Shown: piece by piece, positions 1 to 64,000 of the stretch
Layout of the letters: every line of letters begins with the position of its first letter
Position numbering within the stretch: the first letter of the stretch is position 1
Assembly (NCBI RefSeq): GCF_016406325.1
Contig: NZ_CP066370.1
Span: forward strand, 310,001 to 374,000
DNA: 64,000 nt
Origin: Shewanella putrefaciens
GTDB lineage: Bacteria > Pseudomonadota > Gammaproteobacteria > Enterobacterales > Shewanellaceae
Direction: 5' to 3'
Position numbers and translations under genes: made by a program
Notes under the pieces: generated by a model
What the model was told of the DNA's origin: nothing
Database searches by the model: none
The model's input: the letters and a program-made list of their open reading frames with translations, nothing else

Positions 1-281
1 TTGCCTGAATAAGCTAAGCCTTTGACTAACCAAGCACTGTAGTCAATGGCATTTTTTTCAGTGGCTTGGGGCAAAGATGCGAGTAGCTTGGCTTCGAGCG
101 CATCAAAAATGGCAGGATCGGATAAACCAGCGATGGTGAGTGATCCAATGGCTTCTTTTTGCTTGAATTGGTTATCACCCTTAAAGATTTCTTGATAGGT
201 TTCAACCGTATATTCCTGAGCCAATAAAGGCGAGCTTAATAAACTGATGCTAAGCAGCATACCTGCAAACAGTGGTTTCAT
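1..281 (-). CDS. Secreted protein of unknown function, C-terminus cut by the window
   Basis: The N-terminal 93 residues are visible. Residues 1-21 form a typical Sec signal peptide (MKPLFAGMLLSI... ending in a probable LLA|QE cleavage site). The rest is helical and acidic, with an AIGSLTIAGLSDP...ALEAKL pattern that loosely resembles a HEAT-type repeat; that resemblance is a guess. The ATG is preceded by AAGGA at good spacing. It begins only 31 bases after the stop of the last ketosynthase of the pigment operon and reads the same way, so it may be cotranscribed, but nothing visible ties it to pigment synthesis. Confidence 0.75.
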   Translation of the reverse strand, partial: MKPLFAGMLLSISLLSSPLLAQEYTVETYQEIFKGDNQFKQKEAIGSLTIAGLSDPAIFDALEAKLLASLPQATEKNAIDYSAWLVKGLAYSG

Positions 282-312
282 GGTGATGTCCTTATGTGGT
301 TTTTATATGTCG

Positions 313-1572
313 TTATTGGGCCCAGCGTTTAAAAATCAGCGAGGTATTAATACCGCCAAAGGCGAAATTATTACTCATGACATAATCTGTGTCGATTTGG
401 CGCAGTTTGTTACGGATATAGTCCAAATCGGCGCATTGTGGGTCGATACTTTCAAGATTGAGTGTCGGCGCAAACCAGCCCGCATTCATCATCTCAATAC
501 TCACCCAAGCCTCTAACGCGCCGCATGCGCCTAAGGTGTGGCCCGTGTAGCTTTTAAGGGATGAAATCGGCATACCCGCACCAAATACTGCGTGGGTCGC
601 GTGGCTTTCGGCGATGTCACCGCGATCCGTTGCCGTGCCGTGGGCGTTCACATAACCTATGGCGCTAGGCTCAAGCTGCGCATCTTTGAGGGCTAATCTG
701 ATAGCGATTTCCATGGTCTGCGCGTTTGGTTGGGTGACGTGTTGGCCATCTGAATTCGTGCCAAAACCGACTAACTCAGCGTAAATCTTGGCACCGCGCG
801 CCTTGGCGTGTTCGAGCTCTTCGAGTACCAGCGTACAAGCACCTTCGCCAATCACTAGGCCATCACGGCTCGCATCGAAGGGGCGTGGCGTGAGTTCGGG
901 AGTGCTGTTTTTAGTGCTGGTGGCAAATAAGGTATCGAACACGACAGCCTCTGTGGGGCAGAGTTCTTCACCGCCGCCCGCCAACATTAAGGTTTGATGA
1001 CCGTATTTGATGGCTTCATAGGCGTAACCTATGCCTTGGCTCCCCGAGGTACAGGCGCTGCTAGTGGTGTGAATTCGGCCCTTTAAGCCGAAAAATACCC
1101 CCACATTCACCGCTGTGGTGTGTGCCATCATGCGGATATAACTTGTGGCGGTAACGCCCGACATATCACCGGTTTTCAACATATCGCCAAAGGCGATGAT
1201 GGCATCGGTACTGCCAGTGGACGAGCCATAGGCGATACCCATTTCACCCGAGGACACGATAGGATCGTCTAACAATCCCGCATCGATTAATGCAAGCTCG
1301 CTGGCGCGGGTCGCCATGATAGAAACCCGACCCATAGAACGAATTTTCTTGCGCGAATAATGGCTTGGCACTTCAAAGTCGCTAATGGGCGCGGCTAAGC
1401 GGGTATTGAGGCCATCGTATTTATCCCATTCGCCCATAGTGACAACACAGTTTTTCTGCGCCTTAAGGCTCGCTGCTATCGCCTCCCAATCATGGCCCAG
1501 GGCGGTAATGCCGCCAATGCCAGTGACAACCACTCGTTTCCCTAAGCGGGTTTGATTTGTCGGCTCGCTCAT
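313..1572 (-). CDS. apeR: Beta-ketoacyl-ACP synthase of the aryl polyene pathway (ApeR-like)
   Basis: A 419-residue FabF/FabB-type condensing enzyme with the complete Cys-His-His triad: C174 in SSACTSG, H311 in NAHGTAT and H345 in YTGHTLGACG, with K340 nearby. In characterised aryl polyene systems ApeR is the second active ketosynthase, working beside the ApeO/ApeC pair in chain initiation or extension. The ATG abuts the TAA of the upstream ketoreductase gene (TAAATG), so translation is probably coupled. It is the last recognisable biosynthetic gene of the operon. The family is certain. Assignment as ApeR rests on its place after the DH and KR genes, which matches the apeO-P-Q-R order. Confidence 0.9.
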   Translation of the reverse strand: MSEPTNQTRLGKRVVVTGIGGITALGHDWEAIAASLKAQKNCVVTMGEWDKYDGLNTRLAAPISDFEVPSHYSRKKIRSMGRVSIMATRASELALIDAGLLDDPIVSSGEMGIAYGSSTGSTDAIIAFGDMLKTGDMSGVTATSYIRMMAHTTAVNVGVFFGLKGRIHTTSSACTSGSQGIGYAYEAIKYGHQTLMLAGGGEELCPTEAVVFDTLFATSTKNSTPELTPRPFDASRDGLVIGEGACTLVLEELEHAKARGAKIYAELVGFGTNSDGQHVTQPNAQTMEIAIRLALKDAQLEPSAIGYVNAHGTATDRGDIAESHATHAVFGAGMPISSLKSYTGHTLGACGALEAWVSIEMMNAGWFAPTLNLESIDPQCADLDYIRNKLRQIDTDYVMSNNFAFGGINTSLIFKRWAQ

Positions 1573-2298
1573 TTAGATCATGCCTCCATTGACCGATATC
1601 ACTTGGCGAGTGATATAGGCGGCATCGTCAGACATTAAAAAGGCGGCTAAGGCGGCGATTTCACTGGGTTTACCCATGCGGCGCATCGGCACTAATTGCT
1701 CGACCATATCCTTAGGAATATCGGCCACCATGTCGGTTTCAATCAAGCCGGGAGCGATACAGTTGACGGTGATTTTGCGTTTTGCCAGTTCTAATGACAA
1801 TGCCTTAGTCGCGCCGATAATACCCGCTTTTGAGGCGCTGTAATTCACTTAGCCACGGTTGCCCGCAATCCCAGAAACAGAGGCTAAGGTAATGATACGC
1901 CCGCCCTTGCGGCCCTGTACCATAGGCATCACACAGGGGTGGATGACATTATAAAAGCCGTCTAAGTTAGTGTGGATGACGCTGTCCCACTCGCTTTCTG
2001 TCATAGCAGGAAAGGCGGTGTCGCGGTTGATACCAGCATTGAGGATCACGCCATAATAGGCACCATTGGCCTCGATGTCGGCTTCAATGGCGGCTCTGAC
2101 GGTTGCGCGGTCGGCGACATCAAATTTCAGCAGGCTCGCATTCACTCCAAGCGCGCGAACTTCTGCGGCGGTGGCATCGGCAGCCGTTTGGTTACTGTGG
2201 TAATGCAGGGCGATATCGAAACCCGCCACGGCGAGTTTTAGGGCGATGGCTTTACCAATGCCTCGGCTCGAACCGGTAACTAATACTCTGTTATTCAT
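1573..2298 (-). pseudogene. apeQ: 3-ketoacyl-ACP reductase (FabG/ApeQ-like) interrupted by an in-frame TAA
   Basis: A short-chain dehydrogenase/reductase of 241 sense codons broken by TAA at codon 150 (bases 1849-1851). Codons 1-149 carry the NADPH-binding TGSSRGIG (8-15), NAG (87-89) and the catalytic Ser in LASVSG (about S140). After the stop the same frame continues with VNYSASKAG, which holds catalytic Tyr153 and Lys157, and runs to a normal C-terminus (VNGGMI). FabG proteins usually have Gln at the broken position (GNxGQxNY), so a single CAA-to-TAA change explains the lesion. The start at 2298 has GGAG six bases upstream. The protein would reduce the beta-keto group in each polyene elongation cycle. 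A sequencing error, or restart at the GTG directly after the TAA, cannot be excluded. Confidence 0.88.
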
Positions 2299-2410
2299 CT
2301 GTTTTCTCCACCCCATTTTATCGTTATGTGTCGGTATGGGATTTCATGTATTTATGGTAAAAAGGTCGCTTGTTAAGGCGCTTTAAGGCTTTTTTATCTA
2401 CATCATTGCT

Positions 2411-2944
2411 TTAGTGCCCAAGGCTTCTATTTGCCGCGTCTTGATTGCCTGCAAGGTAGGCTTGTGTGTCCTGAGGTTGGAACACATTCACATTGGCTTG
2501 GGCCACTAAGCTCTTTTCTAGGTTAGAGCCGGCTTCGGGCAGCAGATAAATTTGGCAATCGAATACCGCTAATCCCGATTCCTCTTGATAGAGGCGGCTG
2601 ACTTGGGTGCGATAGGTGCGCCCGAGCTCATATTGCTTGGCATACAAGGTTAATTTGCGCGATCCCAATAGAAAACCCACGCGGATTTTATCATTGCGAA
2701 GCTTTGCCTCAACCCCAGCAAGGGCGGCAATACTTTGGGCCATATATTCGATACCCACATAATTGGGTACGGCTCGATGTTTGTCATCGAAATAGGGGCT
2801 CTTGGCCGTGATAGTGGCTTCGGTCTCTAGGTTATCGCGCCGATAGCCAATGATTTTATCGAGCAAAATCATCGGTGCCCTATGGGGAATAAAATCGGCA
2901 ATATTCTGTTCGGCAAAGGGTTTGTTGATCTTAAGTAACTGCAT
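2411..2944 (-). CDS. apeP: 3-hydroxyacyl-ACP dehydratase, hotdog fold (ApeP-like)
   Basis: A 177-residue FabA/FabZ-type hotdog protein. FIPHRAPMILLDKI (18-31) matches the FabZ N-terminal motif. HRAVPNYVGIEYMAQSIAA (56-74) aligns with the FabZ active-site helix, giving likely catalytic H56 and E67. In aryl polyene synthesis two dehydratases, ApeI and ApeP, remove water after each ketoreduction, giving the all-conjugated chain. It starts five bases after the ApeO-like stop. A 112-base gap follows before the ketoreductase start, the largest gap inside the operon, in which no gene is visible. The family call is firm. The ApeP label comes from motif and gene order. Confidence 0.85.
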   Translation of the reverse strand: MQLLKINKPFAEQNIADFIPHRAPMILLDKIIGYRRDNLETEATITAKSPYFDDKHRAVPNYVGIEYMAQSIAALAGVEAKLRNDKIRVGFLLGSRKLTLYAKQYELGRTYRTQVSRLYQEESGLAVFDCQIYLLPEAGSNLEKSLVAQANVNVFQPQDTQAYLAGNQDAANRSLGH

Positions 2945-2948
2945 GGTA

Positions 2949-4148
2949 CTAGGCCTCGTTACGGCAGAAAATCAGGCTGGCATTACTGCCGCCAAAGGCG
3001 AAGGAATTGCTCATCACATAATTAAGCGCGCCCTTAGCGGCGACTTGATGGCGCTCGACCAATGCAATGGGCGGATCCTGTGGATCGACTTGTCCGTCCC
3101 ATTGATGGGGCGGCAGGGCTTGGCGGTGATTATGTGCTGAAAGTAATAAATAACAGAAGGCGGCTTCAATGGCGCCAGCGGCACCTAAGGTATGGCCGAC
3201 TAAGGGCTTGGTCGAGCTACAAGGAGGCGTGTTCACGCCAAACACTTCAACCACGGCGCGGCTTTCCATCGCATCATTTTTAGGCGTGGCTGTACCGTGC
3301 AAGTTAATGTAACCAATGTCTTTTGCTGCAATGTGTGCATCTTGCAATGCCGCGTGCATGGCAGTGATGGCGCCTGCGCCTTCGGGGTGTGGCGCCGACA
3401 TATGGTGCGCATCGCTCGACTCGCCAATACCCGCTAGCATGACCTCTGACTCGCCCAAAGTGAGGGTGAATAACGCCGCGCCTTCGCCGATATTGATGCC
3501 ATCACGGTTGATACTAAAAGGATTGCAGTGGCCTTTCGAGACAGATTCTAAGGCGTGAAAACCATTGACTGTGAGTTGGCATAAACTGTCGACACCGCCG
3601 ACAATCACCATATCGCAGAGGTTAGCCTGTAATAGGCGTTTAGCGCTGGCAAACACTTTGGCGCTGGATGAGCAGGCGGTTGAAATTGTGTAGCAGGGAC
3701 CATCGAGCTCAAAATATTGGCGTAAAAAGTCGCTGGTGCTGCCGAGTTCTTGCTGGAAATAGTGGTAATCCGCCGGAAAGTATCCGTGTTGATTGCGGTA
3801 GCTCAGCGCGGCTTCACCTTTTGAAATCCCTGACGTGCTCGTGCCTAGCACTACACCAATACGGGCATGACCAAAATCCCGTTTCGCTTGTTCAACTGTG
3901 GTCGCAATTTGCAGTGCGGCGCACAGCAGTAATTGGTTGTTACGGCAATCGAACTGAATGAGTTTTTCGGGAATGGTTGGTAGCGCTGCCGTCACGGGGG
4001 CAACTAAGGTTGGGTGCTCGAACAGGAGAGTGTCACTGCGCAGCATCGCACTGGTATCACCGGCGATCAGGCGGTCTAAAACCTGCTGGGGATCTTGCCC
4101 TAGCGGGGTACACAATCCAATCTGTGTAATAGCTACTCTGTTCATCAT
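2949..4148 (-). CDS. apeO: Beta-ketoacyl-ACP synthase, elongating ketosynthase (ApeO-like)
   Basis: About 400 residues with a full KS catalytic set: C159 in TISTACSSS, H284 in INLHGTATP and H319 in PLVGHTLGAAG. In APE systems this KS pairs with the chain-length-factor-like ApeC (here 17022-17765) and extends the aryl-primed chain with malonyl-ACP units. The start is uncertain: ATGs lie at 4166, 4148 and 4145, none with a strong Shine-Dalgarno. 4148 is chosen because homology to KS proteins begins at MNRVAITQIG. It sits between a lipoprotein gene and a dehydratase gene in the same operon. Confidence 0.88.
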   Translation of the reverse strand: MMNRVAITQIGLCTPLGQDPQQVLDRLIAGDTSAMLRSDTLLFEHPTLVAPVTAALPTIPEKLIQFDCRNNQLLLCAALQIATTVEQAKRDFGHARIGVVLGTSTSGISKGEAALSYRNQHGYFPADYHYFQQELGSTSDFLRQYFELDGPCYTISTACSSSAKVFASAKRLLQANLCDMVIVGGVDSLCQLTVNGFHALESVSKGHCNPFSINRDGINIGEGAALFTLTLGESEVMLAGIGESSDAHHMSAPHPEGAGAITAMHAALQDAHIAAKDIGYINLHGTATPKNDAMESRAVVEVFGVNTPPCSSTKPLVGHTLGAAGAIEAAFCYLLLSAHNHRQALPPHQWDGQVDPQDPPIALVERHQVAAKGALNYVMSNSFAFGGSNASLIFCRNEA

Positions 4149-4194
4149 TGTGTGTCTTTTTACCATGGCACAGTTAAGTGCGGATGCTAACAGA

Positions 4195-4959
4195 TTAAAT
4201 AGGTTCGATTTCTAGCTCAAATTTAGCTTGTGGCATAGTTAAGCTGATGTGGGCTTGCCAAAGAGCATCGCCGATATTTTGTTGATAACGGATTTGCACC
4301 ACATGGGTTTGCTGGCCGCTTTTACTGATCAAGGTATCTTGGCTATAGATCTGGCGACAAGGGATTGTATTCACTCGGGTGCCTACAAGTGCATCGCCCT
4401 GATTTCCCCCAACCGTATCGCAAAGGCCTGTGACTAAATGACCACCTTCTAAATGGGCGCGAATACTCTGCTCAGGCCAATAGATCAGTTGCATCATCGC
4501 CATAAAATACTCAGCTTTAAAATTGTCCCCTAGCAGCACGCTTTGTTCACTGCTGAGTGTATTACCATCATAAACTAAGGTAAACAAAGCCTGTCCGAGT
4601 GGCGCTAAGCCAACGAGCGTCATGCGCTCATTCTCTAACTCTAATTGAGTGAGCAGTTCGTGGGACTTATCACCCACTTTAATGCTGACCTTTTGGCTAA
4701 AGGATTGGGGCGAAGTTAGCTTAACTTTGCTGTCGGTTTGCGGGCTGCTAATGTCGACGGGTTTGGCCGTCGGCTTAGTCAGAGGCTTATCGGCTGCGGG
4801 GGCAAAATCATGGGGCAGTGGCGCCAAGCAATAACGCATGTCTTTAGCGAGGCCGACACAGGTTTGCCTGAACAGCAGTTCGCTACATCCAGTCAGCCCT
4901 AGACTGATGATCAGTAGCGCGGGGAACACTCGCCATTTCGCGTTAAAGTTGAGCGACAT
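4195..4959 (-). CDS. Outer-membrane lipoprotein of the APE cluster (DUF3261-like, ApeN position)
   Basis: A 254-residue protein with a lipobox, LTGC, at residues 22-25 (lipidated C25). The +2 residue is Ser, which by the usual rule sends the lipoprotein to the outer membrane. A Pro/Lys/Thr-rich linker at roughly 45-75 precedes a beta-rich domain ending in FELEIEPI. It resembles the DUF3261 lipoproteins found in aryl polyene clusters, where a role in moving or anchoring the pigment in the outer membrane is supposed but not shown. The ATG at 4959 was chosen over one at 4992 because the latter overlaps the upstream coding end and adds a charged stretch before the signal. It starts four bases after the flavoprotein stop. 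Confidence 0.78.
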   Translation of the reverse strand: MSLNFNAKWRVFPALLIISLGLTGCSELLFRQTCVGLAKDMRYCLAPLPHDFAPAADKPLTKPTAKPVDISSPQTDSKVKLTSPQSFSQKVSIKVGDKSHELLTQLELENERMTLVGLAPLGQALFTLVYDGNTLSSEQSVLLGDNFKAEYFMAMMQLIYWPEQSIRAHLEGGHLVTGLCDTVGGNQGDALVGTRVNTIPCRQIYSQDTLISKSGQQTHVVQIRYQQNIGDALWQAHISLTMPQAKFELEIEPI

Positions 4960-4963
4960 GCGG

Positions 4964-6253
4964 TTACGCCTCTGCAAATTCAGGAATGGCAACTTGGTTT
5001 TGGCACAATTCGACCACCATATTCAGGCGGCGCTCCGAGTCTTTAACGAAGGGATTATTGAGGTCCCAAGCGTAGCCCGCCAGAATCGAGCAAATCATTT
5101 GCTTGATGCGTGGATTCGGTTCTTCATAGAAGATCACATCCTGAAAGCGGCCATCATACCAAGCTTGCACATAGGTGCGGAAGGTATTCACCCCCTGCAT
5201 TAAAGGCGCTGAGTAATCGGCTTGCCAGTCAACCGTTTCACCATTGAGTTGTTTAGTCACACATTTTGCTGCCATCGATGCCGATTGCATGGCGATAGTG
5301 ACGCCGGAGGAAAATACCGGATCAAGGAACTCGCCGGCATTACCCAGTAGGGCGAACTTGTCGGTCGCAAGCCGTGACACATTGGCGGAATAGCCCTTGA
5401 GTGTGGCGCATTCTTGCACCACCTTAGCGTTTGCCAGTAGGGCTTTTAGTCCTGGTTCTTCATTGACTATGTTCATCAATTGTTGCTCAAGCGAACCTTG
5501 TAAACGCGCAAGTAATTGCGGTTCGGCAACCACGCCGAGTGAGCAACGGCCATTGCTAAAGGGAATGAGCCAATACCAAATGTCTTTATGCTCTGGGTGG
5601 ACGCTGATTAAAATCTTATTACGATCGAAACTGGGATCGCTGATGTTATCTTCCACATGGGTAAAGATGGCGCTGCGCGGTGGCAGACAAGAAGGGCTTT
5701 CTAAGTCGAGCAAGCGGGGTAACACACGGCCAAAACCACTGGCATCAAGCACATATTGGGCGCTGATTTGATAAAGTTCGCCCTGTTCATTGCGCACCGT
5801 TAAGCGTGGGTTCTCGGTTAAATCTATCGCCTCGACCGTTTCGCCGTAGCGGATGTCGACCCCTTGGCTTTGGGCGGTATCGGCTAACAGTTTATCAAAA
5901 CTGGCGCGCTGCACTTGGAATGTGGTGCCCGGCCCAGGGGTAAATTTATCGGTAAAGTCGAAGGTAGTGTAAGTGCCATTGCGACGAAAGGCGGCGCCAT
6001 TTTTATACTGGAATCCAGCGGCATTGAGTGCGTCTAACATGCCGGCTTCTTCGATAAACTGCATGCAGCAGGGCAGTAAACTTTCGCCGATGGAAAAACG
6101 GGGGAAATGTTGTTTTTCTAACACCAGCACGCGTTTACCTTGTTGGTGTAGCAAGCTGGCGGCGATGGCGCCTGAAGGTCCTGCGCCGATAATAGCCACA
6201 TCGACGGCAAGTGAATTTGGCATAGCCGATAAATTGTGAGCGGGTGTAGGCAT
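4964..6253 (-). CDS. FAD-dependent oxidoreductase of the flavin halogenase/monooxygenase superfamily
   Basis: A 429-residue flavoprotein. The Rossmann motif GAGPSG is at 23-28, followed by the LEK...FPRFSIGESLLP stretch (45-61) typical of tryptophan-halogenase-like and geranylgeranyl-reductase-like enzymes. A WYWLIP motif at 226-231 fits the W-x-W-x-I-P signature of flavin-dependent halogenases. K84 in YKNGAAF lies where the catalytic lysine of phenolic halogenases is expected, which is my alignment by eye. DASGFGRVLPR (170-180) is the second FAD contact. It lies between the exporter and lipoprotein genes of the pigment operon, so the likely substrate is the aryl head group or the polyene. 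Hydroxylation or reduction instead of halogenation is possible. Confidence 0.82.
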   Translation of the reverse strand: MPTPAHNLSAMPNSLAVDVAIIGAGPSGAIAASLLHQQGKRVLVLEKQHFPRFSIGESLLPCCMQFIEEAGMLDALNAAGFQYKNGAAFRRNGTYTTFDFTDKFTPGPGTTFQVQRASFDKLLADTAQSQGVDIRYGETVEAIDLTENPRLTVRNEQGELYQISAQYVLDASGFGRVLPRLLDLESPSCLPPRSAIFTHVEDNISDPSFDRNKILISVHPEHKDIWYWLIPFSNGRCSLGVVAEPQLLARLQGSLEQQLMNIVNEEPGLKALLANAKVVQECATLKGYSANVSRLATDKFALLGNAGEFLDPVFSSGVTIAMQSASMAAKCVTKQLNGETVDWQADYSAPLMQGVNTFRTYVQAWYDGRFQDVIFYEEPNPRIKQMICSILAGYAWDLNNPFVKDSERRLNMVVELCQNQVAIPEFAEA

Positions 6254-6276
6254 GTAAAGTACGTTCCTTGTCGTGA

Positions 6277-8706
6277 TCAGGACTTTTTAGTCGTTAAAAT
6301 CAGTGGCGAAAGTAAGAAGGTAAAACCTATACCTAGCGACAGGGTTAAACCAAAATAATGAATCGCTTGGGTCTGGCTAAAGGCGAGTAAACCAAAGGCT
6401 AATAGGGTCGAGCAGGCGGACATAAATACCGCCATCATCACTGCCTTGCCGTGCTGTTGAGCAGAGGCAAAGAACAAGCTGTAGTCTATCCCAATCCCGA
6501 AAACTAAAATGAGCGCGAGTGCATGGAACAGACTCAGTGGCGAGCCTGTTAAGCCTAAGGTTGCAAGCGTTAGCAAGGCCGCAAGGGCTGGAACGGCAAC
6601 GACAACCGCGGCTTTTTTAATGCCAAAATTCAGGCTAAACAACAAGAGTGCGATACCCAGTGCGAGCGCTAACAGCTTTAGGGTTAACAGTCGATAATGC
6701 CCCATAACGGCGGAGATATCCGCGACTTTATCGATAAGTTGTACGCTTTCATCATTGGCAAAGCGCGCCTTGAGCGCGTCGATCTGTTTAATGCCGCCAA
6801 GCAAGACGATTGCGCCATGATCCGTGCCATGCTCAGCATCATAAGCGGTGGCCTTGTCATTCGGCGCAAGCCACAGTGGCGCGAGTTGCCTGCCTGCCTC
6901 TAGCGTAAAGAAATCTGCTGGCGTGATGTAATCTGTTTTCGCGGCCAAATAGGCGGCTTGTAGCTCTGGCTTTAAGTTCTCATCCAACCCAAGGCTTGTG
7001 AGCACTTGCTCTAACTGAGTTTGATAGATATCACCCTGTAAGCGATAAGCCGTGTCTTGCCTTTGATGGCTGGGAAGATATCGGCTGAGGCTGACGTAGT
7101 TGCCTAACTCTTGGTTCGCAATAGCGGCATCGAGCTGTGGCGACACTCGCTCAAGCTGTTGCAGCAGTGCTTCTTCACTCGCGGCGCGTACCAGTAAGAA
7201 TTGATTATCTGTGCCGCCGCTGAGTAGCTGCCTGAGCTTATTTTCAGGTTCAGTCACGCTCGCGGGGCTTTGCTGCAAATGGCGAATATCGTCATCGACG
7301 GTTAACTTGGTTACACCAACCAGACACCACACCACTATCACTAAAGCAAATAGGCCCATGCCTAAAGGCGTGGTCAATCTGTTGGATAACTGAGTGAGGT
7401 TGGCAAGGTACTTCCCCGCTAACGCTAATGGGCGGGAGCCCGATGGCAAACGACTTCCCGCTAACAGTGGGTAGGCGAGAATGAGGGTGAGATAAGCCCC
7501 GAGCAGCCCCGCGGCGCAGAAAATAGCCACTTGCTGCATCCCTGGAAACGGCGCTAAACCTATGCCCACATAAGCTAAGGCACTGGTGATAAAGGCAAGC
7601 GTCACAGTGGGGAAGATATACGCGACCGTCGCCTGAGCGCTCCGTTCGGTATCGCTTAAGCGTTCGCAGTAAAAATGAAAGCTGTAGTCGATGGCAATGC
7701 CAATCAAGCTAGTACCAAACACTAAGGTGAGTATATGCAGCTCGCCAAACACGCTTAAGGTCAACGTCACTGCCAGCAACAGCCCGCTGGAAATGGTAAC
7801 GATTGCCAACAGTAGCGGCATTACAGAGCGAAACGCCAGCCAGACTAGGGCTATGACCCCAAGTAAGGATGCAAGACCGAGGATCGAGATTTCACTCTTA
7901 GCCGTTTGGGTCGCCGCAATCGCGTGAAACAGGGCGCCAGCCTTAAGCAGGGTAATATCGGGATAGCTTTGTTTAACCGCATCCAATCCTAGGGTTAATG
8001 CCGTCATCTGCGCCAATTGCGCATTGGGATTAAAAGCACTTTCTTGGCCTTTTGCCATAACAACCGCAGCGACATTATCGCCTTGATTAGCAAGGAGAAT
8101 ACTTTGGCTGGCTCTGACTTTTGAACTCGGCGCGAGGGCGAGTAAATTGGCGGGGAATAACAGCAGCGGATCTTGGGCAAGCAAGTTGCTATTGGCGTAA
8201 CTAAAGGCGTTGTAAAGCTGTGCGGTGGCCGCTTCAATCAGATTTCCAATGTCTTTGGTTGCTAACGCCTCAGCTTGTGGCGCTGTCAGTAATTTAAATC
8301 TGTGGGGGAAATAGTATTGCCCCAATGCTTCACCGAGCTGCATATCGGCGCTGCGAATCTCTGTGAGTGCAGCATTTTTTCCAGTAGCAACGAGGTCAGT
8401 TTCAAGCTTTTGCATCAACAGCTGTGCCGCAGCGATTGCCGTGGTTTCATCCTTGGCGACGAGCGCAATATAGACTTGATCGGCGAGCGTGGCTTCTACT
8501 TGGTTAAGGGCGCGCTCTGTGAGTTTGTCCTGTTGTAAATGCGGCAGCATGGCGAGAATATCGCTCTGTACCCGTGCGCCGTTTTGCCAAAGTTGCAACG
8601 TCCATAGACTGGCAGACAGCATCACTAGCAACCAAATGGCGAGGCGCCATTTAGGGGATGATTGTATTAGCGCTTGATTGGCGCGCACGGCGAAGTTGGA
8701 GGCCAT
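6277..8706 (-). CDS. MMPL/RND-family exporter (ApeM position)
   Basis: An 809-residue inner-membrane protein with the two-fold RND layout: one N-terminal membrane helix (about 20-40), a large periplasmic domain (to about 250), a five-helix bundle with the sterol-sensing-like pattern GIAIDYSFHFYCERLSD, a second periplasmic loop, and a second bundle with GIGIDYSLFFASAQ. Exporters of this family move lipids and lipid-linked products. In APE clusters the homologue is thought to carry the acyl-linked pigment from the inner membrane to the periplasm, working with the LolA-like protein encoded just upstream. The ATG is two bases after the stop of that gene. Confidence 0.88.
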   Translation of the reverse strand: MASNFAVRANQALIQSSPKWRLAIWLLVMLSASLWTLQLWQNGARVQSDILAMLPHLQQDKLTERALNQVEATLADQVYIALVAKDETTAIAAAQLLMQKLETDLVATGKNAALTEIRSADMQLGEALGQYYFPHRFKLLTAPQAEALATKDIGNLIEAATAQLYNAFSYANSNLLAQDPLLLFPANLLALAPSSKVRASQSILLANQGDNVAAVVMAKGQESAFNPNAQLAQMTALTLGLDAVKQSYPDITLLKAGALFHAIAATQTAKSEISILGLASLLGVIALVWLAFRSVMPLLLAIVTISSGLLLAVTLTLSVFGELHILTLVFGTSLIGIAIDYSFHFYCERLSDTERSAQATVAYIFPTVTLAFITSALAYVGIGLAPFPGMQQVAIFCAAGLLGAYLTLILAYPLLAGSRLPSGSRPLALAGKYLANLTQLSNRLTTPLGMGLFALVIVVWCLVGVTKLTVDDDIRHLQQSPASVTEPENKLRQLLSGGTDNQFLLVRAASEEALLQQLERVSPQLDAAIANQELGNYVSLSRYLPSHQRQDTAYRLQGDIYQTQLEQVLTSLGLDENLKPELQAAYLAAKTDYITPADFFTLEAGRQLAPLWLAPNDKATAYDAEHGTDHGAIVLLGGIKQIDALKARFANDESVQLIDKVADISAVMGHYRLLTLKLLALALGIALLLFSLNFGIKKAAVVVAVPALAALLTLATLGLTGSPLSLFHALALILVFGIGIDYSLFFASAQQHGKAVMMAVFMSACSTLLAFGLLAFSQTQAIHYFGLTLSLGIGFTFLLSPLILTTKKS

Positions 8707-8708
8707 AG

Positions 8709-9461
8709 CTAAGGTATGCTCGCCTCGAGCGCCAACGCATACTGCGTCAATTCGGTTTCGCTGAGTTTACCTTGGGAAAGCGCACTAAAGTCGATGCGGG
8801 TCATATCCTGTGGTGTCACATTCGGCGCGGCGCTCAGCAGCACTAAGGATTGCAATACATCGCTCCCCTCTAACACCATATTGGCGATGGCTTTTTTCAT
8901 TAAGGGATCTTTGGGCGTTAGGCCTAATTGCCATTGGCCGTCTGGGCTTAACCTGTCTGCGATGAGGAAGTGCAGTTCGAAGTTCTCACTTAAACCGGAA
9001 ATATCACCGCCGAGCATAGCGCGCACTAGGCTGGGCAATAAATCGCCCATAGCGGCGGCGCTCGTCGATGCATCAGCCTTGCTGACTTGTACTCGACCTT
9101 GACTATCGCGCTGAATAAGCTGCTTATCTTTTAAAATCAGCAGGGATTCGAAGGGCTTTATCTGTTGCCATATCAGCCCTTGGGTCTGATCGAAGATAAA
9201 CTGGCCTTGGCTGATTAACGGCTTTTTGAGCACCTTTAACTGCCGAGATTGCACAAAGTTGCCACGAACCGTTTCGCCCAAGTTAAGCTTTTGGCTCAGG
9301 GCCACAAGCTGCGCTTTATCCGCAGTTTGGGTGAATAGTTGCTGGTAATTGTTGGCAGAAACCGCCGTTGTCGATGTGTCAGCCTTGCACTGCGCCGATA
9401 TCAATACGCTGCAAAAACACAGGATAAGCATAAGCTTGATGTGTGTTAGCGCGGCGTTCAT
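8709..9461 (-). CDS. LolA-like periplasmic carrier (ApeL position)
   Basis: A 250-residue protein with a signal peptide (hydrophobic core about 8-23, ending near SAQCKA). It has the outer-membrane-lipoprotein-carrier pattern of LolA relatives: RGNFVQSRQLKVLKKPLISQGQFIFDQTQGLIWQ (about 62-95), then the SLL...I..DS stretch. LolA chaperones lipoproteins across the periplasm. The version in APE clusters is presumed to carry the polyene lipid or its lipoprotein partner. The ATG overlaps the thioesterase stop by four bases (ATGA), and the MMPL exporter follows two bases later, which supports a shared transport role. Confidence 0.85.
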   Translation of the reverse strand: MNAALTHIKLMLILCFCSVLISAQCKADTSTTAVSANNYQQLFTQTADKAQLVALSQKLNLGETVRGNFVQSRQLKVLKKPLISQGQFIFDQTQGLIWQQIKPFESLLILKDKQLIQRDSQGRVQVSKADASTSAAAMGDLLPSLVRAMLGGDISGLSENFELHFLIADRLSPDGQWQLGLTPKDPLMKKAIANMVLEGSDVLQSLVLLSAAPNVTPQDMTRIDFSALSQGKLSETELTQYALALEASIP

Positions 9462-9892
9462 TGGTTTTCAACCTTAGCGAGCAGGGTGGCTATTTTGTTA
9501 CGGAACACCTCTGGGGTGACAAAGCACAATTCTTGGGTGCTCATATCGACCGCTGCCTGAATGGTATAACCCTTAGTGATGCGCGCACCTGTTTCAACGT
9601 CGCGAATTTGATAATTGATTTTTAAGCGGTTTTCCCACTCGACTAACTCTGCGCGGACTGTGATTTTTTGCTCGAAGGTGCTGGCTTTGACGTACTTAAT
9701 CTGCAAATCGATAATAGGCCACGCATAGTTAGATGCTTGCATTTGGCGATAGTTATAGCCCAGCTCATCGAGCAGTTTGCAGCGAGCAATCTCGAAATAA
9801 CGCAGGTAATTGCCATGCCAAGTGATCCCCATGGAATCCACATCGTGGAAGGGGATTTGCATTTCCATATCGATAGTGAGCAATGATTTCAT
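9458..9892 (-). CDS. apeK: Acyl-ACP/CoA thioesterase, 4-hydroxybenzoyl-CoA thioesterase type (ApeK-like)
   Basis: A 144-residue single-domain hotdog thioesterase of the YbgC/4HBT family. FHDVDSMGITWHGNYLRYFEIAR (15-37) contains the catalytic Asp (D19) at the place used by 4HBT enzymes. In the APE pathway such an enzyme could release stalled or finished chains from the ACP. The start at 9892 forms an ATGA overlap with the lyase stop. An upstream ATG at 9907 would lie inside the lyase gene and lacks homology. The family is firm, but its precise substrate cannot be read from sequence. Confidence 0.85.
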   Translation of the reverse strand: MKSLLTIDMEMQIPFHDVDSMGITWHGNYLRYFEIARCKLLDELGYNYRQMQASNYAWPIIDLQIKYVKASTFEQKITVRAELVEWENRLKINYQIRDVETGARITKGYTIQAAVDMSTQELCFVTPEVFRNKIATLLAKVENQ

Positions 9893-11463
9893 CGGCACAC
9901 TTCCCATTCACCCGCTTGGATTTTCGCTATGGTTTGGCGCAGCACGGCTTCAAGCGGCCTATCTTCAATTAAGGTCTCAAAATCACCGCGCACTTGGGCG
10001 AGGGTTTTCGCCAATGATGGCGTGAGCGAGGCTTCGTCCAGCTCATTTTGGGCGATACGCAGGCCAATACCTTGGGTCATGGCAAGTAATGCAGCCGCTG
10101 CGACTTGTTCGGTCAATTGCAGTACACGCATACAGTCGCGGGCGGCAATGGTGCCCATGCTCACCTTGTCTTGGTTGTGGCATTCGGTCGAGCGCGAGAA
10201 TACGCTGGCGGGCATAGTGTGCTTGAGTGCTTCAGCTGTCCACGCCGATACCCCAATTTGCACCGCTTTAAAGCCATGATTAATCGCGCGGCGCGGGCCG
10301 GTTGAGCCGGATAAGTTAGCGGGTAAGCCATTATTAAACTTAGGGTCCATTACCAGTGCCATTTGGCGATCGATAAGATCGGCTAAGTTAGCCACAGTAT
10401 TCTTAAGTGAATCCATCGCAAAGGCGATATGGCCGCCGTAAAAATGGCCACCGTGGAGAATATGCTCGCCTTCGCCGTCGACAATCGGGTTGTCGTTGGC
10501 GCTGTTGACTTCGGTTTCGATAAACTGACGCATAAACGGCAGCGCATCCTGCAACACGCCGATAATGTGCGGCGCGCAGCGGATGGAATATCTGTCCTGC
10601 AGCCTGTCAGAATTACGTGGATGTTCGTGGTGATTTAAATCTTCCCGTATCCAAGTGGCGATTTGGTTTTGCCCCGGATGCGGTTTAGCGGCAAATAAGA
10701 TTTCATCAAAATGGTTCGAGTTGCCTTTTAGCGTTAACGAAGCCATAGCGGTAATGCGGCTACTTAAGCGGGCAAGATATTGGGCGCGATCGAAGGCTAA
10801 ACAGGCCAAGGCCGTCATCACAGCCGTGCCGTTCATCAGGGCTAAGCCTTCTTTTGGACGCAGGACATGCGGGATAATGTTGAGCTTAGCGTACACAGCT
10901 TGAGTCGCTTGGCGCTCACCTTGGTAAATCACTTCGCGCTCACCGACTAACACGGCGGCTAAATACGACAGCGGCGTTAAATCACCACTGGCACCGACCG
11001 AACCTTCCTCTGGGATTACAGGGACTATGTTGAGATTGAGCAAAGTTTCGATGCGCTTTAATAGCTCATAGGTCACACCAGATTTGCCAATGGCTAAGGA
11101 GTTTAAACGGCAAGCCATCACAGCGCGGGCCTGCATTATGCTTAAGGTCTCGCCTAAACCGCAGCCGTGGAAGCGGGTTAAATGCAGTGGCAATTCGTGG
11201 ACCAGATCTAAGCTCACATTGACTGTGCAAGAGTCGCCATAACCTGTGGTGACGCCATAAACCACGCCTTCTTCGTGCAGCAGGCTATCGATAAAGCGCG
11301 CACCTTTTTGGATATATTCTTGATAATCCGCATCATCACAGAGCTTGACTGGTGCGCCCTTGGCGACGGCAACCACTTGTTCTAAGGTTAGAAATTGACG
11401 GCCGAACTCAACAGTCTTTAAGTCTGATTGATTCTTTGAGTCGGCGGCTTGGGTGTGGCTCAT
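9889..11463 (-). CDS. Aromatic amino acid ammonia-lyase (HAL/PAL/TAL family)
   Basis: A 524-residue lyase with the Ala-Ser-Gly triad (158-160, SVGASGDLTP) that cyclises to the MIO cofactor. It has the tyrosine loop VYGVTTGYG (68-76) and the SANDNP and GG(H/N)FxG stretches of the family. The substrate-selectivity pair after LTR is Phe98-His99, differing from the Ser-His of histidine lyases and His-Leu of classic tyrosine lyases. Inside an aryl polyene operon the expected product is coumarate from tyrosine, or cinnamate from phenylalanine, as the aryl starter. It would normally be annotated hutH, but no other hut gene is here. The ATG overlaps the upstream stop by four bases. Confidence 0.9.
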   Translation of the reverse strand: MSHTQAADSKNQSDLKTVEFGRQFLTLEQVVAVAKGAPVKLCDDADYQEYIQKGARFIDSLLHEEGVVYGVTTGYGDSCTVNVSLDLVHELPLHLTRFHGCGLGETLSIMQARAVMACRLNSLAIGKSGVTYELLKRIETLLNLNIVPVIPEEGSVGASGDLTPLSYLAAVLVGEREVIYQGERQATQAVYAKLNIIPHVLRPKEGLALMNGTAVMTALACLAFDRAQYLARLSSRITAMASLTLKGNSNHFDEILFAAKPHPGQNQIATWIREDLNHHEHPRNSDRLQDRYSIRCAPHIIGVLQDALPFMRQFIETEVNSANDNPIVDGEGEHILHGGHFYGGHIAFAMDSLKNTVANLADLIDRQMALVMDPKFNNGLPANLSGSTGPRRAINHGFKAVQIGVSAWTAEALKHTMPASVFSRSTECHNQDKVSMGTIAARDCMRVLQLTEQVAAAALLAMTQGIGLRIAQNELDEASLTPSLAKTLAQVRGDFETLIEDRPLEAVLRQTIAKIQAGEWEVCR

Positions 11464-13349
11464 GAATGACTAGTCCTGTCTGTCTTATGATCCTGCTCTG
11501 GGACCTGCGATGATGCTGATTCTGTTGTTACAGCATCGGCTTGTACTGAATTGGCTGATGCGCGTTCTAACTCGCTGTCTTTACGCCAAAAATCGAAGAA
11601 GTTAAACCATTGCAAAGGCTCGCGTCTGGCAAAGTATTCTAAACGTTCGCTGTAGCGATTTACTGCCTGCTGTAATCTGTCCATTCTGCCCGCCCTTGGG
11701 CCTTTAAGTGTTTCGGCGAAGTGCTCTAAATGCACCCGATAACGGCCCTGTTCCCGTAGGCAAAACATTAAAAATACAGGGCAATCGAGTAAACCTGCCA
11801 AAATAAACGGCCCTTGGGGAAACGCTGCGTCTTGCCCCATAAACGGCGCGTAAATGACGCGACCTTGGGTATTCGATGAGGTTCTATCGCCCGCGATCAC
11901 CACCAGTTCACCTGCTTCTATCTTTTGCTGCAACAGCATAGATGTCGCGGGGTTAAGCTCGGTCACTTGAATAAGATTGAGCGTGCTATCAGGGTTTAAC
12001 TGTTTGAGTACCTTATTGAAATTTTCTGCATGGCTCGTTAACACCATGACATTCACTTTGACTTTGCGCTGGTGGATCGAAATGGCGCGGCAGAGCTCTA
12101 AATTACCAAGGTGAGACACCAATAGTACGGCGCCTTTACCGCTTTCGAGTTGGTCGGCCAGCACTTGGCGATCGGGGAAATCCACTTGGCTCAATTGGAT
12201 GCGATCGCACCAGGCATCGATTCTATCGAGTGCGGCATTTCCAAAGGCTAAAAAGTGATTCAGGCTATCGCGCCAGCCTACAGGCTGATTCAGCTTAGGA
12301 TGTTGCGGCTCAAGCGTTTGCACGCGGCGCAGGAAATCTAACGAGGCTTCACGGGTGACTTTGCCCGTGAGGAAGAAATAGCAAATCACAGGATACATAA
12401 TGGCGCGGCACAACCAATGGCCGCCAATACGATAGCTCTCGGCTAACAGTTTGATGCCCCAGTAACTGCCGCGCTCCTTCATGCCCGACCAATGGGTGGC
12501 TGAAGTTGATGATGTTGCTGAAGTCGATTGTGTTGCTGACGAGCAATGGGAGTTTTGCGCGGCTTGTTGCTGCGATTTACGCTGTGATTTACGCTTCAAT
12601 AGCCAAGGCAGGCGTTTGAGCATGCCGAAAAACAACTTGGTATGCAGTTTAGTGATGCGCACATTGTCGGCTACACCTTGGAAGTGACTGACGCCGCCTT
12701 CGGGATAAATCACCTTAGTCGGCTGGAATAAAATCTCCACCCCTTGCCAGTAGAGTTTGACGAGGATTTCAATATCAAAATCCATTCGCTCCGTTAATGC
12801 CTGCTGACACAATAACCGTTCGGTGGCGGCCAGCGGATAAACGCGAAAGCCACACATAGAATCTTGAATATCAAAGCTTAAAGTTTCGACCCACACCCAA
12901 AAATGGGTGATATAACGGCCATAAAGCCTGCCATTAGGCACGGATTCATCGTACTCGGGTTTGCCTGAAATCAGCGCATCGGGTTTAGCCTGCGCCCTTG
13001 CTACCATAGCAGGAATATCGGCTAGATTGTGTTGACCATCGGCATCGACCTGCAGTGCATGACTAAAGCCATCGCGGTAGGCTCGGCGTAGGCCCGTCAT
13101 CACAGCAGCGCCTTTACCACGGTTGTAAGGATGCAGCAGCAAAGTCACCCAAGGATAGGTTTGGGCTAAGGATTGCAGTAGATAACGGGTTTCGTCATTG
13201 CTGCCATCATCAATCAAATAACAGGGCAAATTAAACTGGGCGAGTTCGGCCAAGGTCTGGGCAATTGCGGCACTGTGATTGTAATTGGGGATCACTAGGG
13301 CGAGCTTGATGGGCGCGGACTCAACTAAGTCGCTGGGAGGTGTTAGCAC
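11460..13349 (-). CDS. Fused family-2 glycosyltransferase and LpxL-like acyltransferase (ApeJ position)
   Basis: A 629-residue two-domain protein. Residues 14-250 are a GT2 domain (LALVIPNYNH, IDDGSND at 46-52, and the DxD-type DADGQH at 102-107). A low-complexity linker with STSAT repeats (about 260-288) leads to a lauroyl-acyltransferase-like domain with the HX4E motif H413-E418 (SHLGNLELCR) and a C-terminal arginine-rich FARREPLQWFNFFDFW end. It probably adds a sugar and an acyl chain to the aryl head or to a membrane anchor of the pigment. The start is a GTG overlapping the dehydratase gene by seven bases. The C-terminal 35 residues are low-complexity and polar. Confidence 0.85.
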   Translation of the reverse strand: MLTPPSDLVESAPIKLALVIPNYNHSAAIAQTLAELAQFNLPCYLIDDGSNDETRYLLQSLAQTYPWVTLLLHPYNRGKGAAVMTGLRRAYRDGFSHALQVDADGQHNLADIPAMVARAQAKPDALISGKPEYDESVPNGRLYGRYITHFWVWVETLSFDIQDSMCGFRVYPLAATERLLCQQALTERMDFDIEILVKLYWQGVEILFQPTKVIYPEGGVSHFQGVADNVRITKLHTKLFFGMLKRLPWLLKRKSQRKSQQQAAQNSHCSSATQSTSATSSTSATHWSGMKERGSYWGIKLLAESYRIGGHWLCRAIMYPVICYFFLTGKVTREASLDFLRRVQTLEPQHPKLNQPVGWRDSLNHFLAFGNAALDRIDAWCDRIQLSQVDFPDRQVLADQLESGKGAVLLVSHLGNLELCRAISIHQRKVKVNVMVLTSHAENFNKVLKQLNPDSTLNLIQVTELNPATSMLLQQKIEAGELVVIAGDRTSSNTQGRVIYAPFMGQDAAFPQGPFILAGLLDCPVFLMFCLREQGRYRVHLEHFAETLKGPRAGRMDRLQQAVNRYSERLEYFARREPLQWFNFFDFWRKDSELERASANSVQADAVTTESASSQVPEQDHKTDRTSHS

Positions 13350-13756
13350 TGGCTCGCCCCGTTGCTGTTGGCATTAGTGGTATCGGCAGGCTGATTGACC
13401 AATGGGGTGGTCTCAAAGGCGATACGGCCTGATGCATAGCGGTTTTCACCATCGCTATAGGCGAAGGTAAGTTTTCCCTTAGCCGCATTGTTGCTAATGC
13501 TTAAGGTGACTTCTTGCCCTGGCAGTATGAGTTGCTGAAACTTAAGCACTTCTAAGTTGGCTACGGCTTCGCAATAGCCGAAATATTGGCAGCCTAAACG
13601 CACCGCCCAATCTAATTGCGTCACGCCTGGCAGTACGGCTTGCTCGGGAAAATGTCCCTTAAAAGATTCAAGGTCGGCCGCCACTAATAGGCGTAATTCA
13701 ATGTTATCAATGCCGATATTGGAATGCAGGATCGGCGGTAAACTCGATTTAATCAT
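13343..13756 (-). CDS. apeI: 3-hydroxyacyl-ACP dehydratase, hotdog fold (ApeI-like)
   Basis: A 137-residue FabZ/FabA-type protein. SFKGHFPEQAVLPGVTQLDWAV (31-52) is the dehydratase signature with catalytic H35. The usual Glu of the active-site helix appears as Asp49, as in the ApeI subgroup rather than FabZ. It is the second dehydratase of the pathway and probably works with ApeP (2411-2944). The ATG at 13756 overlaps the end of the ligase gene by eight bases; a TTG six bases further up is less likely. The C-terminal 25 residues are a polar tail rich in Asn and Thr. Confidence 0.82.
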   Translation of the reverse strand: MIKSSLPPILHSNIGIDNIELRLLVAADLESFKGHFPEQAVLPGVTQLDWAVRLGCQYFGYCEAVANLEVLKFQQLILPGQEVTLSISNNAAKGKLTFAYSDGENRYASGRIAFETTPLVNQPADTTNANSNGASQC

Positions 13757-15113
13757 GATCAAATAACTCGACTAACTGGGCAGTGACACGCTTACCCTGA
13801 GTGTTCAGCGGCAAAATATCGGGATAACGCCAGCGGCGTGGCAGGGTGACTCGCTCAAATTGCGTCAGTAAATGTGCTTTTAGGGCATTGTTAATGCTGA
13901 GTTTTCCCTGCTCTTGATGCACACTGCGTCCAAGTGCTGAGAGAGTTACCACCGCGCCCAGTTGGGATTTAAACTGCGGCAATACGACAAGTGCGGCTTG
14001 CTCAACATAGGCGTGGCTGCCTAACAGCGTTTCCATTTGTGCCAGTGATAGACGTTTTTCCTCTATCTTAACGATGCGATCGAGTCGGCCCTTGAGTCTA
14101 AACTGGCCATTTTCGGTTGGTTCGATTTTATCTTCGCAGCGCAACCATTCATCGTCGACCAAATAGGGTGATTTAAGTAGCAAAGCTCCGTCACTAGGGT
14201 CTTGATCTATCGATATTCTGTCAAACACTTGCCAAGGTTCATCGGCCTCATGCTGACGTCGATAGGCGATGCCGCCCGTTTCCGTGCTGCCAAATATTTC
14301 GATGGGCAAGTGACCATAGCATTGGCTGATCCCTTGAGCCGCAGCAAAACTTAAGGGCCCGCCAGAGCTAAACACTAAGCTAGGTGAGCGCAGTTGCCGC
14401 TCGTGCTCTAAGGCCTTAGGTAAACGCGATAACTGGGCTGGGCTGCTGATTAAACACAGGTTTGGCAGTAAGGCGGTGTAATAGCTTAAGGTTTCTGGGT
14501 ATTCAATCTGCTCGCTTAAAAACGGCCGACTGGCGGCGAGTGGCCACAAAATCTTGAATAACAGGCCATAGATATGCTGGTGGGAAACCGTTGAAACCAC
14601 ACTGCAATGGGGTAAATGTTCGGCAAAGGTATGTTCGAGCACTGAGACTTCAACGTCTAATTGCTGAAGTGTTTTACGGATCGCCTTAGGTTCGCCGCTG
14701 CTGCCGGAGGTAAAGAGCACAAGTTCGCCGATAGCCTCGCTTGCCGGCCAAGGTTTACTCGGCAGGCTCAGCTCTTTTCTCAGTAGAATAAAGGCCTGAC
14801 TTTCACACAATGGCTTGTCCGACAATATGCCTTCAAACTGGTGGGTTAACTCGCTCAGCGTGCCCGTTTGGGTGTTGGCTGGTAAGATAATTTCCTTGCC
14901 CGCTAACAGCGCCGCACATAAACCCACAGCAAACAGATCGCTGGTATCACTCGCGAGCAGCCATTTTTTCTCTGGCGCGGCCAGCAGTTGCTCATAAAAA
15001 TACGCCACCTGATTGGTAAATAATGCACCTGTGACTATGTCGTGGTGATTAAAGCTGATCAGTTGTTGGGCAAAGGGCCCTTGGATTAACCAGTTTTTGA
15101 GTAGCTGTGTCAT
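13749..15113 (-). CDS. apeH: AMP-forming aryl-ACP ligase (ApeH-like)
   Basis: A 454-residue member of the ANL adenylating superfamily. The P-loop TSGSSGEPK is at 135-143, the A5 motif IEIFGSTETGGIAYR lies near 265-280, the hinge GRLDRIVKIEEKRLS is in the C-terminal third, and the probable catalytic lysine sits in LPLNTQGKR. In APE synthesis ApeH activates the aryl acid (for example a hydroxybenzoic or coumaric acid) and loads it on the partner ACP. The start at 15113 forms an ATGA overlap with the membrane-protein gene. It is shorter than acyl-CoA synthetases (about 550 residues) but normal for this subgroup. Confidence 0.87.
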   Translation of the reverse strand: MTQLLKNWLIQGPFAQQLISFNHHDIVTGALFTNQVAYFYEQLLAAPEKKWLLASDTSDLFAVGLCAALLAGKEIILPANTQTGTLSELTHQFEGILSDKPLCESQAFILLRKELSLPSKPWPASEAIGELVLFTSGSSGEPKAIRKTLQQLDVEVSVLEHTFAEHLPHCSVVSTVSHQHIYGLLFKILWPLAASRPFLSEQIEYPETLSYYTALLPNLCLISSPAQLSRLPKALEHERQLRSPSLVFSSGGPLSFAAAQGISQCYGHLPIEIFGSTETGGIAYRRQHEADEPWQVFDRISIDQDPSDGALLLKSPYLVDDEWLRCEDKIEPTENGQFRLKGRLDRIVKIEEKRLSLAQMETLLGSHAYVEQAALVVLPQFKSQLGAVVTLSALGRSVHQEQGKLSINNALKAHLLTQFERVTLPRRWRYPDILPLNTQGKRVTAQLVELFDHD

Positions 15114-15658
15114 GTTTTCTTCAACCAAAAGCTGCGATATAACCACTCCCCACCGAGGAGCAGTCCCATGAGTACGTATGCAATCAAACCGTTATACAAG
15201 GTCCAGGTTGCTAAGCTAGTAAAGCCAGCGGTGTAAGCCGCCATAGTGCCATTGAAGATAAATAAGCCGCACCAAAGTAGCGTGACTTTCTTAAGATACC
15301 CAGTGGCTTCATCCGGTAAATCGGGTTCTTTCAAACGGGCTAAACGTTCGATCATGCTAGGGCCAGTGTGCAGTGAATAACTGAACAGCGCCAGCATAGT
15401 GAGATTTATCACTACTGGGTAATACAGCAGCCAGTCACTGCGCTTGGCAATATAACTGCCTGCCGTGAGCACAATCCCCACCAATAGTGGTAAAACTAAT
15501 GTCTTAACCCTTTGCTTTTGAAGCATTAGCCGCATTATCAGCAATAAACACAGCACGAGCGCTATGGTGCCAGCAGGCAAGTAACTGAGCCCTAAGTACA
15601 CGGCAACGGGGTAGGCCAGCAAAGTTAGGGCGGTTAAGACCTGTAGCAAGGCTCGCAT
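15110..15658 (-). CDS. Small inner-membrane protein of the APE cluster (COG4648-like, ApeG position)
   Basis: A 182-residue protein with about six hydrophobic helices (roughly 4-20, 25-45, 53-70, 78-96, 125-145, 155-172) and no signal peptide. It resembles the COG4648 family of predicted membrane proteins that accompany aryl polyene ligase and ACP genes. No catalytic motif is visible. Its start overlaps the ACP stop (TAATG) and its stop overlaps the ligase start, so it is tightly coupled to both. A role in holding the biosynthetic complex at the membrane is only a guess from context. Confidence 0.78.
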   Translation of the reverse strand: MRALLQVLTALTLLAYPVAVYLGLSYLPAGTIALVLCLLLIMRLMLQKQRVKTLVLPLLVGIVLTAGSYIAKRSDWLLYYPVVINLTMLALFSYSLHTGPSMIERLARLKEPDLPDEATGYLKKVTLLWCGLFIFNGTMAAYTAGFTSLATWTLYNGLIAYVLMGLLLGGEWLYRSFWLKKT

Positions 15659-15906
15659 TAGGTTCTCACTAAACCTTCGATAGCATTAATCACATCGTTG
15701 ATTGTGCGAACTGATTTAAATTCATCGGGTTGGATCTTTTTACCTGTCAGTTGCTGCAGCTTTATCACTAAGTCGACGGCATCAATACTGTCGAGATCGA
15801 GCTCTTCATACAGGTTGGCCTCAGGCGTAATCGCCTCGGCATCAATTTCGAATTCGTCCACTAAAATAGTGGTCAGCATAGCGAGGATTTGTTCACGATT
15901 TTGCAT
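15658..15906 (-). CDS. apeF: Acyl carrier protein (ApeF-like)
   Basis: An 82-residue acidic ACP. The phosphopantetheine site is S40 in DLDSIDAVDLV, and the three-helix ACP pattern is complete up to INAIEGL. One of two tandem ACPs in the operon. In characterised systems one carries the aryl starter and the other the growing chain or malonyl unit; which does which cannot be told from sequence. It starts ten bases after the other ACP gene, with GAGAGGA upstream of its ATG. Confidence 0.9.
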   Translation of the reverse strand: MQNREQILAMLTTILVDEFEIDAEAITPEANLYEELDLDSIDAVDLVIKLQQLTGKKIQPDEFKSVRTINDVINAIEGLVRT

Positions 15907-15915
15907 ATTCCTCTC

Positions 15916-16170
15916 CTATGGACGCTGTGATTCGATAAAGCGAGCTAAGCTGGCAACACTGTGGAAATGGGCCTTAGTGGCATCCGAATTGGCTTCGATT
16001 TTGACATCAAATTTTTTCTTGATGGCTAAGCCGAGCTCGAGGGCGTCGATAGAATCTAAGCCTAAACCTTCGCCAAATAGCGGCGCATCGGTTTCAATAT
16101 CATCAATGCTGACGTCTTCTAGATCGAGACAGTCGATGATTAACTGCTTTATTTCATTGTTTAAGTTCAT
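15916..16170 (-). CDS. apeE: Acyl carrier protein (ApeE-like)
   Basis: An 84-residue ACP with phosphopantetheine site S40 in GLDSIDALELG, preceded by a LFGEGLGL turn. Compared with the neighbouring ACP it is slightly more basic around helix III (KKKFDVKI). The start is taken at MNLNNEIKQL because ACP homology begins there. A start at 16206 would add 12 Asn/Ile-rich residues with no match to the family. The chosen ATG overlaps the end of the acyltransferase gene by 17 bases. Confidence 0.88.
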   Translation of the reverse strand: MNLNNEIKQLIIDCLDLEDVSIDDIETDAPLFGEGLGLDSIDALELGLAIKKKFDVKIEANSDATKAHFHSVASLARFIESQRP

Positions 16171-17029
16171 AATTATTTTCGAGTTGTTGTTTATAGTAAT
16201 GTTCAAGATCCCGCGTCAGCTGCCGGGCCATTTTTGCATGCTCACCTAAAGCCGCTTGGTACTTCTGGTAAGAAACGATTGTGCCGATTTCAACGGCCAT
16301 TCCCATGGTTTGCCTTGGGATTTCATACCAAGGTTGCTCCTTTGTCAAACCACGCACATTGGTACGTAGCACCACAGGTAAAATATCAGCTTCGGCCCTT
16401 AAGGCGATATTGGCGGCGCCGCGGGCAAAGTGGTTAATGGTCGCACCGACCACCGTACGCGTGCCCTCGGGGAAGATAATTAAATTGGTGCCTCTTGCGA
16501 GCACTTCGCGGCAATCCTCTAGCATGAGTTCGGCGCCGCGATTGGGAATATAACCCGCGCAGGACACCACACCACGCAAAAATGGATTACGCCACAAAGC
16601 TTGTTTGACTATGCAGCCCGCATTGGGCATGAGACTTATCAATACCACCACATCCACTAAACTGGGGTGGTTGGCAATGACGATAACGCCTTTGGCATTA
16701 TGTAATTTTTGGGCATCGTGGCTGCTGACCTTAATCACACCAGCCCAAGTGAGCATGGCGACAAAGCCTTTGAACATTAAATGCACGGCCTTTTGTACCC
16801 GAATAATCCGCGCCTCTGGTGTGCCTGGCCAAAAACGCAGCAGCGGCAGAATGGTCAAGGAGCTTAATAAGCCGCCTAAGCCAAAGGCGATATAACAACT
16901 CACGCCACCTAGCCAACGTGGCACATAATTCAGCCCTTTGCGGCGAGTTTCCGGCAAGGTATAAGCGGCATTGAGCATTGAATCTTGATGATCCTTAGCG
17001 GCGTCATGGCTGTGGGCTGCATCAAACAT
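16154..17029 (-). CDS. 1-acylglycerol-3-phosphate-type acyltransferase (ApeD position)
   Basis: About 291 residues with a membrane helix near 43-65 and the PlsC signature: NHPSLVD (HX4D motif, about 120-126) and FPEGTRT (about 190-196). It would transfer an acyl group, perhaps linking the polyene to a glycerolipid-like anchor. The start at 17029 has GGAG ten bases upstream and overlaps the upstream stop by eight bases. An ATG at 17107 would overlap by 86 bases and is unlikely. The substrate is not predictable from sequence. Confidence 0.85.
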   Translation of the reverse strand: MFDAAHSHDAAKDHQDSMLNAAYTLPETRRKGLNYVPRWLGGVSCYIAFGLGGLLSSLTILPLLRFWPGTPEARIIRVQKAVHLMFKGFVAMLTWAGVIKVSSHDAQKLHNAKGVIVIANHPSLVDVVVLISLMPNAGCIVKQALWRNPFLRGVVSCAGYIPNRGAELMLEDCREVLARGTNLIIFPEGTRTVVGATINHFARGAANIALRAEADILPVVLRTNVRGLTKEQPWYEIPRQTMGMAVEIGTIVSYQKYQAALGEHAKMARQLTRDLEHYYKQQLENNYELKQ

Positions 17030-17765
17030 GCTCAAGTCTCCAATGCCATTGGGATAAGCAGCCTGAAATATTTTGCGCCGTTGCAAGGGCGTGGATAAAT
17101 GCACCATAGGTCAGCGGATTTAAAGCTGTTGCCTTAGAAATGTGGCTCACCGTGAGCTTGGCCGAAGCGGGTGTATCGAAGGGTGCGAGCTGTAGGCCTA
17201 GGGCCAAAGGTAATTCAAATTCTTGGGTAAACTCATCGTACACCGGAGGCACTGGATCATCACCGAAAACCAATAGCAATGGTTCTGGCGATTGATGTAA
17301 TTGGGCGAAGGCTTCGACCATAGCTTGGGACAGGGTTTCTGTGCCCGCCGCAATTGAGGTTGAAGGCGCGGTATTGGCCGCCACTATGCCAAAAATGCCG
17401 CTGGCGGTGTTGTGCACCGACTGACTAAAACCTAAGGGCGATAAGGGCTGTTTGGCGATAATATCTTCGAGCAGGCCAATGGTGCGCTGTAACTCTCCAT
17501 GGCGCGAGGCAAAAATAGAGCGGCAATGATGGGTTACGCTGCAACGAAAACTGACCTCTAACATCATTTTAGTTAATCGACTAAAACGGCGGCGTTGCAT
17601 GGAAGGAATGTGTGTCAGGGGTGGGGAAGTGGTGTCCAGTTCTGATGTAGTGCTTTTGCCTGAGGTCTGCTCAGCCGAGTTTTTGCGCCAACATTGCCAG
17701 CTATCATTAAGGGGATATTGAGGAGCCCATGCGCCCCAAGAGAGAATGCTGAATGTTAGTTGCAC
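17022..17765 (-). CDS. apeC: Ketosynthase-like chain length factor (ApeC-like), first gene of the pigment operon
   Basis: A 247-residue protein of the short ketoacyl-synthase-like family (Ketoacyl-synt_2 type). At the place where active KS proteins have STACSSG it reads STSIAAGTE (around 155-163), so the catalytic cysteine is missing, as expected for a chain length factor. It probably pairs with the ApeO-like KS encoded at 2949-4148. GTG is the start, with GAGG about nine bases upstream. As the 5'-most gene it marks the operon's promoter side. The KS-like fold is clear. The CLF role is by analogy to characterised ApeO:ApeC pairs. Confidence 0.82.
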   Translation of the reverse strand: MQLTFSILSWGAWAPQYPLNDSWQCWRKNSAEQTSGKSTTSELDTTSPPLTHIPSMQRRRFSRLTKMMLEVSFRCSVTHHCRSIFASRHGELQRTIGLLEDIIAKQPLSPLGFSQSVHNTASGIFGIVAANTAPSTSIAAGTETLSQAMVEAFAQLHQSPEPLLLVFGDDPVPPVYDEFTQEFELPLALGLQLAPFDTPASAKLTVSHISKATALNPLTYGAFIHALATAQNISGCLSQWHWRLEHV

Positions 17766-18063
17766 TACTTTGCCTCGACACTAGTTTAAAGCTGTCTTAG
17801 TTATCCCTAACTAAGTTAAAAACATTAATAAATTTAATTAATATTGGGCTACCTACGCGTTGGATAAATCGCGCCAAATACTCCCTCAGTTGTGTCGTGC
17901 ATTCTACACTAAGTCTTTAGTTTTAATGAAGCCATTTGCATTATGCTGGTTAACAAAATGCAACCAAATCGGAAATTTCAACTCATTGGTAACATATTAT
18001 TCATGAGGTAGGGTAATAAGAAACAAAGTGGTATTACATATTGATATAGTGAGTTTTAGATTA
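17766..18063. other. AT-rich upstream region of the pigment operon
   Basis: About 300 bases without a gene between the operon start and the DUF3014 gene's terminator. The region must hold the operon promoter, but I find no convincing -35/-10 pair. The clearest structure is a perfect 8-bp inverted repeat at 17796-17815. A run of TTAATA/ATTAAT motifs lies at 17824-17845. Confidence 0.5.
17796..17815. promoter_or_regulatory. Perfect 8-bp inverted repeat upstream of apeC
   Basis: CTTAGTTA, four bases, then TAACTAAG, 31 bases before the GTG of the first pigment gene. The size and symmetry suit an operator or a leader hairpin. No regulator gene adjoins it, so the partner is unknown. Confidence 0.45.
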
Positions 18064-18089
18064 CAAAAGGCGCACTGGGCGCCTTTTGT
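18064..18089 (-). terminator. Terminator after the DUF3014 gene
   Basis: CAAAAGGCGC and GCGCCTTTTG form a perfect 10-bp stem with a five-base loop, 16 bases after the stop. The T-run is short (TTTTG), so it may act in both directions. Confidence 0.7.
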
Positions 18090-18104
18090 TGAGTGGGTTT
18101 AAGA

Positions 18105-19004
18105 TTATTGTGCTAATTGATTTTCAAGTTTACGTAGCGCAACTTTGAGCTTACGGGTGTTTTCTGGTCCCATGCGGATTAACAATTTTTGTGCACTGGG
18201 TAGTGCTTCTAAATTAGGGTCAACAAATTGATAGTTAACGCTAATTGAACTCAATTCAATGGGATCTTCAACGATAGGTGCTGCGAGTAAAACTTTAATT
18301 GCTTGTTGCATTCGGTCATTAAACTTCGCATTACTATAACCCAACTCACTAAAAGCTTCTTCCAACAGCGGCGTTAGTTGCTTATAGGTGCGGATTAGGC
18401 TCTGCTCATCCATCTTAGTAATTGAGTCAACATAAGCGTCGTATCTATGATAACTATCTGGATTCAAATAGACTTTATTCGTGATCTCAGACACTGTAAA
18501 CAGTTTTTCTGGCCCCTTAATTGGGCTTACCTTACGGGTTAATTCACCTTGAGCCAGGTTATCTACAAACACAACGAATTGACGAATAATGTCTTGCTGC
18601 ACTAATGAAGATGCAAGCAGATTATTATTAATTATGGCGAGTGCTTTTTGTTGTACAAAAGTATCACTTTCAGCCAAGGCGGGTACGGGTTCAACGACAA
18701 CCTCAGGCTCAGTCGTTACGGATGACTCTGTGCTGTTGGTGTTTGTTTCAGTGGTTGTTGGTGTTGTTTCTGTGGTTTCTTCTGGCTCCGTAGCACTTTC
18801 CAGTGTCATAGGTTCAGATGATGGTGTTTCAGGTAATACAATGGGCGCGTTAGGGATGCGTTTGGGTGAGTCTGAATCACCGCTGTAGTAATAATATCCT
18901 CCGGCAGAAAGTAGCACGACGAGCACTATCGCAAAAAGAGCAAAGCGATTGCTGCTAGAAGAAGTCTCTTGAGGGTTTATTCTATCGTCTTGATTAACTT
19001 GCAT
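18105..19004 (-). CDS. Membrane-anchored DUF3014 protein
   Basis: A 299-residue protein with a cytoplasmic tail, a single membrane helix at about 22-38, a Pro/Glu/Thr/Ser-rich linker (45-115) and a helical C-terminal domain from about 118 to the end that matches DUF3014 as I recognise it (LARGELTRK-like core VDNLAQGELTRKVSPIKGPEKLF). The topology predicts a periplasmic C-terminal domain. No function is known for the family. It is monocistronic, with its own terminator, and its ATG is preceded by AAGGAT. The repetitive linker is heavy in Thr codons. Confidence 0.85.
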   Translation of the reverse strand: MQVNQDDRINPQETSSSSNRFALFAIVLVVLLSAGGYYYYSGDSDSPKRIPNAPIVLPETPSSEPMTLESATEPEETTETTPTTTETNTNSTESSVTTEPEVVVEPVPALAESDTFVQQKALAIINNNLLASSLVQQDIIRQFVVFVDNLAQGELTRKVSPIKGPEKLFTVSEITNKVYLNPDSYHRYDAYVDSITKMDEQSLIRTYKQLTPLLEEAFSELGYSNAKFNDRMQQAIKVLLAAPIVEDPIELSSISVNYQFVDPNLEALPSAQKLLIRMGPENTRKLKVALRKLENQLAQ

Positions 19005-19190
19005 TTTACATCCTTAGCTTGAGTTTCAAGGTAACGTGGTGAATACATGCAGCTAACATTCATTAAAGTGCAATAACGGACTTATTCGAGGGCCGCAGGT
19101 TTATTGTGCAAGTTTCCATGCGCTTGTCTATAGCACCTAGCTGAACATACATGATTTATTTTACTATGAAGCGATTCGCTTCCTATCTAA

Positions 19191-21281
19191 TTAAGCCTGC
19201 ACATAGTGCTGTCTGTGCCCGAGCCAACGTAAAATAATTGCATCGACTTTTTCGGGAGCTTGCGCCATTACATGGCTCGCTAATTTCTGAATGTGTGGGA
19301 TCAATGCTTGATCGCGCACCAGATCGGCAATTTTGAGCTCGGCGAGCCCCGTCTGTTTAGTGCCAAGCACTTCACCCGGGCCACGAATTTCTAAATCTTT
19401 CTGCGCTATGATGAAACCATCATTGCTTTGTCTGAGGACACTCAGTCGTTGGGTGGCGGTATGGCTCAACGGCGCCTTGTAGAGTAACACACAATGGCTT
19501 GCGATGGCGCCTCGACCGACTCGTCCGCGCAGTTGATGCAGTTGTGCTAGACCTAAACGTTCAGGGTTTTCGATGATCATTAGGCTAGCATTGGGCACGT
19601 CGACGCCGACTTCAATCACGGTTGTCGCTACCAGTAGATGAATCATGCCTGCCTTAAAGTCGGCCATGATTTGCTGTTTCTCGGCACTTTTTAATCTGCC
19701 ATGCACTAGGCCGATATTGAGATCTGGCAGGGCGAGACGCAGTTCTTCGGCCGTGTCTTCGGCGGCTTGGCATTCGAGCACTTCGGATTCTTCAATCAGA
19801 GTACACACCCAGTAGGCTTGACGTTGGTCGGTGATGACGGCGTTGCGCACCCGTTCAAGCACTTCGTTACGGCGGGAATCGGCAATTGCCACTGTGGTTA
19901 CGGGTGTACGCCCCGGTGGCAGTTCATCGATAATGGAGGTGTCGAGATCTGCATAGGCCGTCATCGCCAATGTGCGTGGAATGGGGGTTGCAGTCATGAT
20001 TAACTGATGTGGATGAAAGCCTTGGCTCATGCCTTTTTCCCGCAGACCTAAGCGTTGGTGTACGCCGAATCTGTGCTGCTCATCGATAATAATTAATGCG
20101 AGTTTGTTAAAGACCGCATGCTGCTGGAAGATGGCATGGGTGCCAATCACCATCTGGGCTGCGCCAGATTCAATATCCGCAAGGGATTGGGTTCTGGCCT
20201 TGCCTTTCAGTTTCCCTGCAAGCCAACCCACCTTAAGTCCGAGTGGCTCAAACCAAGCGGCAAAGTTAGTTGCATGTTGCTCTGCTAATAATTCGGTTGG
20301 TGCCATCATGGCAACTTGATAACCGTTTTCAATCGCTTGTAATGCCGCCATCGCCGCGACTAAGGTTTTACCTGAGCCAACATCCCCTTGCACTAAGCGC
20401 ATCATAGGGTGCGGTTTTTCTAAATCTTTGCCTATATCAGCCACGACTCTTTGCTGGGCGCCAGTCGGCTTAAAGGGCAGAGCCGCGAGGAAGGGATTGA
20501 GCAACTGCCCCGTGGCCTGCATGGTGACGGCAGCGTCTAAATTACTGCGCTGCCGTAGGCGCAACATGCTGAGATTATGGGCGAGTAATTCTTCCTGCAC
20601 GAGTCGTTGCTGGGCAGGGTGTTGACCTAGCTCTAAATCGAACTGAGAGATCCCCGCAGGAGGGCGATGTAACGTCTGCAGTGCTTGTTTAAGGCTGATG
20701 TTGTTAGGTTGTAATTGCGGTGGCAGCAGCTCAGTTAAGCCACCCTCTTTCAGCAATACCAAGGCTTGCTCCGTCAGCTTTAGCCAACTCGCCTGTTTTA
20801 AGCCTTCAGTTGTGGGATAAATCGGCGTTAGGGTATCACTCAGGTGAACATCTTCACCGGGATACACCACTTTATATTCTGGATGCACTATCTCAGCTTG
20901 ATGACTACCACGGCGCACTTCACCATAGGCGCGGATCATCAAACCATTTTGCATGGCATTACGCTGAGCAACGGAAAAGTTAAAGAAGCGCAGGCTTAAG
21001 CTGCCCGTATCGTCGCGCACATTGCAGACCAGCATGCGCTTGCGGCCTTGGATGATTTGTGTCGATTGGATTTCTGCTTCTATCGTACCGTAACCGCCTA
21101 GGCTGAGGGCGGCAATCGGATAGATTTGGGTTCTGTCTTCGTAGCGCAGGGGTAAGTGAAACAGCAGATCTTGTACTGTTGTGATGCCGAGCTTTGCGAG
21201 TTTCTCCGCGACCTTTTTGGCGACGCCTTTGAGGTCGGTGATCGGAACAAGATCCAATTGCTGCAAGTCGTTAGCACTCAA
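19191..21281 (-). CDS. recG: ATP-dependent DNA helicase RecG
   Basis: A 696-residue branched-DNA helicase that regresses stalled forks and processes Holliday junctions. An N-terminal wedge/OB domain (about 50-160) is followed by helicase motif I, GDVGSGKT, near 300, motif II, DEQHRFG, near 405, and the TRG-type C-terminal region LAQLHQLRGRVGRG...CVLLY. The length is normal for RecG. The likely start is TTG at 21281 (MSANDLQQL), because no in-frame ATG occurs before conserved sequence. This start is less certain than the gene. A 7-bp palindrome lies at 19168-19182, just past the stop, without a T-run. Confidence 0.95.
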   Translation of the reverse strand: MSANDLQQLDLVPITDLKGVAKKVAEKLAKLGITTVQDLLFHLPLRYEDRTQIYPIAALSLGGYGTIEAEIQSTQIIQGRKRMLVCNVRDDTGSLSLRFFNFSVAQRNAMQNGLMIRAYGEVRRGSHQAEIVHPEYKVVYPGEDVHLSDTLTPIYPTTEGLKQASWLKLTEQALVLLKEGGLTELLPPQLQPNNISLKQALQTLHRPPAGISQFDLELGQHPAQQRLVQEELLAHNLSMLRLRQRSNLDAAVTMQATGQLLNPFLAALPFKPTGAQQRVVADIGKDLEKPHPMMRLVQGDVGSGKTLVAAMAALQAIENGYQVAMMAPTELLAEQHATNFAAWFEPLGLKVGWLAGKLKGKARTQSLADIESGAAQMVIGTHAIFQQHAVFNKLALIIIDEQHRFGVHQRLGLREKGMSQGFHPHQLIMTATPIPRTLAMTAYADLDTSIIDELPPGRTPVTTVAIADSRRNEVLERVRNAVITDQRQAYWVCTLIEESEVLECQAAEDTAEELRLALPDLNIGLVHGRLKSAEKQQIMADFKAGMIHLLVATTVIEVGVDVPNASLMIIENPERLGLAQLHQLRGRVGRGAIASHCVLLYKAPLSHTATQRLSVLRQSNDGFIIAQKDLEIRGPGEVLGTKQTGLAELKIADLVRDQALIPHIQKLASHVMAQAPEKVDAIILRWLGHRQHYVQA

Positions 21282-21513
21282 TCACTGTGAATTTATACAT
21301 ATATTAACAGAGAATAAGCGTAAGGCAATCTTAGGACGTAACGCGATAAAAGTGCAGGAGGGTAAAGGTTATGCTCTTTTAAATTGGTTGCCTAACCGCT
21401 TTGTTTTGTATCGATACATAAAAAATACAGATATTTTGAGTTTTCATCTGTTACACATAAAATTAGTCTTGGTTAGATAAGTTTTATTTATCATTTCTCA
21501 TACGAGGTGCAGG

Positions 21514-22227
21514 ATGTATTTCCAAGTCGTGGTTCTTGCTTTATTAGCATTATTACCGATGGTTAATCCGCCTACTACGGCCACTCTACTTTTGGGGCTG
21601 AGTAAGGGGATGTCTCGCGAACATGTTCGGCATCAGGTTAACTTGGCTGCTATCTACCTATTTTGCACTCTTTGTGTTTGCTTTTTTATTGGCTCTTCAA
21701 TCTTAGAGCTATTTGGTATTTCAATCCCTGGTTTGCGATTAGCGGGTGGGCTGATTATCGGCTTTATTGGTTTTAGAATGCTATTTCCTACGCCAGCACA
21801 GGCTAATAATGTCGATATTAATGAAAGTATTGCTTTTGTGCCGCTGACGATGCCAAGTATGTGTGGGCCTGGCACTATGGCGTTGGTGATTAGTGGTGCA
21901 GCCCAAATTGCTGAGCTGCCCGATGAATACAGCCGTTTTACGATTTATAGCGCTATGGTGACGGCTTTTGCTTTGATGAGCCTGATCAGTTGGGGCGTAC
22001 TTAAGCTGGCAGATCCCGTTTGTAAAATCCTCGGTGCTACGGGTATTGATGCTATGACGCGGATTATGGGGTTTCTATTGGTGTGTATGGGAATGCAATT
22101 TTGTATTAACGGCATAAAAGAAGTGGCACAGGATCCGGTTTTCCATACGCCACTAATCCAAAAGACAGCACTTGAAATGGGAGATAGCCCTACGTCATTA
22201 ATTTCTCCCCAGCCACTTGCTATCTGA
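21514..22227 (+). CDS. MarC-family integral membrane protein
   Basis: A 237-residue protein with six hydrophobic helices and the MarC/YhgN pattern: LPMVNPPTTATLLLGLSKGMS near the N-terminus and FVPLTMPSMCGPGTMALVISGA (about 108-129) in the middle. MarC proteins were once linked to multiple antibiotic resistance, but that role is not supported and their function is unknown. GAGGTGCAGG lies directly before the ATG. It is divergent from recG. The C-terminal 30 residues form a polar tail, slightly longer than in small MarC proteins. Confidence 0.85.
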   Translation: MYFQVVVLALLALLPMVNPPTTATLLLGLSKGMSREHVRHQVNLAAIYLFCTLCVCFFIGSSILELFGISIPGLRLAGGLIIGFIGFRMLFPTPAQANNVDINESIAFVPLTMPSMCGPGTMALVISGAAQIAELPDEYSRFTIYSAMVTAFALMSLISWGVLKLADPVCKILGATGIDAMTRIMGFLLVCMGMQFCINGIKEVAQDPVFHTPLIQKTALEMGDSPTSLISPQPLAI

Positions 22228-22343
22228 GATCTGCTATAGCAGCCGCCTTACTCTCCTGAGTGATGGAGTTTCTCTTATTCGAAAGCTCCGATCACGGGGA
22301 GAGCCATTAGCTCAACTTTGCTTACACTAGTTCAAGTTATTGA

Positions 22344-23789
22344 CTATTTTTTGTCAGATCTAAGCACCAGCTCGACTCGGCGATTCAAACGCTGCCCCGT
22401 GTCGTTAGCATTACTCGCGACTGGGCTGTATTCACCGTTGCCATGGGCTGTTAATTGGACGGATGGAATGTTAAACGCTTCATTCAGTTGTTTAATCACG
22501 GCAGCAGCACGGCGTTCTGACAGGCTTTGATTGTAACTCCGCTCGCCCTTATCATCGGTATGACCGACCACATAAAAACTCAGAGCAGGATTTTGCTTAA
22601 GATAAGTTGCTAGCACCTCTAATATTGGCTTGGACTCGGGCAGCATGCGCTCACTGTCGTAATCGAACAGCAAGCCCTCCAACGTCGCCTTACCTGTTTG
22701 CGAGATAGCATCGGTTAGCGCATCGAGATTAATCGCCACCCGATCATCCTTCAGTGCCGAGAGTTCCATTACTCTAACAGTAGTGTCAGTCGGTGTACCA
22801 TTGGAATATCCCTGTGAATAGATATCGAAATATACATCGCCCTGCGGATGGCTGAGTTGAAACAGCTGGTACTCTTGCCCCTCATCATCTTGATCATCTT
22901 TAAATAAGCCCATGGCTTTTATCAGGCTGTCATCGTCACCACAGACGGTACCTTTACAATGGAATATTCGTTCTGCGGCCAGTTTTTGTGCCGCAGCGGC
23001 ATAATTGCTGTTGATTTCAAATAGAGAATAGCTCTCTGGCATGCGATAACTGATTTGGGTGAGCTTGGCTGCTAGTGGCTTGGTTTGGTAATCGCTTCCG
23101 GCCATTCCCACAATCACAGGCACCTGCGTAAAATTGATTTGTTTGTAGTGAGCGATATAACTGCCGGGCATGCGACCCAGCAAAGGATGATCAGCCGATC
23201 CTTGTGCATCCTCACTCCGTTTGTCTTTAATCTCAATCTCCTTTGGCGCCTGTTGCAAAAAGCTGTTGTTTGCCTGAATCAGATCAAGCGGCTCTGGGAT
23301 TACCTCAAGAATATCGACCTGTATGTAGGTGTACCTGCCCTCACGATTAACGGCATAGATGCTGCTGTAAACATCACCACTTGTACCTTTCATTTTTGCT
23401 GCCACGTAAGCACTGTGATAGTCGGCATTCACTTCTCTAAGTGGCTTTAGTTGACTCTGCATTGCTTGGCCATCTCCGCAGGATGCAGCCTTGCAATTAA
23501 ATAAAACCTCAGCATTGAGCTTTTTCATCTGAGCCAAATAATTATTGATCACATGCTCAGGGCTATAACTTTCAGGTAGTTCAACGCTTTGCCGAGTTAA
23601 CTGTCCAGAGACAGTCAAAAGAGTCAACTTATTGTCATTTACTGCGGTGATAATATCAAAGGGCGTAAAGTGGATGCGTTTTTCTTCAGGAGATTTAGCA
23701 TCCGAGAAAGGAGTGAACAACTGTTCTGCATTGGCACCAAAGGCAGTGGTGGTTAATAGTACAGCACTCAATAATGTATTTTGTCCCAT
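22344..23789 (-). CDS. OmpA-family protein with a duplicated N-terminal module
   Basis: A 481-residue exported protein. The signal peptide spans 1-21 (ending AFGANA|EQ). Two similar modules follow: PESYSPEHVINNYLAQ...LFNCKAASCGD (about 73-106) and PESYSLFEINSNYAAA...FHCKGTVCGDD (about 240-275), each with a CKxxxCG pair that could form a disulfide. They resemble DUF4892. The C-terminal OmpA domain (about 365-478) has FDYDSERM, VVGHTDDKG, NQSLSERRAAAV and RLNRRVEL, the residues that bind peptidoglycan. It is probably an outer-membrane or periplasmic protein tethered to the wall. AAGGA precedes the ATG. Confidence 0.85.
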   Translation of the reverse strand: MGQNTLLSAVLLTTTAFGANAEQLFTPFSDAKSPEEKRIHFTPFDIITAVNDNKLTLLTVSGQLTRQSVELPESYSPEHVINNYLAQMKKLNAEVLFNCKAASCGDGQAMQSQLKPLREVNADYHSAYVAAKMKGTSGDVYSSIYAVNREGRYTYIQVDILEVIPEPLDLIQANNSFLQQAPKEIEIKDKRSEDAQGSADHPLLGRMPGSYIAHYKQINFTQVPVIVGMAGSDYQTKPLAAKLTQISYRMPESYSLFEINSNYAAAAQKLAAERIFHCKGTVCGDDDSLIKAMGLFKDDQDDEGQEYQLFQLSHPQGDVYFDIYSQGYSNGTPTDTTVRVMELSALKDDRVAINLDALTDAISQTGKATLEGLLFDYDSERMLPESKPILEVLATYLKQNPALSFYVVGHTDDKGERSYNQSLSERRAAAVIKQLNEAFNIPSVQLTAHGNGEYSPVASNANDTGQRLNRRVELVLRSDKK

Positions 23790-23941
23790 AAAAAATCCTT
23801 TTCAGTGGGGAGGTTTTACTTTAGCTTATTAATTAGGCGAAGGATCGTACAATAAAAAAATTGAAATGTCATACTCAGAGTTTGTTTAACTAGAGTAATG
23901 TTTTTCCCGAGTGATATATATGGATATATGAGAATGTACGT

Positions 23942-24374
23942 ATGAATATGAATATACGAAATGGTATTCGTCTGGAGGGAGAAGGTTTTGACTTGTTACC
24001 AGAGTTGAGAAAAATTTATTTTACGAATGGATTGTGTTTACGAAAGGCACTATCAAACAATGAACAACAATATATTAATCGAGTTATTTTTGTCGACTGG
24101 ACACAAAAAACATCTCCCGCATTGGTATTGCGACATGAAAAATCAACAGTTTATGTCGCTGTCGTCAATCATCACGATACTCAAATAGAAATTACATTGC
24201 TAAGAGCTGGATTTCATGGGCAAGTTGTCAGAAATAGTTCTTTAGTCTCACATTTATCAGCAATAGATTGCCAAAGCATTGAATGTTTCACTTAACACAG
24301 TGAAAATGCATCTCCAAAATATCTATCGCAAAAACAATCTAAAGGGACGAATTCAACTAATGTCGTCATACTAA
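23942..24374 (+). pseudogene. Remnant of a LuxR/CsgD-type transcriptional regulator
   Basis: The first 117 codons (23942-24295) read as a receiver-like N-terminal domain: VIFVDWTQ, then LVLRHEK, VAVVNHHDTQIE and LLRAGFHGQVVRNSSL, the spacing seen in CsgD-type regulators. In the next frame, bases 24267-24374 encode IAKALNVSLNTVKMHLQNIY and RKNNLKGRIQL, the second half of a LuxR helix-turn-helix. The part between (normally a linker plus the first HTH helices, some 50-60 residues) is missing and the frame changes. An internal deletion with frameshift fits both facts. It is divergent from the OmpA-like gene, which it may once have controlled. Confidence 0.75.
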
Positions 24375-24494
24375 ATAATTACTTTTTTAGAGTTTATAGC
24401 TTAATTTATTTTTATCTTTCTGAGTGATTTAATCATCGTTACATTGTTTTAGTAATAACCATGGAATTCTTTTTATGATTCAAGGAGTGAAACT

Positions 24495-24629
24495 ATGTTT
24501 AAGCGTAAAATTATTAAACCGCTTCGAAGACGAGTATTCGTTAATAACAACGGCACATGGGGCAAAGGCTATCAGGTGATGGCCTTATCCTTTTTTTGGC
24601 TAATCCACACAATAACTTCTTTAAACTAA
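24495..24629 (+). CDS. Small ORF of 44 codons with a strong ribosome-binding site
   Basis: CAAGGAG lies seven bases before an ATG that opens a 44-residue peptide. The N-terminal third is very basic (MFKRKIIKPLRRRVF) and the C-terminal half hydrophobic (YQVMALSFFWLIHTI), so it could be a small membrane-associated peptide. It ends 11 bases before the next gene's ATG and could be its leader. I do not recognise the family. Support is the Shine-Dalgarno, the start and the residue bias only. Confidence 0.45.
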   Translation: MFKRKIIKPLRRRVFVNNNGTWGKGYQVMALSFFWLIHTITSLN

Positions 24630-24640
24630 GCACTGTAAAG

Positions 24641-25210
24641 ATGTCATTTCGCTCATTTCCTTTTAGCATGAATCTTTTACTTTGTGTCTCGTTGCTCAGC
24701 GTCGCCTCTATTTCCATCGCTGAGGAAAAATCCGGCTATGACTTGCTATTGGAAATGGCCATTCCTAAGCCCCATGAGGTTGATCTGGCTCGTAAAGGCG
24801 TCGCAGAGGCCAGTATAGAAAAGGCTTGGGAACGCCCATGTCCATATGTTGCATTGGAAGCTGAAGATGGTTCTGCCGAAGGTTACCAGCTTTACTATCG
24901 TTGTCAGCGATGGAATAACTGTAAAGAGGTCGGAGGCTCCGCCAGTGTGTTTACCGAAGCTTTTTTCAGAAACCATAAGAAGAAGTTAGGTATCCCTTGG
25001 GAGTTGATGCGTGATGGTAGTGCCTTTGGCAAGGATGCATCCGATTTTGAAGATGCTAAGGGACACCTTTATCAGTATGCATTGAAATTTTCCGAGGATA
25101 ATTGGCGCCTGTTTGAAGGACGAATTCCTTTAGAGGCCAGTGATTTAGCCGAACAAAAATTCTGGCAATGGTGCTCTATCCAGCCTCTGTCTATTTGGGA
25201 AAATGAGTAG
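24641..25210 (+). CDS. Secreted protein of unknown function
   Basis: A 189-residue protein with a signal peptide (hydrophobic core about 11-25, cleavage near SIA|EEKSG). The mature part is acidic and rich in aromatic residues. It has four cysteines (CPYVAL, YRCQRWNNCKE and QWCSIQ), which could form two disulfides in the periplasm. I do not recognise a family. The ATG at 24641 places the signal peptide at the N-terminus; an ATG at 24557 adds 28 residues that overlap the small upstream ORF in another frame. It is probably read together with that ORF. Confidence 0.72.
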   Translation: MSFRSFPFSMNLLLCVSLLSVASISIAEEKSGYDLLLEMAIPKPHEVDLARKGVAEASIEKAWERPCPYVALEAEDGSAEGYQLYYRCQRWNNCKEVGGSASVFTEAFFRNHKKKLGIPWELMRDGSAFGKDASDFEDAKGHLYQYALKFSEDNWRLFEGRIPLEASDLAEQKFWQWCSIQPLSIWENE

Positions 25211-25536
25211 CGTTATAGTAATCGATTGGTAAGGTGTATCTACAATCATAGATTTGAATCTTGTATTTTTTAATTCTTGCTTAAAATACATTTAGTTAAT
25301 CTTTGGTATTTAGCCTTTTTATTGATTTAGTCGCTAAGTTAGTCTCGTTTTAGTGGGCGAATTCATTAAAACAATGACTGAGCGGAATTTGGGGCACTGT
25401 ATTGAGTGGGGCTAAGTAGTTTTGGTCACCACTTTAGTCCCACTTTTTCATAGAAAATAGCAAACAATCTCAAATACAAAAGATTAATCCAATCAATTTA
25501 TTGCTTTTTTAAAGCTTTAGTAATGAGTCGGAAGCA
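25211..25536. other. AT-rich intergenic region with one imperfect hairpin
   Basis: A 326-base gap between the secreted protein and yicC, which converge here. Apart from an imperfect hairpin with T5 at 25406-25448 I see no gene or repeat. Confidence 0.5.
25406..25448 (+). terminator. Possible terminator
   Basis: GTGGGGCTAAGTAGT pairs imperfectly with ACCACTTTAGTCCCAC and is followed by TTTTT. It lies almost 200 bases after the nearest plus-strand gene, so its role is uncertain. Confidence 0.4.
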
Positions 25537-26400
25537 TCATTCCACGTTCTGGATCTGCTCTCTCATTTGCTCGATAAGGACCTTAAGCTCCACTGCGGCT
25601 GAGGTGATTTCAGTGCTGATGGATTTAGAGGCGAGGGTATTCGATTCGCGGTTAAATTCCTGCATCATAAAATCGAGACGGCGACCTTCGCTACCGCCTT
25701 TTTTTAGGATGCGGCGAGCTTCGACGACGTGGGCTTCGAGCCTGTCCATTTCTTCGGCGACATCTTGTTTCTGAGCCAGTAGCACCATTTCTTGCTCGAT
25801 ACGGGCTGGGTCGAGTTCACCTTTGATTTCAGCAAGGCGGTTGGTGAGCTTTTCGCGTTGATACTGCATAACCGTTGGCATGTGCTCGCGTACCACAGCG
25901 ATTTGCTCGCTCACGCCATCTAAACGGCTTAACAGCATGTCTTTGATGGCTTCGCCTTCACGACCGCGGGCTTCGATAAATTGATCTATGGCAGAATCGA
26001 AGGCTGTCATTAAGTCTGCACCGATTGCATCCATATCTTGTTCACCGCTTGCTAGCACGCCTGGCCAACGTAGGATGTCGGTCAGATTGACATCGCCTTG
26101 TCCCGCTTCTTGCTTGAGCCAAGTGGCAGCATCTAATAGCTGTTTTGCCAGTGCTTGATTTAATTGCAGTTCGTTATTGCTGTTGTCGGCAAGTTCATAG
26201 CGCAGATTCACTTCCACTTTACCACGGCTTAAGCGTTTGCGTAGGCGGTCGCGAAGTACGGGTTCAAAGCTGCGAAATTGCTCGGGTAAACGTAGATAGG
26301 TTTCGAGATAACGTTGATTGACTGAGCGAATTTCCCGGGAGGCAGTGCCCCATTGTGCTTTGTGCTCGATGCGAGCGTAGGCTGTCATGCTTTGGATCAT
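25537..26400 (-). CDS. yicC: YicC-family endoribonuclease
   Basis: A 287-residue YicC protein. It opens with the family hallmark MIQSMTAYAR, continues with EIRSVNQRYLETYLRLPE (about 20-37), and ends with the DUF1732 block LEAHVVEARRILKKGGSEGRRLDFMMQEFNRESNTLASKS. E. coli YicC is reported to be an endoribonuclease acting on small RNAs; that function is carried over by homology. The ATG at 26400 has AGGA eight bases upstream. An ATG at 26427 adds nine residues not seen in the family. It lies divergent from rph, as in related bacteria, but separated from it by a MITE-like element. Confidence 0.93.
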   Translation of the reverse strand: MIQSMTAYARIEHKAQWGTASREIRSVNQRYLETYLRLPEQFRSFEPVLRDRLRKRLSRGKVEVNLRYELADNSNNELQLNQALAKQLLDAATWLKQEAGQGDVNLTDILRWPGVLASGEQDMDAIGADLMTAFDSAIDQFIEARGREGEAIKDMLLSRLDGVSEQIAVVREHMPTVMQYQREKLTNRLAEIKGELDPARIEQEMVLLAQKQDVAEEMDRLEAHVVEARRILKKGGSEGRRLDFMMQEFNRESNTLASKSISTEITSAAVELKVLIEQMREQIQNVE

Positions 26401-26480
26401 GGGTTGTCCTAATGGTGTAATCGTCATAATGATTGGCGATTATAGAGTCAATGGCTGTAGGATTAAAGGCATACAGTAAA

Positions 26481-26808
26481 TATACCCAAGCTACCTGAAG
26501 ATACGAGTTTCAGAGCGCCTAGGGTGCTTCAATTCAAGGCGCAGCAATGACAGAATGTCGGCTACCTTTTGAATTGATGCAACACGGAAGTGAAGTGCCC
26601 TAGGCGTTCCGTCCCGGCGGCTGATGTTAACCACGGGGTAACGCACTTTATGCTGCGTTGGTTATTTTTAACTTAGTCCACTAGGTCCGCAAATAACCGC
26701 AATCGCCATGGATGGCGTGAATGCCATTTATGCAGGAGCAATAAATGGCCTTGCCTAAAGTGCGTTAAACTCCCGCTGAATTCTGCATCTTCAGGTTGTT
26801 TGGGTATA
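26481..26808. mobile_element. MITE-like element, 328 bp, no coding capacity
   Basis: The ends are inverted copies: TATACCCAAGCTACCTGAAG at the left and, read from the right, TATACCCAAACAACCTGAAG, which match at 18 of 20 positions. Inside are a perfect 12-bp inverted repeat (TAACGCACTTTA at 26639-26650, complement at 26756-26767) and a 9-bp hairpin GCCATTTAT/ATAAATGGC (26723-26749). There is no ORF. It would fold into a long structured RNA if transcribed. No clear target duplication is visible. A right-end fragment of the same family lies at 39242-39294. Confidence 0.75.
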
Positions 26809-26937
26809 AGGACACGGATTAGGCGATTGAGTGTGATGAGTTTGCCAGAGAATCACCCTAAGCATGGCATCCTAAGGCACAAGCCCCTATAATATGCAGC
26901 CAAAATCGGTCAATGACTCAGAATACAGGAATCTCGC

Positions 26938-27651
26938 ATGCGTCCAAGTAACAGAACGCCAGCACAAACTCGTCCCATCACTATCACTCGCCAGTTTACG
27001 GCCCATGCCGAAGGTTCTGTGTTAGTGGAATTTGGCGAAACGAAAGTGCTTTGTACCGCCAGTTTTACTGAAGGTGTGCCACGTTTCCTTAAAGGTCAGG
27101 GTCAAGGCTGGGTGACTGCGGAATACGGCATGTTGCCACGTTCGACCCATAGCCGTATGGACCGTGAAGCCGCTCGCGGTAAGCAATCTGGTCGTACACA
27201 AGAAATTCAACGTCTTATCGGTCGTGCGCTGCGCGCATGCGTGGATATGAAAGCCCTAGGCGAAAACACTATCGTTATCGATTGTGATGTGATCCAAGCT
27301 GATGGTGGCACGCGTACTGCGTCAATCACTGGCGCCTGTGTGGCCTTAGTGGATGCATTGAACTGGGCACGAGGTAAAGGGATCATTAAATCTAACCCTT
27401 TGAAATTCCTTATCGCTGCCGTTAGCGTAGGTATTTACAAGGGTGAAGCGATAAGCGATCTCGAATATATCGAAGACAGCGCCGCTGAAACTGATATGAA
27501 TGTGGTGATGACAGAAACGGGTAAAATTATTGAAATCCAAGGTACAGCTGAAGGTGAGCCGTTTACTCACGAAGAGTTGATTGAGCTACTTGGATTGGCG
27601 AAGAACAGTATCCGTGAAATCGTCGATGTGCAAAAAGCCGCTTTAAACTAA
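26938..27651 (+). CDS. rph: Ribonuclease PH
   Basis: A 237-residue phosphorolytic 3'-exoribonuclease that trims tRNA 3' ends. The full RNase PH pattern is present: [32 protein letters not shown] (26-43), the phosphate-binding [14 protein letters not shown] (about 86-99), [15 protein letters not shown] and the C-terminal [23 protein letters not shown] lies at 26888-26893 as a likely -10. pyrE follows after a terminator, the same pair as in E. coli, but here rph is full length, unlike the frameshifted copy of E. coli K-12. Confidence 0.96.
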
Positions 27652-27662
27652 TGTGTACTGAT

Positions 27663-27700
27663 AAAAAGCCCCGACATTGATAAAGTGCGGGGCTTTTTAT
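27663..27700 (+). terminator. Intrinsic terminator or attenuator between rph and pyrE
   Basis: AAAAAGCCCCG and CGGGGCTTTTT form an 11-bp stem followed by T's, starting only 11 bases after the rph stop and 120 bases before pyrE. In E. coli a terminator in this position attenuates pyrE by coupling to rph translation. Confidence 0.85.
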
Positions 27701-27818
27701 TAGCTGTCGCTTTTTGTCTGTAACAAGAGGCTAGCGTGATCCAACCCTGTACCTAATAAAATTTTATAAAATATTTCCTAATAAAAACTAGTTACATACA
27801 AAGTCGTAAGGAGAGATT

Positions 27819-28460
27819 GTGAAAGCCTATCAACGTGAGTTTATTGAATTTGCCTTAGAGCGTCAGGTACTGCGATTCGGCGAGTTTACCCTTAAATCGG
27901 GCCGTATCAGTCCTTATTTCTTCAATGCAGGTTTGTTCAATACCGGCCGAGATTTAGCGCGTCTTGGCCGTTTTTATGCCGCTGCGTTAGTGGATTCTGG
28001 CATTGATTATGACTTGCTGTTTGGTCCCGCTTACAAAGGCATTCCGATTGCGACGACTACGGCGGTTGCCTTGTGTGAGCATCACGATATCGACATCCCT
28101 TACTGCTTTAATCGCAAAGAAAAGAAAGATCACGGCGAAGGTGGCAGCTTAGTCGGTAGCGAGCTAAAAGGCCGTGTGATGCTGGTGGACGATGTGATTA
28201 CTGCGGGTACTGCGATTCGTGAGTCGATGGAAATCATCGAAGCCCATAAAGCGCAATTAGCCGGCGTGTTGATTGCCTTAGACAGGCAAGAGAAAGGCAA
28301 GGGCGAATTATCGGCCATCCAAGAGGTTGAGCGCGATTTTGGTTGCGGTATTGTGGCGATTATTAAACTCGCCGATCTGATCAGCTATCTGTCTGAAAAA
28401 CCAGGGATGGAAGTGCAGCTTGCTGCCGTGAGCCAGTACCGCGAGCAATACGGGATTTAA
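27819..28460 (+). CDS. pyrE: Orotate phosphoribosyltransferase
   Basis: A 213-residue enzyme that converts orotate and PRPP to orotidine 5'-phosphate in pyrimidine synthesis. The PRPP-binding motif [14 protein letters not shown] is at about 119-132, the flexible loop [14 protein letters not shown] at about 99-112, and the N-terminal [16 protein letters not shown] at 26-41. The start is GTG with AAGGAGAG just upstream; there is no in-frame ATG nearby. It follows rph and a terminator that may attenuate it by pyrimidine supply. Confidence 0.96.
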
Positions 28461-28466
28461 GAGGAA

Positions 28467-28508
28467 CCTAGGCTCGAGAGTCTAGGCTCTAGAATCTAGA
28501 ACCTAGGC
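28467..28508. repeat. Six tandem heptamers rich in CTAG
   Basis: Six consecutive 7-base units: CCTAGGC, TCGAGAG, TCTAGGC, TCTAGAA, TCTAGAA, CCTAGGC. Five of the six contain CTAG, a tetramer usually rare in enteric-type genomes. It fills most of the 58-base gap between the convergent pyrE and folE genes. Confidence 0.8.
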
Positions 28509-28518
28509 CCTCTATGTC

Positions 28519-29163
28519 TTATTGATGCAAAAACTCGGCGCGAGTCGCGGGGTTAGATTTAAAAATACCGCCCAGCGCTGTGGTAGTGGTCGAACTGGTG
28601 GAGTCCATTACGCCGCGGGACTTTACGCAGTAATGCACTGCATCCATTTTTACCGCAACATCTTTAGTTTCGAGCAAGGTTTGTAGCGCGACTAACACTT
28701 GTTGAGTTAAACGCTCTTGCACCTGTGGACGTTGGGCAAAAAAACGCACAATACGATTAATCTTTGATAAACCTATGATTTTTTTGCGTGGCAGATAAGC
28801 TATGGTGGCAGTGCCATCGATCGTCACTAAATGATGTTCGCAGGTGCTGGTGAGGCTAATATCTTGCACTCGCACCATTTCATCGAAGCCCATTTTATTG
28901 TCGATAACTGTGATCTTAGGGAAATTTTCATAGTCTAAGCCTGAGAATATTTCATCGACGTACATTTTAGCAATGCGGCGTGGCGTATCGGCAAGGCTAT
29001 CGTCTGACAGATCCAATGACATTAATGTCAGTATCTCCTTCATATGATGTTCAATCTTGTCTTTACGTTCTTCACTGCTGTAAACGCTGGGGAGCATGGG
29101 GGTTTCAAGTCCACGTTCTAATAACGCGGCTTGTACTTTTACTGCTGCTTCACTTAATGCCAT
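28519..29163 (-). CDS. folE: GTP cyclohydrolase I
   Basis: A 214-residue enzyme making 7,8-dihydroneopterin triphosphate from GTP, the first step of folate synthesis. Zinc ligands are visible in TSTCEHHLV (about 106-114) and [11 protein letters not shown]. The [23 protein letters not shown] block and the [14 protein letters not shown] end are typical of the FolE1 type. GGAGG lies seven bases before the ATG at 29163. An earlier GTG overlaps that ribosome-binding site and is rejected. It is convergent with pyrE across the heptamer repeat. Confidence 0.95.
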
Positions 29164-29330
29164 CTTATCCTCCACTACGTTGTAGCGGCTATCATTGAAA
29201 ACCTATACTGGCATCGATCATCCAGCCTAGGATACAAATTGGGTTATTCTTGTGGGGCAAGAACAAGGGGGAGGAGGATAACGCGAATTGCAGATAATTC
29301 ATACCGAAAATCATTCACCGCACCGATGAA

Positions 29331-29361
29331 AAAGCCGATAGTTCTAATCGCTATCGGCTTT
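29331..29361 (-). terminator. Terminator of the S9 peptidase gene
   Basis: AAAGCCGATAG and CTATCGGCTTT form an 11-bp stem with a nine-base loop. Read on the minus strand it is followed by TTC. It lies 58 bases past the stop. Confidence 0.8.
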
Positions 29362-29418
29362 AAATCAGATACTGTCAGTGGTATTTAGACTTGTTGTATC
29401 GATAAATTTTAGTAAATT

Positions 29419-31407
29419 CTAAAGTTTTAGGTTGGTACTTAGGAAGCTGAGCATTTGTTCATAGTATTTAGCCCTATGCTCATCGTTATAAAAACCGTGG
29501 CCTTCGTTATCCATCACCAGTTTTTGGTAAGGATACTTGTGAGCTTTTAAAGCTTTCTCGAGGGATTCGAGTTGCTCAATTGGCGCTCGCTCATCTTCAC
29601 CACCATGTACCAATAGTATGTTTGCTTTGAGTTTATCGACGTTTTCAGAGGGAGACATTGCTTTGAGTACCGCTTTATCTTGACCTAACACTTCCTTAAG
29701 ATAGCTTGTTCCTGCACTTCTGCGAGCGACGTCACCTTTATTAAACATCAACTCGAGATTGTATACTCCTGCCATACCTATGGCGCATTTAAACATATCC
29801 GGTGCAAGCACTGCACTTTGTAGGGCGCTGTAACCACCGAAGCTACCACCAGCGATACAGATGCGTTCTTTATCGGCAACACCTTGGTCAATGACATATT
29901 GAGTTGCATCTATAATGTCATGTTGGATGTCGGAACCCCATTTTTGGTAGCCAGCACGTTCAAATTGATCACCATAGCCACCAGATCCTCGAAAGTTGAC
30001 CTGTAAAACTGCAATACCTTGGCTTGCCAAATATTGGTTTTGTGAATCAAACCCCCACCAATCACGGACACCATGTGGGCCACCGTGAGGATTGACTACT
30101 AGAGGCAGATTTTTAGCTTCTTTACCAAAGGGGAGTGTTAAATAACCATGGAGTGTTTTACCGTCGCGACTCGTAAAATTAATGGGTTTAACTTCAGCCA
30201 TTTGCTCTGGGTCTAGCCATTTTTTAGCTGCAGCAAGGTATTCAAGTTTAAGCTTTTTGGTATCAAACACATAGTAATCGCCAGGGTTGCGATCATTAAA
30301 TGCAAGCACAACTAGCTTTTCCGCATCACGGGTTTCACTGACAATCCGCACTTGATAGCCTGGTAGTACGCCTATGAGATCTTTTAGTAATTTTGCATGG
30401 GAATCTTCACTATCGACGAAGGCATAGCTAGGATAGCCATTTTCAAATTCAACGGCATAGAGCTGTTTATTGGTACCGTTAATCCAAAAGTTGCTGGGAT
30501 CGACATTTTCATCCTGAATAATCTCTTTTTTATCACCTGTTTCGAGATTAATTTTGTATACGCCTAATGTTTCACCTTGTGTTCGTCCCGCGGCATAAAT
30601 CGTATTTTTGTTATCGGCGAAGGAGATTGGGCTGAAATCAGTTAGACCAAGATTGAGTTTATCAGTGTTCACCCACTCGCCATTTTGACGGTAAAATACT
30701 TTTGTGATGTTTTTACCGTCTTCTCCTGCGACAAAACGGACTTCACCTTCATGGTCTGTCATAAAACGCGCTTGACCTATAGGCGAACCTAGAACACGTT
30801 TGCGAACTCCTGAGTATAAATCTACTCGATATACATCTTGTGATAATTCAATGTTAAGGGTGCTTTCGTTGTTCCATGGAATGGCGTTGACCAACATATA
30901 GCGCTCATCATCTGGCAGAGGATCGAGGATAAATGCTGTTGCATTAATTGCAGTATTTTTCTTAATGTTTGAACCTGTTTGTTGTTCGCCACTATTGAAA
31001 CCGAACAGGTATGTGGGACGTGAGCCATCAGCATTAACAGCCATTAATTCGCCATAGTATTGTGGAGCCTCAATCCAACCCTTCAGATACTCTTTTGCCA
31101 GAACGACTCGTTCGCTATTTGCCCATTCGTAATCACCTACTTGGGCATTGCTCGGGAAGCGTATGGCATTAAGGAGTTTTTTAGTTTGTGCATCTAATAC
31201 AAGGAGTACTTTTTTGCCATCAACACTGGTAATAGCACTTAAGTATTTGCCTGTTGGAGATATCTTTACGTTTGAGTATTCACTACCTTTACTAAACAAC
31301 TGAGCCTGTGACAAGGCGTTAGGGTTTGCAGTATCTGAAGCAAATGTAGAGATTGGCAGCATTGGTAAGCAAAGCGCAGTCAAAGTTGCTAATTGGACGA
31401 GTTTCAT
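29419..31407 (-). CDS. Exported S9-family prolyl oligopeptidase-like hydrolase
   Basis: About 662 residues with a signal peptide (MKLVQLATLTALCLPMLPIS, cleavage near TFA|SD). A beta-propeller-like region occupies about 25-390, with DAQTKKLL, FVAGEDGK and YVFDTKK blades. A C-terminal alpha/beta hydrolase follows, with nucleophile Ser in GGSFGGYS, the acid in HGGEDERAP and His in NEGHGF. It probably cleaves oligopeptides in the periplasm. The ATG at 31407 starts the signal peptide; an upstream start at 31470 would put 21 polar residues before it. It is a single gene with its own terminator. Confidence 0.9.
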   Translation of the reverse strand: MKLVQLATLTALCLPMLPISTFASDTANPNALSQAQLFSKGSEYSNVKISPTGKYLSAITSVDGKKVLLVLDAQTKKLLNAIRFPSNAQVGDYEWANSERVVLAKEYLKGWIEAPQYYGELMAVNADGSRPTYLFGFNSGEQQTGSNIKKNTAINATAFILDPLPDDERYMLVNAIPWNNESTLNIELSQDVYRVDLYSGVRKRVLGSPIGQARFMTDHEGEVRFVAGEDGKNITKVFYRQNGEWVNTDKLNLGLTDFSPISFADNKNTIYAAGRTQGETLGVYKINLETGDKKEIIQDENVDPSNFWINGTNKQLYAVEFENGYPSYAFVDSEDSHAKLLKDLIGVLPGYQVRIVSETRDAEKLVVLAFNDRNPGDYYVFDTKKLKLEYLAAAKKWLDPEQMAEVKPINFTSRDGKTLHGYLTLPFGKEAKNLPLVVNPHGGPHGVRDWWGFDSQNQYLASQGIAVLQVNFRGSGGYGDQFERAGYQKWGSDIQHDIIDATQYVIDQGVADKERICIAGGSFGGYSALQSAVLAPDMFKCAIGMAGVYNLELMFNKGDVARRSAGTSYLKEVLGQDKAVLKAMSPSENVDKLKANILLVHGGEDERAPIEQLESLEKALKAHKYPYQKLVMDNEGHGFYNDEHRAKYYEQMLSFLSTNLKL

Positions 31408-31504
31408 TAGACATCCCTGTAATGTAATTGTGGTTGTTTTGTTTTTTAAATGTTTTTGAGGATAAAACAAAAGTGCTAGTCAGACAAGGAGGGAACGCTA
31501 AAAA

Positions 31505-31533
31505 ATAAAGGACGGTATTACCGCCCTTTATAC
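31505..31533 (-). terminator. Terminator after slmA
   Basis: AAAGGACGGTA and TACCGCCCTTT pair across a one-base centre with one mismatch. Read on the minus strand TTTATTTTT follows. It lies 11 bases past the slmA stop. Confidence 0.8.
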
Positions 31534-31543
31534 TGAAAAATCA

Positions 31544-32137
31544 TTAGCTTTGGAGTAGTTGATGTTGAATAAAACGCCACTGTTCATCGAAGTGGGTGGT
31601 CGGTTTGAGTTTGAATTCACTTCGCACAAATTGCGCAATTCTACCTTCGGCAAAGGCCAACAGTAAATTGGCTAATATGGCTTCATCTAAGTTAAAGCCT
31701 CTACCTTCCCGAAGTGTCTTTTCCCGTAAAATTTGCTTTAACTGGGTTTCAATTTTTGCAAATAAACTACTAATACGACTTCGCAGACGTTCATTTTCAC
31801 CTAACAGTGCATCACCATTGAGTACTCGAGAGATCCCTGGATTACGTTCAGCAAAAATCAGTAGCAGTTGTAGCATGAGCTGGCAGCGCTTCATGGTATC
31901 TTTCTCATCATCCATGATGATGTTGATGCGTGAGAGCAGTGACTCTTCGATAAACTCAATGAGCCCTTCAAACATTCGCGCTTTACTAGGGAAGTGACGA
32001 TAAAGTGCGGCTTCCGAAACCCCCACTTCTGAGGCTAGTTTTGCCGTAGTGATCCTTTGCCCAGGACTGGTTTCTAGCATTTGTGCTAAGCATTGCAAGA
32101 TATGCTCACGACGATTAATTTTTGGGCTTACAGCCAT
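31544..32137 (-). CDS. slmA: Nucleoid occlusion factor SlmA (TetR family)
   Basis: A 197-residue TetR-type DNA-binding protein that blocks FtsZ ring assembly over the nucleoid. The HTH is at about 28-52 ([24 protein letters not shown]), followed by [12 protein letters not shown] and the helical dimer domain. Length and sequence fit SlmA closely. It sits downstream of coaBC-dut, the same neighbourhood as in E. coli (dfp-dut-slmA). It starts 33 bases after the dut stop and is probably cotranscribed. Confidence 0.95.
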
Positions 32138-32169
32138 TGCAGTATCCTTCGCTCAATAACGACTGGTAG

Positions 32170-32628
32170 TTATTTCGTGCCTGAATGGCCAAATCCACCT
32201 TCACCACGGTCTGAGCTGTCGAACTCATCAACGAGTTTGAATTGTGCTTGCACCACAGGGACAAATACCAGTTGTGCGAGACGGTCGCCAATGTCTAAAG
32301 TGAATGGACTATTGCTTCTATTCCAACAAGATACCATCAATGGCCCTTGGTAGTCGGAATCGATAAGTCCAACTAAATTTCCAAGTACAATACCGTGTTT
32401 ATGACCTAGACCTGAGCGCGGTAAAATCACAGCGGCTAATCCTGGGTCGGCCACATGGATGGCAATGCCAGTGGGGATAAGCTGGGTTTCACCGGGGGCT
32501 ATCGTCATTGTGGTATCTATCATGGCACGAAGATCCATACCTGCACTACCTAGTGTGGCGTAAGCAGGTAAAGGAAATTCTGAGCCGATTCGAGAGTCGA
32601 GAATTTTTAATTCAATCGGTGTTTTCAT
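32170..32628 (-). CDS. dut: Deoxyuridine 5'-triphosphate nucleotidohydrolase
   Basis: A 152-residue trimeric dUTPase with all five motifs: GSAGMDLRA (28-36), [10 protein letters not shown] (about 71-80), [11 protein letters not shown] (about 85-95), [12 protein letters not shown] (about 111-122) and the C-terminal [10 protein letters not shown] flap. It keeps uracil out of DNA and supplies dUMP. The ATG overlaps the coaBC stop by four bases (ATGA), so the two are translationally coupled. Confidence 0.97.
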
Positions 32629-33842
32629 GTATTTATTTTTTCTTTCACTATCAACGAAAGTAATTGCCGTGCTAGCGTGAGTTTGTCGGTCGCAGGCAAA
32701 TCTTGACTGCCGAGCGGCCAGAATACACGCAGGGCATTGGTATCGGCATTGAAGCCTTGGCCAGTAACTGAAACGTCATTAGCGGCGATCATATCCAAGT
32801 TTTTACGTTTGAGTTTATCGCGGGCGTAGGTTTCAACATCATGGGTTTCGGCGGCAAATCCCACCACAAAAGGACGGTTGGGCAAGCTCGCAACCGTGGC
32901 TAAGATATCAGGATTCCTTTCTAGCGCAAGTTGCATTTTTTCTGCCGATTTTTTGATCTTACAAGTAGCAATATCGCTAATGCGGTAGTCTGCAACGGCG
33001 GCGCAGCCAATAAAAATATTTTTCTTATCAACATTATCCATAACAGCGTCGAGCATATTTTGCGCAGATTCAACATCGATGCGTGCTACGCCTTCAGGGG
33101 TACTTAGGTTCACTGGACCTGAGATTAAGGTGACGGCTGCGCCCATATCCGCTGCGGCTTTGGCGAGCGCAAAGCCCATTTTCCCAGAACTGTGATTGGA
33201 AATATATCTGACGGGATCTATCGCTTCACGGGTTGGCCCGGCGGTGATCAGCACCGACTGGCCTGCAAGAGGCTGTGCAGAGACTTCTTTTGTTGCAAAA
33301 AAATCACTGGCTAGCTCGGCAATTTCTAGCGGTTCGAGCATGCGTCCAGGCCCCACCTCACCACAGGCTTGACTACCGCTGGCTGGACCCCAAAGGGTAT
33401 AACCACGGCTTTGCAGGCTTGTTAAATTCGCTTGAGTGGCGAGATTACGATACATCTGTTGATTCATCGCTGGACACAGAGCGATGGGGGCTTCGGTAGC
33501 TAGGCAGGTTGTGGTAATTAACTCATCTGCCATGCCTGCATTGATACGGGCGAGTAAGTTGGCCGTAGCGGGGGCGATAATCACTAAATCGGCCCAACGA
33601 GCAAGCTCTATATGGCCCATAGCAGCTTCTGCCGCAGGATCCAGTAGGCTAGATGCCACAGGATGTCCAGATAACGCTTGCAGCGTGAGAGGCGTGATAA
33701 ATTCCATCGCACTTTGGCTCATTACGACGCGCACATCAAAACCACGCTCTTTTAAGCGTCGCACTAAATCGGCACTTTTATAGGCGGCAATGCCGCCGCC
33801 AATGCCCAGCAGGACGTTTTTATTTGTGAGACTCACAGACAT
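32625..33842 (-). CDS. coaBC: Bifunctional phosphopantothenoylcysteine decarboxylase/synthetase
   Basis: About 405 residues, two domains. The N-terminal CoaC flavoprotein (to about 190) has [15 protein letters not shown], the catalytic-His region [21 protein letters not shown] and the substrate flap [13 protein letters not shown]. The C-terminal CoaB synthetase starts at [30 protein letters not shown]. Together they make 4'-phosphopantetheine for coenzyme A, and hence for the ACPs of the cell. ATGs at 33845 and 33842 are adjacent; the second is chosen arbitrarily. It is divergent from radC, as in E. coli. Confidence 0.95.
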
Positions 33843-33967
33843 CATCCGAGATTGAAATAATGCCTCCAACGATACCACAACGCGGTGAATTTTAGTGACT
33901 ATCCCAGTTCAAAAAATCTCGTCCATACTCAGTAAAGTGAAAATATGTGAGGTAACAAGGAGGTCAC

Positions 33968-34645
33968 ATGGGCATCAAAGATTGGCCAGAGGGAGAGGGG
34001 CCTAGAGATAAACTACTACAAAAAGGAGCAGCCTATTTATCGGATGCAGAGTTACTGGCCGTATTGCTGCGTAATGGTTTAGCGGGTCTTAACGCTGTCG
34101 ATCTAGCTAGATCGTTGATCAGTGAGTTTGGAGGATTAAGAAATCTACTTTGCGCCCCTAAAAATCAGGTGTGTCGACTTCCTGGCGTAGGGCCTGTAAA
34201 ATATGCTCAGCTTCAAGCTGCAGCTGAATTAGCGCGGCGTGTCGCACAAGAAAATCTACAAAGAGGTCAGGTTTTGACAAATCCCGATTTAACTCGGGAC
34301 TATTTAATGAGACAATTAACTGACCGCTCCTATGAAGTGTTCGCAATTTTGCTGCTAGATAGCCAGCATAGAGTGATTCAGTTTGTCGAATTATTCCGCG
34401 GCACAATAGACTCAGCCTCAGTGTATCCACGTGAAGTGGTGAGCTTAGTGCTTGAAAAAAAGGCAGCTGCCGTTATAGTGTGTCACAATCATCCGTCTGG
34501 TATTGCCGAGCCCAGTCAGGCTGACAGACGAATAACTGAGCGATTAAAAAATGCGTTATCAACCATAGATGTATCCTTATTGGATCATATGGTTGTAGGT
34601 GATCGAGAGATAGTTTCTTTTGCGGAACGAGGCTGGATTAATTAA
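33968..34645 (+). CDS. radC: RadC/YeeS-family protein (JAB domain)
   Basis: A 225-residue protein with an N-terminal HhH region (about 10-80, ending [21 protein letters not shown]) and a C-terminal JAB/MPN metal-binding domain with CHNHPSG (about 175-181) and a downstream Asp. It was once credited with recombinational repair. That is doubtful, and the biochemical role is not settled. AAGGAGG lies seven bases before the ATG. It is followed by rpmB and rpmG with their own promoter, as in many gammaproteobacteria. Confidence 0.93.
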
Positions 34646-34653
34646 TCTAACAC

Positions 34654-34682
34654 TTGATCTTCACTCTGTGATCGTGTATAAA
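34654..34682 (+). promoter_or_regulatory. Sigma-70 promoter of rpmB-rpmG
   Basis: TTGATC, 17 bases, TATAAA (continuing AAT). It starts nine bases after the radC stop and about 85 bases before rpmB, leaving a leader of roughly 80 bases. Confidence 0.75.
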
Positions 34683-34766
34683 ATGCGCCCTCTTTGTGCC
34701 TCGGGCGACGGCCATACGAGGCACATTAATGCTCGAGCGTTAAAATTGTTTTTGGAGAAGATTGAC

Positions 34767-35003
34767 ATGTCAAGAGTATGCCAAGTTACTGGCAAGAAGC
34801 CGATGGTTGGTAACAACCGTTCGCACGCAAAAAACGCGACCCGTCGTCGTTTTTTACCTAACCTACAAAACCACCGTTTTTGGTTAGAAGAAGAAAAGCG
34901 TTTCGTACAGTTACGTGTATCTACTAAAGGTATCCGTCTGATCGATAAGAAAGGTATTGAAGTTGTTGTTGCTGAACTTCGTGCCCGTGGCGAGAAGGTA
35001 TAA
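34767..35003 (+). CDS. rpmB: 50S ribosomal protein L28
   Basis: A 78-residue L28 starting [12 protein letters not shown], with the conserved [14 protein letters not shown] and [17 protein letters not shown] stretches and ending [15 protein letters not shown] lies 10 bases before the ATG. Coding potential extends further upstream in frame, but the L28 family begins at this Met. It forms an operon with rpmG, six bases downstream. Confidence 0.97.
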
Positions 35004-35009
35004 TAGATC

Positions 35010-35183
35010 ATGGCTAAAGCTAAAGGTAATCGTGAGAAGATCAAATTAGTTTCAAGCGCTAAGACTGGTCACTTCTACACAACTGAAAAAAACAAGCGTA
35101 ACATGCCTGAAAAAATGGAAATCAAAAAATTTGATCCAGTTATTCGTCAGCACGTTATCTACAAAGAAGCTAAAATCAAGTAA
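35010..35183 (+). CDS. rpmG: 50S ribosomal protein L33
   Basis: A 57-residue L33 beginning [20 protein letters not shown] and ending [10 protein letters not shown], almost the E. coli sequence. It has no CxxC pairs, so it is the zinc-independent (C-minus) form. It is the second gene of the rpmB operon, followed by a strong terminator 20 bases later. Confidence 0.97.
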
Positions 35184-35203
35184 TCCTTGGTTAGTGTTTC
35201 GAG

Positions 35204-35234
35204 AAAAGCCCCTTATTTAAGGGGCTTTTTTTTT
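35204..35234 (+). terminator. Terminator of rpmB-rpmG
   Basis: AAGCCCCTTA and TAAGGGGCTT form a perfect 10-bp stem with a two-base loop, then a run of nine T's after the C. Confidence 0.92.
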
Positions 35235-35388
35235 GGTTTTTTTTAGTGGTTCGTCATCAAGTTGAGATTATTTCCTCACAAACTTAAGCTGCTGAATCAA
35301 CTCCTGTGAAGTTAAAAAATTGTGAATACTCGCGGAAAATATAAAATAGTGCGGTTATAAGCACTTTAATTCATTAAAACTGTATTTT

Positions 35389-35427
35389 AGTGAGAATAAA
35401 TTCTTTATATGTGAATTAAAATGCAAT
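35389..35427 (+). promoter_or_regulatory. Two tandem ARG-box-like sites upstream of argA
   Basis: Against the ArgR consensus TGAAT-w4-ATTCA, the second box (35410-35427) has TGAATTAAAATGCA, one mismatch in ten core bases. The first (35389-35406) has TGAGAATAAATTC, seven of ten. They are separated by exactly three bases, the spacing of E. coli ARG-box pairs, and end 78 bases before argA. Confidence 0.65.
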
Positions 35428-35505
35428 ACCATACGCGAAAATTAGCGATTCACTCTTGGCGCGTCATCGTGATGCTGCCAGCACAAAATGAGGTGTAAAT
35501 AACGC

Positions 35506-36825
35506 GTGCGTACCACTGAACTGGTTGATGGATTTCGTCATTCTGCCCCCTATGTTAATGCTCACAGAGGTAAAACTTTTGTGGTCATGCTGGGTGGTGA
35601 AGCTTTGGCTCAAAATCAATTCCGCGCCATCTTAAATGATGTCGCCCTGCTGCACAGTTTAGGGATTAAAGTGGTGTTGGTATATGGCGCTAGGCCGCAG
35701 ATTGATGCTGCATTAGCCGCTAACGGTATTGCGCCTGCCTACCACGACGGTGTGCGTATCACGGATGAAGATTCGCTCAAAGTGATTAAGCAAGTTGCGG
35801 GGGCACTGCAATTTGATATCACAGCGCGTTTATCCATGAGTTTAAGTAATACGCCGATGCAAGGTGCGCAAATTAACTTAGTAAGCGGCAACTTTGTGAT
35901 TGCTCAACCACTGGGTGTGGATAATGGTGTGGATTTTTGCCTGAGTGGCAAAGTTCGTCGTATTGATGTGCAAGGCTTAAAACGTCAGTTAGATAATCAC
36001 TGCATCGTATTGATGGGGCCGATTGCGGCTTCGGTTACTGGTGAAAGCTTTAATCTCACCGCCGAGGAAATCGCGACTCAAGTGGCAATTAAGCTCAAAG
36101 CAGACAAGATGATCGGCTTTAGCTCACAGAACGGTATTCTCGATCGAAATGGCGATGTGATTGCCGAGTTGATGCCAAATGATGCGCAAAACATCATGAA
36201 CAAGCTGGCCGAGCAAGGTTCTGCCTGTGTGGGCACTATGGCCTTCTTGAAGGCGAGTATTGATGCCTGTCGTAATGGCGTGCCGCGTTGTCATTTAGTG
36301 AGTTATCTTGAAGATGGCGCCTTATTGCAAGAATTGTTTTCCCGTGAAGGCATAGGCACGCAAATAGTGACCGAGAGTGCCGAGCGTTTACGCCGTGCTT
36401 CTATCGCCGATATTGGTGGCGTATTGAACCTTATTCGCCCATTGGAAGAGCAAGGTATTCTGGTGCGTCGCAGCCGTGAGCAGCTCGAGATTGAAATCGA
36501 ACAGTTTATGCTGATTGAACGTGATGGCTTAGTGATTGGCTGTGCCGCGCTTTACCCTTTTGAAGAGGATAATGCCGGGGAGTTTGCTTGTCTTGTGGTA
36601 CATCCTGATTATCGTGATGCCGACAGAGGTAGCCTACTGCTGAAGAATATTATTGGCCAGGCTCGTAGCCGTGGTTATTCCCGTTTGTTTGCATTGACGA
36701 CTCGCAGCATTCACTGGTTTTTAGAACATGGCTTTGTGATTGAAGATGTTGATGCATTGCCGCAGAAGAAAAAGCAGTTGTATAACTATCAACGCCGCTC
36801 AAAAATTCTTGCACTCGATCTCTAA
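35506..36825 (+). CDS. argA: N-acetylglutamate synthase
   Basis: A 439-residue ArgA with an amino-acid-kinase-like domain (about 20-290, [23 protein letters not shown]) that binds arginine, and a C-terminal GNAT acetyltransferase domain (about 292-435, [35 protein letters not shown]). It commits glutamate to arginine synthesis and is feedback-inhibited by arginine in this class. The start is GTG with GAGGTG upstream. Two ARG-box-like sites at 35389-35427 suggest repression by ArgR. Confidence 0.96.
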
Positions 36826-36843
36826 GTTATTCAACATTCAACG

Positions 36844-36882
36844 AATGCCAGCCTAGTACTGATATTAGTGCTGGCATTTTTA
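36844..36882 (+). terminator. Terminator of argA
   Basis: AATGCCAGC and GCTGGCATT pair, with partial pairing inside the loop, followed by TTTATT. It lies 19 bases after the argA stop. Confidence 0.8.
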
Positions 36883-36940
36883 TTGACATAATATGTCTTT
36901 GTTGGCAGATTAAGGCTTCACTGCACGGGAGATGCTGCCA

Positions 36941-37459
36941 ATGAGCCCTCAATTTTTTGAACTCGCCCCTTTAACCCAGACTTCTATCTTCAGCTTTATC
37001 GTCTTATTGCTCGGGATCGCAGGTATCTTGCTGATGTTGTGGCTAAAAAACATGCCTAAAATAGCAAAATCAGCGAGTTTAGGCATATTGCTGGTGATGA
37101 TGGGCGGATTTTCTTGGGTCTTTTATCAATCCAATAGCGCCGAATTAGTGTTAACCGATACAGAGCTCACATTGGATGTTCCTTTCTATAAAGTGCAGTT
37201 ATCCCGCGCGGATTTATTACCTGCCGAGGCGCGCATAGTCGATTTGCAGCAAGAGGCAAATTTAACACCGAGCTTTAAAACGAATGGTATAGGTATGCCT
37301 GGATTTCAATTAGGTTGGTTTAACTTACAGGGGAAGACTAAAGCATTTTTGGCGATAACAGATAAATCGCAGTTAGTGTTAGTGCCAACGACTAAAGGCT
37401 ACAGTTTATTACTGACAGTACCACAAGGGAGTGAGTTTTTAGCACAGTTACAGAAGTAA
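36941..37459 (+). CDS. Small membrane protein with a bacterial PH-like domain
   Basis: About 172 residues. Two hydrophobic helices (about 15-36 and 44-62) are followed by a beta-rich domain (70-170) with ELVLTDTELTLDVPFYKVQLSRADLL, which looks like the start of a bacterial pleckstrin-homology (PH) domain; this is recognition by pattern only. GGGAG lies nine bases before the ATG at 36941. An ATG at 36932 falls too close to it. No function is known. It stands alone between argA and the convergent rarD. Confidence 0.75.
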   Translation: MSPQFFELAPLTQTSIFSFIVLLLGIAGILLMLWLKNMPKIAKSASLGILLVMMGGFSWVFYQSNSAELVLTDTELTLDVPFYKVQLSRADLLPAEARIVDLQQEANLTPSFKTNGIGMPGFQLGWFNLQGKTKAFLAITDKSQLVLVPTTKGYSLLLTVPQGSEFLAQLQK

Positions 37460-37505
37460 TCATCAGTCATCACTTCTGCCACTGTGTTTATTGGCGTGAT
37501 AATGT

Positions 37506-38390
37506 TTACGCTGGTTTGCGTTTATAGGCCATATCTAAGGTGAAGACTAACAGCGCGCTCCAGATAAAACCGAAGGTCACGCCTTTTTCGGCATCGAAGG
37601 GCTCATTGAACAGACTCACCGCGAGGATAAACATAATACTCGGGCCTATATATTGGAAAAAGCCGAGCATAGACAATGGAATACGTACCGCTGCCCCTGC
37701 AAAACAGAGCAAAGGAATCGTGGTGACTATCCCAGCCGCCATTAACATCAGATTTAATTGCCAATCGTTAGTCAGCATGCTCGCCGTGGCCGTGTCTAAG
37801 GTTGCGACGAGATAAACCAGTGCAACCGGTAATAGCACTGCGGTTTCGACTAATAAGCCTGCTTTGGCATCTACATTGACCTTTTTTCGCAGCAGTGCAT
37901 AAAAGCCAAAAGTGCCAGCGAGTGCCAGTGAGACGATGGGAATTGAGCCAAAAGAGATTAACTGGATCAATACGCCAGCACTGGCGAGTGCGACCGCGAA
38001 CCATTGTAATTTACGCAGCCTCTCACCTAGAAATAGCATACCGAGCAAGACGTTAAGTAGAGGGTTGATGAAGTAGCCTAGGCTGGCATCGAGCATGTGG
38101 TCGTTATTTACCGCCCAGATAAATAGTAGCCAGTTTCCCGCGATCAGGATGGAGGTAATGACGAGGACGATAAGCTGCTTAGGCTGTTTAAACAGTAAGC
38201 GTAAACGAGAAAAACCGCCGATAAATTGCATAATGATCAGCATAAATACGAATGACCAAATCACCCGATGAAGCAAAATTTCGGTGGCGGAAACATGGTT
38301 GAGTAATTTGAAATATAAAGGCGCAAAACCCCACATACAGTAAGCACTGACGGCAAGTAGGATCCCTTTGCGGTATTCACGATCTGGCAT
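37506..38390 (-). CDS. rarD: RarD protein, EamA/DMT-family transporter
   Basis: A 294-residue protein with ten predicted membrane helices. The RarD start is clear: YRKGILLAVSAYCMWGFAPLYFKLL and EILLHRVIWSF (about 5-45), and later LGYFINPLLNVLLGMLFLGERL. RarD is tied historically to chloramphenicol sensitivity, but the substrate is unknown. The order rarD, yigI-like thioesterase, recQ matches E. coli, which supports the name. Confidence 0.9.
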   Translation of the reverse strand: MPDREYRKGILLAVSAYCMWGFAPLYFKLLNHVSATEILLHRVIWSFVFMLIIMQFIGGFSRLRLLFKQPKQLIVLVITSILIAGNWLLFIWAVNNDHMLDASLGYFINPLLNVLLGMLFLGERLRKLQWFAVALASAGVLIQLISFGSIPIVSLALAGTFGFYALLRKKVNVDAKAGLLVETAVLLPVALVYLVATLDTATASMLTNDWQLNLMLMAAGIVTTIPLLCFAGAAVRIPLSMLGFFQYIGPSIMFILAVSLFNEPFDAEKGVTFGFIWSALLVFTLDMAYKRKPA

Positions 38391-38582
38391 GAGACATCTT
38401 CGAAGAACAACAAGGTGGCGATTGTAGGTGTGTCTGACCGCTGACTCAAGGGCATCGCCGCGTTCTTTTCGTTACAGAATATCTCTGCCAGAGATTGAAT
38501 GGACGATTAAAGTCATCATCAAGATGTTTACCTTAGTCCGTTTTGAACCATAAGACAGCAATAAACATCTAGAGTTAATCTC

Positions 38583-39047
38583 CTAACCAACCATATAAGT
38601 CCCTGTTCCAAAAGCGATATGCGTACCTTGCTCATTATGCAGTTCCATGCGGCATACTGAAACTCGATTACCCGCACGAATGACGCTGCCCGTACCCGTG
38701 AAGGTGAGACCGCGTCCCGGCCGCAGATAATCGACGCGCATATCAATCGTCCCTAAAGTTTGGAGGCGTTGTTGTAATTCTTCAATCGTCCAATCTTCAC
38801 GGCTGGCGACCAGTCCTGCAAATGCGGTGAGTCCGCCGACCACATCCAGTACTGTAGCTGTGACACCGCCGTGGAGGATCTGTTGATGGATATTGCCAAT
38901 AAGTTCTGGTTTCATATTGATGACCACTTCGACACCGTCGATATCGTAGCGTTTAATATCGAGCCCGAGCAGATTATGAAAAGGGACATGTTGATCAAAG
39001 ACTTCTGCCACTCGGCTTAATATTTCGGCTTGGATTGGGCTTGTCAT
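38583..39047 (-). CDS. yigI: YigI-like acyl-CoA thioesterase (PaaI type, hotdog fold)
   Basis: A 154-residue hotdog protein with the PaaI-type pattern: HNLLGLDIKRYDIDGVEVVINM, then HGGVTATVLDVVGGLTAFAG (about 59-78) holding the catalytic acid region, and DMRVDYLRPGRGLTFTGTG. E. coli YigI, between rarD and recQ, is described as a medium/long-chain acyl-CoA thioesterase. The same neighbours occur here. The start at 39047 lacks a perfect Shine-Dalgarno (AGGACCAGAAACC) but no other Met is near. Confidence 0.85.
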   Translation of the reverse strand: MTSPIQAEILSRVAEVFDQHVPFHNLLGLDIKRYDIDGVEVVINMKPELIGNIHQQILHGGVTATVLDVVGGLTAFAGLVASREDWTIEELQQRLQTLGTIDMRVDYLRPGRGLTFTGTGSVIRAGNRVSVCRMELHNEQGTHIAFGTGTYMVG

Positions 39048-39241
39048 GGTTTCTGGTCCTTGTCACTGAGTGACGGTATTAGGCGTAATTGGATTTGTTA
39101 TCAACACTTAGATTAGGAAAGTGCGGCTTAGAGCAATTAATCTACAGTGAACCTCACTACGAATGCAACTGTGCCACTAATGCTAAGTGCTCAGGCTAAG
39201 CGACTCAGGCGACGTGACTCTGATGAGGCCATGGCGGATTT

Positions 39242-39294
39242 TAAAGTACTTTAAATTCCCGCTGAATCCTGCATTTTGAGGTAGTTTGGGTATA
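39242..39294. repeat. Truncated right end of the MITE-like family
   Basis: 53 bases ending in GTTTGGGTATA that match the last 53 bases of the 26481-26808 element with about eight differences; the shared core is TCCCGCTGAAT...CTGCAT. The left part is missing. It ends 34 bases before the recQ ATG. Confidence 0.7.
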
Positions 39295-39328
39295 GAATAG
39301 GCCCCCTCACTTTTGACATAGAAGATCC

Positions 39329-41152
39329 ATGGAAAAGCTCGTACTCGACACGCATGATGATCCGCTCTCGCAACGCTTAGCACAGGTGTTTGGTTACCGT
39401 GACTTTAGGGACGGTCAGCGGGAGGTGATAGAACGTGTCTGCGGCGGGCAAGATTGTTTAGTGATCATGCCAACGGGCGGCGGTAAGAGTCTGTGTTATC
39501 AGTTACCCGCTTTGATGATGAATGGCATCACTATTGTCGTCTCCCCATTGATTTCTTTGATGAAAGATCAAGTCGATAGCTTATTGCAAACCGGTGTTGC
39601 TGCGGCTTATCTGAATTCTTCTTTGCCGCGAGAGCAGAGTGCCGAAGTATTAAGGCAGCTACGCCACGGTGAGTTAAAACTACTTTATGTGTCACCTGAG
39701 CGCTTATTAACCGCTGATTTTATTGAGCGTATGCAGTCGCTGCAGCTGGCGATGTTTGCCATCGACGAGGCGCACTGTATTAGTCAGTGGGGCCATGATT
39801 TTCGTCCTGAATATGCAGCACTCGGCCAGTTAAAACAACTCTTCCCCTATGTGCCTATGATGGCGCTGACTGCAACAGCAGATCAGGCAACGCGCCAAAG
39901 TATTTGTGAGCGTTTAGGTATTGATCCTTACCGACTATTATCGAGTTTTGATAGGCCGAATATTCGCTATACAGTGGCCGAAAAACTCAATGCCGCTAAC
40001 CAGTTACGACATTTTCTACTACAACAAAATGGTAGCAGTGGGATTATTTATTGCAGCAGTCGTCGCCGTGTTGATGAGGTGGCCGATCGTTTATGCCTGC
40101 AAGGTTTTAATGCCAAGGCTTACCATGCGGGGATGACGCAGGAAGACCGTGGTGCAGTACAGGACAGTTTCCTTAAAGATCAAATTGATATCGTCGTTGC
40201 GACCGTGGCGTTTGGTATGGGGATCAATAAGTCGAACGTGCGCTTTGTGGTGCATTACGATATCCCGAAAAGCATCGAAGCCTATTACCAGGAAACGGGC
40301 CGAGCAGGTCGTGATGGGCTCGATGCTGAGGCTTTTATGCTATTTGATCCGGCCGATATTGGCCGAGTGCGGCATTTGATTGAGCAGTCAGAGCCGGGGC
40401 CGCAGCAACAGGTCGAATTCCACAAACTCAATACCATGGCGGCCTTTGCTGAGGCGCAAACCTGCCGCCGCCAAGTGCTGCTGCATTACTTTGATGAAAG
40501 TGCATTAGAACCCTGTGGTAACTGCGATATTTGCCTCGATCCGCCTAAGCGCTATAACGGCACCGAAGATGCGCAAAAGGTGCTGTCGTGTATTTATCGA
40601 CTAGGACAGCGATTTGGTATCAATCACTTAATTGAAGTGTTACGCGGTTCGAAAGGCGCACCGATAGTCGATCGAGGGCATGACAAACTCACGACTTGGG
40701 GGATTGGTAAAGATAAAAGCCATGAATATTGGCTGAGTGTGATCCGTCAACTCATTCATCTGGGATTAGCAAGCCAAGATGTGACTCGTGGCTCCTCTAT
40801 TACCTTAAACCCATCGGCACGGCCTGTGCTCAAAGGGGAAGTGGCGTTAATGCTCGCCGAACCGCGTATTCAGTTAACAACCACAAAACGTAAGGCGAGT
40901 CAGTCTAAAGCACCGCTTAATTATGACCGTAAGTTATTTGCGCGGCTAAAATTGTTGCGTAGAACCATTGCCGAACAGCAGGACGTGCCGCCATATTTAG
41001 TGTTTAACGATGCGACACTCGCAGAAATGGCGGCCATGATGCCAACGAGTGCGGGTGAAATGCTCGCGGTTAACGGGGTTGGCGAGCGTAAACTCAGCCG
41101 TTTTGGTGACGATTTCCTTGATGAGATTGCAGCTTATTTAGCTGGAGAGTGA
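39329..41152 (+). CDS. recQ: ATP-dependent DNA helicase RecQ
   Basis: A 607-residue 3'-5' helicase. Walker A TGGGKS is at 49-54, the DEAH box at 146-149, and motif VI is YYQETGRAGRDG. The RQC zinc site uses CRR...CGNCDICLDPPK, and the HRDC domain is at the C-terminus (about 525-605). It works in recombination and fork repair. The ATG follows the truncated MITE end closely. Its last 19 bases overlap the end of the convergent TPR-protein gene. Confidence 0.96.
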   Translation: MEKLVLDTHDDPLSQRLAQVFGYRDFRDGQREVIERVCGGQDCLVIMPTGGGKSLCYQLPALMMNGITIVVSPLISLMKDQVDSLLQTGVAAAYLNSSLPREQSAEVLRQLRHGELKLLYVSPERLLTADFIERMQSLQLAMFAIDEAHCISQWGHDFRPEYAALGQLKQLFPYVPMMALTATADQATRQSICERLGIDPYRLLSSFDRPNIRYTVAEKLNAANQLRHFLLQQNGSSGIIYCSSRRRVDEVADRLCLQGFNAKAYHAGMTQEDRGAVQDSFLKDQIDIVVATVAFGMGINKSNVRFVVHYDIPKSIEAYYQETGRAGRDGLDAEAFMLFDPADIGRVRHLIEQSEPGPQQQVEFHKLNTMAAFAEAQTCRRQVLLHYFDESALEPCGNCDICLDPPKRYNGTEDAQKVLSCIYRLGQRFGINHLIEVLRGSKGAPIVDRGHDKLTTWGIGKDKSHEYWLSVIRQLIHLGLASQDVTRGSSITLNPSARPVLKGEVALMLAEPRIQLTTTKRKASQSKAPLNYDRKLFARLKLLRRTIAEQQDVPPYLVFNDATLAEMAAMMPTSAGEMLAVNGVGERKLSRFGDDFLDEIAAYLAGE

Positions 41153-42912
41153 TTATCCTGACTATTTTCACTGATCTTAATCTTACCTAATTGATTGATG
41201 CCAGCGCGCTTAATCAGAGATTCTAAAGTGTCAAACTGCTGCAATGCGGCAATGCCAATATAAACTCTATTCGACCCCTGCCAAGGTTGAATCGCTGCCG
41301 TTAACTGATTGACAACACGCTGCGCCCCCATCGCTGAGGTATGGGGTAATACAATTACTATTTCATCCATGGAATAGCGGATGAGTTTATCGTGCTCACG
41401 TAATTTATGTTGTAGCTCATCTTGCAGTGGTGGCAGGTCTACTTGACGGATCTGGCTGGCATTAAAGAGCAGCAGTGCCAGGGGATAGTTGCCTTGTTTT
41501 GCGCTGTTTAGGGCCGATTCCAATTGTTGTATTGGGGATAATGACTGGCTGTCATTATCCGTTGCTGGGACGCGATTATTTTGTTTATCAATAAAATACC
41601 AAATAGCACCGCCCAGTATTGTCATCGCAAGTAAAAAAAGAGTGCTATATGCCCAATCTAGATTGAGTTCATCAAGGATGTTAGGATTTTGCGTGTTAGG
41701 CGCAGTTTCCTGCGGTAAATCTTGTTGATTGATGCGTGCTTTGAACTGCAATATACGAGTATTGTTCATCGCTTCATTTGCGAATTCTGAAGCCTGATGA
41801 CGTTTTAGTAGAAAGTCATATGCCTGTTTAAAATCTCCTTTATCTACGTAATAGTCACTTAATATTCGGTAGAATTCTTTTAAATCTGAGTATTGCTTTA
41901 AACTTTCTCCCTGTTCAATTGCGGATTGCATTAGGGTTAATGCTGCCTCATCTTGAGATTGGGCGAAACGGATCTGTGCCAAGAGACGAGTAGAGCGCAT
42001 CACGGCAACGAGCTGGTTTTGTTTTTGAAAGCTATTGATACTGATGGAAATATATTCTTCGGCTGTATCTATACGTCCTTTATCTAAGGAGATAGAGGCC
42101 AAAATTGCATAGCTGTAAGCGAGTTCTAAGGGGGAGCCTATTTCAGGAAGTAAGGCTTTTGCTTGTTTTTCGAGTTGGTCACTATAGTCAAATTCTTGAT
42201 TATCGAATGCAATACGTGAGGCATTACGAAGAATGACATGCAGTACTTTTCCTTTTGCATCAGAACTTTGCAGCGCTAAATTGGTGTAATACATGGCCTG
42301 TGGAAAATCATGGGTGGCATAGAGTAAATTACCCATAGCGGCATATATGTAAGCCTGCGGCGGCCAAATCCAGTTTTGTGTTTGGCTATGAATATCAGGA
42401 TAAATATCAATCGCAAGTCGTAAATCTTCGATGGCCGATGAGAAGTTGTCTGTATCTGTATCGAGTTGTCCTCGTAATCTTAAACTATCAATTAAAGACT
42501 GAGGTTGTTGGTAGCGTCTAGCGAGTGTAATGGCTGAATCGAGTAATGGCAGAGCATTCTGGATATTATTGTTATTAAGGTGTGCTTCGGCTTGGCATGT
42601 TAAAAAGTAGGGACGAGCTTGATCGAGTTTCAGTCGTTTAGCTTTTGCTTCACCCAACTGGGCGAGATTAATCGCGGCTTTATTTTCCCCTAATTGCAGC
42701 AAGTTTTGGCACTTCAAAATACTGAGACGGAGCTGATCAATGTCTGATGCTTTTTCCGTTACGGGTTGTTTTTCAAGGGTTGCTATTTGATTAAAGGCTT
42801 TAGTCGGATATTGGTAGATGATTTCGGTCAATTCATCGAGTTGACTGTTAGCACAGGCATTAAGAGTAACAAGCCATAAGAGCATGCTCAGTGCCAAGAC
42901 GCGAAAATCCAT
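41134..42912 (-). CDS. TPR protein with a membrane helix and a degenerate GGDEF domain
   Basis: About 592 residues. A signal peptide or lipobox-like start (LWLVTLNACANS) is followed by a TPR-like helical array (about 30-390) with ALPLLDSAITLARRY and HDFPQAMYYTNLAL repeats. A membrane helix lies near 415-437, and a C-terminal domain (about 455-580) has the GGDEF-domain pattern but MDEIVIVLP where active cyclases have GGDEFxxLLP. It has therefore probably lost diguanylate cyclase activity and may sense or relay. The start at 42912 has GGAG six bases upstream. Periplasmic TPRs plus a cytoplasmic GGDEF-like domain suggest a signalling receptor. Confidence 0.82.
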   Translation of the reverse strand: MDFRVLALSMLLWLVTLNACANSQLDELTEIIYQYPTKAFNQIATLEKQPVTEKASDIDQLRLSILKCQNLLQLGENKAAINLAQLGEAKAKRLKLDQARPYFLTCQAEAHLNNNNIQNALPLLDSAITLARRYQQPQSLIDSLRLRGQLDTDTDNFSSAIEDLRLAIDIYPDIHSQTQNWIWPPQAYIYAAMGNLLYATHDFPQAMYYTNLALQSSDAKGKVLHVILRNASRIAFDNQEFDYSDQLEKQAKALLPEIGSPLELAYSYAILASISLDKGRIDTAEEYISISINSFQKQNQLVAVMRSTRLLAQIRFAQSQDEAALTLMQSAIEQGESLKQYSDLKEFYRILSDYYVDKGDFKQAYDFLLKRHQASEFANEAMNNTRILQFKARINQQDLPQETAPNTQNPNILDELNLDWAYSTLFLLAMTILGGAIWYFIDKQNNRVPATDNDSQSLSPIQQLESALNSAKQGNYPLALLLFNASQIRQVDLPPLQDELQHKLREHDKLIRYSMDEIVIVLPHTSAMGAQRVVNQLTAAIQPWQGSNRVYIGIAALQQFDTLESLIKRAGINQLGKIKISENSQDNHSPAK

Positions 42913-43156
42913 TTTGTGCTCCATAGAATGCGTAAACTCTATTATCCATAATCAGTGAGGCTGGATTATAACTTTTCTTAATCATTTTTTGCATAAAAAA
43001 CTATTTTTTTCTAAGTGAGATAAATTAACACATCTGAATGATTTCTGAATCCAAACAGCGGGTTAATTCTGTGGGAACGATCACTAATTGAAGGATAAAA
43101 CTCGCAATTAGTTGGCTGATGACAAGTCAAATCAGTAGAACATGAAAAAATTGGGG

Positions 43157-43185
43157 TTGACACTATCGGCTAGGCAAGTTAAATA
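43157..43185 (+). promoter_or_regulatory. Promoter of the leu operon
   Basis: Perfect TTGACA, 17 bases, TAAATA, placed 45 bases upstream of the leader peptide start. Confidence 0.8.
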
Positions 43186-43229
43186 TTAACCGTCCTCAAT
43201 AATTCAAACAGAATAAATATACAGATTAA

Positions 43230-43298
43230 ATGAATATTATTAGCCGCAAACTCGACCTCCTCCTCTCTCTCCTCGCGGTTTATACGCGGAGGTCTTAG
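43230..43298 (+). CDS. leuL: leu operon leader peptide
   Basis: A 22-residue leader. Six Leu codons, all CTC, fall at codons 8, 10, 11, 12, 14 and 15. It lies between the leu promoter and a terminator, the arrangement of leucine attenuation: when Leu-tRNA is scarce, ribosomes stall at the CTC run and the terminator fails to form. The 3' part, CCTCGCG...CGCGGAGG, can fold as a pause hairpin. No strong Shine-Dalgarno is visible. Confidence 0.85.
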   Translation: MNIISRKLDLLLSLLAVYTRRS

Positions 43299-43333
43299 TG
43301 TTGCACGCTCGATAAAGAGGCAAAGCATTCACA

Positions 43334-43362
43334 AACCCCGCACAAATGTTGCGGGGTTTTTT
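43334..43362 (+). terminator. Attenuator of the leu operon
   Basis: AACCCCGCA and TGCGGGGTT form a 9-bp stem with a seven-base loop, followed by six T's. It lies 36 bases after the leader stop and 58 before leuA. Confidence 0.88.
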
Positions 43363-43419
43363 GTATCTGAATACGGCAAAAATTAACTAACGAACGGTGA
43401 CGTTCCATGGAGAAGCGAG

Positions 43420-44988
43420 ATGTCTAACAGAGTCATAATATTTGATACCACCTTGCGTGATGGTGAGCAGGCGTTAGCCGCAAGTTTGTCGGTCAAAGAA
43501 AAGCTACAGATCGCTATGGCGCTGGAACGTCTCGGTGTGGATGTGATGGAAGTGGGTTTTCCAGTTTCTTCACCCGGTGATTTTGAGTCAGTGCAGACCA
43601 TAGCACGCACCATCAAAAATAGCCGCGTTTGTGCCTTATCCCGTGCATTGGAAAAGGACATCGATGCAGCGGCGCAGGCTTTGTCTGTCGCTGATCAATT
43701 CCGTATCCATACCTTTATCTCGACCTCGACTATTCACGTTGAGAGCAAGTTGAAGCGTTCTTTCGACCAAGTGTTAGAAATGGCGGTGGGCGCAGTGAAA
43801 TACGCCCGTCGCTTTACTGATGACGTGGAATTTTCCTGTGAGGATGCGGGGCGTACGCCCATCGATAATCTATGTCGCATGGTAGAGGCCGCCATTCTTG
43901 CTGGCGCGCGCACCATTAATATTCCCGATACGGTCGGTTATACAGTGCCAAGCGAGTTTGGCAATATCATTCAGACTTTGTTTAATCGGGTGCCGAATAT
44001 CGACCAAGCGGTGATCTCAGTGCATTGCCACGATGACTTAGGTTTATCTGTGGCTAACTCGATTACCGCTGTACAGCACGGTGCGCGTCAAATTGAATGT
44101 ACCATCAATGGCATAGGTGAGCGTGCGGGTAACTGTTCACTGGAAGAGATCGCGATGATCTTAGCGACGCGTAAGGGAATGTTAGGGCTAGAAACAGGCA
44201 TTAATGCTAAAGAAATTCACCGTACTTCTAATTTGGTCAGCCAGTTATGCAATATGCCAGTGCAGGCGAACAAAGCAATTGTCGGTGCTAATGCTTTTAC
44301 TCATTCGTCAGGTATCCATCAGGATGGCATGTTAAAAGCACAAAATACCTATGAAATCATGACGCCAGAAAGCATAGGTTTGAATCGCAATAACTTGAAT
44401 ATGACCTCTCGCTCGGGTCGCCATGTGATCAAGCATCGCATGGAAGAAATGGGCTATAGCGAGCACGATTACAATATGGATACTCTGTATGAAGAGTTTC
44501 TAAAATTGGCAGATAAAAAAGGCCAAGTATTTGATTATGATCTAGAAGCCTTAGCCTTTATGGAAGCACAGGCCGAAGAAGACAATCACTATCAATTGCA
44601 GCAATTAGTGGTGCAGTCTGACTCAACTGAAGGCGTTGCTACGGCGACTGTGCGTATCGAAGTGGGCGGCGAAATTAAAACCGAAGCCGCAACGGGTAAT
44701 GGTCCTGTTGATGCTGCCTATAACGCGATTGCTCGCGCAACCGATCGTCGAATCGATATCATCAGCTATAAGTTAGGTGCTAAGGGCGTAGGTCAAAATG
44801 CCTTAGGCCAAGTGGACATTACCGCGGTTTACCACGAGCAGAACTTTCACGGCGTAGGTTTAGCGACCGATGTGGTCGAAGCCTCGGCGCGCGCTTTAGT
44901 GCATGTGATGAACTTAACGTGCCGCGCAGACAAGGTCGCCGATTACAAACAAAGCATGCAAAAAAATCGAGAGCTAGGCGGCGTCTAG
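43420..44988 (+). CDS. leuA: 2-isopropylmalate synthase
   Basis: A 522-residue first enzyme of leucine synthesis, condensing acetyl-CoA with 2-oxoisovalerate. The TIM-barrel signatures are present: [19 protein letters not shown] (4-22), [15 protein letters not shown] with the metal-binding HxH region, and [15 protein letters not shown]. The C-terminal regulatory LeuA dimer domain (about 390-520) binds leucine. GGAG is upstream of the ATG. It is the first structural gene after the attenuator. Confidence 0.97.
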
Positions 44989-44995
44989 TCGCTAA

Positions 44996-46152
<1,157 letters not shown>

Positions 46153-46153
<1 letters not shown>

Positions 46154-47577
46154 TGACGACTGTGCCAAAAAACGCGGTGGCAAAAACGCTGTATCAAAAA
46201 GTATGGGATGCCCACGTTGTAGCGACTCCTGAAGGTGAAGCGCCGATCATTTATGTCGACAGACATTTAGTCCATGAAGTGACTTCTCCCCAAGCATTCA
46301 GTGGCTTAAAAGTGGCGGGCCGCAAACTGCGTGCACCGGAAAAAACCTTTGCTACTATGGATCACAATACTTCGACCCGTAGCGCCAGCTTGGATGCCCT
46401 AAGCCCAATGGCGCGCACACAGGTTGAAACCTTAGCGCAAAACTGTAAAGACTTTGGCGTGCGTTTATACGACATTCATCATCCTAATCAAGGGATTGTG
46501 CATGTGATGGGCCCTGAGTTGGGTATTACCTTGCCGGGCACTGTGATTGTCTGTGGTGATTCCCATACCGCGACCCATGGCGCCTTTGGCGCATTGGCGT
46601 TTGGCATTGGCACATCGGAAGTTGAGCATGTTTTAGCAACCCAAACCCTGCGTCAGTTAAAAGCTAAGACCATGAAGATTGAAGTGCGTGGTCATGTTAG
46701 CGATGGCGTGACCGCCAAAGATATCGTACTCGCCATTATCGGCAAAATCGGCATGGATGGCGGCACGGGTTATGTGGTGGAGTTCTGTGGTGAGGCGATT
46801 GAAGCCCTGTCGATGGAAGGTCGCATGACAGTGTGCAATATGGCGATTGAAATGGGCGCTAAGGCTGGCATGGTCGCGCCGGATCAAACCACTTTCGATT
46901 ATTTAGCAGGCCGCGAGTTTGCACCCAAGGGCGAAGATTGGGCAGAGGCTGTCGCTTACTGGCAAGCCATAAAAACCGATGATGGCGCCGTGTTTGATGC
47001 TGTCGTTGAGTTAGATGCCGCCGATATTGCGCCACAATTGACTTGGGGCACTAACCCTGGCCAAGTCGTAGCGATCGATGGAAAAGTGCCAAATCCTATT
47101 GATGAAGCCAACCCAAGCACCCGTGCCAGCATGGAAAAGGCCTTAGAATACATTGGCCTGAGTGCGGGTACGCCGATGACAGACATCAGTATCAACAAAG
47201 TGTTTATCGGTTCTTGTACTAATTCGCGGATTGAAGATTTACGCAGCGCTGCCGTGCATGCTAAAGGTCGTAAAGTCGCGAACGGTGTCACTGCGATTGT
47301 CGTACCTGGTTCTGGGCAAGTGAAAGCGCAAGCCGAAGCCGAAGGCTTAGATAAAATCTTTATCGAAGCGGGATTTGAGTGGCGTTTACCGGGTTGCTCT
47401 ATGTGTTTGGCGATGAACGATGACAGATTAGAGGCGGGCGATCGTTGTGCTTCGACCAGTAACCGTAACTTCGAAGGTCGCCAAGGCCGTGGTAGTCGCA
47501 CCCATTTGGTGAGCCCGGCGATGGCCGCCGCCGCTGCGGTGGCTGGGCATTTTGTCGATATTCGTAAACCTTACTAA
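46153..47577 (+). CDS. leuC: 3-isopropylmalate dehydratase, large subunit
   Basis: A 474-residue aconitase-family subunit. The [4Fe-4S] cysteines lie in GSCTNSR (about 355-361) and GCSMCLAMN (about 415-423). Family signatures [31 protein letters not shown] and [21 protein letters not shown] are intact. With LeuD it isomerises 2- to 3-isopropylmalate. The N-terminus has about eight extra residues before [14 protein letters not shown], so an internal start is possible, but the overlap with leuB favours the first ATG. Confidence 0.97.
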
Positions 47578-47604
47578 TTACCGTAAACCCAAGAGGAGAA
47601 GTTA

Positions 47605-48210
47605 ATGCAACCTTTTACGACCCATACCGGGCTTGCGGTCATGATCGACAGCACCAATATCGATACGGATCAGATCATTCCGAAACAGTTTTTATCTAAG
47701 GTGACGCGCGATGGTTTTGGCGTGCACTTATTTCATGACTGGCGTTATTTAGATGATGCGGGCGATGTGCCCAATCCTGAGTTTTCATTGAACCAGCCTC
47801 GTTATAAAGGCGCTTCAATTCTTGTGTCGCAGGAAAACTTTGGTTGTGGTTCAAGCCGCGAACATGCGCCTTGGGCGCTGGCAGACTTTGGTTTTCGCGC
47901 CATTATTGCACCGAGTTTTGCCGACATTTTTTACGGCAACTCAATCAATAATGGCTTGTTACCTGTGGCGTTAACCCATGCGCAGGTGCGTCAGTTGATG
48001 GACGAAGTGGCGGCAGAAGAAGGTGCGCAAATCACGGTCGATCTCACAAGCTGTAAAGTGATTTCACCGTTAGGTGCTGAGTTTAGTTTTACGCTGGCAG
48101 AGTCGGCGAGACATAAGCTACTCAATGGGTTAGATGCTATTGGGCTGACCTTGTCCCATGCTGCGCAAATTAGTCAGTACGAAACCCAAATCCAAGGCTG
48201 GCGGAGTTAA
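47605..48210 (+). CDS. leuD: 3-isopropylmalate dehydratase, small subunit
   Basis: A 201-residue swivel-domain subunit of isopropylmalate isomerase. [44 protein letters not shown] and [18 protein letters not shown] are the standard LeuD blocks. GAGGAG lies eight bases before the ATG. It is the last gene of the leu operon, followed by a terminator 39 bases later. Confidence 0.97.
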
Positions 48211-48249
48211 AATTTCAGCGAACACTTGTACCTATGATGATGCAATAAT

Positions 48250-48281
48250 AAAACGCCTTGACGAAAGTCTAGGCGTTTTTG
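48250..48281 (+). terminator. Terminator of the leu operon
   Basis: AAAACGCCT and AGGCGTTTT form the outer stem, with partial inner pairing, followed by T and G. Confidence 0.85.
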
Positions 48282-48735
48282 TTAGCACATTTGTTGAGCA
48301 TTAATTTAAGTGCATGTATTAAATTGATAATTTATTTATTTGTTATTATGGATGTCTAATTTTAAAAAGAGGTAGTGATTTGTGCTGATATTGCCAATTA
48401 ATAATGATAAACACTTGTGCTGTTGTTGTTTTTTATTATCTATTTGTTTGTGTTTAATTATTTTGTTTTTGTTGCATTTTTAGAACTACATTGAGCGAAC
48501 GTGCCTAGCCAATTTGTTAGTTATTTTTGATCTGAAAAGTGATTTTTATCACTAAAAATTTTAATCAAGCAAGTGTTTGTAGTTTTTTTATCTGTTTTAT
48601 CTCCTCTGGTTGCAAACATCTTCTGCATAAGTAAACTGCAGCGCATTCAATCTGGAGTGTTTACTCTATTTTGCCTGAATGCCGTAGTACTTATTTAAGT
48701 AGTACAGATAACAATAAGATAATTAGAGAATGATA
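48282..48735. other. AT-rich region upstream of the FadL-type porin gene
   Basis: About 450 bases of very AT-rich sequence. It contains a CRP-like palindrome at 48538-48553 and a possible 33-codon ORF, GTG start at 48382, stop at 48483, after AGAGG. That ORF encodes a Cys- and Leu-rich peptide, but support is weak. No other structure is seen. Confidence 0.5.
48538..48553. promoter_or_regulatory. CRP-like palindrome upstream of the FadL-type gene
   Basis: AGTGATTTTTATCACT: GTGA, six bases, TCAC, as in the CRP consensus TGTGA-N6-TCACA with one change in each arm. It lies about 185 bases before the porin gene. Confidence 0.5.
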
Positions 48736-50085
48736 ATGCAAAAACGTCTTCTGACTTTGGCTGTCACTGCAGCCTTGTTAACTTCAACGACTCAACTCCA
48801 TGCCGCTGGTTTCCAATTGGCCGAATATTCTTCTACAGGTTTAGGCCGCGCCTTTGCAGGGGAAGCTGCTATGGCGGATAACGCCTCTGCCCAAGGTCGA
48901 AATCCTGCCATGCTCACTTATTTAGAAGGACGTCAGCTTTCTGCGGGTGGTATTTATGTGATGCCAAACGTCGATGTGAAAGGTGATGTGAGCCTAAGCT
49001 CGCCGTTACTGGGGCCAGATCCCGTTAAAATGCAAGGCGGCGATGCTCTGGATGTGGCCGATAGCGCGTTGGTGCCAAACTTTTATTATTCAAATCAGTT
49101 AAATGATCAATGGACTTGGGGCCTAGCGGTAAACTCTAACTATGGTCTCGCCACAGAATTACCTGCAACCCACGCCGCGGCCATTTTTGGTAATAAGACC
49201 TCGGTAACGACCGTTGAGTTTAATCCTAATGTTGCTTATCGCATCAATGATGCAGTCAGTGTAGGCGGTGGTGTGCGAATCGTTTATGGTGAAGGTGAAA
49301 TCGGTGCTTCATTACCCGGTTGGGTCGATGGTATTAAACCGAGTTTACCTGCGCAAGTGGCTGCCATGTTGCCCCCAGGCGGTACTGAGCTGAAGAGTAT
49401 GAAGGGTGATGATATTGGCTATGGCTGGCAGTTAGGCGCAAGCTGGCAGATTACCCCCGCTCACCGTTTAGGTTTGGCTTACCATAGCGGCGTTAAGCTA
49501 GATCTTGATGGTCATGCTTCAGGGGTCATTTATACGGGTGGCCAAGATGTGTCTATCGAAGGTTATTTACCGCTTGAATTACCCGCATTTGCAGAAATTG
49601 CATCCCACCATCAACTGACCGATAACTGGGCCATGCATGCGAGTGTAAACTGGACCGATTGGAGTGTATTTGATCAGTTAGTGGCGTATTTCCCCGGCGA
49701 GGTTAAACCTAAGGGTGACTTAGAGTCTGATTTAGTGAAAGAAGAACACTTTGAAGATAACTGGCGTTTCGCGCTGGGAACGACCTACCAAGTGAATAAT
49801 GCTTGGTTAGTGCGTGCCGGTGTCGCTTTAGATAAAACGGCGGCAACAGATGAGTGGCGTACCACTACAATTCCTGACTCTGACCGTTTGTGGTTCTCTG
49901 TGGGCGCAGGTTATCAGGCTTCCAAAAATCTGAATGTTGATTTTGCAGTGACGTATATCAAAGCGACAGGCGATGCGCCCATCAACGAACAGCAAAATCT
50001 ATTAAACTTAGCGACAGTTAACTTTAACGGCGAAGCGAGCGGCAATGTATGGCTTGCGGGTATTCAAATGAGCTACAAGATGTAA
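48736..50085 (+). CDS. FadL/OmpP1-family outer-membrane porin for hydrophobic compounds
   Basis: About 449 residues. The signal peptide (MQKRLLTLAVTAALLTSTTQ, cleavage near LHA|AGF) is followed by the FadL hatch pattern AGFQLAEYSSTGLGRAFAGEAAMADNASAQGRNPAM, a long beta-barrel region and a C-terminal GIQMSYKM ending typical of FadL strands. It takes up long-chain fatty acids or aromatics across the outer membrane. An ATG at 48730 lies two codons earlier; 48736 is chosen for its spacing from AGAGA. A CRP-like site lies upstream. Confidence 0.9.
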   Translation: MQKRLLTLAVTAALLTSTTQLHAAGFQLAEYSSTGLGRAFAGEAAMADNASAQGRNPAMLTYLEGRQLSAGGIYVMPNVDVKGDVSLSSPLLGPDPVKMQGGDALDVADSALVPNFYYSNQLNDQWTWGLAVNSNYGLATELPATHAAAIFGNKTSVTTVEFNPNVAYRINDAVSVGGGVRIVYGEGEIGASLPGWVDGIKPSLPAQVAAMLPPGGTELKSMKGDDIGYGWQLGASWQITPAHRLGLAYHSGVKLDLDGHASGVIYTGGQDVSIEGYLPLELPAFAEIASHHQLTDNWAMHASVNWTDWSVFDQLVAYFPGEVKPKGDLESDLVKEEHFEDNWRFALGTTYQVNNAWLVRAGVALDKTAATDEWRTTTIPDSDRLWFSVGAGYQASKNLNVDFAVTYIKATGDAPINEQQNLLNLATVNFNGEASGNVWLAGIQMSYKM

Positions 50086-50097
50086 GTTCGGTATGTT

Positions 50098-50128
50098 AAA
50101 AAAAGCCCTGAATCTTCAGGGCTTTTTT
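50098..50128 (+). terminator. Terminator of the FadL-type gene
   Basis: AAAAGCCCTGAA and TTCAGGGCTTTT form a 12-bp stem with a two-base loop and extra T's. It starts 13 bases after the stop. Confidence 0.92.
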
Positions 50129-50264
50129 ATGGCTAGAATAAAGTTCGTCGGGTTAGCTTACTGTTCACGGCGGAAAATTCCGAATATATTCACTACATAA
50201 GTAGTAAGTCATTTCAATTCTCGCTGATATAAATGTCGACAGAGGATCCAGATAGGATAGTAGC

Positions 50265-51749
50265 GTGCAGAAAAAATACGTGGTGGCCTTAGATCAAGGC
50301 ACGACCAGTTCAAGGGCGATAGTGTTCGATCACGATGCAAACATTGTCAGTGTGTCCCAGCGGGAATTTACCCAGTTGTATCCTAATCCAGGTTGGGTCG
50401 AGCATGATCCCATGGAGATTTGGGCAAGCCAAAGTTCAGTGTTAGTTGAAGCGCTGGCGCGTGCGGGTATTCACAGCGATGAAGTGGCGGCCATTGGCAT
50501 AACCAATCAGCGGGAAACCACCGTTATTTGGGAGAAGGCCACAGGTAAACCTATTTATAACGCGATTGTGTGGCAGTGCCGTCGCAGCGCTGAGATTTGT
50601 GAGCAACTCAAAGCTCAAGGGTTAGAAGAATATGTGCGTGAGAATACCGGTTTATTACTCGACCCTTATTTTTCAGGCACTAAGATCAAATGGATTTTAG
50701 ATAATGTGCCCAATGCCCGTGAGCAAGCCGAGCGTGGTGAGTTGTTGTTCGGCACTATCGATACTTGGCTCGTGTGGAAGTTAACCGAAGGCAAGGTACA
50801 TGTCACCGATCCCACCAATGCTGCCCGCACGTTGCTATTCAATATCCATAGCCTGACTTGGGATAATAAGTTACTCGAAGCCTTAGATATTCCCTTGTCT
50901 ATGTTGCCTGACGTTAAACCCTCCTGCAGCGTGTATGGCACCACACGGATTGCCGGTGAAGGCAGTGAAATCCAAGTTGCAGGAATGGCGGGCGATCAAC
51001 AGGCTGCGCTTTTTGGCCAGTTATGTGTCGAGCCCGGCATGGCGAAGAATACCTACGGCACTGGTTGTTTTTTGTTGATGAATACTGGGACCAAAGCGGT
51101 GCGCTCAAACCATGGCTTATTGACTACAGTTGCCGTGGGGCCTAAGGGTGAAGTGAACTATGCCCTCGAAGGTTCAGTTTTTATGGGCGGCGCGACCATT
51201 CAATGGTTGCGGGATGAACTCGGGCTTATTCGTGATGCCAGTGATACCGAATACTTTGCCTCTAAGGTCGCCGATACTAATGGCGTATATCTGGTTCCCG
51301 CTTTTGTGGGACTCGGGGCGCCCTATTGGGATCCCAATGCCCGTGGCGCGCTATTTGGGTTAACCCGCGGCGCCAACCGTAATCATATTATTCGGGCGGC
51401 GTTAGAATCCATCGCTTATCAGAGTAAAGATTTACTCGATGCCATGATCAAAGACAGTGGCGTCAGCCTTAAGCGTTTAAAAGTGGATGGTGGCGCGGTC
51501 GCCAATGATTTTTTGATGCAGTTTCAAGCGGATATTACCGATGTTGAGGTACTAAGGCCAAGCGTTTGTGAGACAACCGCTTTGGGCGCGGCATTTTTAG
51601 CTGGGTTGGCCGTGGGCTTTTGGGAGAGTGTGATAGAGCTTGAGCACAAAGCCTGCATCGATAAGCATTTTATCCCTAATATCGATGCCCAGACTCGAGT
51701 GCAGCTATATGCAGGTTGGCAGGATGCGGTGGCCAGAACTCGAACATAA
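50265..51749 (+). CDS. glpK: Glycerol kinase
   Basis: A 494-residue FGGY kinase phosphorylating glycerol to sn-glycerol 3-phosphate. The N-terminal phosphate loop is [15 protein letters not shown] (9-23), with [13 protein letters not shown], the FGGY signatures around [16 protein letters not shown], and [21 protein letters not shown] in the C-terminal half. The start is GTG with AGGATAG upstream. No glpF transporter gene adjoins it, unlike E. coli glpFK, so glycerol entry must be encoded elsewhere or be passive. Confidence 0.97.
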
Positions 51750-51800
51750 CTCATTGAATTTTAGCATGCTTAGATTTGGTCTATTGTTTGGTTGTTGCTA

Positions 51801-51838
51801 AGAAAAAGGCGCTAATCCTGTGGATTGCGCCTTTTTCT
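51801..51838. terminator. Bidirectional terminator between glpK and a small convergent gene
   Basis: AGAAAAAGGCGC and its exact complement GCGCCTTTTTCT, 12 bp, with an inner AATCC/GGATT stem around TGT. There are A's on one side and T's on the other, and it serves both converging genes. Confidence 0.92.
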
Positions 51839-51855
51839 TTTTGTGTAATAAGAAC

Positions 51856-52185
51856 TTAGACTTCAACATCAATAATATGTTGAGTCTGTGGTTTTTTAAT
51901 TTCAGCACTATCATCAGTGACTTCAAGTACAGCGCCTTCTTTTAACTCTTTAGCTTTATCTGATGCGCGCCGTTTTTTGTTCTTACTGGTTTCAGACTCT
52001 TTGCGCCTATCTCTGACTTTGGCATCTCGGCGCTCTAGCGTCGGAGGCAATTGTGACTGCGGTGCTTCATGGCTATCAGGGGCATTTGCTGTGGCACTAT
52101 GCACTTGGTCGACGACCCGTTTAGGGTTCAATACGGCTTTTGCTGGCTGTGCCAGCATGGCATAAATGCTATCCAATCCACTCAT
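51856..52185 (-). CDS. Small, highly charged protein of unknown function
   Basis: A 109-residue protein. The N-terminus is mildly helical (MSGLDSIYAMLAQPAKAVL), and the middle (about 50-85) is very rich in Lys, Arg and Glu (RRDAKVRDRRKESET...NKKRRASDKAKEL). It looks intrinsically disordered, with no signal peptide or membrane helix. AGGAGG lies five bases before the ATG, strong support for a real gene. I do not recognise a family. The basic stretch could bind nucleic acid, but that is only a guess. Confidence 0.75.
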   Translation of the reverse strand: MSGLDSIYAMLAQPAKAVLNPKRVVDQVHSATANAPDSHEAPQSQLPPTLERRDAKVRDRRKESETSKNKKRRASDKAKELKEGAVLEVTDDSAEIKKPQTQHIIDVEV

Positions 52186-52551
52186 AACGCCTCCTTAGTT
52201 CTATCTATCTTAACCTTATATCGGCAGAGGTTGGTTAATATTTAGACTATATGTGATGTTATTCTTCAAAACGCTATCTACACATTGAAGCAACTATTTG
52301 CTGCTGATGGGTGATTAAAGGTCATTTTATTAGTCGATTGCCTTATTAATAAATAGAGATAAATACTCAAATTCATCTTTCAACTACCTGAAAGCTAAAG
52401 GTTGCTGCTTTTTTCAACTCTATTTATTCCTATGCTTTCCATCGTTTAGCTAATTTGGGTGCGATATTTTGTCAAAACTTTGTCACTAAGCCATAGGCAT
52501 GACATGCTGCTAACCCGCTTGCCGACTGGCTTTATAAAAGGATTCCATCCC
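52186..52551. other. Gene-free region before the mraZ promoter
   Basis: About 365 AT-rich bases between the small charged-protein gene and the division-cluster promoter. I see no gene, repeat or strong hairpin in it. Confidence 0.5.
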
Positions 52552-52581
52552 TTGACAATGCTTGTCTACTGTCCCTAAACT
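52552..52581 (+). promoter_or_regulatory. Promoter of the division and cell-wall cluster
   Basis: Perfect TTGACA, 18 bases, TAAACT, about 63 bases before mraZ and directly upstream of the MraZ-type repeats. Confidence 0.72.
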
Positions 52582-52589
52582 TAGCAGTT

Positions 52590-52614
52590 GTGGGAAATAG
52601 TGGATATTTGTGGA
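52590..52614 (+). promoter_or_regulatory. MraZ operator: three GTGG(G/A) repeats at 10-bp spacing
   Basis: GTGGG at 52590, GTGGA at 52600 and GTGGA at 52610, each separated by five bases. MraZ of E. coli binds repeats of TGGGN with five-base spacers near its own promoter, so this is a likely autorepression site. Confidence 0.82.
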
Positions 52615-52643
52615 TCAAAAATCACAGGATGGGATGAATTAGC

Positions 52644-53102
52644 GTGTTTCGTGGAGCCAGTGCTATCAACTTAGATACAAAGGGACGGATCGCTATTCCA
52701 GTGCGATACCGCGAACCTTTGCAGCTTGAGCACCAAGGCCGCATCGTGATTACCGTTGATATTCAATCCGCCTGTTTACTCTTGTATCCAATCCATGAAT
52801 GGGAATTGATTGAAGCAAAATTATTGAAGCTTTCCGATACCGATAAGACCCAAAGATCTTTAAAACGGCTGTTATTGGGTTATGCCCACGAAGTGGAGCT
52901 TGACGGTAACGGGCGAATATTACTGCCACCACCATTGAGGCAATACGCCAATTTAGATAAGCGCATTATGCTGGTGGGACAACTGAATAAGTTTGAGCTG
53001 TGGGATGAGCAAACTTGGCTGCAGCAAATTGATGAATGCCAGGAAACTATTCGAAGTGAGGAGCTTGCTAATAACGAGCGCCTGGCAGATTTTTCACTCT
53101 AA
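52644..53102 (+). CDS. mraZ: Transcriptional regulator MraZ
   Basis: A 152-residue protein with two SpoVT/AbrB-like swapped-hairpin repeats, each with the DxxGR motif: NLDTKGRIAIPVRYRE (9-24) and ELDGNGRILLPPPLRQ (about 88-103). MraZ represses the division cluster from repeats upstream of its own gene. The start is GTG; GGATGGGATG lies upstream. First gene of the cluster that runs past the window end. Confidence 0.96.
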   Translation: MFRGASAINLDTKGRIAIPVRYREPLQLEHQGRIVITVDIQSACLLLYPIHEWELIEAKLLKLSDTDKTQRSLKRLLLGYAHEVELDGNGRILLPPPLRQYANLDKRIMLVGQLNKFELWDEQTWLQQIDECQETIRSEELANNERLADFSL

Positions 53103-53133
53103 CGAGTCGCGCTAATTATATTAAGAAGAGAGT

Positions 53134-54075
53134 ATGAGTCAGGAATTTGCCCATTTATCCGTTCTGTTAGCAGAAACGGTTGGCGGTTTAAACATCAAAG
53201 ACGATGGCATCTATATCGATGGCACGTTTGGCCGCGGTGGTCATTCAAGACAGATATTGCTGCGGCTCGGTGACAATGGTCGATTGATTGCAATTGATCG
53301 CGATCCCCAAGCGATTGAGGCGGCAAAACAATTTAGTGATGATCCGCGCTTTCAAATTGTGCATGGCGGTTTTGGCCAATTAGCCGATTACGTCAAAGAT
53401 CTTGGGCTTGTGGGCAAAATTGATGGCGTATTACTCGATTTAGGTGTGTCATCACCTCAACTTGACGATGCCGAGCGCGGTTTTAGCTTTTTGCGAGATG
53501 GCCCACTCGATATGCGGATGGACAACAGCCAAGGCCAAACAGCCGCACAATGGTTGGCTCACGCTGAAATTGAAGATATGGCTTGGGTATTTAAAACCTA
53601 TGGTGAGGAAAAAAACGCCCGTCATATCGCCCGTTGTATTGCTGCTGACCGTGACAAAACGCCATTTTTACGCACTAAAGATTTGGCCGATTTAATTGCG
53701 CGTATCACGAAGAATAAAGAACGCAATAAGCACCCAGCAACCCGAGTGTTTCAGGCGATACGTATCTATATCAACAGTGAATTAGACCAAATTGATCAGG
53801 CGCTTGAAGGGGCATTAGCTGTACTCGCTCCCCAAGGGCGATTATCCATCATTAGCTTTCATTCCTTAGAAGATCGTATCGTGAAGCGTTTTATCCGTCG
53901 TCATAGCCAAGGTGAGAGTGTGCCGTACGGTTTGCCGATCACTGAAGATCAAATTAATAAGTCGCGTAAATTACGCGCCATTGGTAAGGCGATTATGCCA
54001 TCCGATGAGGAAATTGAACGCAATGCCAGGGCTCGCAGCTCAGTATTACGCATTGCCGAGCGTTTAGATTACTAA
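53134..54075 (+). CDS. rsmH: 16S rRNA (cytosine-1402 N4)-methyltransferase
   Basis: A 313-residue SAM-dependent methyltransferase (formerly mraW). [13 protein letters not shown] starts the family pattern. The SAM site is [16 protein letters not shown] (about 27-42), with [20 protein letters not shown] in the centre and [14 protein letters not shown] near the C-terminus. It methylates the ribosomal decoding centre. AAGAAGAGAG precedes the ATG. Second gene of the cluster. Confidence 0.97.
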
Positions 54076-54085
54076 GGGGCGAACT

Positions 54086-54400
54086 GTGAGTAAGCCCTCA
54101 TTAAATTTACCACGAGTGGTACTACATGATTTGTGGTCACACAAATGGATTTTGTTACTGGCTTTACTCGTGCTCAGTAACGCGGTTGTTGTTGTTTATA
54201 TCAGCCACGCTAGCCGTAATCTCGCGACACAGTGGGATCAACTGTTACAGGAACGGGATAGGCTGGATATTGAATGGCGCAATTTATTGTTGGAAGAACA
54301 AACGCAGACAGAGCATAGCCGTATTACGCGTATTGCATCGAAAGAACTCAACATGAGTCGCCCGTTACCCAGCGAAGAAATTGTGGTAAAGGTGCCGTGA
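54086..54400 (+). CDS. ftsL: Cell division protein FtsL
   Basis: A 104-residue bitopic membrane protein: short cytoplasmic N-terminus, a membrane helix at about 21-39 (ILLLALLVLSNAVVVVYI) and a periplasmic coiled coil (about 42-90, LLQERDRLDIEWRNLLLEEQTQ). It joins FtsB and FtsQ in the divisome and activates FtsWI. The start is GTG. Position between rsmH and ftsI is diagnostic, since the sequence itself is poorly conserved. Confidence 0.93.
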   Translation: MSKPSLNLPRVVLHDLWSHKWILLLALLVLSNAVVVVYISHASRNLATQWDQLLQERDRLDIEWRNLLLEEQTQTEHSRITRIASKELNMSRPLPSEEIVVKVP

Positions 54401-54413
54401 GTATAGGGAAGAT

Positions 54414-56165
54414 ATGATTAGGCAAGCAAAAACCAAACAGGCGAGTAAAAAGCAAAAACCGCAACTTATCCATTGGCGTTTATACGTGGTGGTTGGGTTT
54501 GTGTTTGCGCTATTTTCGAGCTTGGTGGGGCGGGCTGCTTATATTCAAATTATCGAGCCAGATAAGTTACGCCATGAAAGTGATATGCGTACTCTGCGTA
54601 CCACGAGCCGTGAGGTTCAGCGAGGGTTAATCACAGATCGAAATGGTGATATGCTTGCCGTGAGCGTGCCAGTGCGTGCGGTTTGGGCCGATCCAAAGCA
54701 AGTTAATGACAGCAATAGTTTTGCCGATATGCGCCGCTGGCAAGCGTTGGCCGATGTGTTACATGAACCGTTAGCAGATGTGCTAGATAGAGTTCGTAGT
54801 AACCCCACTAAACGCTTTACCTATCTTAAACGTCAAGTCACCCCCGCAGTGGCGGATTACATTACTCAGCTGAAGTTACCTGGGGTGTTTTTAAAATCAG
54901 AATCCCGCCGTTATTATCCAGGTGGTGAAATTACCGCTCAGCTTATTGGTATCACTAACATTGATGATGTTGGGATTGAAGGCGTTGAAAATGCCTACAA
55001 TAGTTGGTTGACAGGCACGCCATCCAAACAAAAGGTGCGTAAGTCGCGTGATGGTCATGTCGTTGAGCACCTCGATATAGTACAAGAAGGCGAGAGTCCA
55101 AATGATCTTGTACTGAGTATTGATCATCGTATTCAGCAGTTAGCCTACCGTGAGCTTAAACGTACTACAGAGATGAACCAAGCCACCTCTGGCTCGATTG
55201 TCGTACTAGACATCCATACGGGTGAAGTGCTTGCCATGGTAAACACCCCCTCTTATAACCCCAATTCTCGCGATAATCTGCAAACCTTCAGAATGCGTAA
55301 TCGCGCTATGACAGACACTTTTGAACCGGGGTCGACGATTAAACCTTTTGTCGTGGCGGCGGCGCTTGAGGCTGGCACTGTTAAGGCAACGGATATTATC
55401 CCGACTTCTCCAGGTTGGATGCGTTTAGGTGGGCGCCAAGTGCGTGACCCTAATAATTATGGTGATATGAGCCTTGCGCGTATTCTGGCGAAATCTAGCA
55501 ACGTAGGGATCAGTAAGTTAGCCCTGTCCATTCCGGTACAACAACTGCTAGGTACTTATCAGTCCATGGGGTTAGGTAGTTTTTCGGGGATTAATCTTAC
55601 GGGTGAAAGTGCTGGTCTTATTCAGGATCGTCATCGTTGGTCTGACTTTGAGCGTGCAACGCTTTCTTTTGGTTATGGTTTAACGGCAACAACGCTACAA
55701 CTTGCGCGTATGTATGCCACTTTAGGCAATGGCGGTACTTTGTATCCAGTGTCGATTTTAAAATTGAAAAAACCACCTGAAGGTGAGCGAGTTATCTCAG
55801 CTAAGGTTGCCCGCGATGTATTACAGATGCTGGTGACTGTGACTGAAAAAGGTGGCACAGGCACCTTAGCGCATATTGATGGTTATCCTGTCGCGGGTAA
55901 ATCTGGGACGAGTCGTAAAGCCGTTGCGGGTGGCTATGGTGATGATTATGTTGCGTTATTTGCGGGCGTTGCGCCAGCGAATAATCCCAAGTTAGCCATA
56001 GTTGTTGTGGTCAACGAGCCTAAGGGTGATTTGTATTATGGTGGTTCAGTGGCAGGGCCGGCATTTGCCAAGGTAATGTCTGGCGCACTGCAAATGTTAA
56101 ATGTCGAACCTATTTCCGATAAAGAACAGGTGCAATTGGCCGGAATTGCAGGGAGAGCAGAATGA
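54414..56165 (+). CDS. ftsI: Peptidoglycan transpeptidase FtsI (PBP3)
   Basis: A 583-residue class B penicillin-binding protein needed for septal wall synthesis. A membrane helix lies at about 22-45. The pedestal domain contains [16 protein letters not shown] (70-85). The transpeptidase motifs are STIK at 307-310 (nucleophile S307), SSN at 361-363 and KSGT at 496-499. Length is close to E. coli FtsI (588). AGGGAAG precedes the ATG. The TGA overlaps the murE start. Confidence 0.97.
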
Positions 56166-57664
56166 TGTTGCTACGGGACCTGTTAGCGCCTTGGTTTATA
56201 TATTCGGGTGATCAATCTTTCAATGAGTTGACCTTAGATAGCCGCGCAATACGCCGCGGCGATGTGTTTTTGGCGTTGCCAGGGCATAGGGTCGATGGCA
56301 GACAGTTTATTGATAAAGCCTTAGATTTAGGTGCCACAGGCGTATTAGTTCACACGGATGATGCTGACCAACATGGCAAAGTGTTGCTTGGCGATAATGC
56401 TGAACGTGGCGTGCAGATTTATTTTTTCCAATTAAATCGTCAGGTATCAGCGATAGCCGCCCAGCGTTATCCCTTAGCGCACCAGTTTGCCGTTACGCCC
56501 TCCCTTGGCGTTATCGGCATTACCGGCACCAATGGTAAAACCTCAACTAGTCAACTCATTGCACAGCTAGTGACGTCATTGGGGCGAAAAGCTGCTGTTA
56601 TGGGTACATTGGGAAATGGCCTATGGGGTGAACTAGTTGATAGCGGTAATACCACTGCCGATGCGATTACCCTAATGCGTCAGTTGCATGAATTTGAAGC
56701 CCAAGGCGCGAGCGTTTGTGCTATGGAAGTGTCGAGCCACGGGCTAGTGCAAGGCCGCGTCGATGCAGTACCATTCGATGTCGCCGTGTTCACTAACTTA
56801 ACGCGCGATCACCTCGATTACCACGGCGACATGGAAAGCTATGCCGCCGCTAAGCAAAGCCTATTTCGGTTTAGCACTTTAGGTCATGGTTTATTGAATC
56901 TCGATGACCCCGTTGGTGCATCTTGGTTGATTGAGCTTAAAGACATGGCTGCACAGATCTGGGGCTTTAGTATCGAAGGCCACCAAGCCGCCGCTTTTTA
57001 TACCAAAAATACTCAGTTTGACGATCAAGGCGTAAGTGCAACTTTAGTGTGGCCCGAGGGCGAAACTCAAATTCACTCGCCACTTCTGGGGGCTTTTAAT
57101 CTTTCCAATTTACTTGCGGCGTTATCGGCCTTGTATCTGCAAGGTTTTGATATGGAAGCCTTAGCCGAGCAAGTGCAGTATTTAACGCCTGTTGCGGGTC
57201 GTATGGAGCGTTTTACTACGGCGGATAACATCACCTTAGTCGTCGATTATGCACATACACCCGATGCGATAGAGCAGGCATTAACGGCCTTACGCCGCCA
57301 TTGTGCGGGGGATTTATGGTGCGTGTTTGGTTGCGGTGGAGACCGCGATAAGGGCAAGCGCCCTTTGATGGGGCGTGCCGCTGAGCAATATGCAGACCGG
57401 ATTATGGTGACCTGTGATAATGCACGCAGCGAAGATCCTGCACAAATTATTAGCGATATTATCCAAGGGCTTGTCACTCCAGAACGAGCATTGACTCAGG
57501 TTGACCGTATCACAGCAATTAAAGACGTTGTGGGATTGGCTAAATCTGGCGATCTGATCTTACTTGCGGGCAAAGGCCACGAAACTTACCAAGAGGCGGC
57601 AGGCGTGCGTCATAACTATGATGAACGCGCTTTGGCACGCCAGTTAGCGGAGCAATCAAAATGA
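56162..57664 (+). CDS. murE: UDP-N-acetylmuramoyl-tripeptide synthetase MurE
   Basis: A 500-residue Mur ligase adding the third stem residue. The ATP loop TGTNGKTS is at 121-128, followed by [33 protein letters not shown], and GKGHETYQE lies near the C-terminus. The substrate motif, DNPR in E. coli for meso-diaminopimelate, reads DNAR at 419-422. The key Asn and Arg are kept, so meso-DAP is still the expected substrate. Two ATGs are adjacent at 56162 and 56165; the first overlaps the ftsI stop. Confidence 0.96.
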
Positions 57665-59043
57665 TCCCTCTTTCACTCGAAGTGCTAAGTCAACATTTAG
57701 GTGCGCATCGAGTCGGTAACGACGTTACCATCCAAGATTTAAGCAGTGATAGCCGCAAAGTCGGCGACGCAACCCTATTTGTCGCTTTAAAAGGAGAGCG
57801 TTTCGATGGCCATGATTTCGCAGCAACCGCTATTGAGAATGGCGCCGCAGCATTAATGGTTGAACGTGAGCTCGCTCTGAATATTCCACAACTGATAGTG
57901 GCAGATTGTCAAAAAGCGATGGGCGCGATAGGAGCTTATGTCCGTGACCAAATTAATCCCATTTGTGTGGCGTTGACGGGTTCAAACGGCAAGACCAGCG
58001 TAAAAGAAATGATCGCCACTATTTTGTCGGCTAAACACCAAGTGCTTTACACCGCGGGTAATTTTAATAACGAGATCGGTGTGCCCTTAACCTTGCTGCG
58101 CTTAACGCCTGCGGATGAGTATGGGGTGTTTGAGCTGGGCGCTAATCATAAAGGTGAGATTGATTACACCTCTGGGCTAGTCCGTCCGAATGTGGCGTTA
58201 GTCAATAATGTTGGCAGTGCCCATTTAGAAGGGTTTGGCTCGCAAGCGGGTGTTGCCCAAGCTAAATCGGAAATTTTTAACCATCTGCAGGCCGACGGTA
58301 CTGCAATTATCAATGCTGATGATGCTTTCGCCGATGTGATGAGTGTTAAAGCAAGACCTTATAAACAATTGCATTTCTCTCAACAAGAGGGCGCAGCAAA
58401 GCGTCGTATTGACGTTATTGCTACGGGACATAAAGCAGATGCCGATGGCTGTTATCGTTTTATGCTCAACTACTTAGGTGAATCTTGTGACGTTAAGTTA
58501 CCGCTGGCGGGGCGTCATCAGGTCAGTAATGCGTTAGCTGCAGCAAGCGTATGTATTGCATTGGGATTAAGTTTGACTGATATCGCCCATGGCCTAAGCC
58601 AATTAACGCCTGTAAAGGGGCGTATGCAGCCGAGTCAATTAGGACGAATTCGTTTAATCGACGATAGCTATAATGCAAATCCTGTATCTGTTGGCGCCGC
58701 TATCGCTTGGTTAAAGGAAATTTCTGAAAATCGCTGTTTGGTACTGGGAGATTTGGGCGAATTAGGCGACAATGCGCCCCTTTTACACGCCGAACTCGGA
58801 CAACTGGCCAAACAGCAGGGGATTGATGCGCTGTTTTGTACAGGAGCGTTGAGTCAGCATACGAGCCAAGCTTTTGGGGCGGAGCACCATGAGAGCGTGG
58901 CTGTGTTAGTAGAAAAATTGATAAAGCACATTAACCAGTTGCCGGGACAGGTGACGGTTTTAGTCAAAGGTTCACGTAGCGCCGCCATGGAGCGGGTCGT
59001 GGATGGCCTAACAGTAGCCTTCGGGCGTGGGGAGTTAGTGTAA
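57661..59043 (+). CDS. murF: UDP-MurNAc-tripeptide D-alanyl-D-alanine ligase MurF
   Basis: A 460-residue Mur ligase adding D-Ala-D-Ala to the stem peptide. The N-terminal [27 protein letters not shown], the ATP loop [13 protein letters not shown] (about 109-121), the central [14 protein letters not shown] and the later [15 protein letters not shown] are all standard. The start overlaps the murE stop by four bases (ATGA), and the stop is directly followed by the mraY ATG. Confidence 0.96.
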
Positions 59044-60126
59044 ATGCTGGTATATCTGGCTGAGTATTTAACCCGTTTTTATACTGGGTTTAACGTGTTT
59101 TCCTATGTGACCTTTCGAGCCATTTTAGGCTTATTAACCGCGTTGATTTTTAGTTTATGGTGGGGACCAAAACTTATCGAACGCTTGCAATTATTGCAAA
59201 TTGGTCAGGTTGTGCGTAACGATGGTCCAGAGTCACATTTTAGTAAGCGTGGCACGCCGACTATGGGTGGCTTACTGATATTGGCCGCTATTTTCATTAG
59301 CGTATTGCTATGGGGCGATCTTGGTAGCCGCTATGTGTGGGTGATGCTGTTTGTACTGGGCAGTTTTGGTCTGATCGGTTTTATCGACGATTACCGTAAA
59401 GTGGTACGTAAAGACACTAAAGGCTTGATTGCGCGTTGGAAATATATTCTGCAATCCTTAGCTGCATTGTTAATCGCCTTCTTTTTATATACAACCGCGG
59501 CTAACCCGGGTGAAACCCAATTAGTGGTTCCTTTCTTTAAGGATGTGATGCCACAGCTTGGTGGCGTGTTTATCGTGTTGGCGTATTTCACTATTGTGGG
59601 TTCGAGCAATGCGGTGAACTTAACTGATGGTTTGGATGGTTTGGCGATTATGCCGACTGTGATGGTTGCCGCCGCATTTGCGTTAATTGCGTATCTATCT
59701 GGTCATGTGCAGTTTGCAAATTATCTGCATATTCCACATTTGCCCGGTTCTGGTGAACTCGTGATTGTGTGTACTGCCATTGTTGGTGCTGGCTTAGGTT
59801 TTTTGTGGTTTAACACTTACCCAGCACAAGTGTTTATGGGGGATGTTGGCTCATTATCGCTAGGTGCTGCTTTAGGTGCTATCGCAGTGCTTGTGCGCCA
59901 AGAAATTCTACTTGTCATTATGGGCGGTGTGTTTGTGATGGAAACGGTGTCTGTGATCCTACAGGTGGGTTCCTATAAATTACGCGGGCAACGAATTTTC
60001 CGTATGGCACCTATTCATCATCATTATGAATTGAAAGGTTGGCCTGAACCTCGAGTGATAGTGCGTTTTTGGATTATCTCGATATTCCTCGTTTTGCTCG
60101 GTTTAGCCACATTAAAGTTAAGGTAA
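59044..60126 (+). CDS. mraY: Phospho-MurNAc-pentapeptide transferase MraY
   Basis: A 360-residue polytopic enzyme that makes lipid I on undecaprenyl phosphate. The signatures are complete: [16 protein letters not shown] (about 66-81), [17 protein letters not shown] with the Asp pair, [13 protein letters not shown] (about 191-203), [15 protein letters not shown] (about 264-278) and [13 protein letters not shown]. Ten membrane helices are predicted. The ATG abuts the murF stop. Confidence 0.97.
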
Positions 60127-60132
60127 TAGGGT

Positions 60133-61452
60133 ATGCAACGTCAGTATTCACACATAGTGTTAGGTTTAGGCGCAACGGGGTTGTCCGTTGTACGCTATTT
60201 GTGTGGAAAGGGCATTACGCCACTGGTGATGGATAGCCGTAGACAACCTCCGGGGGCGGATACTCTTGCGGCCTCTTTCCCTGAAGTACAGTTAATTACG
60301 GGTGGTTTTGATTGTCGCTATTTAGTACAAGCCAGCCAAATTATTATTAGCCCAGGCATTGCTCTCGATACCGCTGAAGTGCGTGCAGTGTTAGATATGG
60401 GAATAGAGGTCATTGGTGACGTTGAACTTTTTGCCAGAGAAATCGCAGACCGAAAACCCTGCGTGATTGGTATTACTGGCTCTAATGGCAAGTCGACGGT
60501 CACAACCTTAGTCGGTGAAATGCTGCGTGAAGCAGGCATGGCTGTCGCTGTGGGGGGCAATATTGGTGTTCCTGCACTAGATCTGTTGAGCGAGAATGCT
60601 GAGATTTTTGTGCTTGAGCTGTCGAGCTTCCAACTGGAAACCACTCACAGCTTGAATTGCGTGGCTTCAACTTGCTTGAACGTGACGGAAGATCACATGG
60701 ACAGATACAGCGATATGGATGCCTATCGCAAAGCAAAGCTGCGTCTGTACCATCAAAGTCGCTCCATCATTTTTAACCGTGATGATGCGCTGACTATACC
60801 TACCGAACCTATGAACCAAAACAGCTTTGGTTTAGCGCCGCCAGAGGGCGACGAGTGGGGTATTTGTGATAGTAAGATTTATCATGGTCGCAGCGAAATT
60901 ATGCCAATTACCGAAGTGTCGCTAATTGGCAGTCATAACCATGCTAACTTACTTGCAGCCATGGCTCTAGTCTATGCCGTGGGTGTAGATAAGCAAGTGA
61001 TGGCGAAGGTAGCTCGCACCTTTACTGGGCTCTCACACCGCTGTGAAGTGGTTGGGATAAAAGGCGGTGTGACTTATGTGAACGATTCCAAGGCCACCAA
61101 TGTGGGCGCAACAGTTGCCGCACTTGATGGTTTAAGCGATCACTTAGGCGACATTATTTTAATTGCTGGCGGTGATGGCAAGGGGGCGGATTTCAGCCCG
61201 CTGGTTGAGCCACTGAGCAAGGTGACTCATCTGATTACCTTAGGCCGTGATGGCAATAAGATTGCTGCGCTGAAGGAAGGGGCTATTAAAGTCGACTCTA
61301 TGGCTGCAGCCGTTGCCAAGGCGGCTGCATTAGCCACCTCAGGCGATATCGTTTTATTATCTCCCGCCTGTGCGAGTCTAGATATGTACAGTAACTTTAT
61401 GGCGCGTGGCGATGATTTCCGCAATCTGGTGGAGCAGCTCGATGGCGAGTGA
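60133..61452 (+). CDS. murD: UDP-N-acetylmuramoylalanine-D-glutamate ligase MurD
   Basis: A 439-residue Mur ligase adding D-Glu. An N-terminal Rossmann-like GLGATGLSVVRYL is followed by the ATP loop GITGSNGKSTVTTLVGEML (about 114-132), ELSSFQLETT, NVTEDHMDRY and the C-terminal YVNDSKATNVGATVAAL. A short six-base gap follows mraY. Its 3' end overlaps the ftsW start by 11 bases. Confidence 0.96.
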   Translation: MQRQYSHIVLGLGATGLSVVRYLCGKGITPLVMDSRRQPPGADTLAASFPEVQLITGGFDCRYLVQASQIIISPGIALDTAEVRAVLDMGIEVIGDVELFAREIADRKPCVIGITGSNGKSTVTTLVGEMLREAGMAVAVGGNIGVPALDLLSENAEIFVLELSSFQLETTHSLNCVASTCLNVTEDHMDRYSDMDAYRKAKLRLYHQSRSIIFNRDDALTIPTEPMNQNSFGLAPPEGDEWGICDSKIYHGRSEIMPITEVSLIGSHNHANLLAAMALVYAVGVDKQVMAKVARTFTGLSHRCEVVGIKGGVTYVNDSKATNVGATVAALDGLSDHLGDIILIAGGDGKGADFSPLVEPLSKVTHLITLGRDGNKIAALKEGAIKVDSMAAAVAKAAALATSGDIVLLSPACASLDMYSNFMARGDDFRNLVEQLDGE

Positions 61453-62653
61453 TACAAGGCAATTCAGCCTGTTTGGTCGCTTGCTATCCGCAATGCCAAA
61501 CTGGCAACGTGACACTGAAGTGCCGGGCGTGCAATTGTACGACCGTGCTTTGTTCACGGCTGTATTGTCTTTAATCGCTTTTGGTTTTGTGATGGTGATG
61601 TCGGCATCGATGCCAGAGGCTCAAACGCTAACCGGAAATCCGTTTCACTTTATGACTCGCCATGTGGGTTATTTGATTGGTTGTTTTGTCATTGCGGCTT
61701 TCGTGCTACGGGTAGATATGCAAACTTGGCAGCGTTTGAGTCCAATCATGCTGTTAGTTGTCGGTTTGATGTTGGTTGCAGTGTTACTGGTGGGGACCAC
61801 AGTTAATGGTGCCACGCGCTGGTTATCTATCGGGCCTATTCGTATTCAAGTCGCAGAGTTGGCTAAGTTTGCTTTCTCTGTGTATATGGCAGGTTATCTT
61901 GTGCGTCGGCATCAAGAAGTTCGTGAAAATGCGAAGGGTTTCTATAAGCCGATAGCTGTGTTCGCGATTTACGCCATTTTGATCTTAATGCAACCTGACT
62001 TAGGTACAGTCGTGGTGCTATTCGTTGGAACAGTGGGGTTATTGTTCCTTGCCGGTGCGCGGTTACTCGATTTCTTTGCACTGATTTTTACTGGGGTTTT
62101 AGCCTTCGTTGCGCTGGTATTACTCGAACCTTACCGTATGCGCCGTGTCACCTCATTTATGGATCCTTGGCAAGATCCCTTTGGCAGTGGTTATCAGTTA
62201 ACCCAATCTTTAATGGCCTATGGCCGTGGCGATTGGTTTGGTCAGGGGTTAGGTAATAGTATTCAAAAATTAGAATATTTGCCCGAAGCCCATACCGACT
62301 TTATCTTTGCTGTTATAGGGGAAGAGTTAGGTTTTATCGGCATTATTGCAGTGTTATCCGTGTTGCTGTTTGTGGCATTGAGGGCCATTCGCCTCGGCAA
62401 TTTATGCCTAGTGATGGACAAAGCCTTCGAAGGTTATCTGGCCTATGCCATCGGCATTTGGATCTGTTTTCAGACCGTCGTTAATGTGGGAGCAAGCATT
62501 GGTATGTTACCTACTAAAGGGTTAACACTGCCCTTTGTAAGCTACGGTGGTAGTAGTTTATGGGTCATGACGGCGGCGGCAATGACATTGCTACGCATTG
62601 ATTATGAACGGCGCATGAGTTTAGTTCAGGCCGTGCAAGGGAGATTGAAGTAA
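61442..62653 (+). CDS. ftsW: Peptidoglycan glycosyltransferase FtsW
   Basis: About 403 residues, a SEDS-family polytopic protein that polymerises lipid II at the septum with FtsI. The SEDS signatures include GATRWLSIGPIRIQVAELAKFAF, the region PEAHTDFIFAVIGEELGFIG with the key Asp/Glu, and NVGASIGMLPTKGLTLPFVSYGGSS near the C-terminus. The start at 61442 has GGAG seven bases upstream and overlaps murD. An in-frame GTG 36 bases earlier lacks such support. Confidence 0.96.
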   Translation: MASDTRQFSLFGRLLSAMPNWQRDTEVPGVQLYDRALFTAVLSLIAFGFVMVMSASMPEAQTLTGNPFHFMTRHVGYLIGCFVIAAFVLRVDMQTWQRLSPIMLLVVGLMLVAVLLVGTTVNGATRWLSIGPIRIQVAELAKFAFSVYMAGYLVRRHQEVRENAKGFYKPIAVFAIYAILILMQPDLGTVVVLFVGTVGLLFLAGARLLDFFALIFTGVLAFVALVLLEPYRMRRVTSFMDPWQDPFGSGYQLTQSLMAYGRGDWFGQGLGNSIQKLEYLPEAHTDFIFAVIGEELGFIGIIAVLSVLLFVALRAIRLGNLCLVMDKAFEGYLAYAIGIWICFQTVVNVGASIGMLPTKGLTLPFVSYGGSSLWVMTAAAMTLLRIDYERRMSLVQAVQGRLK

Positions 62654-63741
62654 TGACCCAAGAGGGTAAACGTATTCTAGTCATGGCAGGTGGTACGGGC
62701 GGGCATGTCTTCCCGGCGCTAGCGGTGGCCAAGTATTTAGCGCAACAGGGATGGCAAGTCCGTTGGTTGGGCACGGCCGATCGTATGGAAGCGCGTTTAG
62801 TACCGCAATACGGATTTGATATTGATTTTATTGATATCAAAGGGGTTCGTGGTAATGGTTTGGTTCGCAAAATGGCTGCCCCTTTTAAAGTGATCCGCTC
62901 TATCTTGCAGGCCAAAGCTGTAATAGCGGAATTTAAACCAGATGTCGTGCTCGGCATGGGTGGTTTTGCCAGTGGGCCTGGTGGCGTTGCAGCAAGACTT
63001 GCGGGTATTCCGTTAGTGTTGCATGAACAAAATGCGATTCCTGGCATGACGAATAAGTTGCTCTCTCGTATCGCAACTCAAGTGTTATGTGCTTTTAAAA
63101 ACACCTTTACCACAGTGAAATCCAAGGTAGTGGGCAATCCCATTCGGCGTGAGCTAATCGCGCTAGGCGCTGAGCCAAAACCCCTTGCCGATGATGCTTT
63201 AAAAGTGCTTGTGGTGGGTGGAAGCCTAGGCGCCAAAATATTTAACGATTTAATGCCTTCTGTGGTGGCGGCCTTAAGTAAGCAGCAATCTATTACCGTT
63301 TGGCATCAGGTAGGTAAAGATAATTTAGCAGGTGTAAAAGCGGCATATCAGCAACAAGGCCAAGAGGGTGGGGTCAACATTGCTGAATTTATTGATGATA
63401 TGGAAGCCGCCTACCGTTGGGCCGATGTGGTGCTATGCCGAGCAGGTGCACTAACAGTATCAGAGCTAGCCGCGGTGGGATTACCGAGTATTTTGGTTCC
63501 CTATCCCCATGCGGTGGATGATCACCAAACACGTAACGGTCAAGTATTGGTTGAGGCTGGCGCTGCTTTCCTATTGCCGCAAGCCATCTTGGACGTAGAT
63601 AAGCTAGTGGGTAAATTACAATTGCTCGCTAATGACAGAACAGAATTAGCCCGTATGGGCCAAAGAGCAAGAGACGTTGCAGTACTGGATGCCACAGAAC
63701 AAGTTGCAGCCGTGTGCATCAGCCTTGCTGAGAAAGGATAA
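62653..63741 (+). CDS. murG: UDP-GlcNAc:lipid I N-acetylglucosaminyltransferase MurG
   Basis: A 362-residue GT-B enzyme that makes lipid II. The N-terminal glycine-rich loop [16 protein letters not shown] is at 11-26, [17 protein letters not shown] is the second loop, [15 protein letters not shown] follows, and the donor-binding [16 protein letters not shown] and [35 protein letters not shown] are in the C-terminal half. The ATG overlaps the ftsW TAA by one base. Confidence 0.97.
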
Positions 63742-63743
63742 GC

Positions 63744-64000
63744 ATGACTAAAACAGAAAGATACATACAGCTAAGAAGCATGATCCCCGAAATGCGCCGT
63801 ATTAAGCGTATTCACTTCGTCGGCATTGGCGGCGCGGGCATGGGCGGGATAGCTGAAGTGTTAGTGAACGAAGGCTATCAGGTGAGTGGTTCGGATATCG
63901 CCCAAAATACCGTGACCGACAGATTGTGTTTACTCGGTGCGAAGATCCAAATTGGTCATGCTGCTGACAATGTACAGCAAGTTGATGTTGTTGTGGTTTC
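63744..64000 (+). CDS. murC: UDP-N-acetylmuramate-L-alanine ligase MurC, cut by the window end
   Basis: The first 85 codons are visible. The Rossmann motif [21 protein letters not shown], followed by [15 protein letters not shown], is the MurC N-terminus. It starts two bases after the murG stop, with AAAGGA upstream, the normal order murG-murC. The ATP-binding and C-terminal domains are beyond the window. Confidence 0.95.

What the first reader, a model, noticed from the sequence alone, without database searches (positions are those of the whole stretch)
1573..2298. Nonsense codon splits the pigment ketoreductase right before its catalytic YxxxK
Seen: the ApeQ-like frame is intact on both sides of one TAA at 1849-1851, where FabG proteins usually carry Gln (CAA). 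The stop lies between the catalytic Ser (about 140) and Tyr153/Lys157, so the first product would be dead. The rest of the 17-kb pathway looks intact, so this would be a recent, single-base loss of pigment. An alternative is restart at the GTG directly after the TAA, giving a split enzyme.
Basis: partly seen in the sequence, partly recalled or inferred. Interest (0 to 1): 0.72.

Follow-up and report, generated by a model that had tools for sequence, protein, structure and literature searches.

The report
Broken pigment reductase in a Shewanella
One Shewanella genome carries a stop codon in the middle of the reductase gene that builds a yellow membrane pigment, so the pigment is probably lost in this strain; this is an ordinary, probably recent gene-breaking mutation, unless the base is a sequencing error.

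Summary
On the minus strand, 2298-1573 is a 241-codon ketoreductase frame (FabG2/ApeQ type) with one in-frame TAA at 1849-1851, codon 150. Of 117 Shewanella genomes with a match to this gene (129 searched), only this one has an in-frame stop. Relatives carry glutamine there: 80 of 80 named loci, 28 of 28 motif-readable other genomes. The break separates the NADPH-binding half with Ser140 from Tyr153/Lys157; codon 150 itself corresponds to Gln150, modelled as substrate-orienting in Acinetobacter ApeQ (PMC8041823). It is the only broken frame of 29 complete frames compared with the nearest relative. The gene shows almost no other decay, so the stop is young or a base-call error. Restart at the adjacent GTG has no ribosome-site signal, which weakens but does not exclude it. 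A published assay found FabG cannot replace ApeQ. Most likely this is a recent loss-of-function allele that abolishes aryl polyene pigment in this strain. No reads, second isolate or phenotype was available, so a lone base-call error cannot be excluded. An ordinary kind of event, low in novelty.

The parts
1573..2298 (-). interrupted ketoreductase gene (ApeQ/FabG2 type), 241-codon frame with one internal TAA
1849..1851 (-). in-frame TAA, codon 150; glutamine in relatives
1852..2298 (-). N-terminal piece, 149 aa: NADPH-binding half, Arg12, Asp93, Ser140, Arg148
   Evidence: residue roles from PMC8041823 passages
1573..1848 (-). C-terminal piece, 91 aa from GTG: Tyr153, Lys157, Arg174, Leu185, Thr188 (lid start)
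   Evidence: residue roles from PMC8041823 passages
313..1572 (-). ketosynthase in the ApeR position; its ATG follows the reductase's natural terminator directly and has a strong ribosome site
2411..2944 (-). dehydratase in the ApeP position (weak FabZ match)
2949..4166 (-). ketosynthase in the ApeO position
4195..4992 (-). DUF3261 protein
4964..6253 (-). FAD-dependent oxidoreductase/halogenase-like
6277..8706 (-). MMPL/RND exporter (ApeM-like)
8709..9461 (-). LolA-like carrier
9458..9907 (-). thioesterase (ApeK-like)
9889..11463 (-). aromatic amino acid ammonia-lyase (HAL/TAL superfamily)
11460..13349 (-). glycosyltransferase-acyltransferase fusion (ApeJ-like)
13343..13762 (-). ApeI-like dehydratase (PF22818)
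13749..15146 (-). acyl-ACP synthetase/AMP ligase (ApeH-like)
15110..15658 (-). protein in the ApeG (COG4648) position; no Pfam match
15658..15906 (-). acyl carrier protein
15916..16170 (-). acyl carrier protein
16154..17107 (-). lysophospholipid acyltransferase-like (ApeD position); the mechanical ORF start is probably upstream of the real one
17022..17765 (-). ketoacyl-synt_2 domain protein

Best explanation
A recent nonsense mutation in the aryl polyene ketoreductase gene (apeQ). Translation ends at codon 150 and releases a 149-aa NADPH-binding half without the catalytic Tyr153/Lys157, the ACP-contact Arg174 and the substrate lid. The beta-keto group added in each elongation round cannot be reduced, so no conjugated aryl polyene forms and the strain lacks the yellow membrane pigment, while the other pathway genes are still open. 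Shown: the stop, its uniqueness among the genomes searched, the open remainder of the pathway, the near-absence of further decay. Inferred: loss of enzyme, loss of pigment.
For: Stop present and unique: 1 of 117 gene-bearing Shewanella genomes (129 searched). Only broken frame of 29 complete frames against the nearest relative G002. The three-genome counts give 12 synonymous and 4 nonsynonymous changes before the stop, 5 and 0 after it; if neutral throughout, 43-52 nonsynonymous would be expected. Against eight relatives 6 synonymous, 1 nonsynonymous and the stop are private. Catalytic and ACP-contact residues lie beyond the stop. FabG could not replace ApeQ in an in vitro assay (PMC8041823, passages seen). 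The other reductases found in this genome at E <= 1e-15 are at most 45% identical. In E. coli most mutants in core ape genes are unpigmented (PMC8253772, passages seen; the apeQ result itself is in a figure not held).
Against: No reads and no second isolate of the species were available, so a wrong base call is possible. Phenotype unknown. Pigment production from the intact cluster in Shewanella was not seen in the listings (listings only, papers not opened). The lack of decay fits an error or residual function as well as recency. The branch counts assume that G002 and G029 show the ancestral state; the reductase tree of nine rows is poorly resolved (0 of 6 inner branches well supported).
Confidence: 0.68

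Rival explanations
1. The TAA is a base-call or assembly error and the real gene is intact.
For: It is the only broken frame in the stretch compared, unique among the genus genomes searched, close to the glutamine codons of relatives, and the gene otherwise shows normal purifying selection. The surrounding motif GGCC is changed in 8 of 52 shared sites, toward the high end of the motifs tried.
Against: The genome is one 4,386,330-base contig, completeness 100, and the 28 other complete frames compared have no stop and no break in coverage, so local base quality looks good. No clear motif-linked error: share of G002=G029 sites changed in the window is GGCC 8 of 52, GCGC 13 of 106, AGCT 9 of 58, CCGG 3 of 15, GATC 4 of 41, GCCG 5 of 68, TTGG 11 of 96, CAAG 7 of 66, TGGC 8 of 122; TGGCCA 1 of 4 is too few to judge.
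Confidence: 0.22
2. The stop is read through at low level, giving reduced but useful reductase (regulatory or leaky in-frame stop).
For: In-frame stops with dN/dS below 1 have been reported as widespread in bacteria (PMC7918605, abstract seen). The post-stop part has 5 synonymous and 0 nonsynonymous changes in the three-genome count.
Against: The same gene uses TAA as its natural terminator (1573-1575). The RNA after the stop folds no better than shuffles (z +0.86, 162 of 200 shuffles at least as stable). No Rfam match in 1-20000 at gathering scores. The stop is in no other genome searched, so selection after it cannot be separated from selection before it. A suppressor tRNA was not searched for.
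Confidence: 0.07
3. Termination and restart at the adjacent GTG gives a two-piece enzyme that reassembles.
For: GTG follows the TAA directly, and the next junction of this operon is also a stop directly followed by a start (TAA-ATG). Weak ribosome sites are not rare here: 4 of 15 neighbouring start positions tried (KS 4166, dehydratase 13762, ACP 16170, recG 21281; some only mechanical calls) score -2.5 kcal/mol or weaker. Five of the 120 listed C-terminal fragment proteins begin exactly at this residue.
Against: Predicted anti-SD pairing at the GTG is -2.5 kcal/mol; 42% of 2000 random positions in 500-17000 do as well, against 1.5% for the native start and 0.4% for the next gene. The glutamine itself would be absent. 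The fragment lengths cluster at many start codons, not only this one, and their DNA could not be seen, so contig ends or errors explain them equally. A natural split SDR of this kind is not known to me (recalled, not searched).
Confidence: 0.03

Closest known systems
ApeQ, ketoreductase of aryl polyene clusters (A. baumannii ApeQ)
   Same: Ungapped 241-residue alignment of the intact relative to solved chains 7czc and 7caw (deposited as 3-oxoacyl-ACP reductase FabG; that either is the A. baumannii ApeQ entry is my inference). Ser140, Tyr153, Lys157, Arg148, Arg174, Leu185, Asp93 and Arg12 are all present in the two pieces. The gene order on either side fits O-P-Q-R.
   Different: Interrupted by TAA at codon 150. 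The cluster also has an ammonia-lyase and a FAD enzyme; no methyltransferase match (ApeB type) among the 17 other frames scanned.
Ordinary strain-level bacterial pseudogene by nonsense mutation
   Same: Single interrupted codon, intact relatives, open neighbours, little further decay.
   Different: Nothing, apart from the residue hit being one modelled in the active site.

Membership tests
ApeQ/FabG2 ketoreductase (as ancestry of the gene) | Matches the FabG2 family model over its length | tested here: met
   N piece covers model 1-145, C piece 147-239 of TIGR01831; neither piece alone reaches the cut-off of 338.85 bits (260.5 and 171.1)
ApeQ/FabG2 ketoreductase (as ancestry of the gene) | Position in an aryl polyene cluster between DH and KS (O-P-Q-R order) | tested here: met
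   roles of the E. coli genes partly from PMC8253772 passages; the full letter order and letters L and N are recalled
Functional ApeQ enzyme | Ser-Tyr-Lys catalytic set in one polypeptide | tested here: not met
   TAA at codon 150 lies between Ser140 and Tyr153
Nonsense pseudogene | In-frame stop absent from relatives | tested here: met
   1 of 117 gene-bearing genomes; 80 of 80 named loci have Gln
Nonsense pseudogene | No functional product | not testable with these tools
   needs proteomics or pigment assay
Readthrough/recoded gene | Stop conserved in relatives or a recoding signal beside it | tested here: not met
   stop in none of the 116 other gene-bearing genomes; fold z +0.86

The most novel reading that the evidence does not exclude
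Restart at the GTG right after the TAA yields two separately translated halves that assemble into a working split ketoreductase, so the pathway runs with a two-piece SDR enzyme lacking Gln150.
Probability: 0.02. Interest if true: 0.55.

Novelty: new member of a known kind. Interest (0 to 1): 0.14.

Why it matters
If real, it is a natural apeQ null allele in a genus where a matching gene is found in 117 of 129 genomes and has no in-frame stop in the other 116. That makes the strain a ready natural comparison for what aryl polyenes do in Shewanella, and a caution for anyone using it as a reference for pigment or oxidative-stress work. It also shows that a cluster call from genome mining does not mean the product is made.

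Tried and rejected
Systematic sequencing error at a methylated motif: no clear excess at GGCC (8 of 52 changed; the other four-base motifs tried range from 7% to 20%). Other broken genes in the pathway: none seen; stops reported for the 16154-17107 frame in G002, G029 and G006 were read for G002 and G029 and lie in the upstream extension of the mechanical ORF (G006 not read); one stop each in G015 and G024 for the DUF3261 query was not followed up. Recoding signal: no unusual RNA fold, no Rfam match. Compensation by a paralogue: best other reductase 45% identical, and published FabG could not replace ApeQ. Relaxed selection on the N half: three of its four apparent replacements are shared with G006, and the fourth is not private either against eight relatives, where the single private replacement is at codon 24. 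A split form fixed in other genomes: protein searches (best 120 of 7632 and of 1511 listed) gave full-length relatives and scattered fragments whose DNA could not be read. Species name: relatives G002 and G029 have the contig lengths of S. oncorhynchi S-1 and S. hafniensis ATCC BAA-1207 records; that the window's genome is S. putrefaciens is my guess from size and kinship, not established by any search (one search listed papers, one search gave taxonomy passages only). A plasmid search gave one weak partial match. A search for printed pseudogenes of such clusters gave a listing of general papers only.

Full report
What is there. The window is bases 310,001-374,000 of a single-contig 4,386,330-base genome whose nearest relatives are Shewanella (same-genus genomes G002 and G029 have the contig lengths of S. 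oncorhynchi and S. hafniensis records). On the minus strand, 2298-1573 is a ketoreductase frame: 149 codons from ATG, TAA (1849-1851), a GTG-led stretch of 91 codons, and the natural terminator TAA. Both pieces match 3-ketoacyl-ACP reductase FabG2 (TIGR01831), the first over model positions 1-145, the second over 147-239.

Is the stop exceptional? In 30 loci (own plus 29 relatives), 29 carried the local motif: the window's codon is TAA and the other 28 are glutamine codons; one locus (L024, genome G001) lacks the motif in that form, but that genome has no stop either. In 80 named loci, the best 80 of 182 found, glutamine is present in 80 and no stop occurs. In the genus-wide search 129 genomes were searched, 117 have a match at E <= 1e-80, and exactly one, the window's, has an in-frame stop; the weakest of these matches (62-67% identity, G023, G136, G076) may not be true counterparts. 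Among 240 listed database proteins (capped lists) 221 could be read by motif, and all 221 have glutamine.

What the break does. The intact relative aligns without gaps, 241 to 241, to two solved chains, so numbering carries over. The window has Ser140, Tyr153, Lys157, Arg12, Asp93, Arg148, Arg174 and Leu185. In the A. baumannii ApeQ paper (PMC8041823; passages including part of the abstract seen) Tyr153/Lys157/Ser140 are the catalytic set, Gln150 with Tyr153 is modelled to orient the substrate, Arg148 and Arg174 matter for carrier-protein binding, and Leu185 meets the aryl group. The TAA therefore removes a modelled active-site residue and everything after it. The same paper reports that FabG could not substitute for ApeQ in vitro. 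The best other reductase in this genome is 45% identical.

Surroundings. The 18 minus-strand genes from 17765 to 313 have the content of an aryl polyene cluster (ketoacyl-synt_2 protein, acyltransferase, two ACPs, ApeG-position protein, ligase, ApeI-like dehydratase, glycosyltransferase-acyltransferase, ammonia-lyase, thioesterase, LolA-like, MMPL exporter, FAD enzyme, DUF3261, KS, DH, KR, KS). Apart from the reductase, each window frame is open and is matched in a single stretch by its counterparts in six relatives, mostly over its whole length (shorter at the N-terminus in some, for example LolA-like residues 32-250 in G002). Over G002's corresponding 60 kb, 52 mechanical frames of at least 100 aa were tested: 22 had no match in the window (most of them in a G002-only stretch beyond recG), one runs off the window edge, 28 are matched over at least 90% without a stop, and one, this gene, is broken.

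How old? Changes where the window differs from G002 = G029: 12 synonymous and 4 nonsynonymous before the stop, three of the four shared with G006; 5 and 0 after it. With 17 synonymous changes a gene neutral all along would show 43-52 nonsynonymous; the data allow at most 9-21% of the branch to have been neutral. With eight relatives, codons private to the window are 6 synonymous, 1 nonsynonymous and the stop; by hand with the same ratios the bound is looser, about 0.3. The tree of the nine reductases is poorly resolved, so these branch counts are approximate. The stop is thus recent, or an error, or the gene keeps a function; a single genome cannot separate these.

Restart and readthrough. Predicted anti-Shine-Dalgarno pairing before the GTG is -2.5 kcal/mol, equalled by 42% of 2000 random positions, against -7.1 for the native start (1.5%) and -9.3 for the following ketosynthase (0.4%); but 4 of 15 neighbouring start positions score no better than -2.5, so this weakens restart without excluding it. 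The RNA after the stop folds slightly worse than shuffles (z +0.86). The gene's own terminator is also TAA, so general TAA suppression is unlikely. The tally shows many other start-codon lengths, so this is not evidence of a conserved split.

Error or mutation? Local quality looks good (28 other frames without a stop) and there is no clear motif-linked excess of changes: GGCC 8 of 52, toward the high end of the motifs tried, beside GCGC 13 of 106, AGCT 9 of 58, CCGG 3 of 15, GATC 4 of 41, GCCG 5 of 68, TTGG 11 of 96, CAAG 7 of 66 and TGGC 8 of 122. Still, one wrong base call cannot be excluded without reads or a second isolate.

Verdict. It is a clear but ordinary strain-level event.

Noticed in passing
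window 9889-11463: An ammonia-lyase of the HAL/TAL superfamily sits inside the aryl polyene cluster, between the glycosyltransferase-acyltransferase and thioesterase genes, and is among the most conserved proteins of the cluster (99.6% to G002); it may supply an aromatic acid starter. Scores stay below the curated cut-offs of the hutH, FlxA and BagA/FevW models.
   Followed up: partly
window 21331-25536: Unaligned to G002 beyond the recG gene; G002 holds about 25.7 kb at the same place (23270-48981 of the joined stretch), so this is a variable site. Its frames were listed but not studied.
   Followed up: partly
window 2411-2944: The dehydratase in the ApeP position has more replacements than silent changes in the three-genome count (5 synonymous, 7 nonsynonymous), unlike the genes beside it.
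   Followed up: no
proteins P0126, P0145, P0155, P0168, P0229: 91-aa C-terminal reductase fragments from short contigs, beginning exactly at the residue after codon 150; contig ends, errors or recurrent breaks cannot be told apart without DNA.
   Followed up: partly
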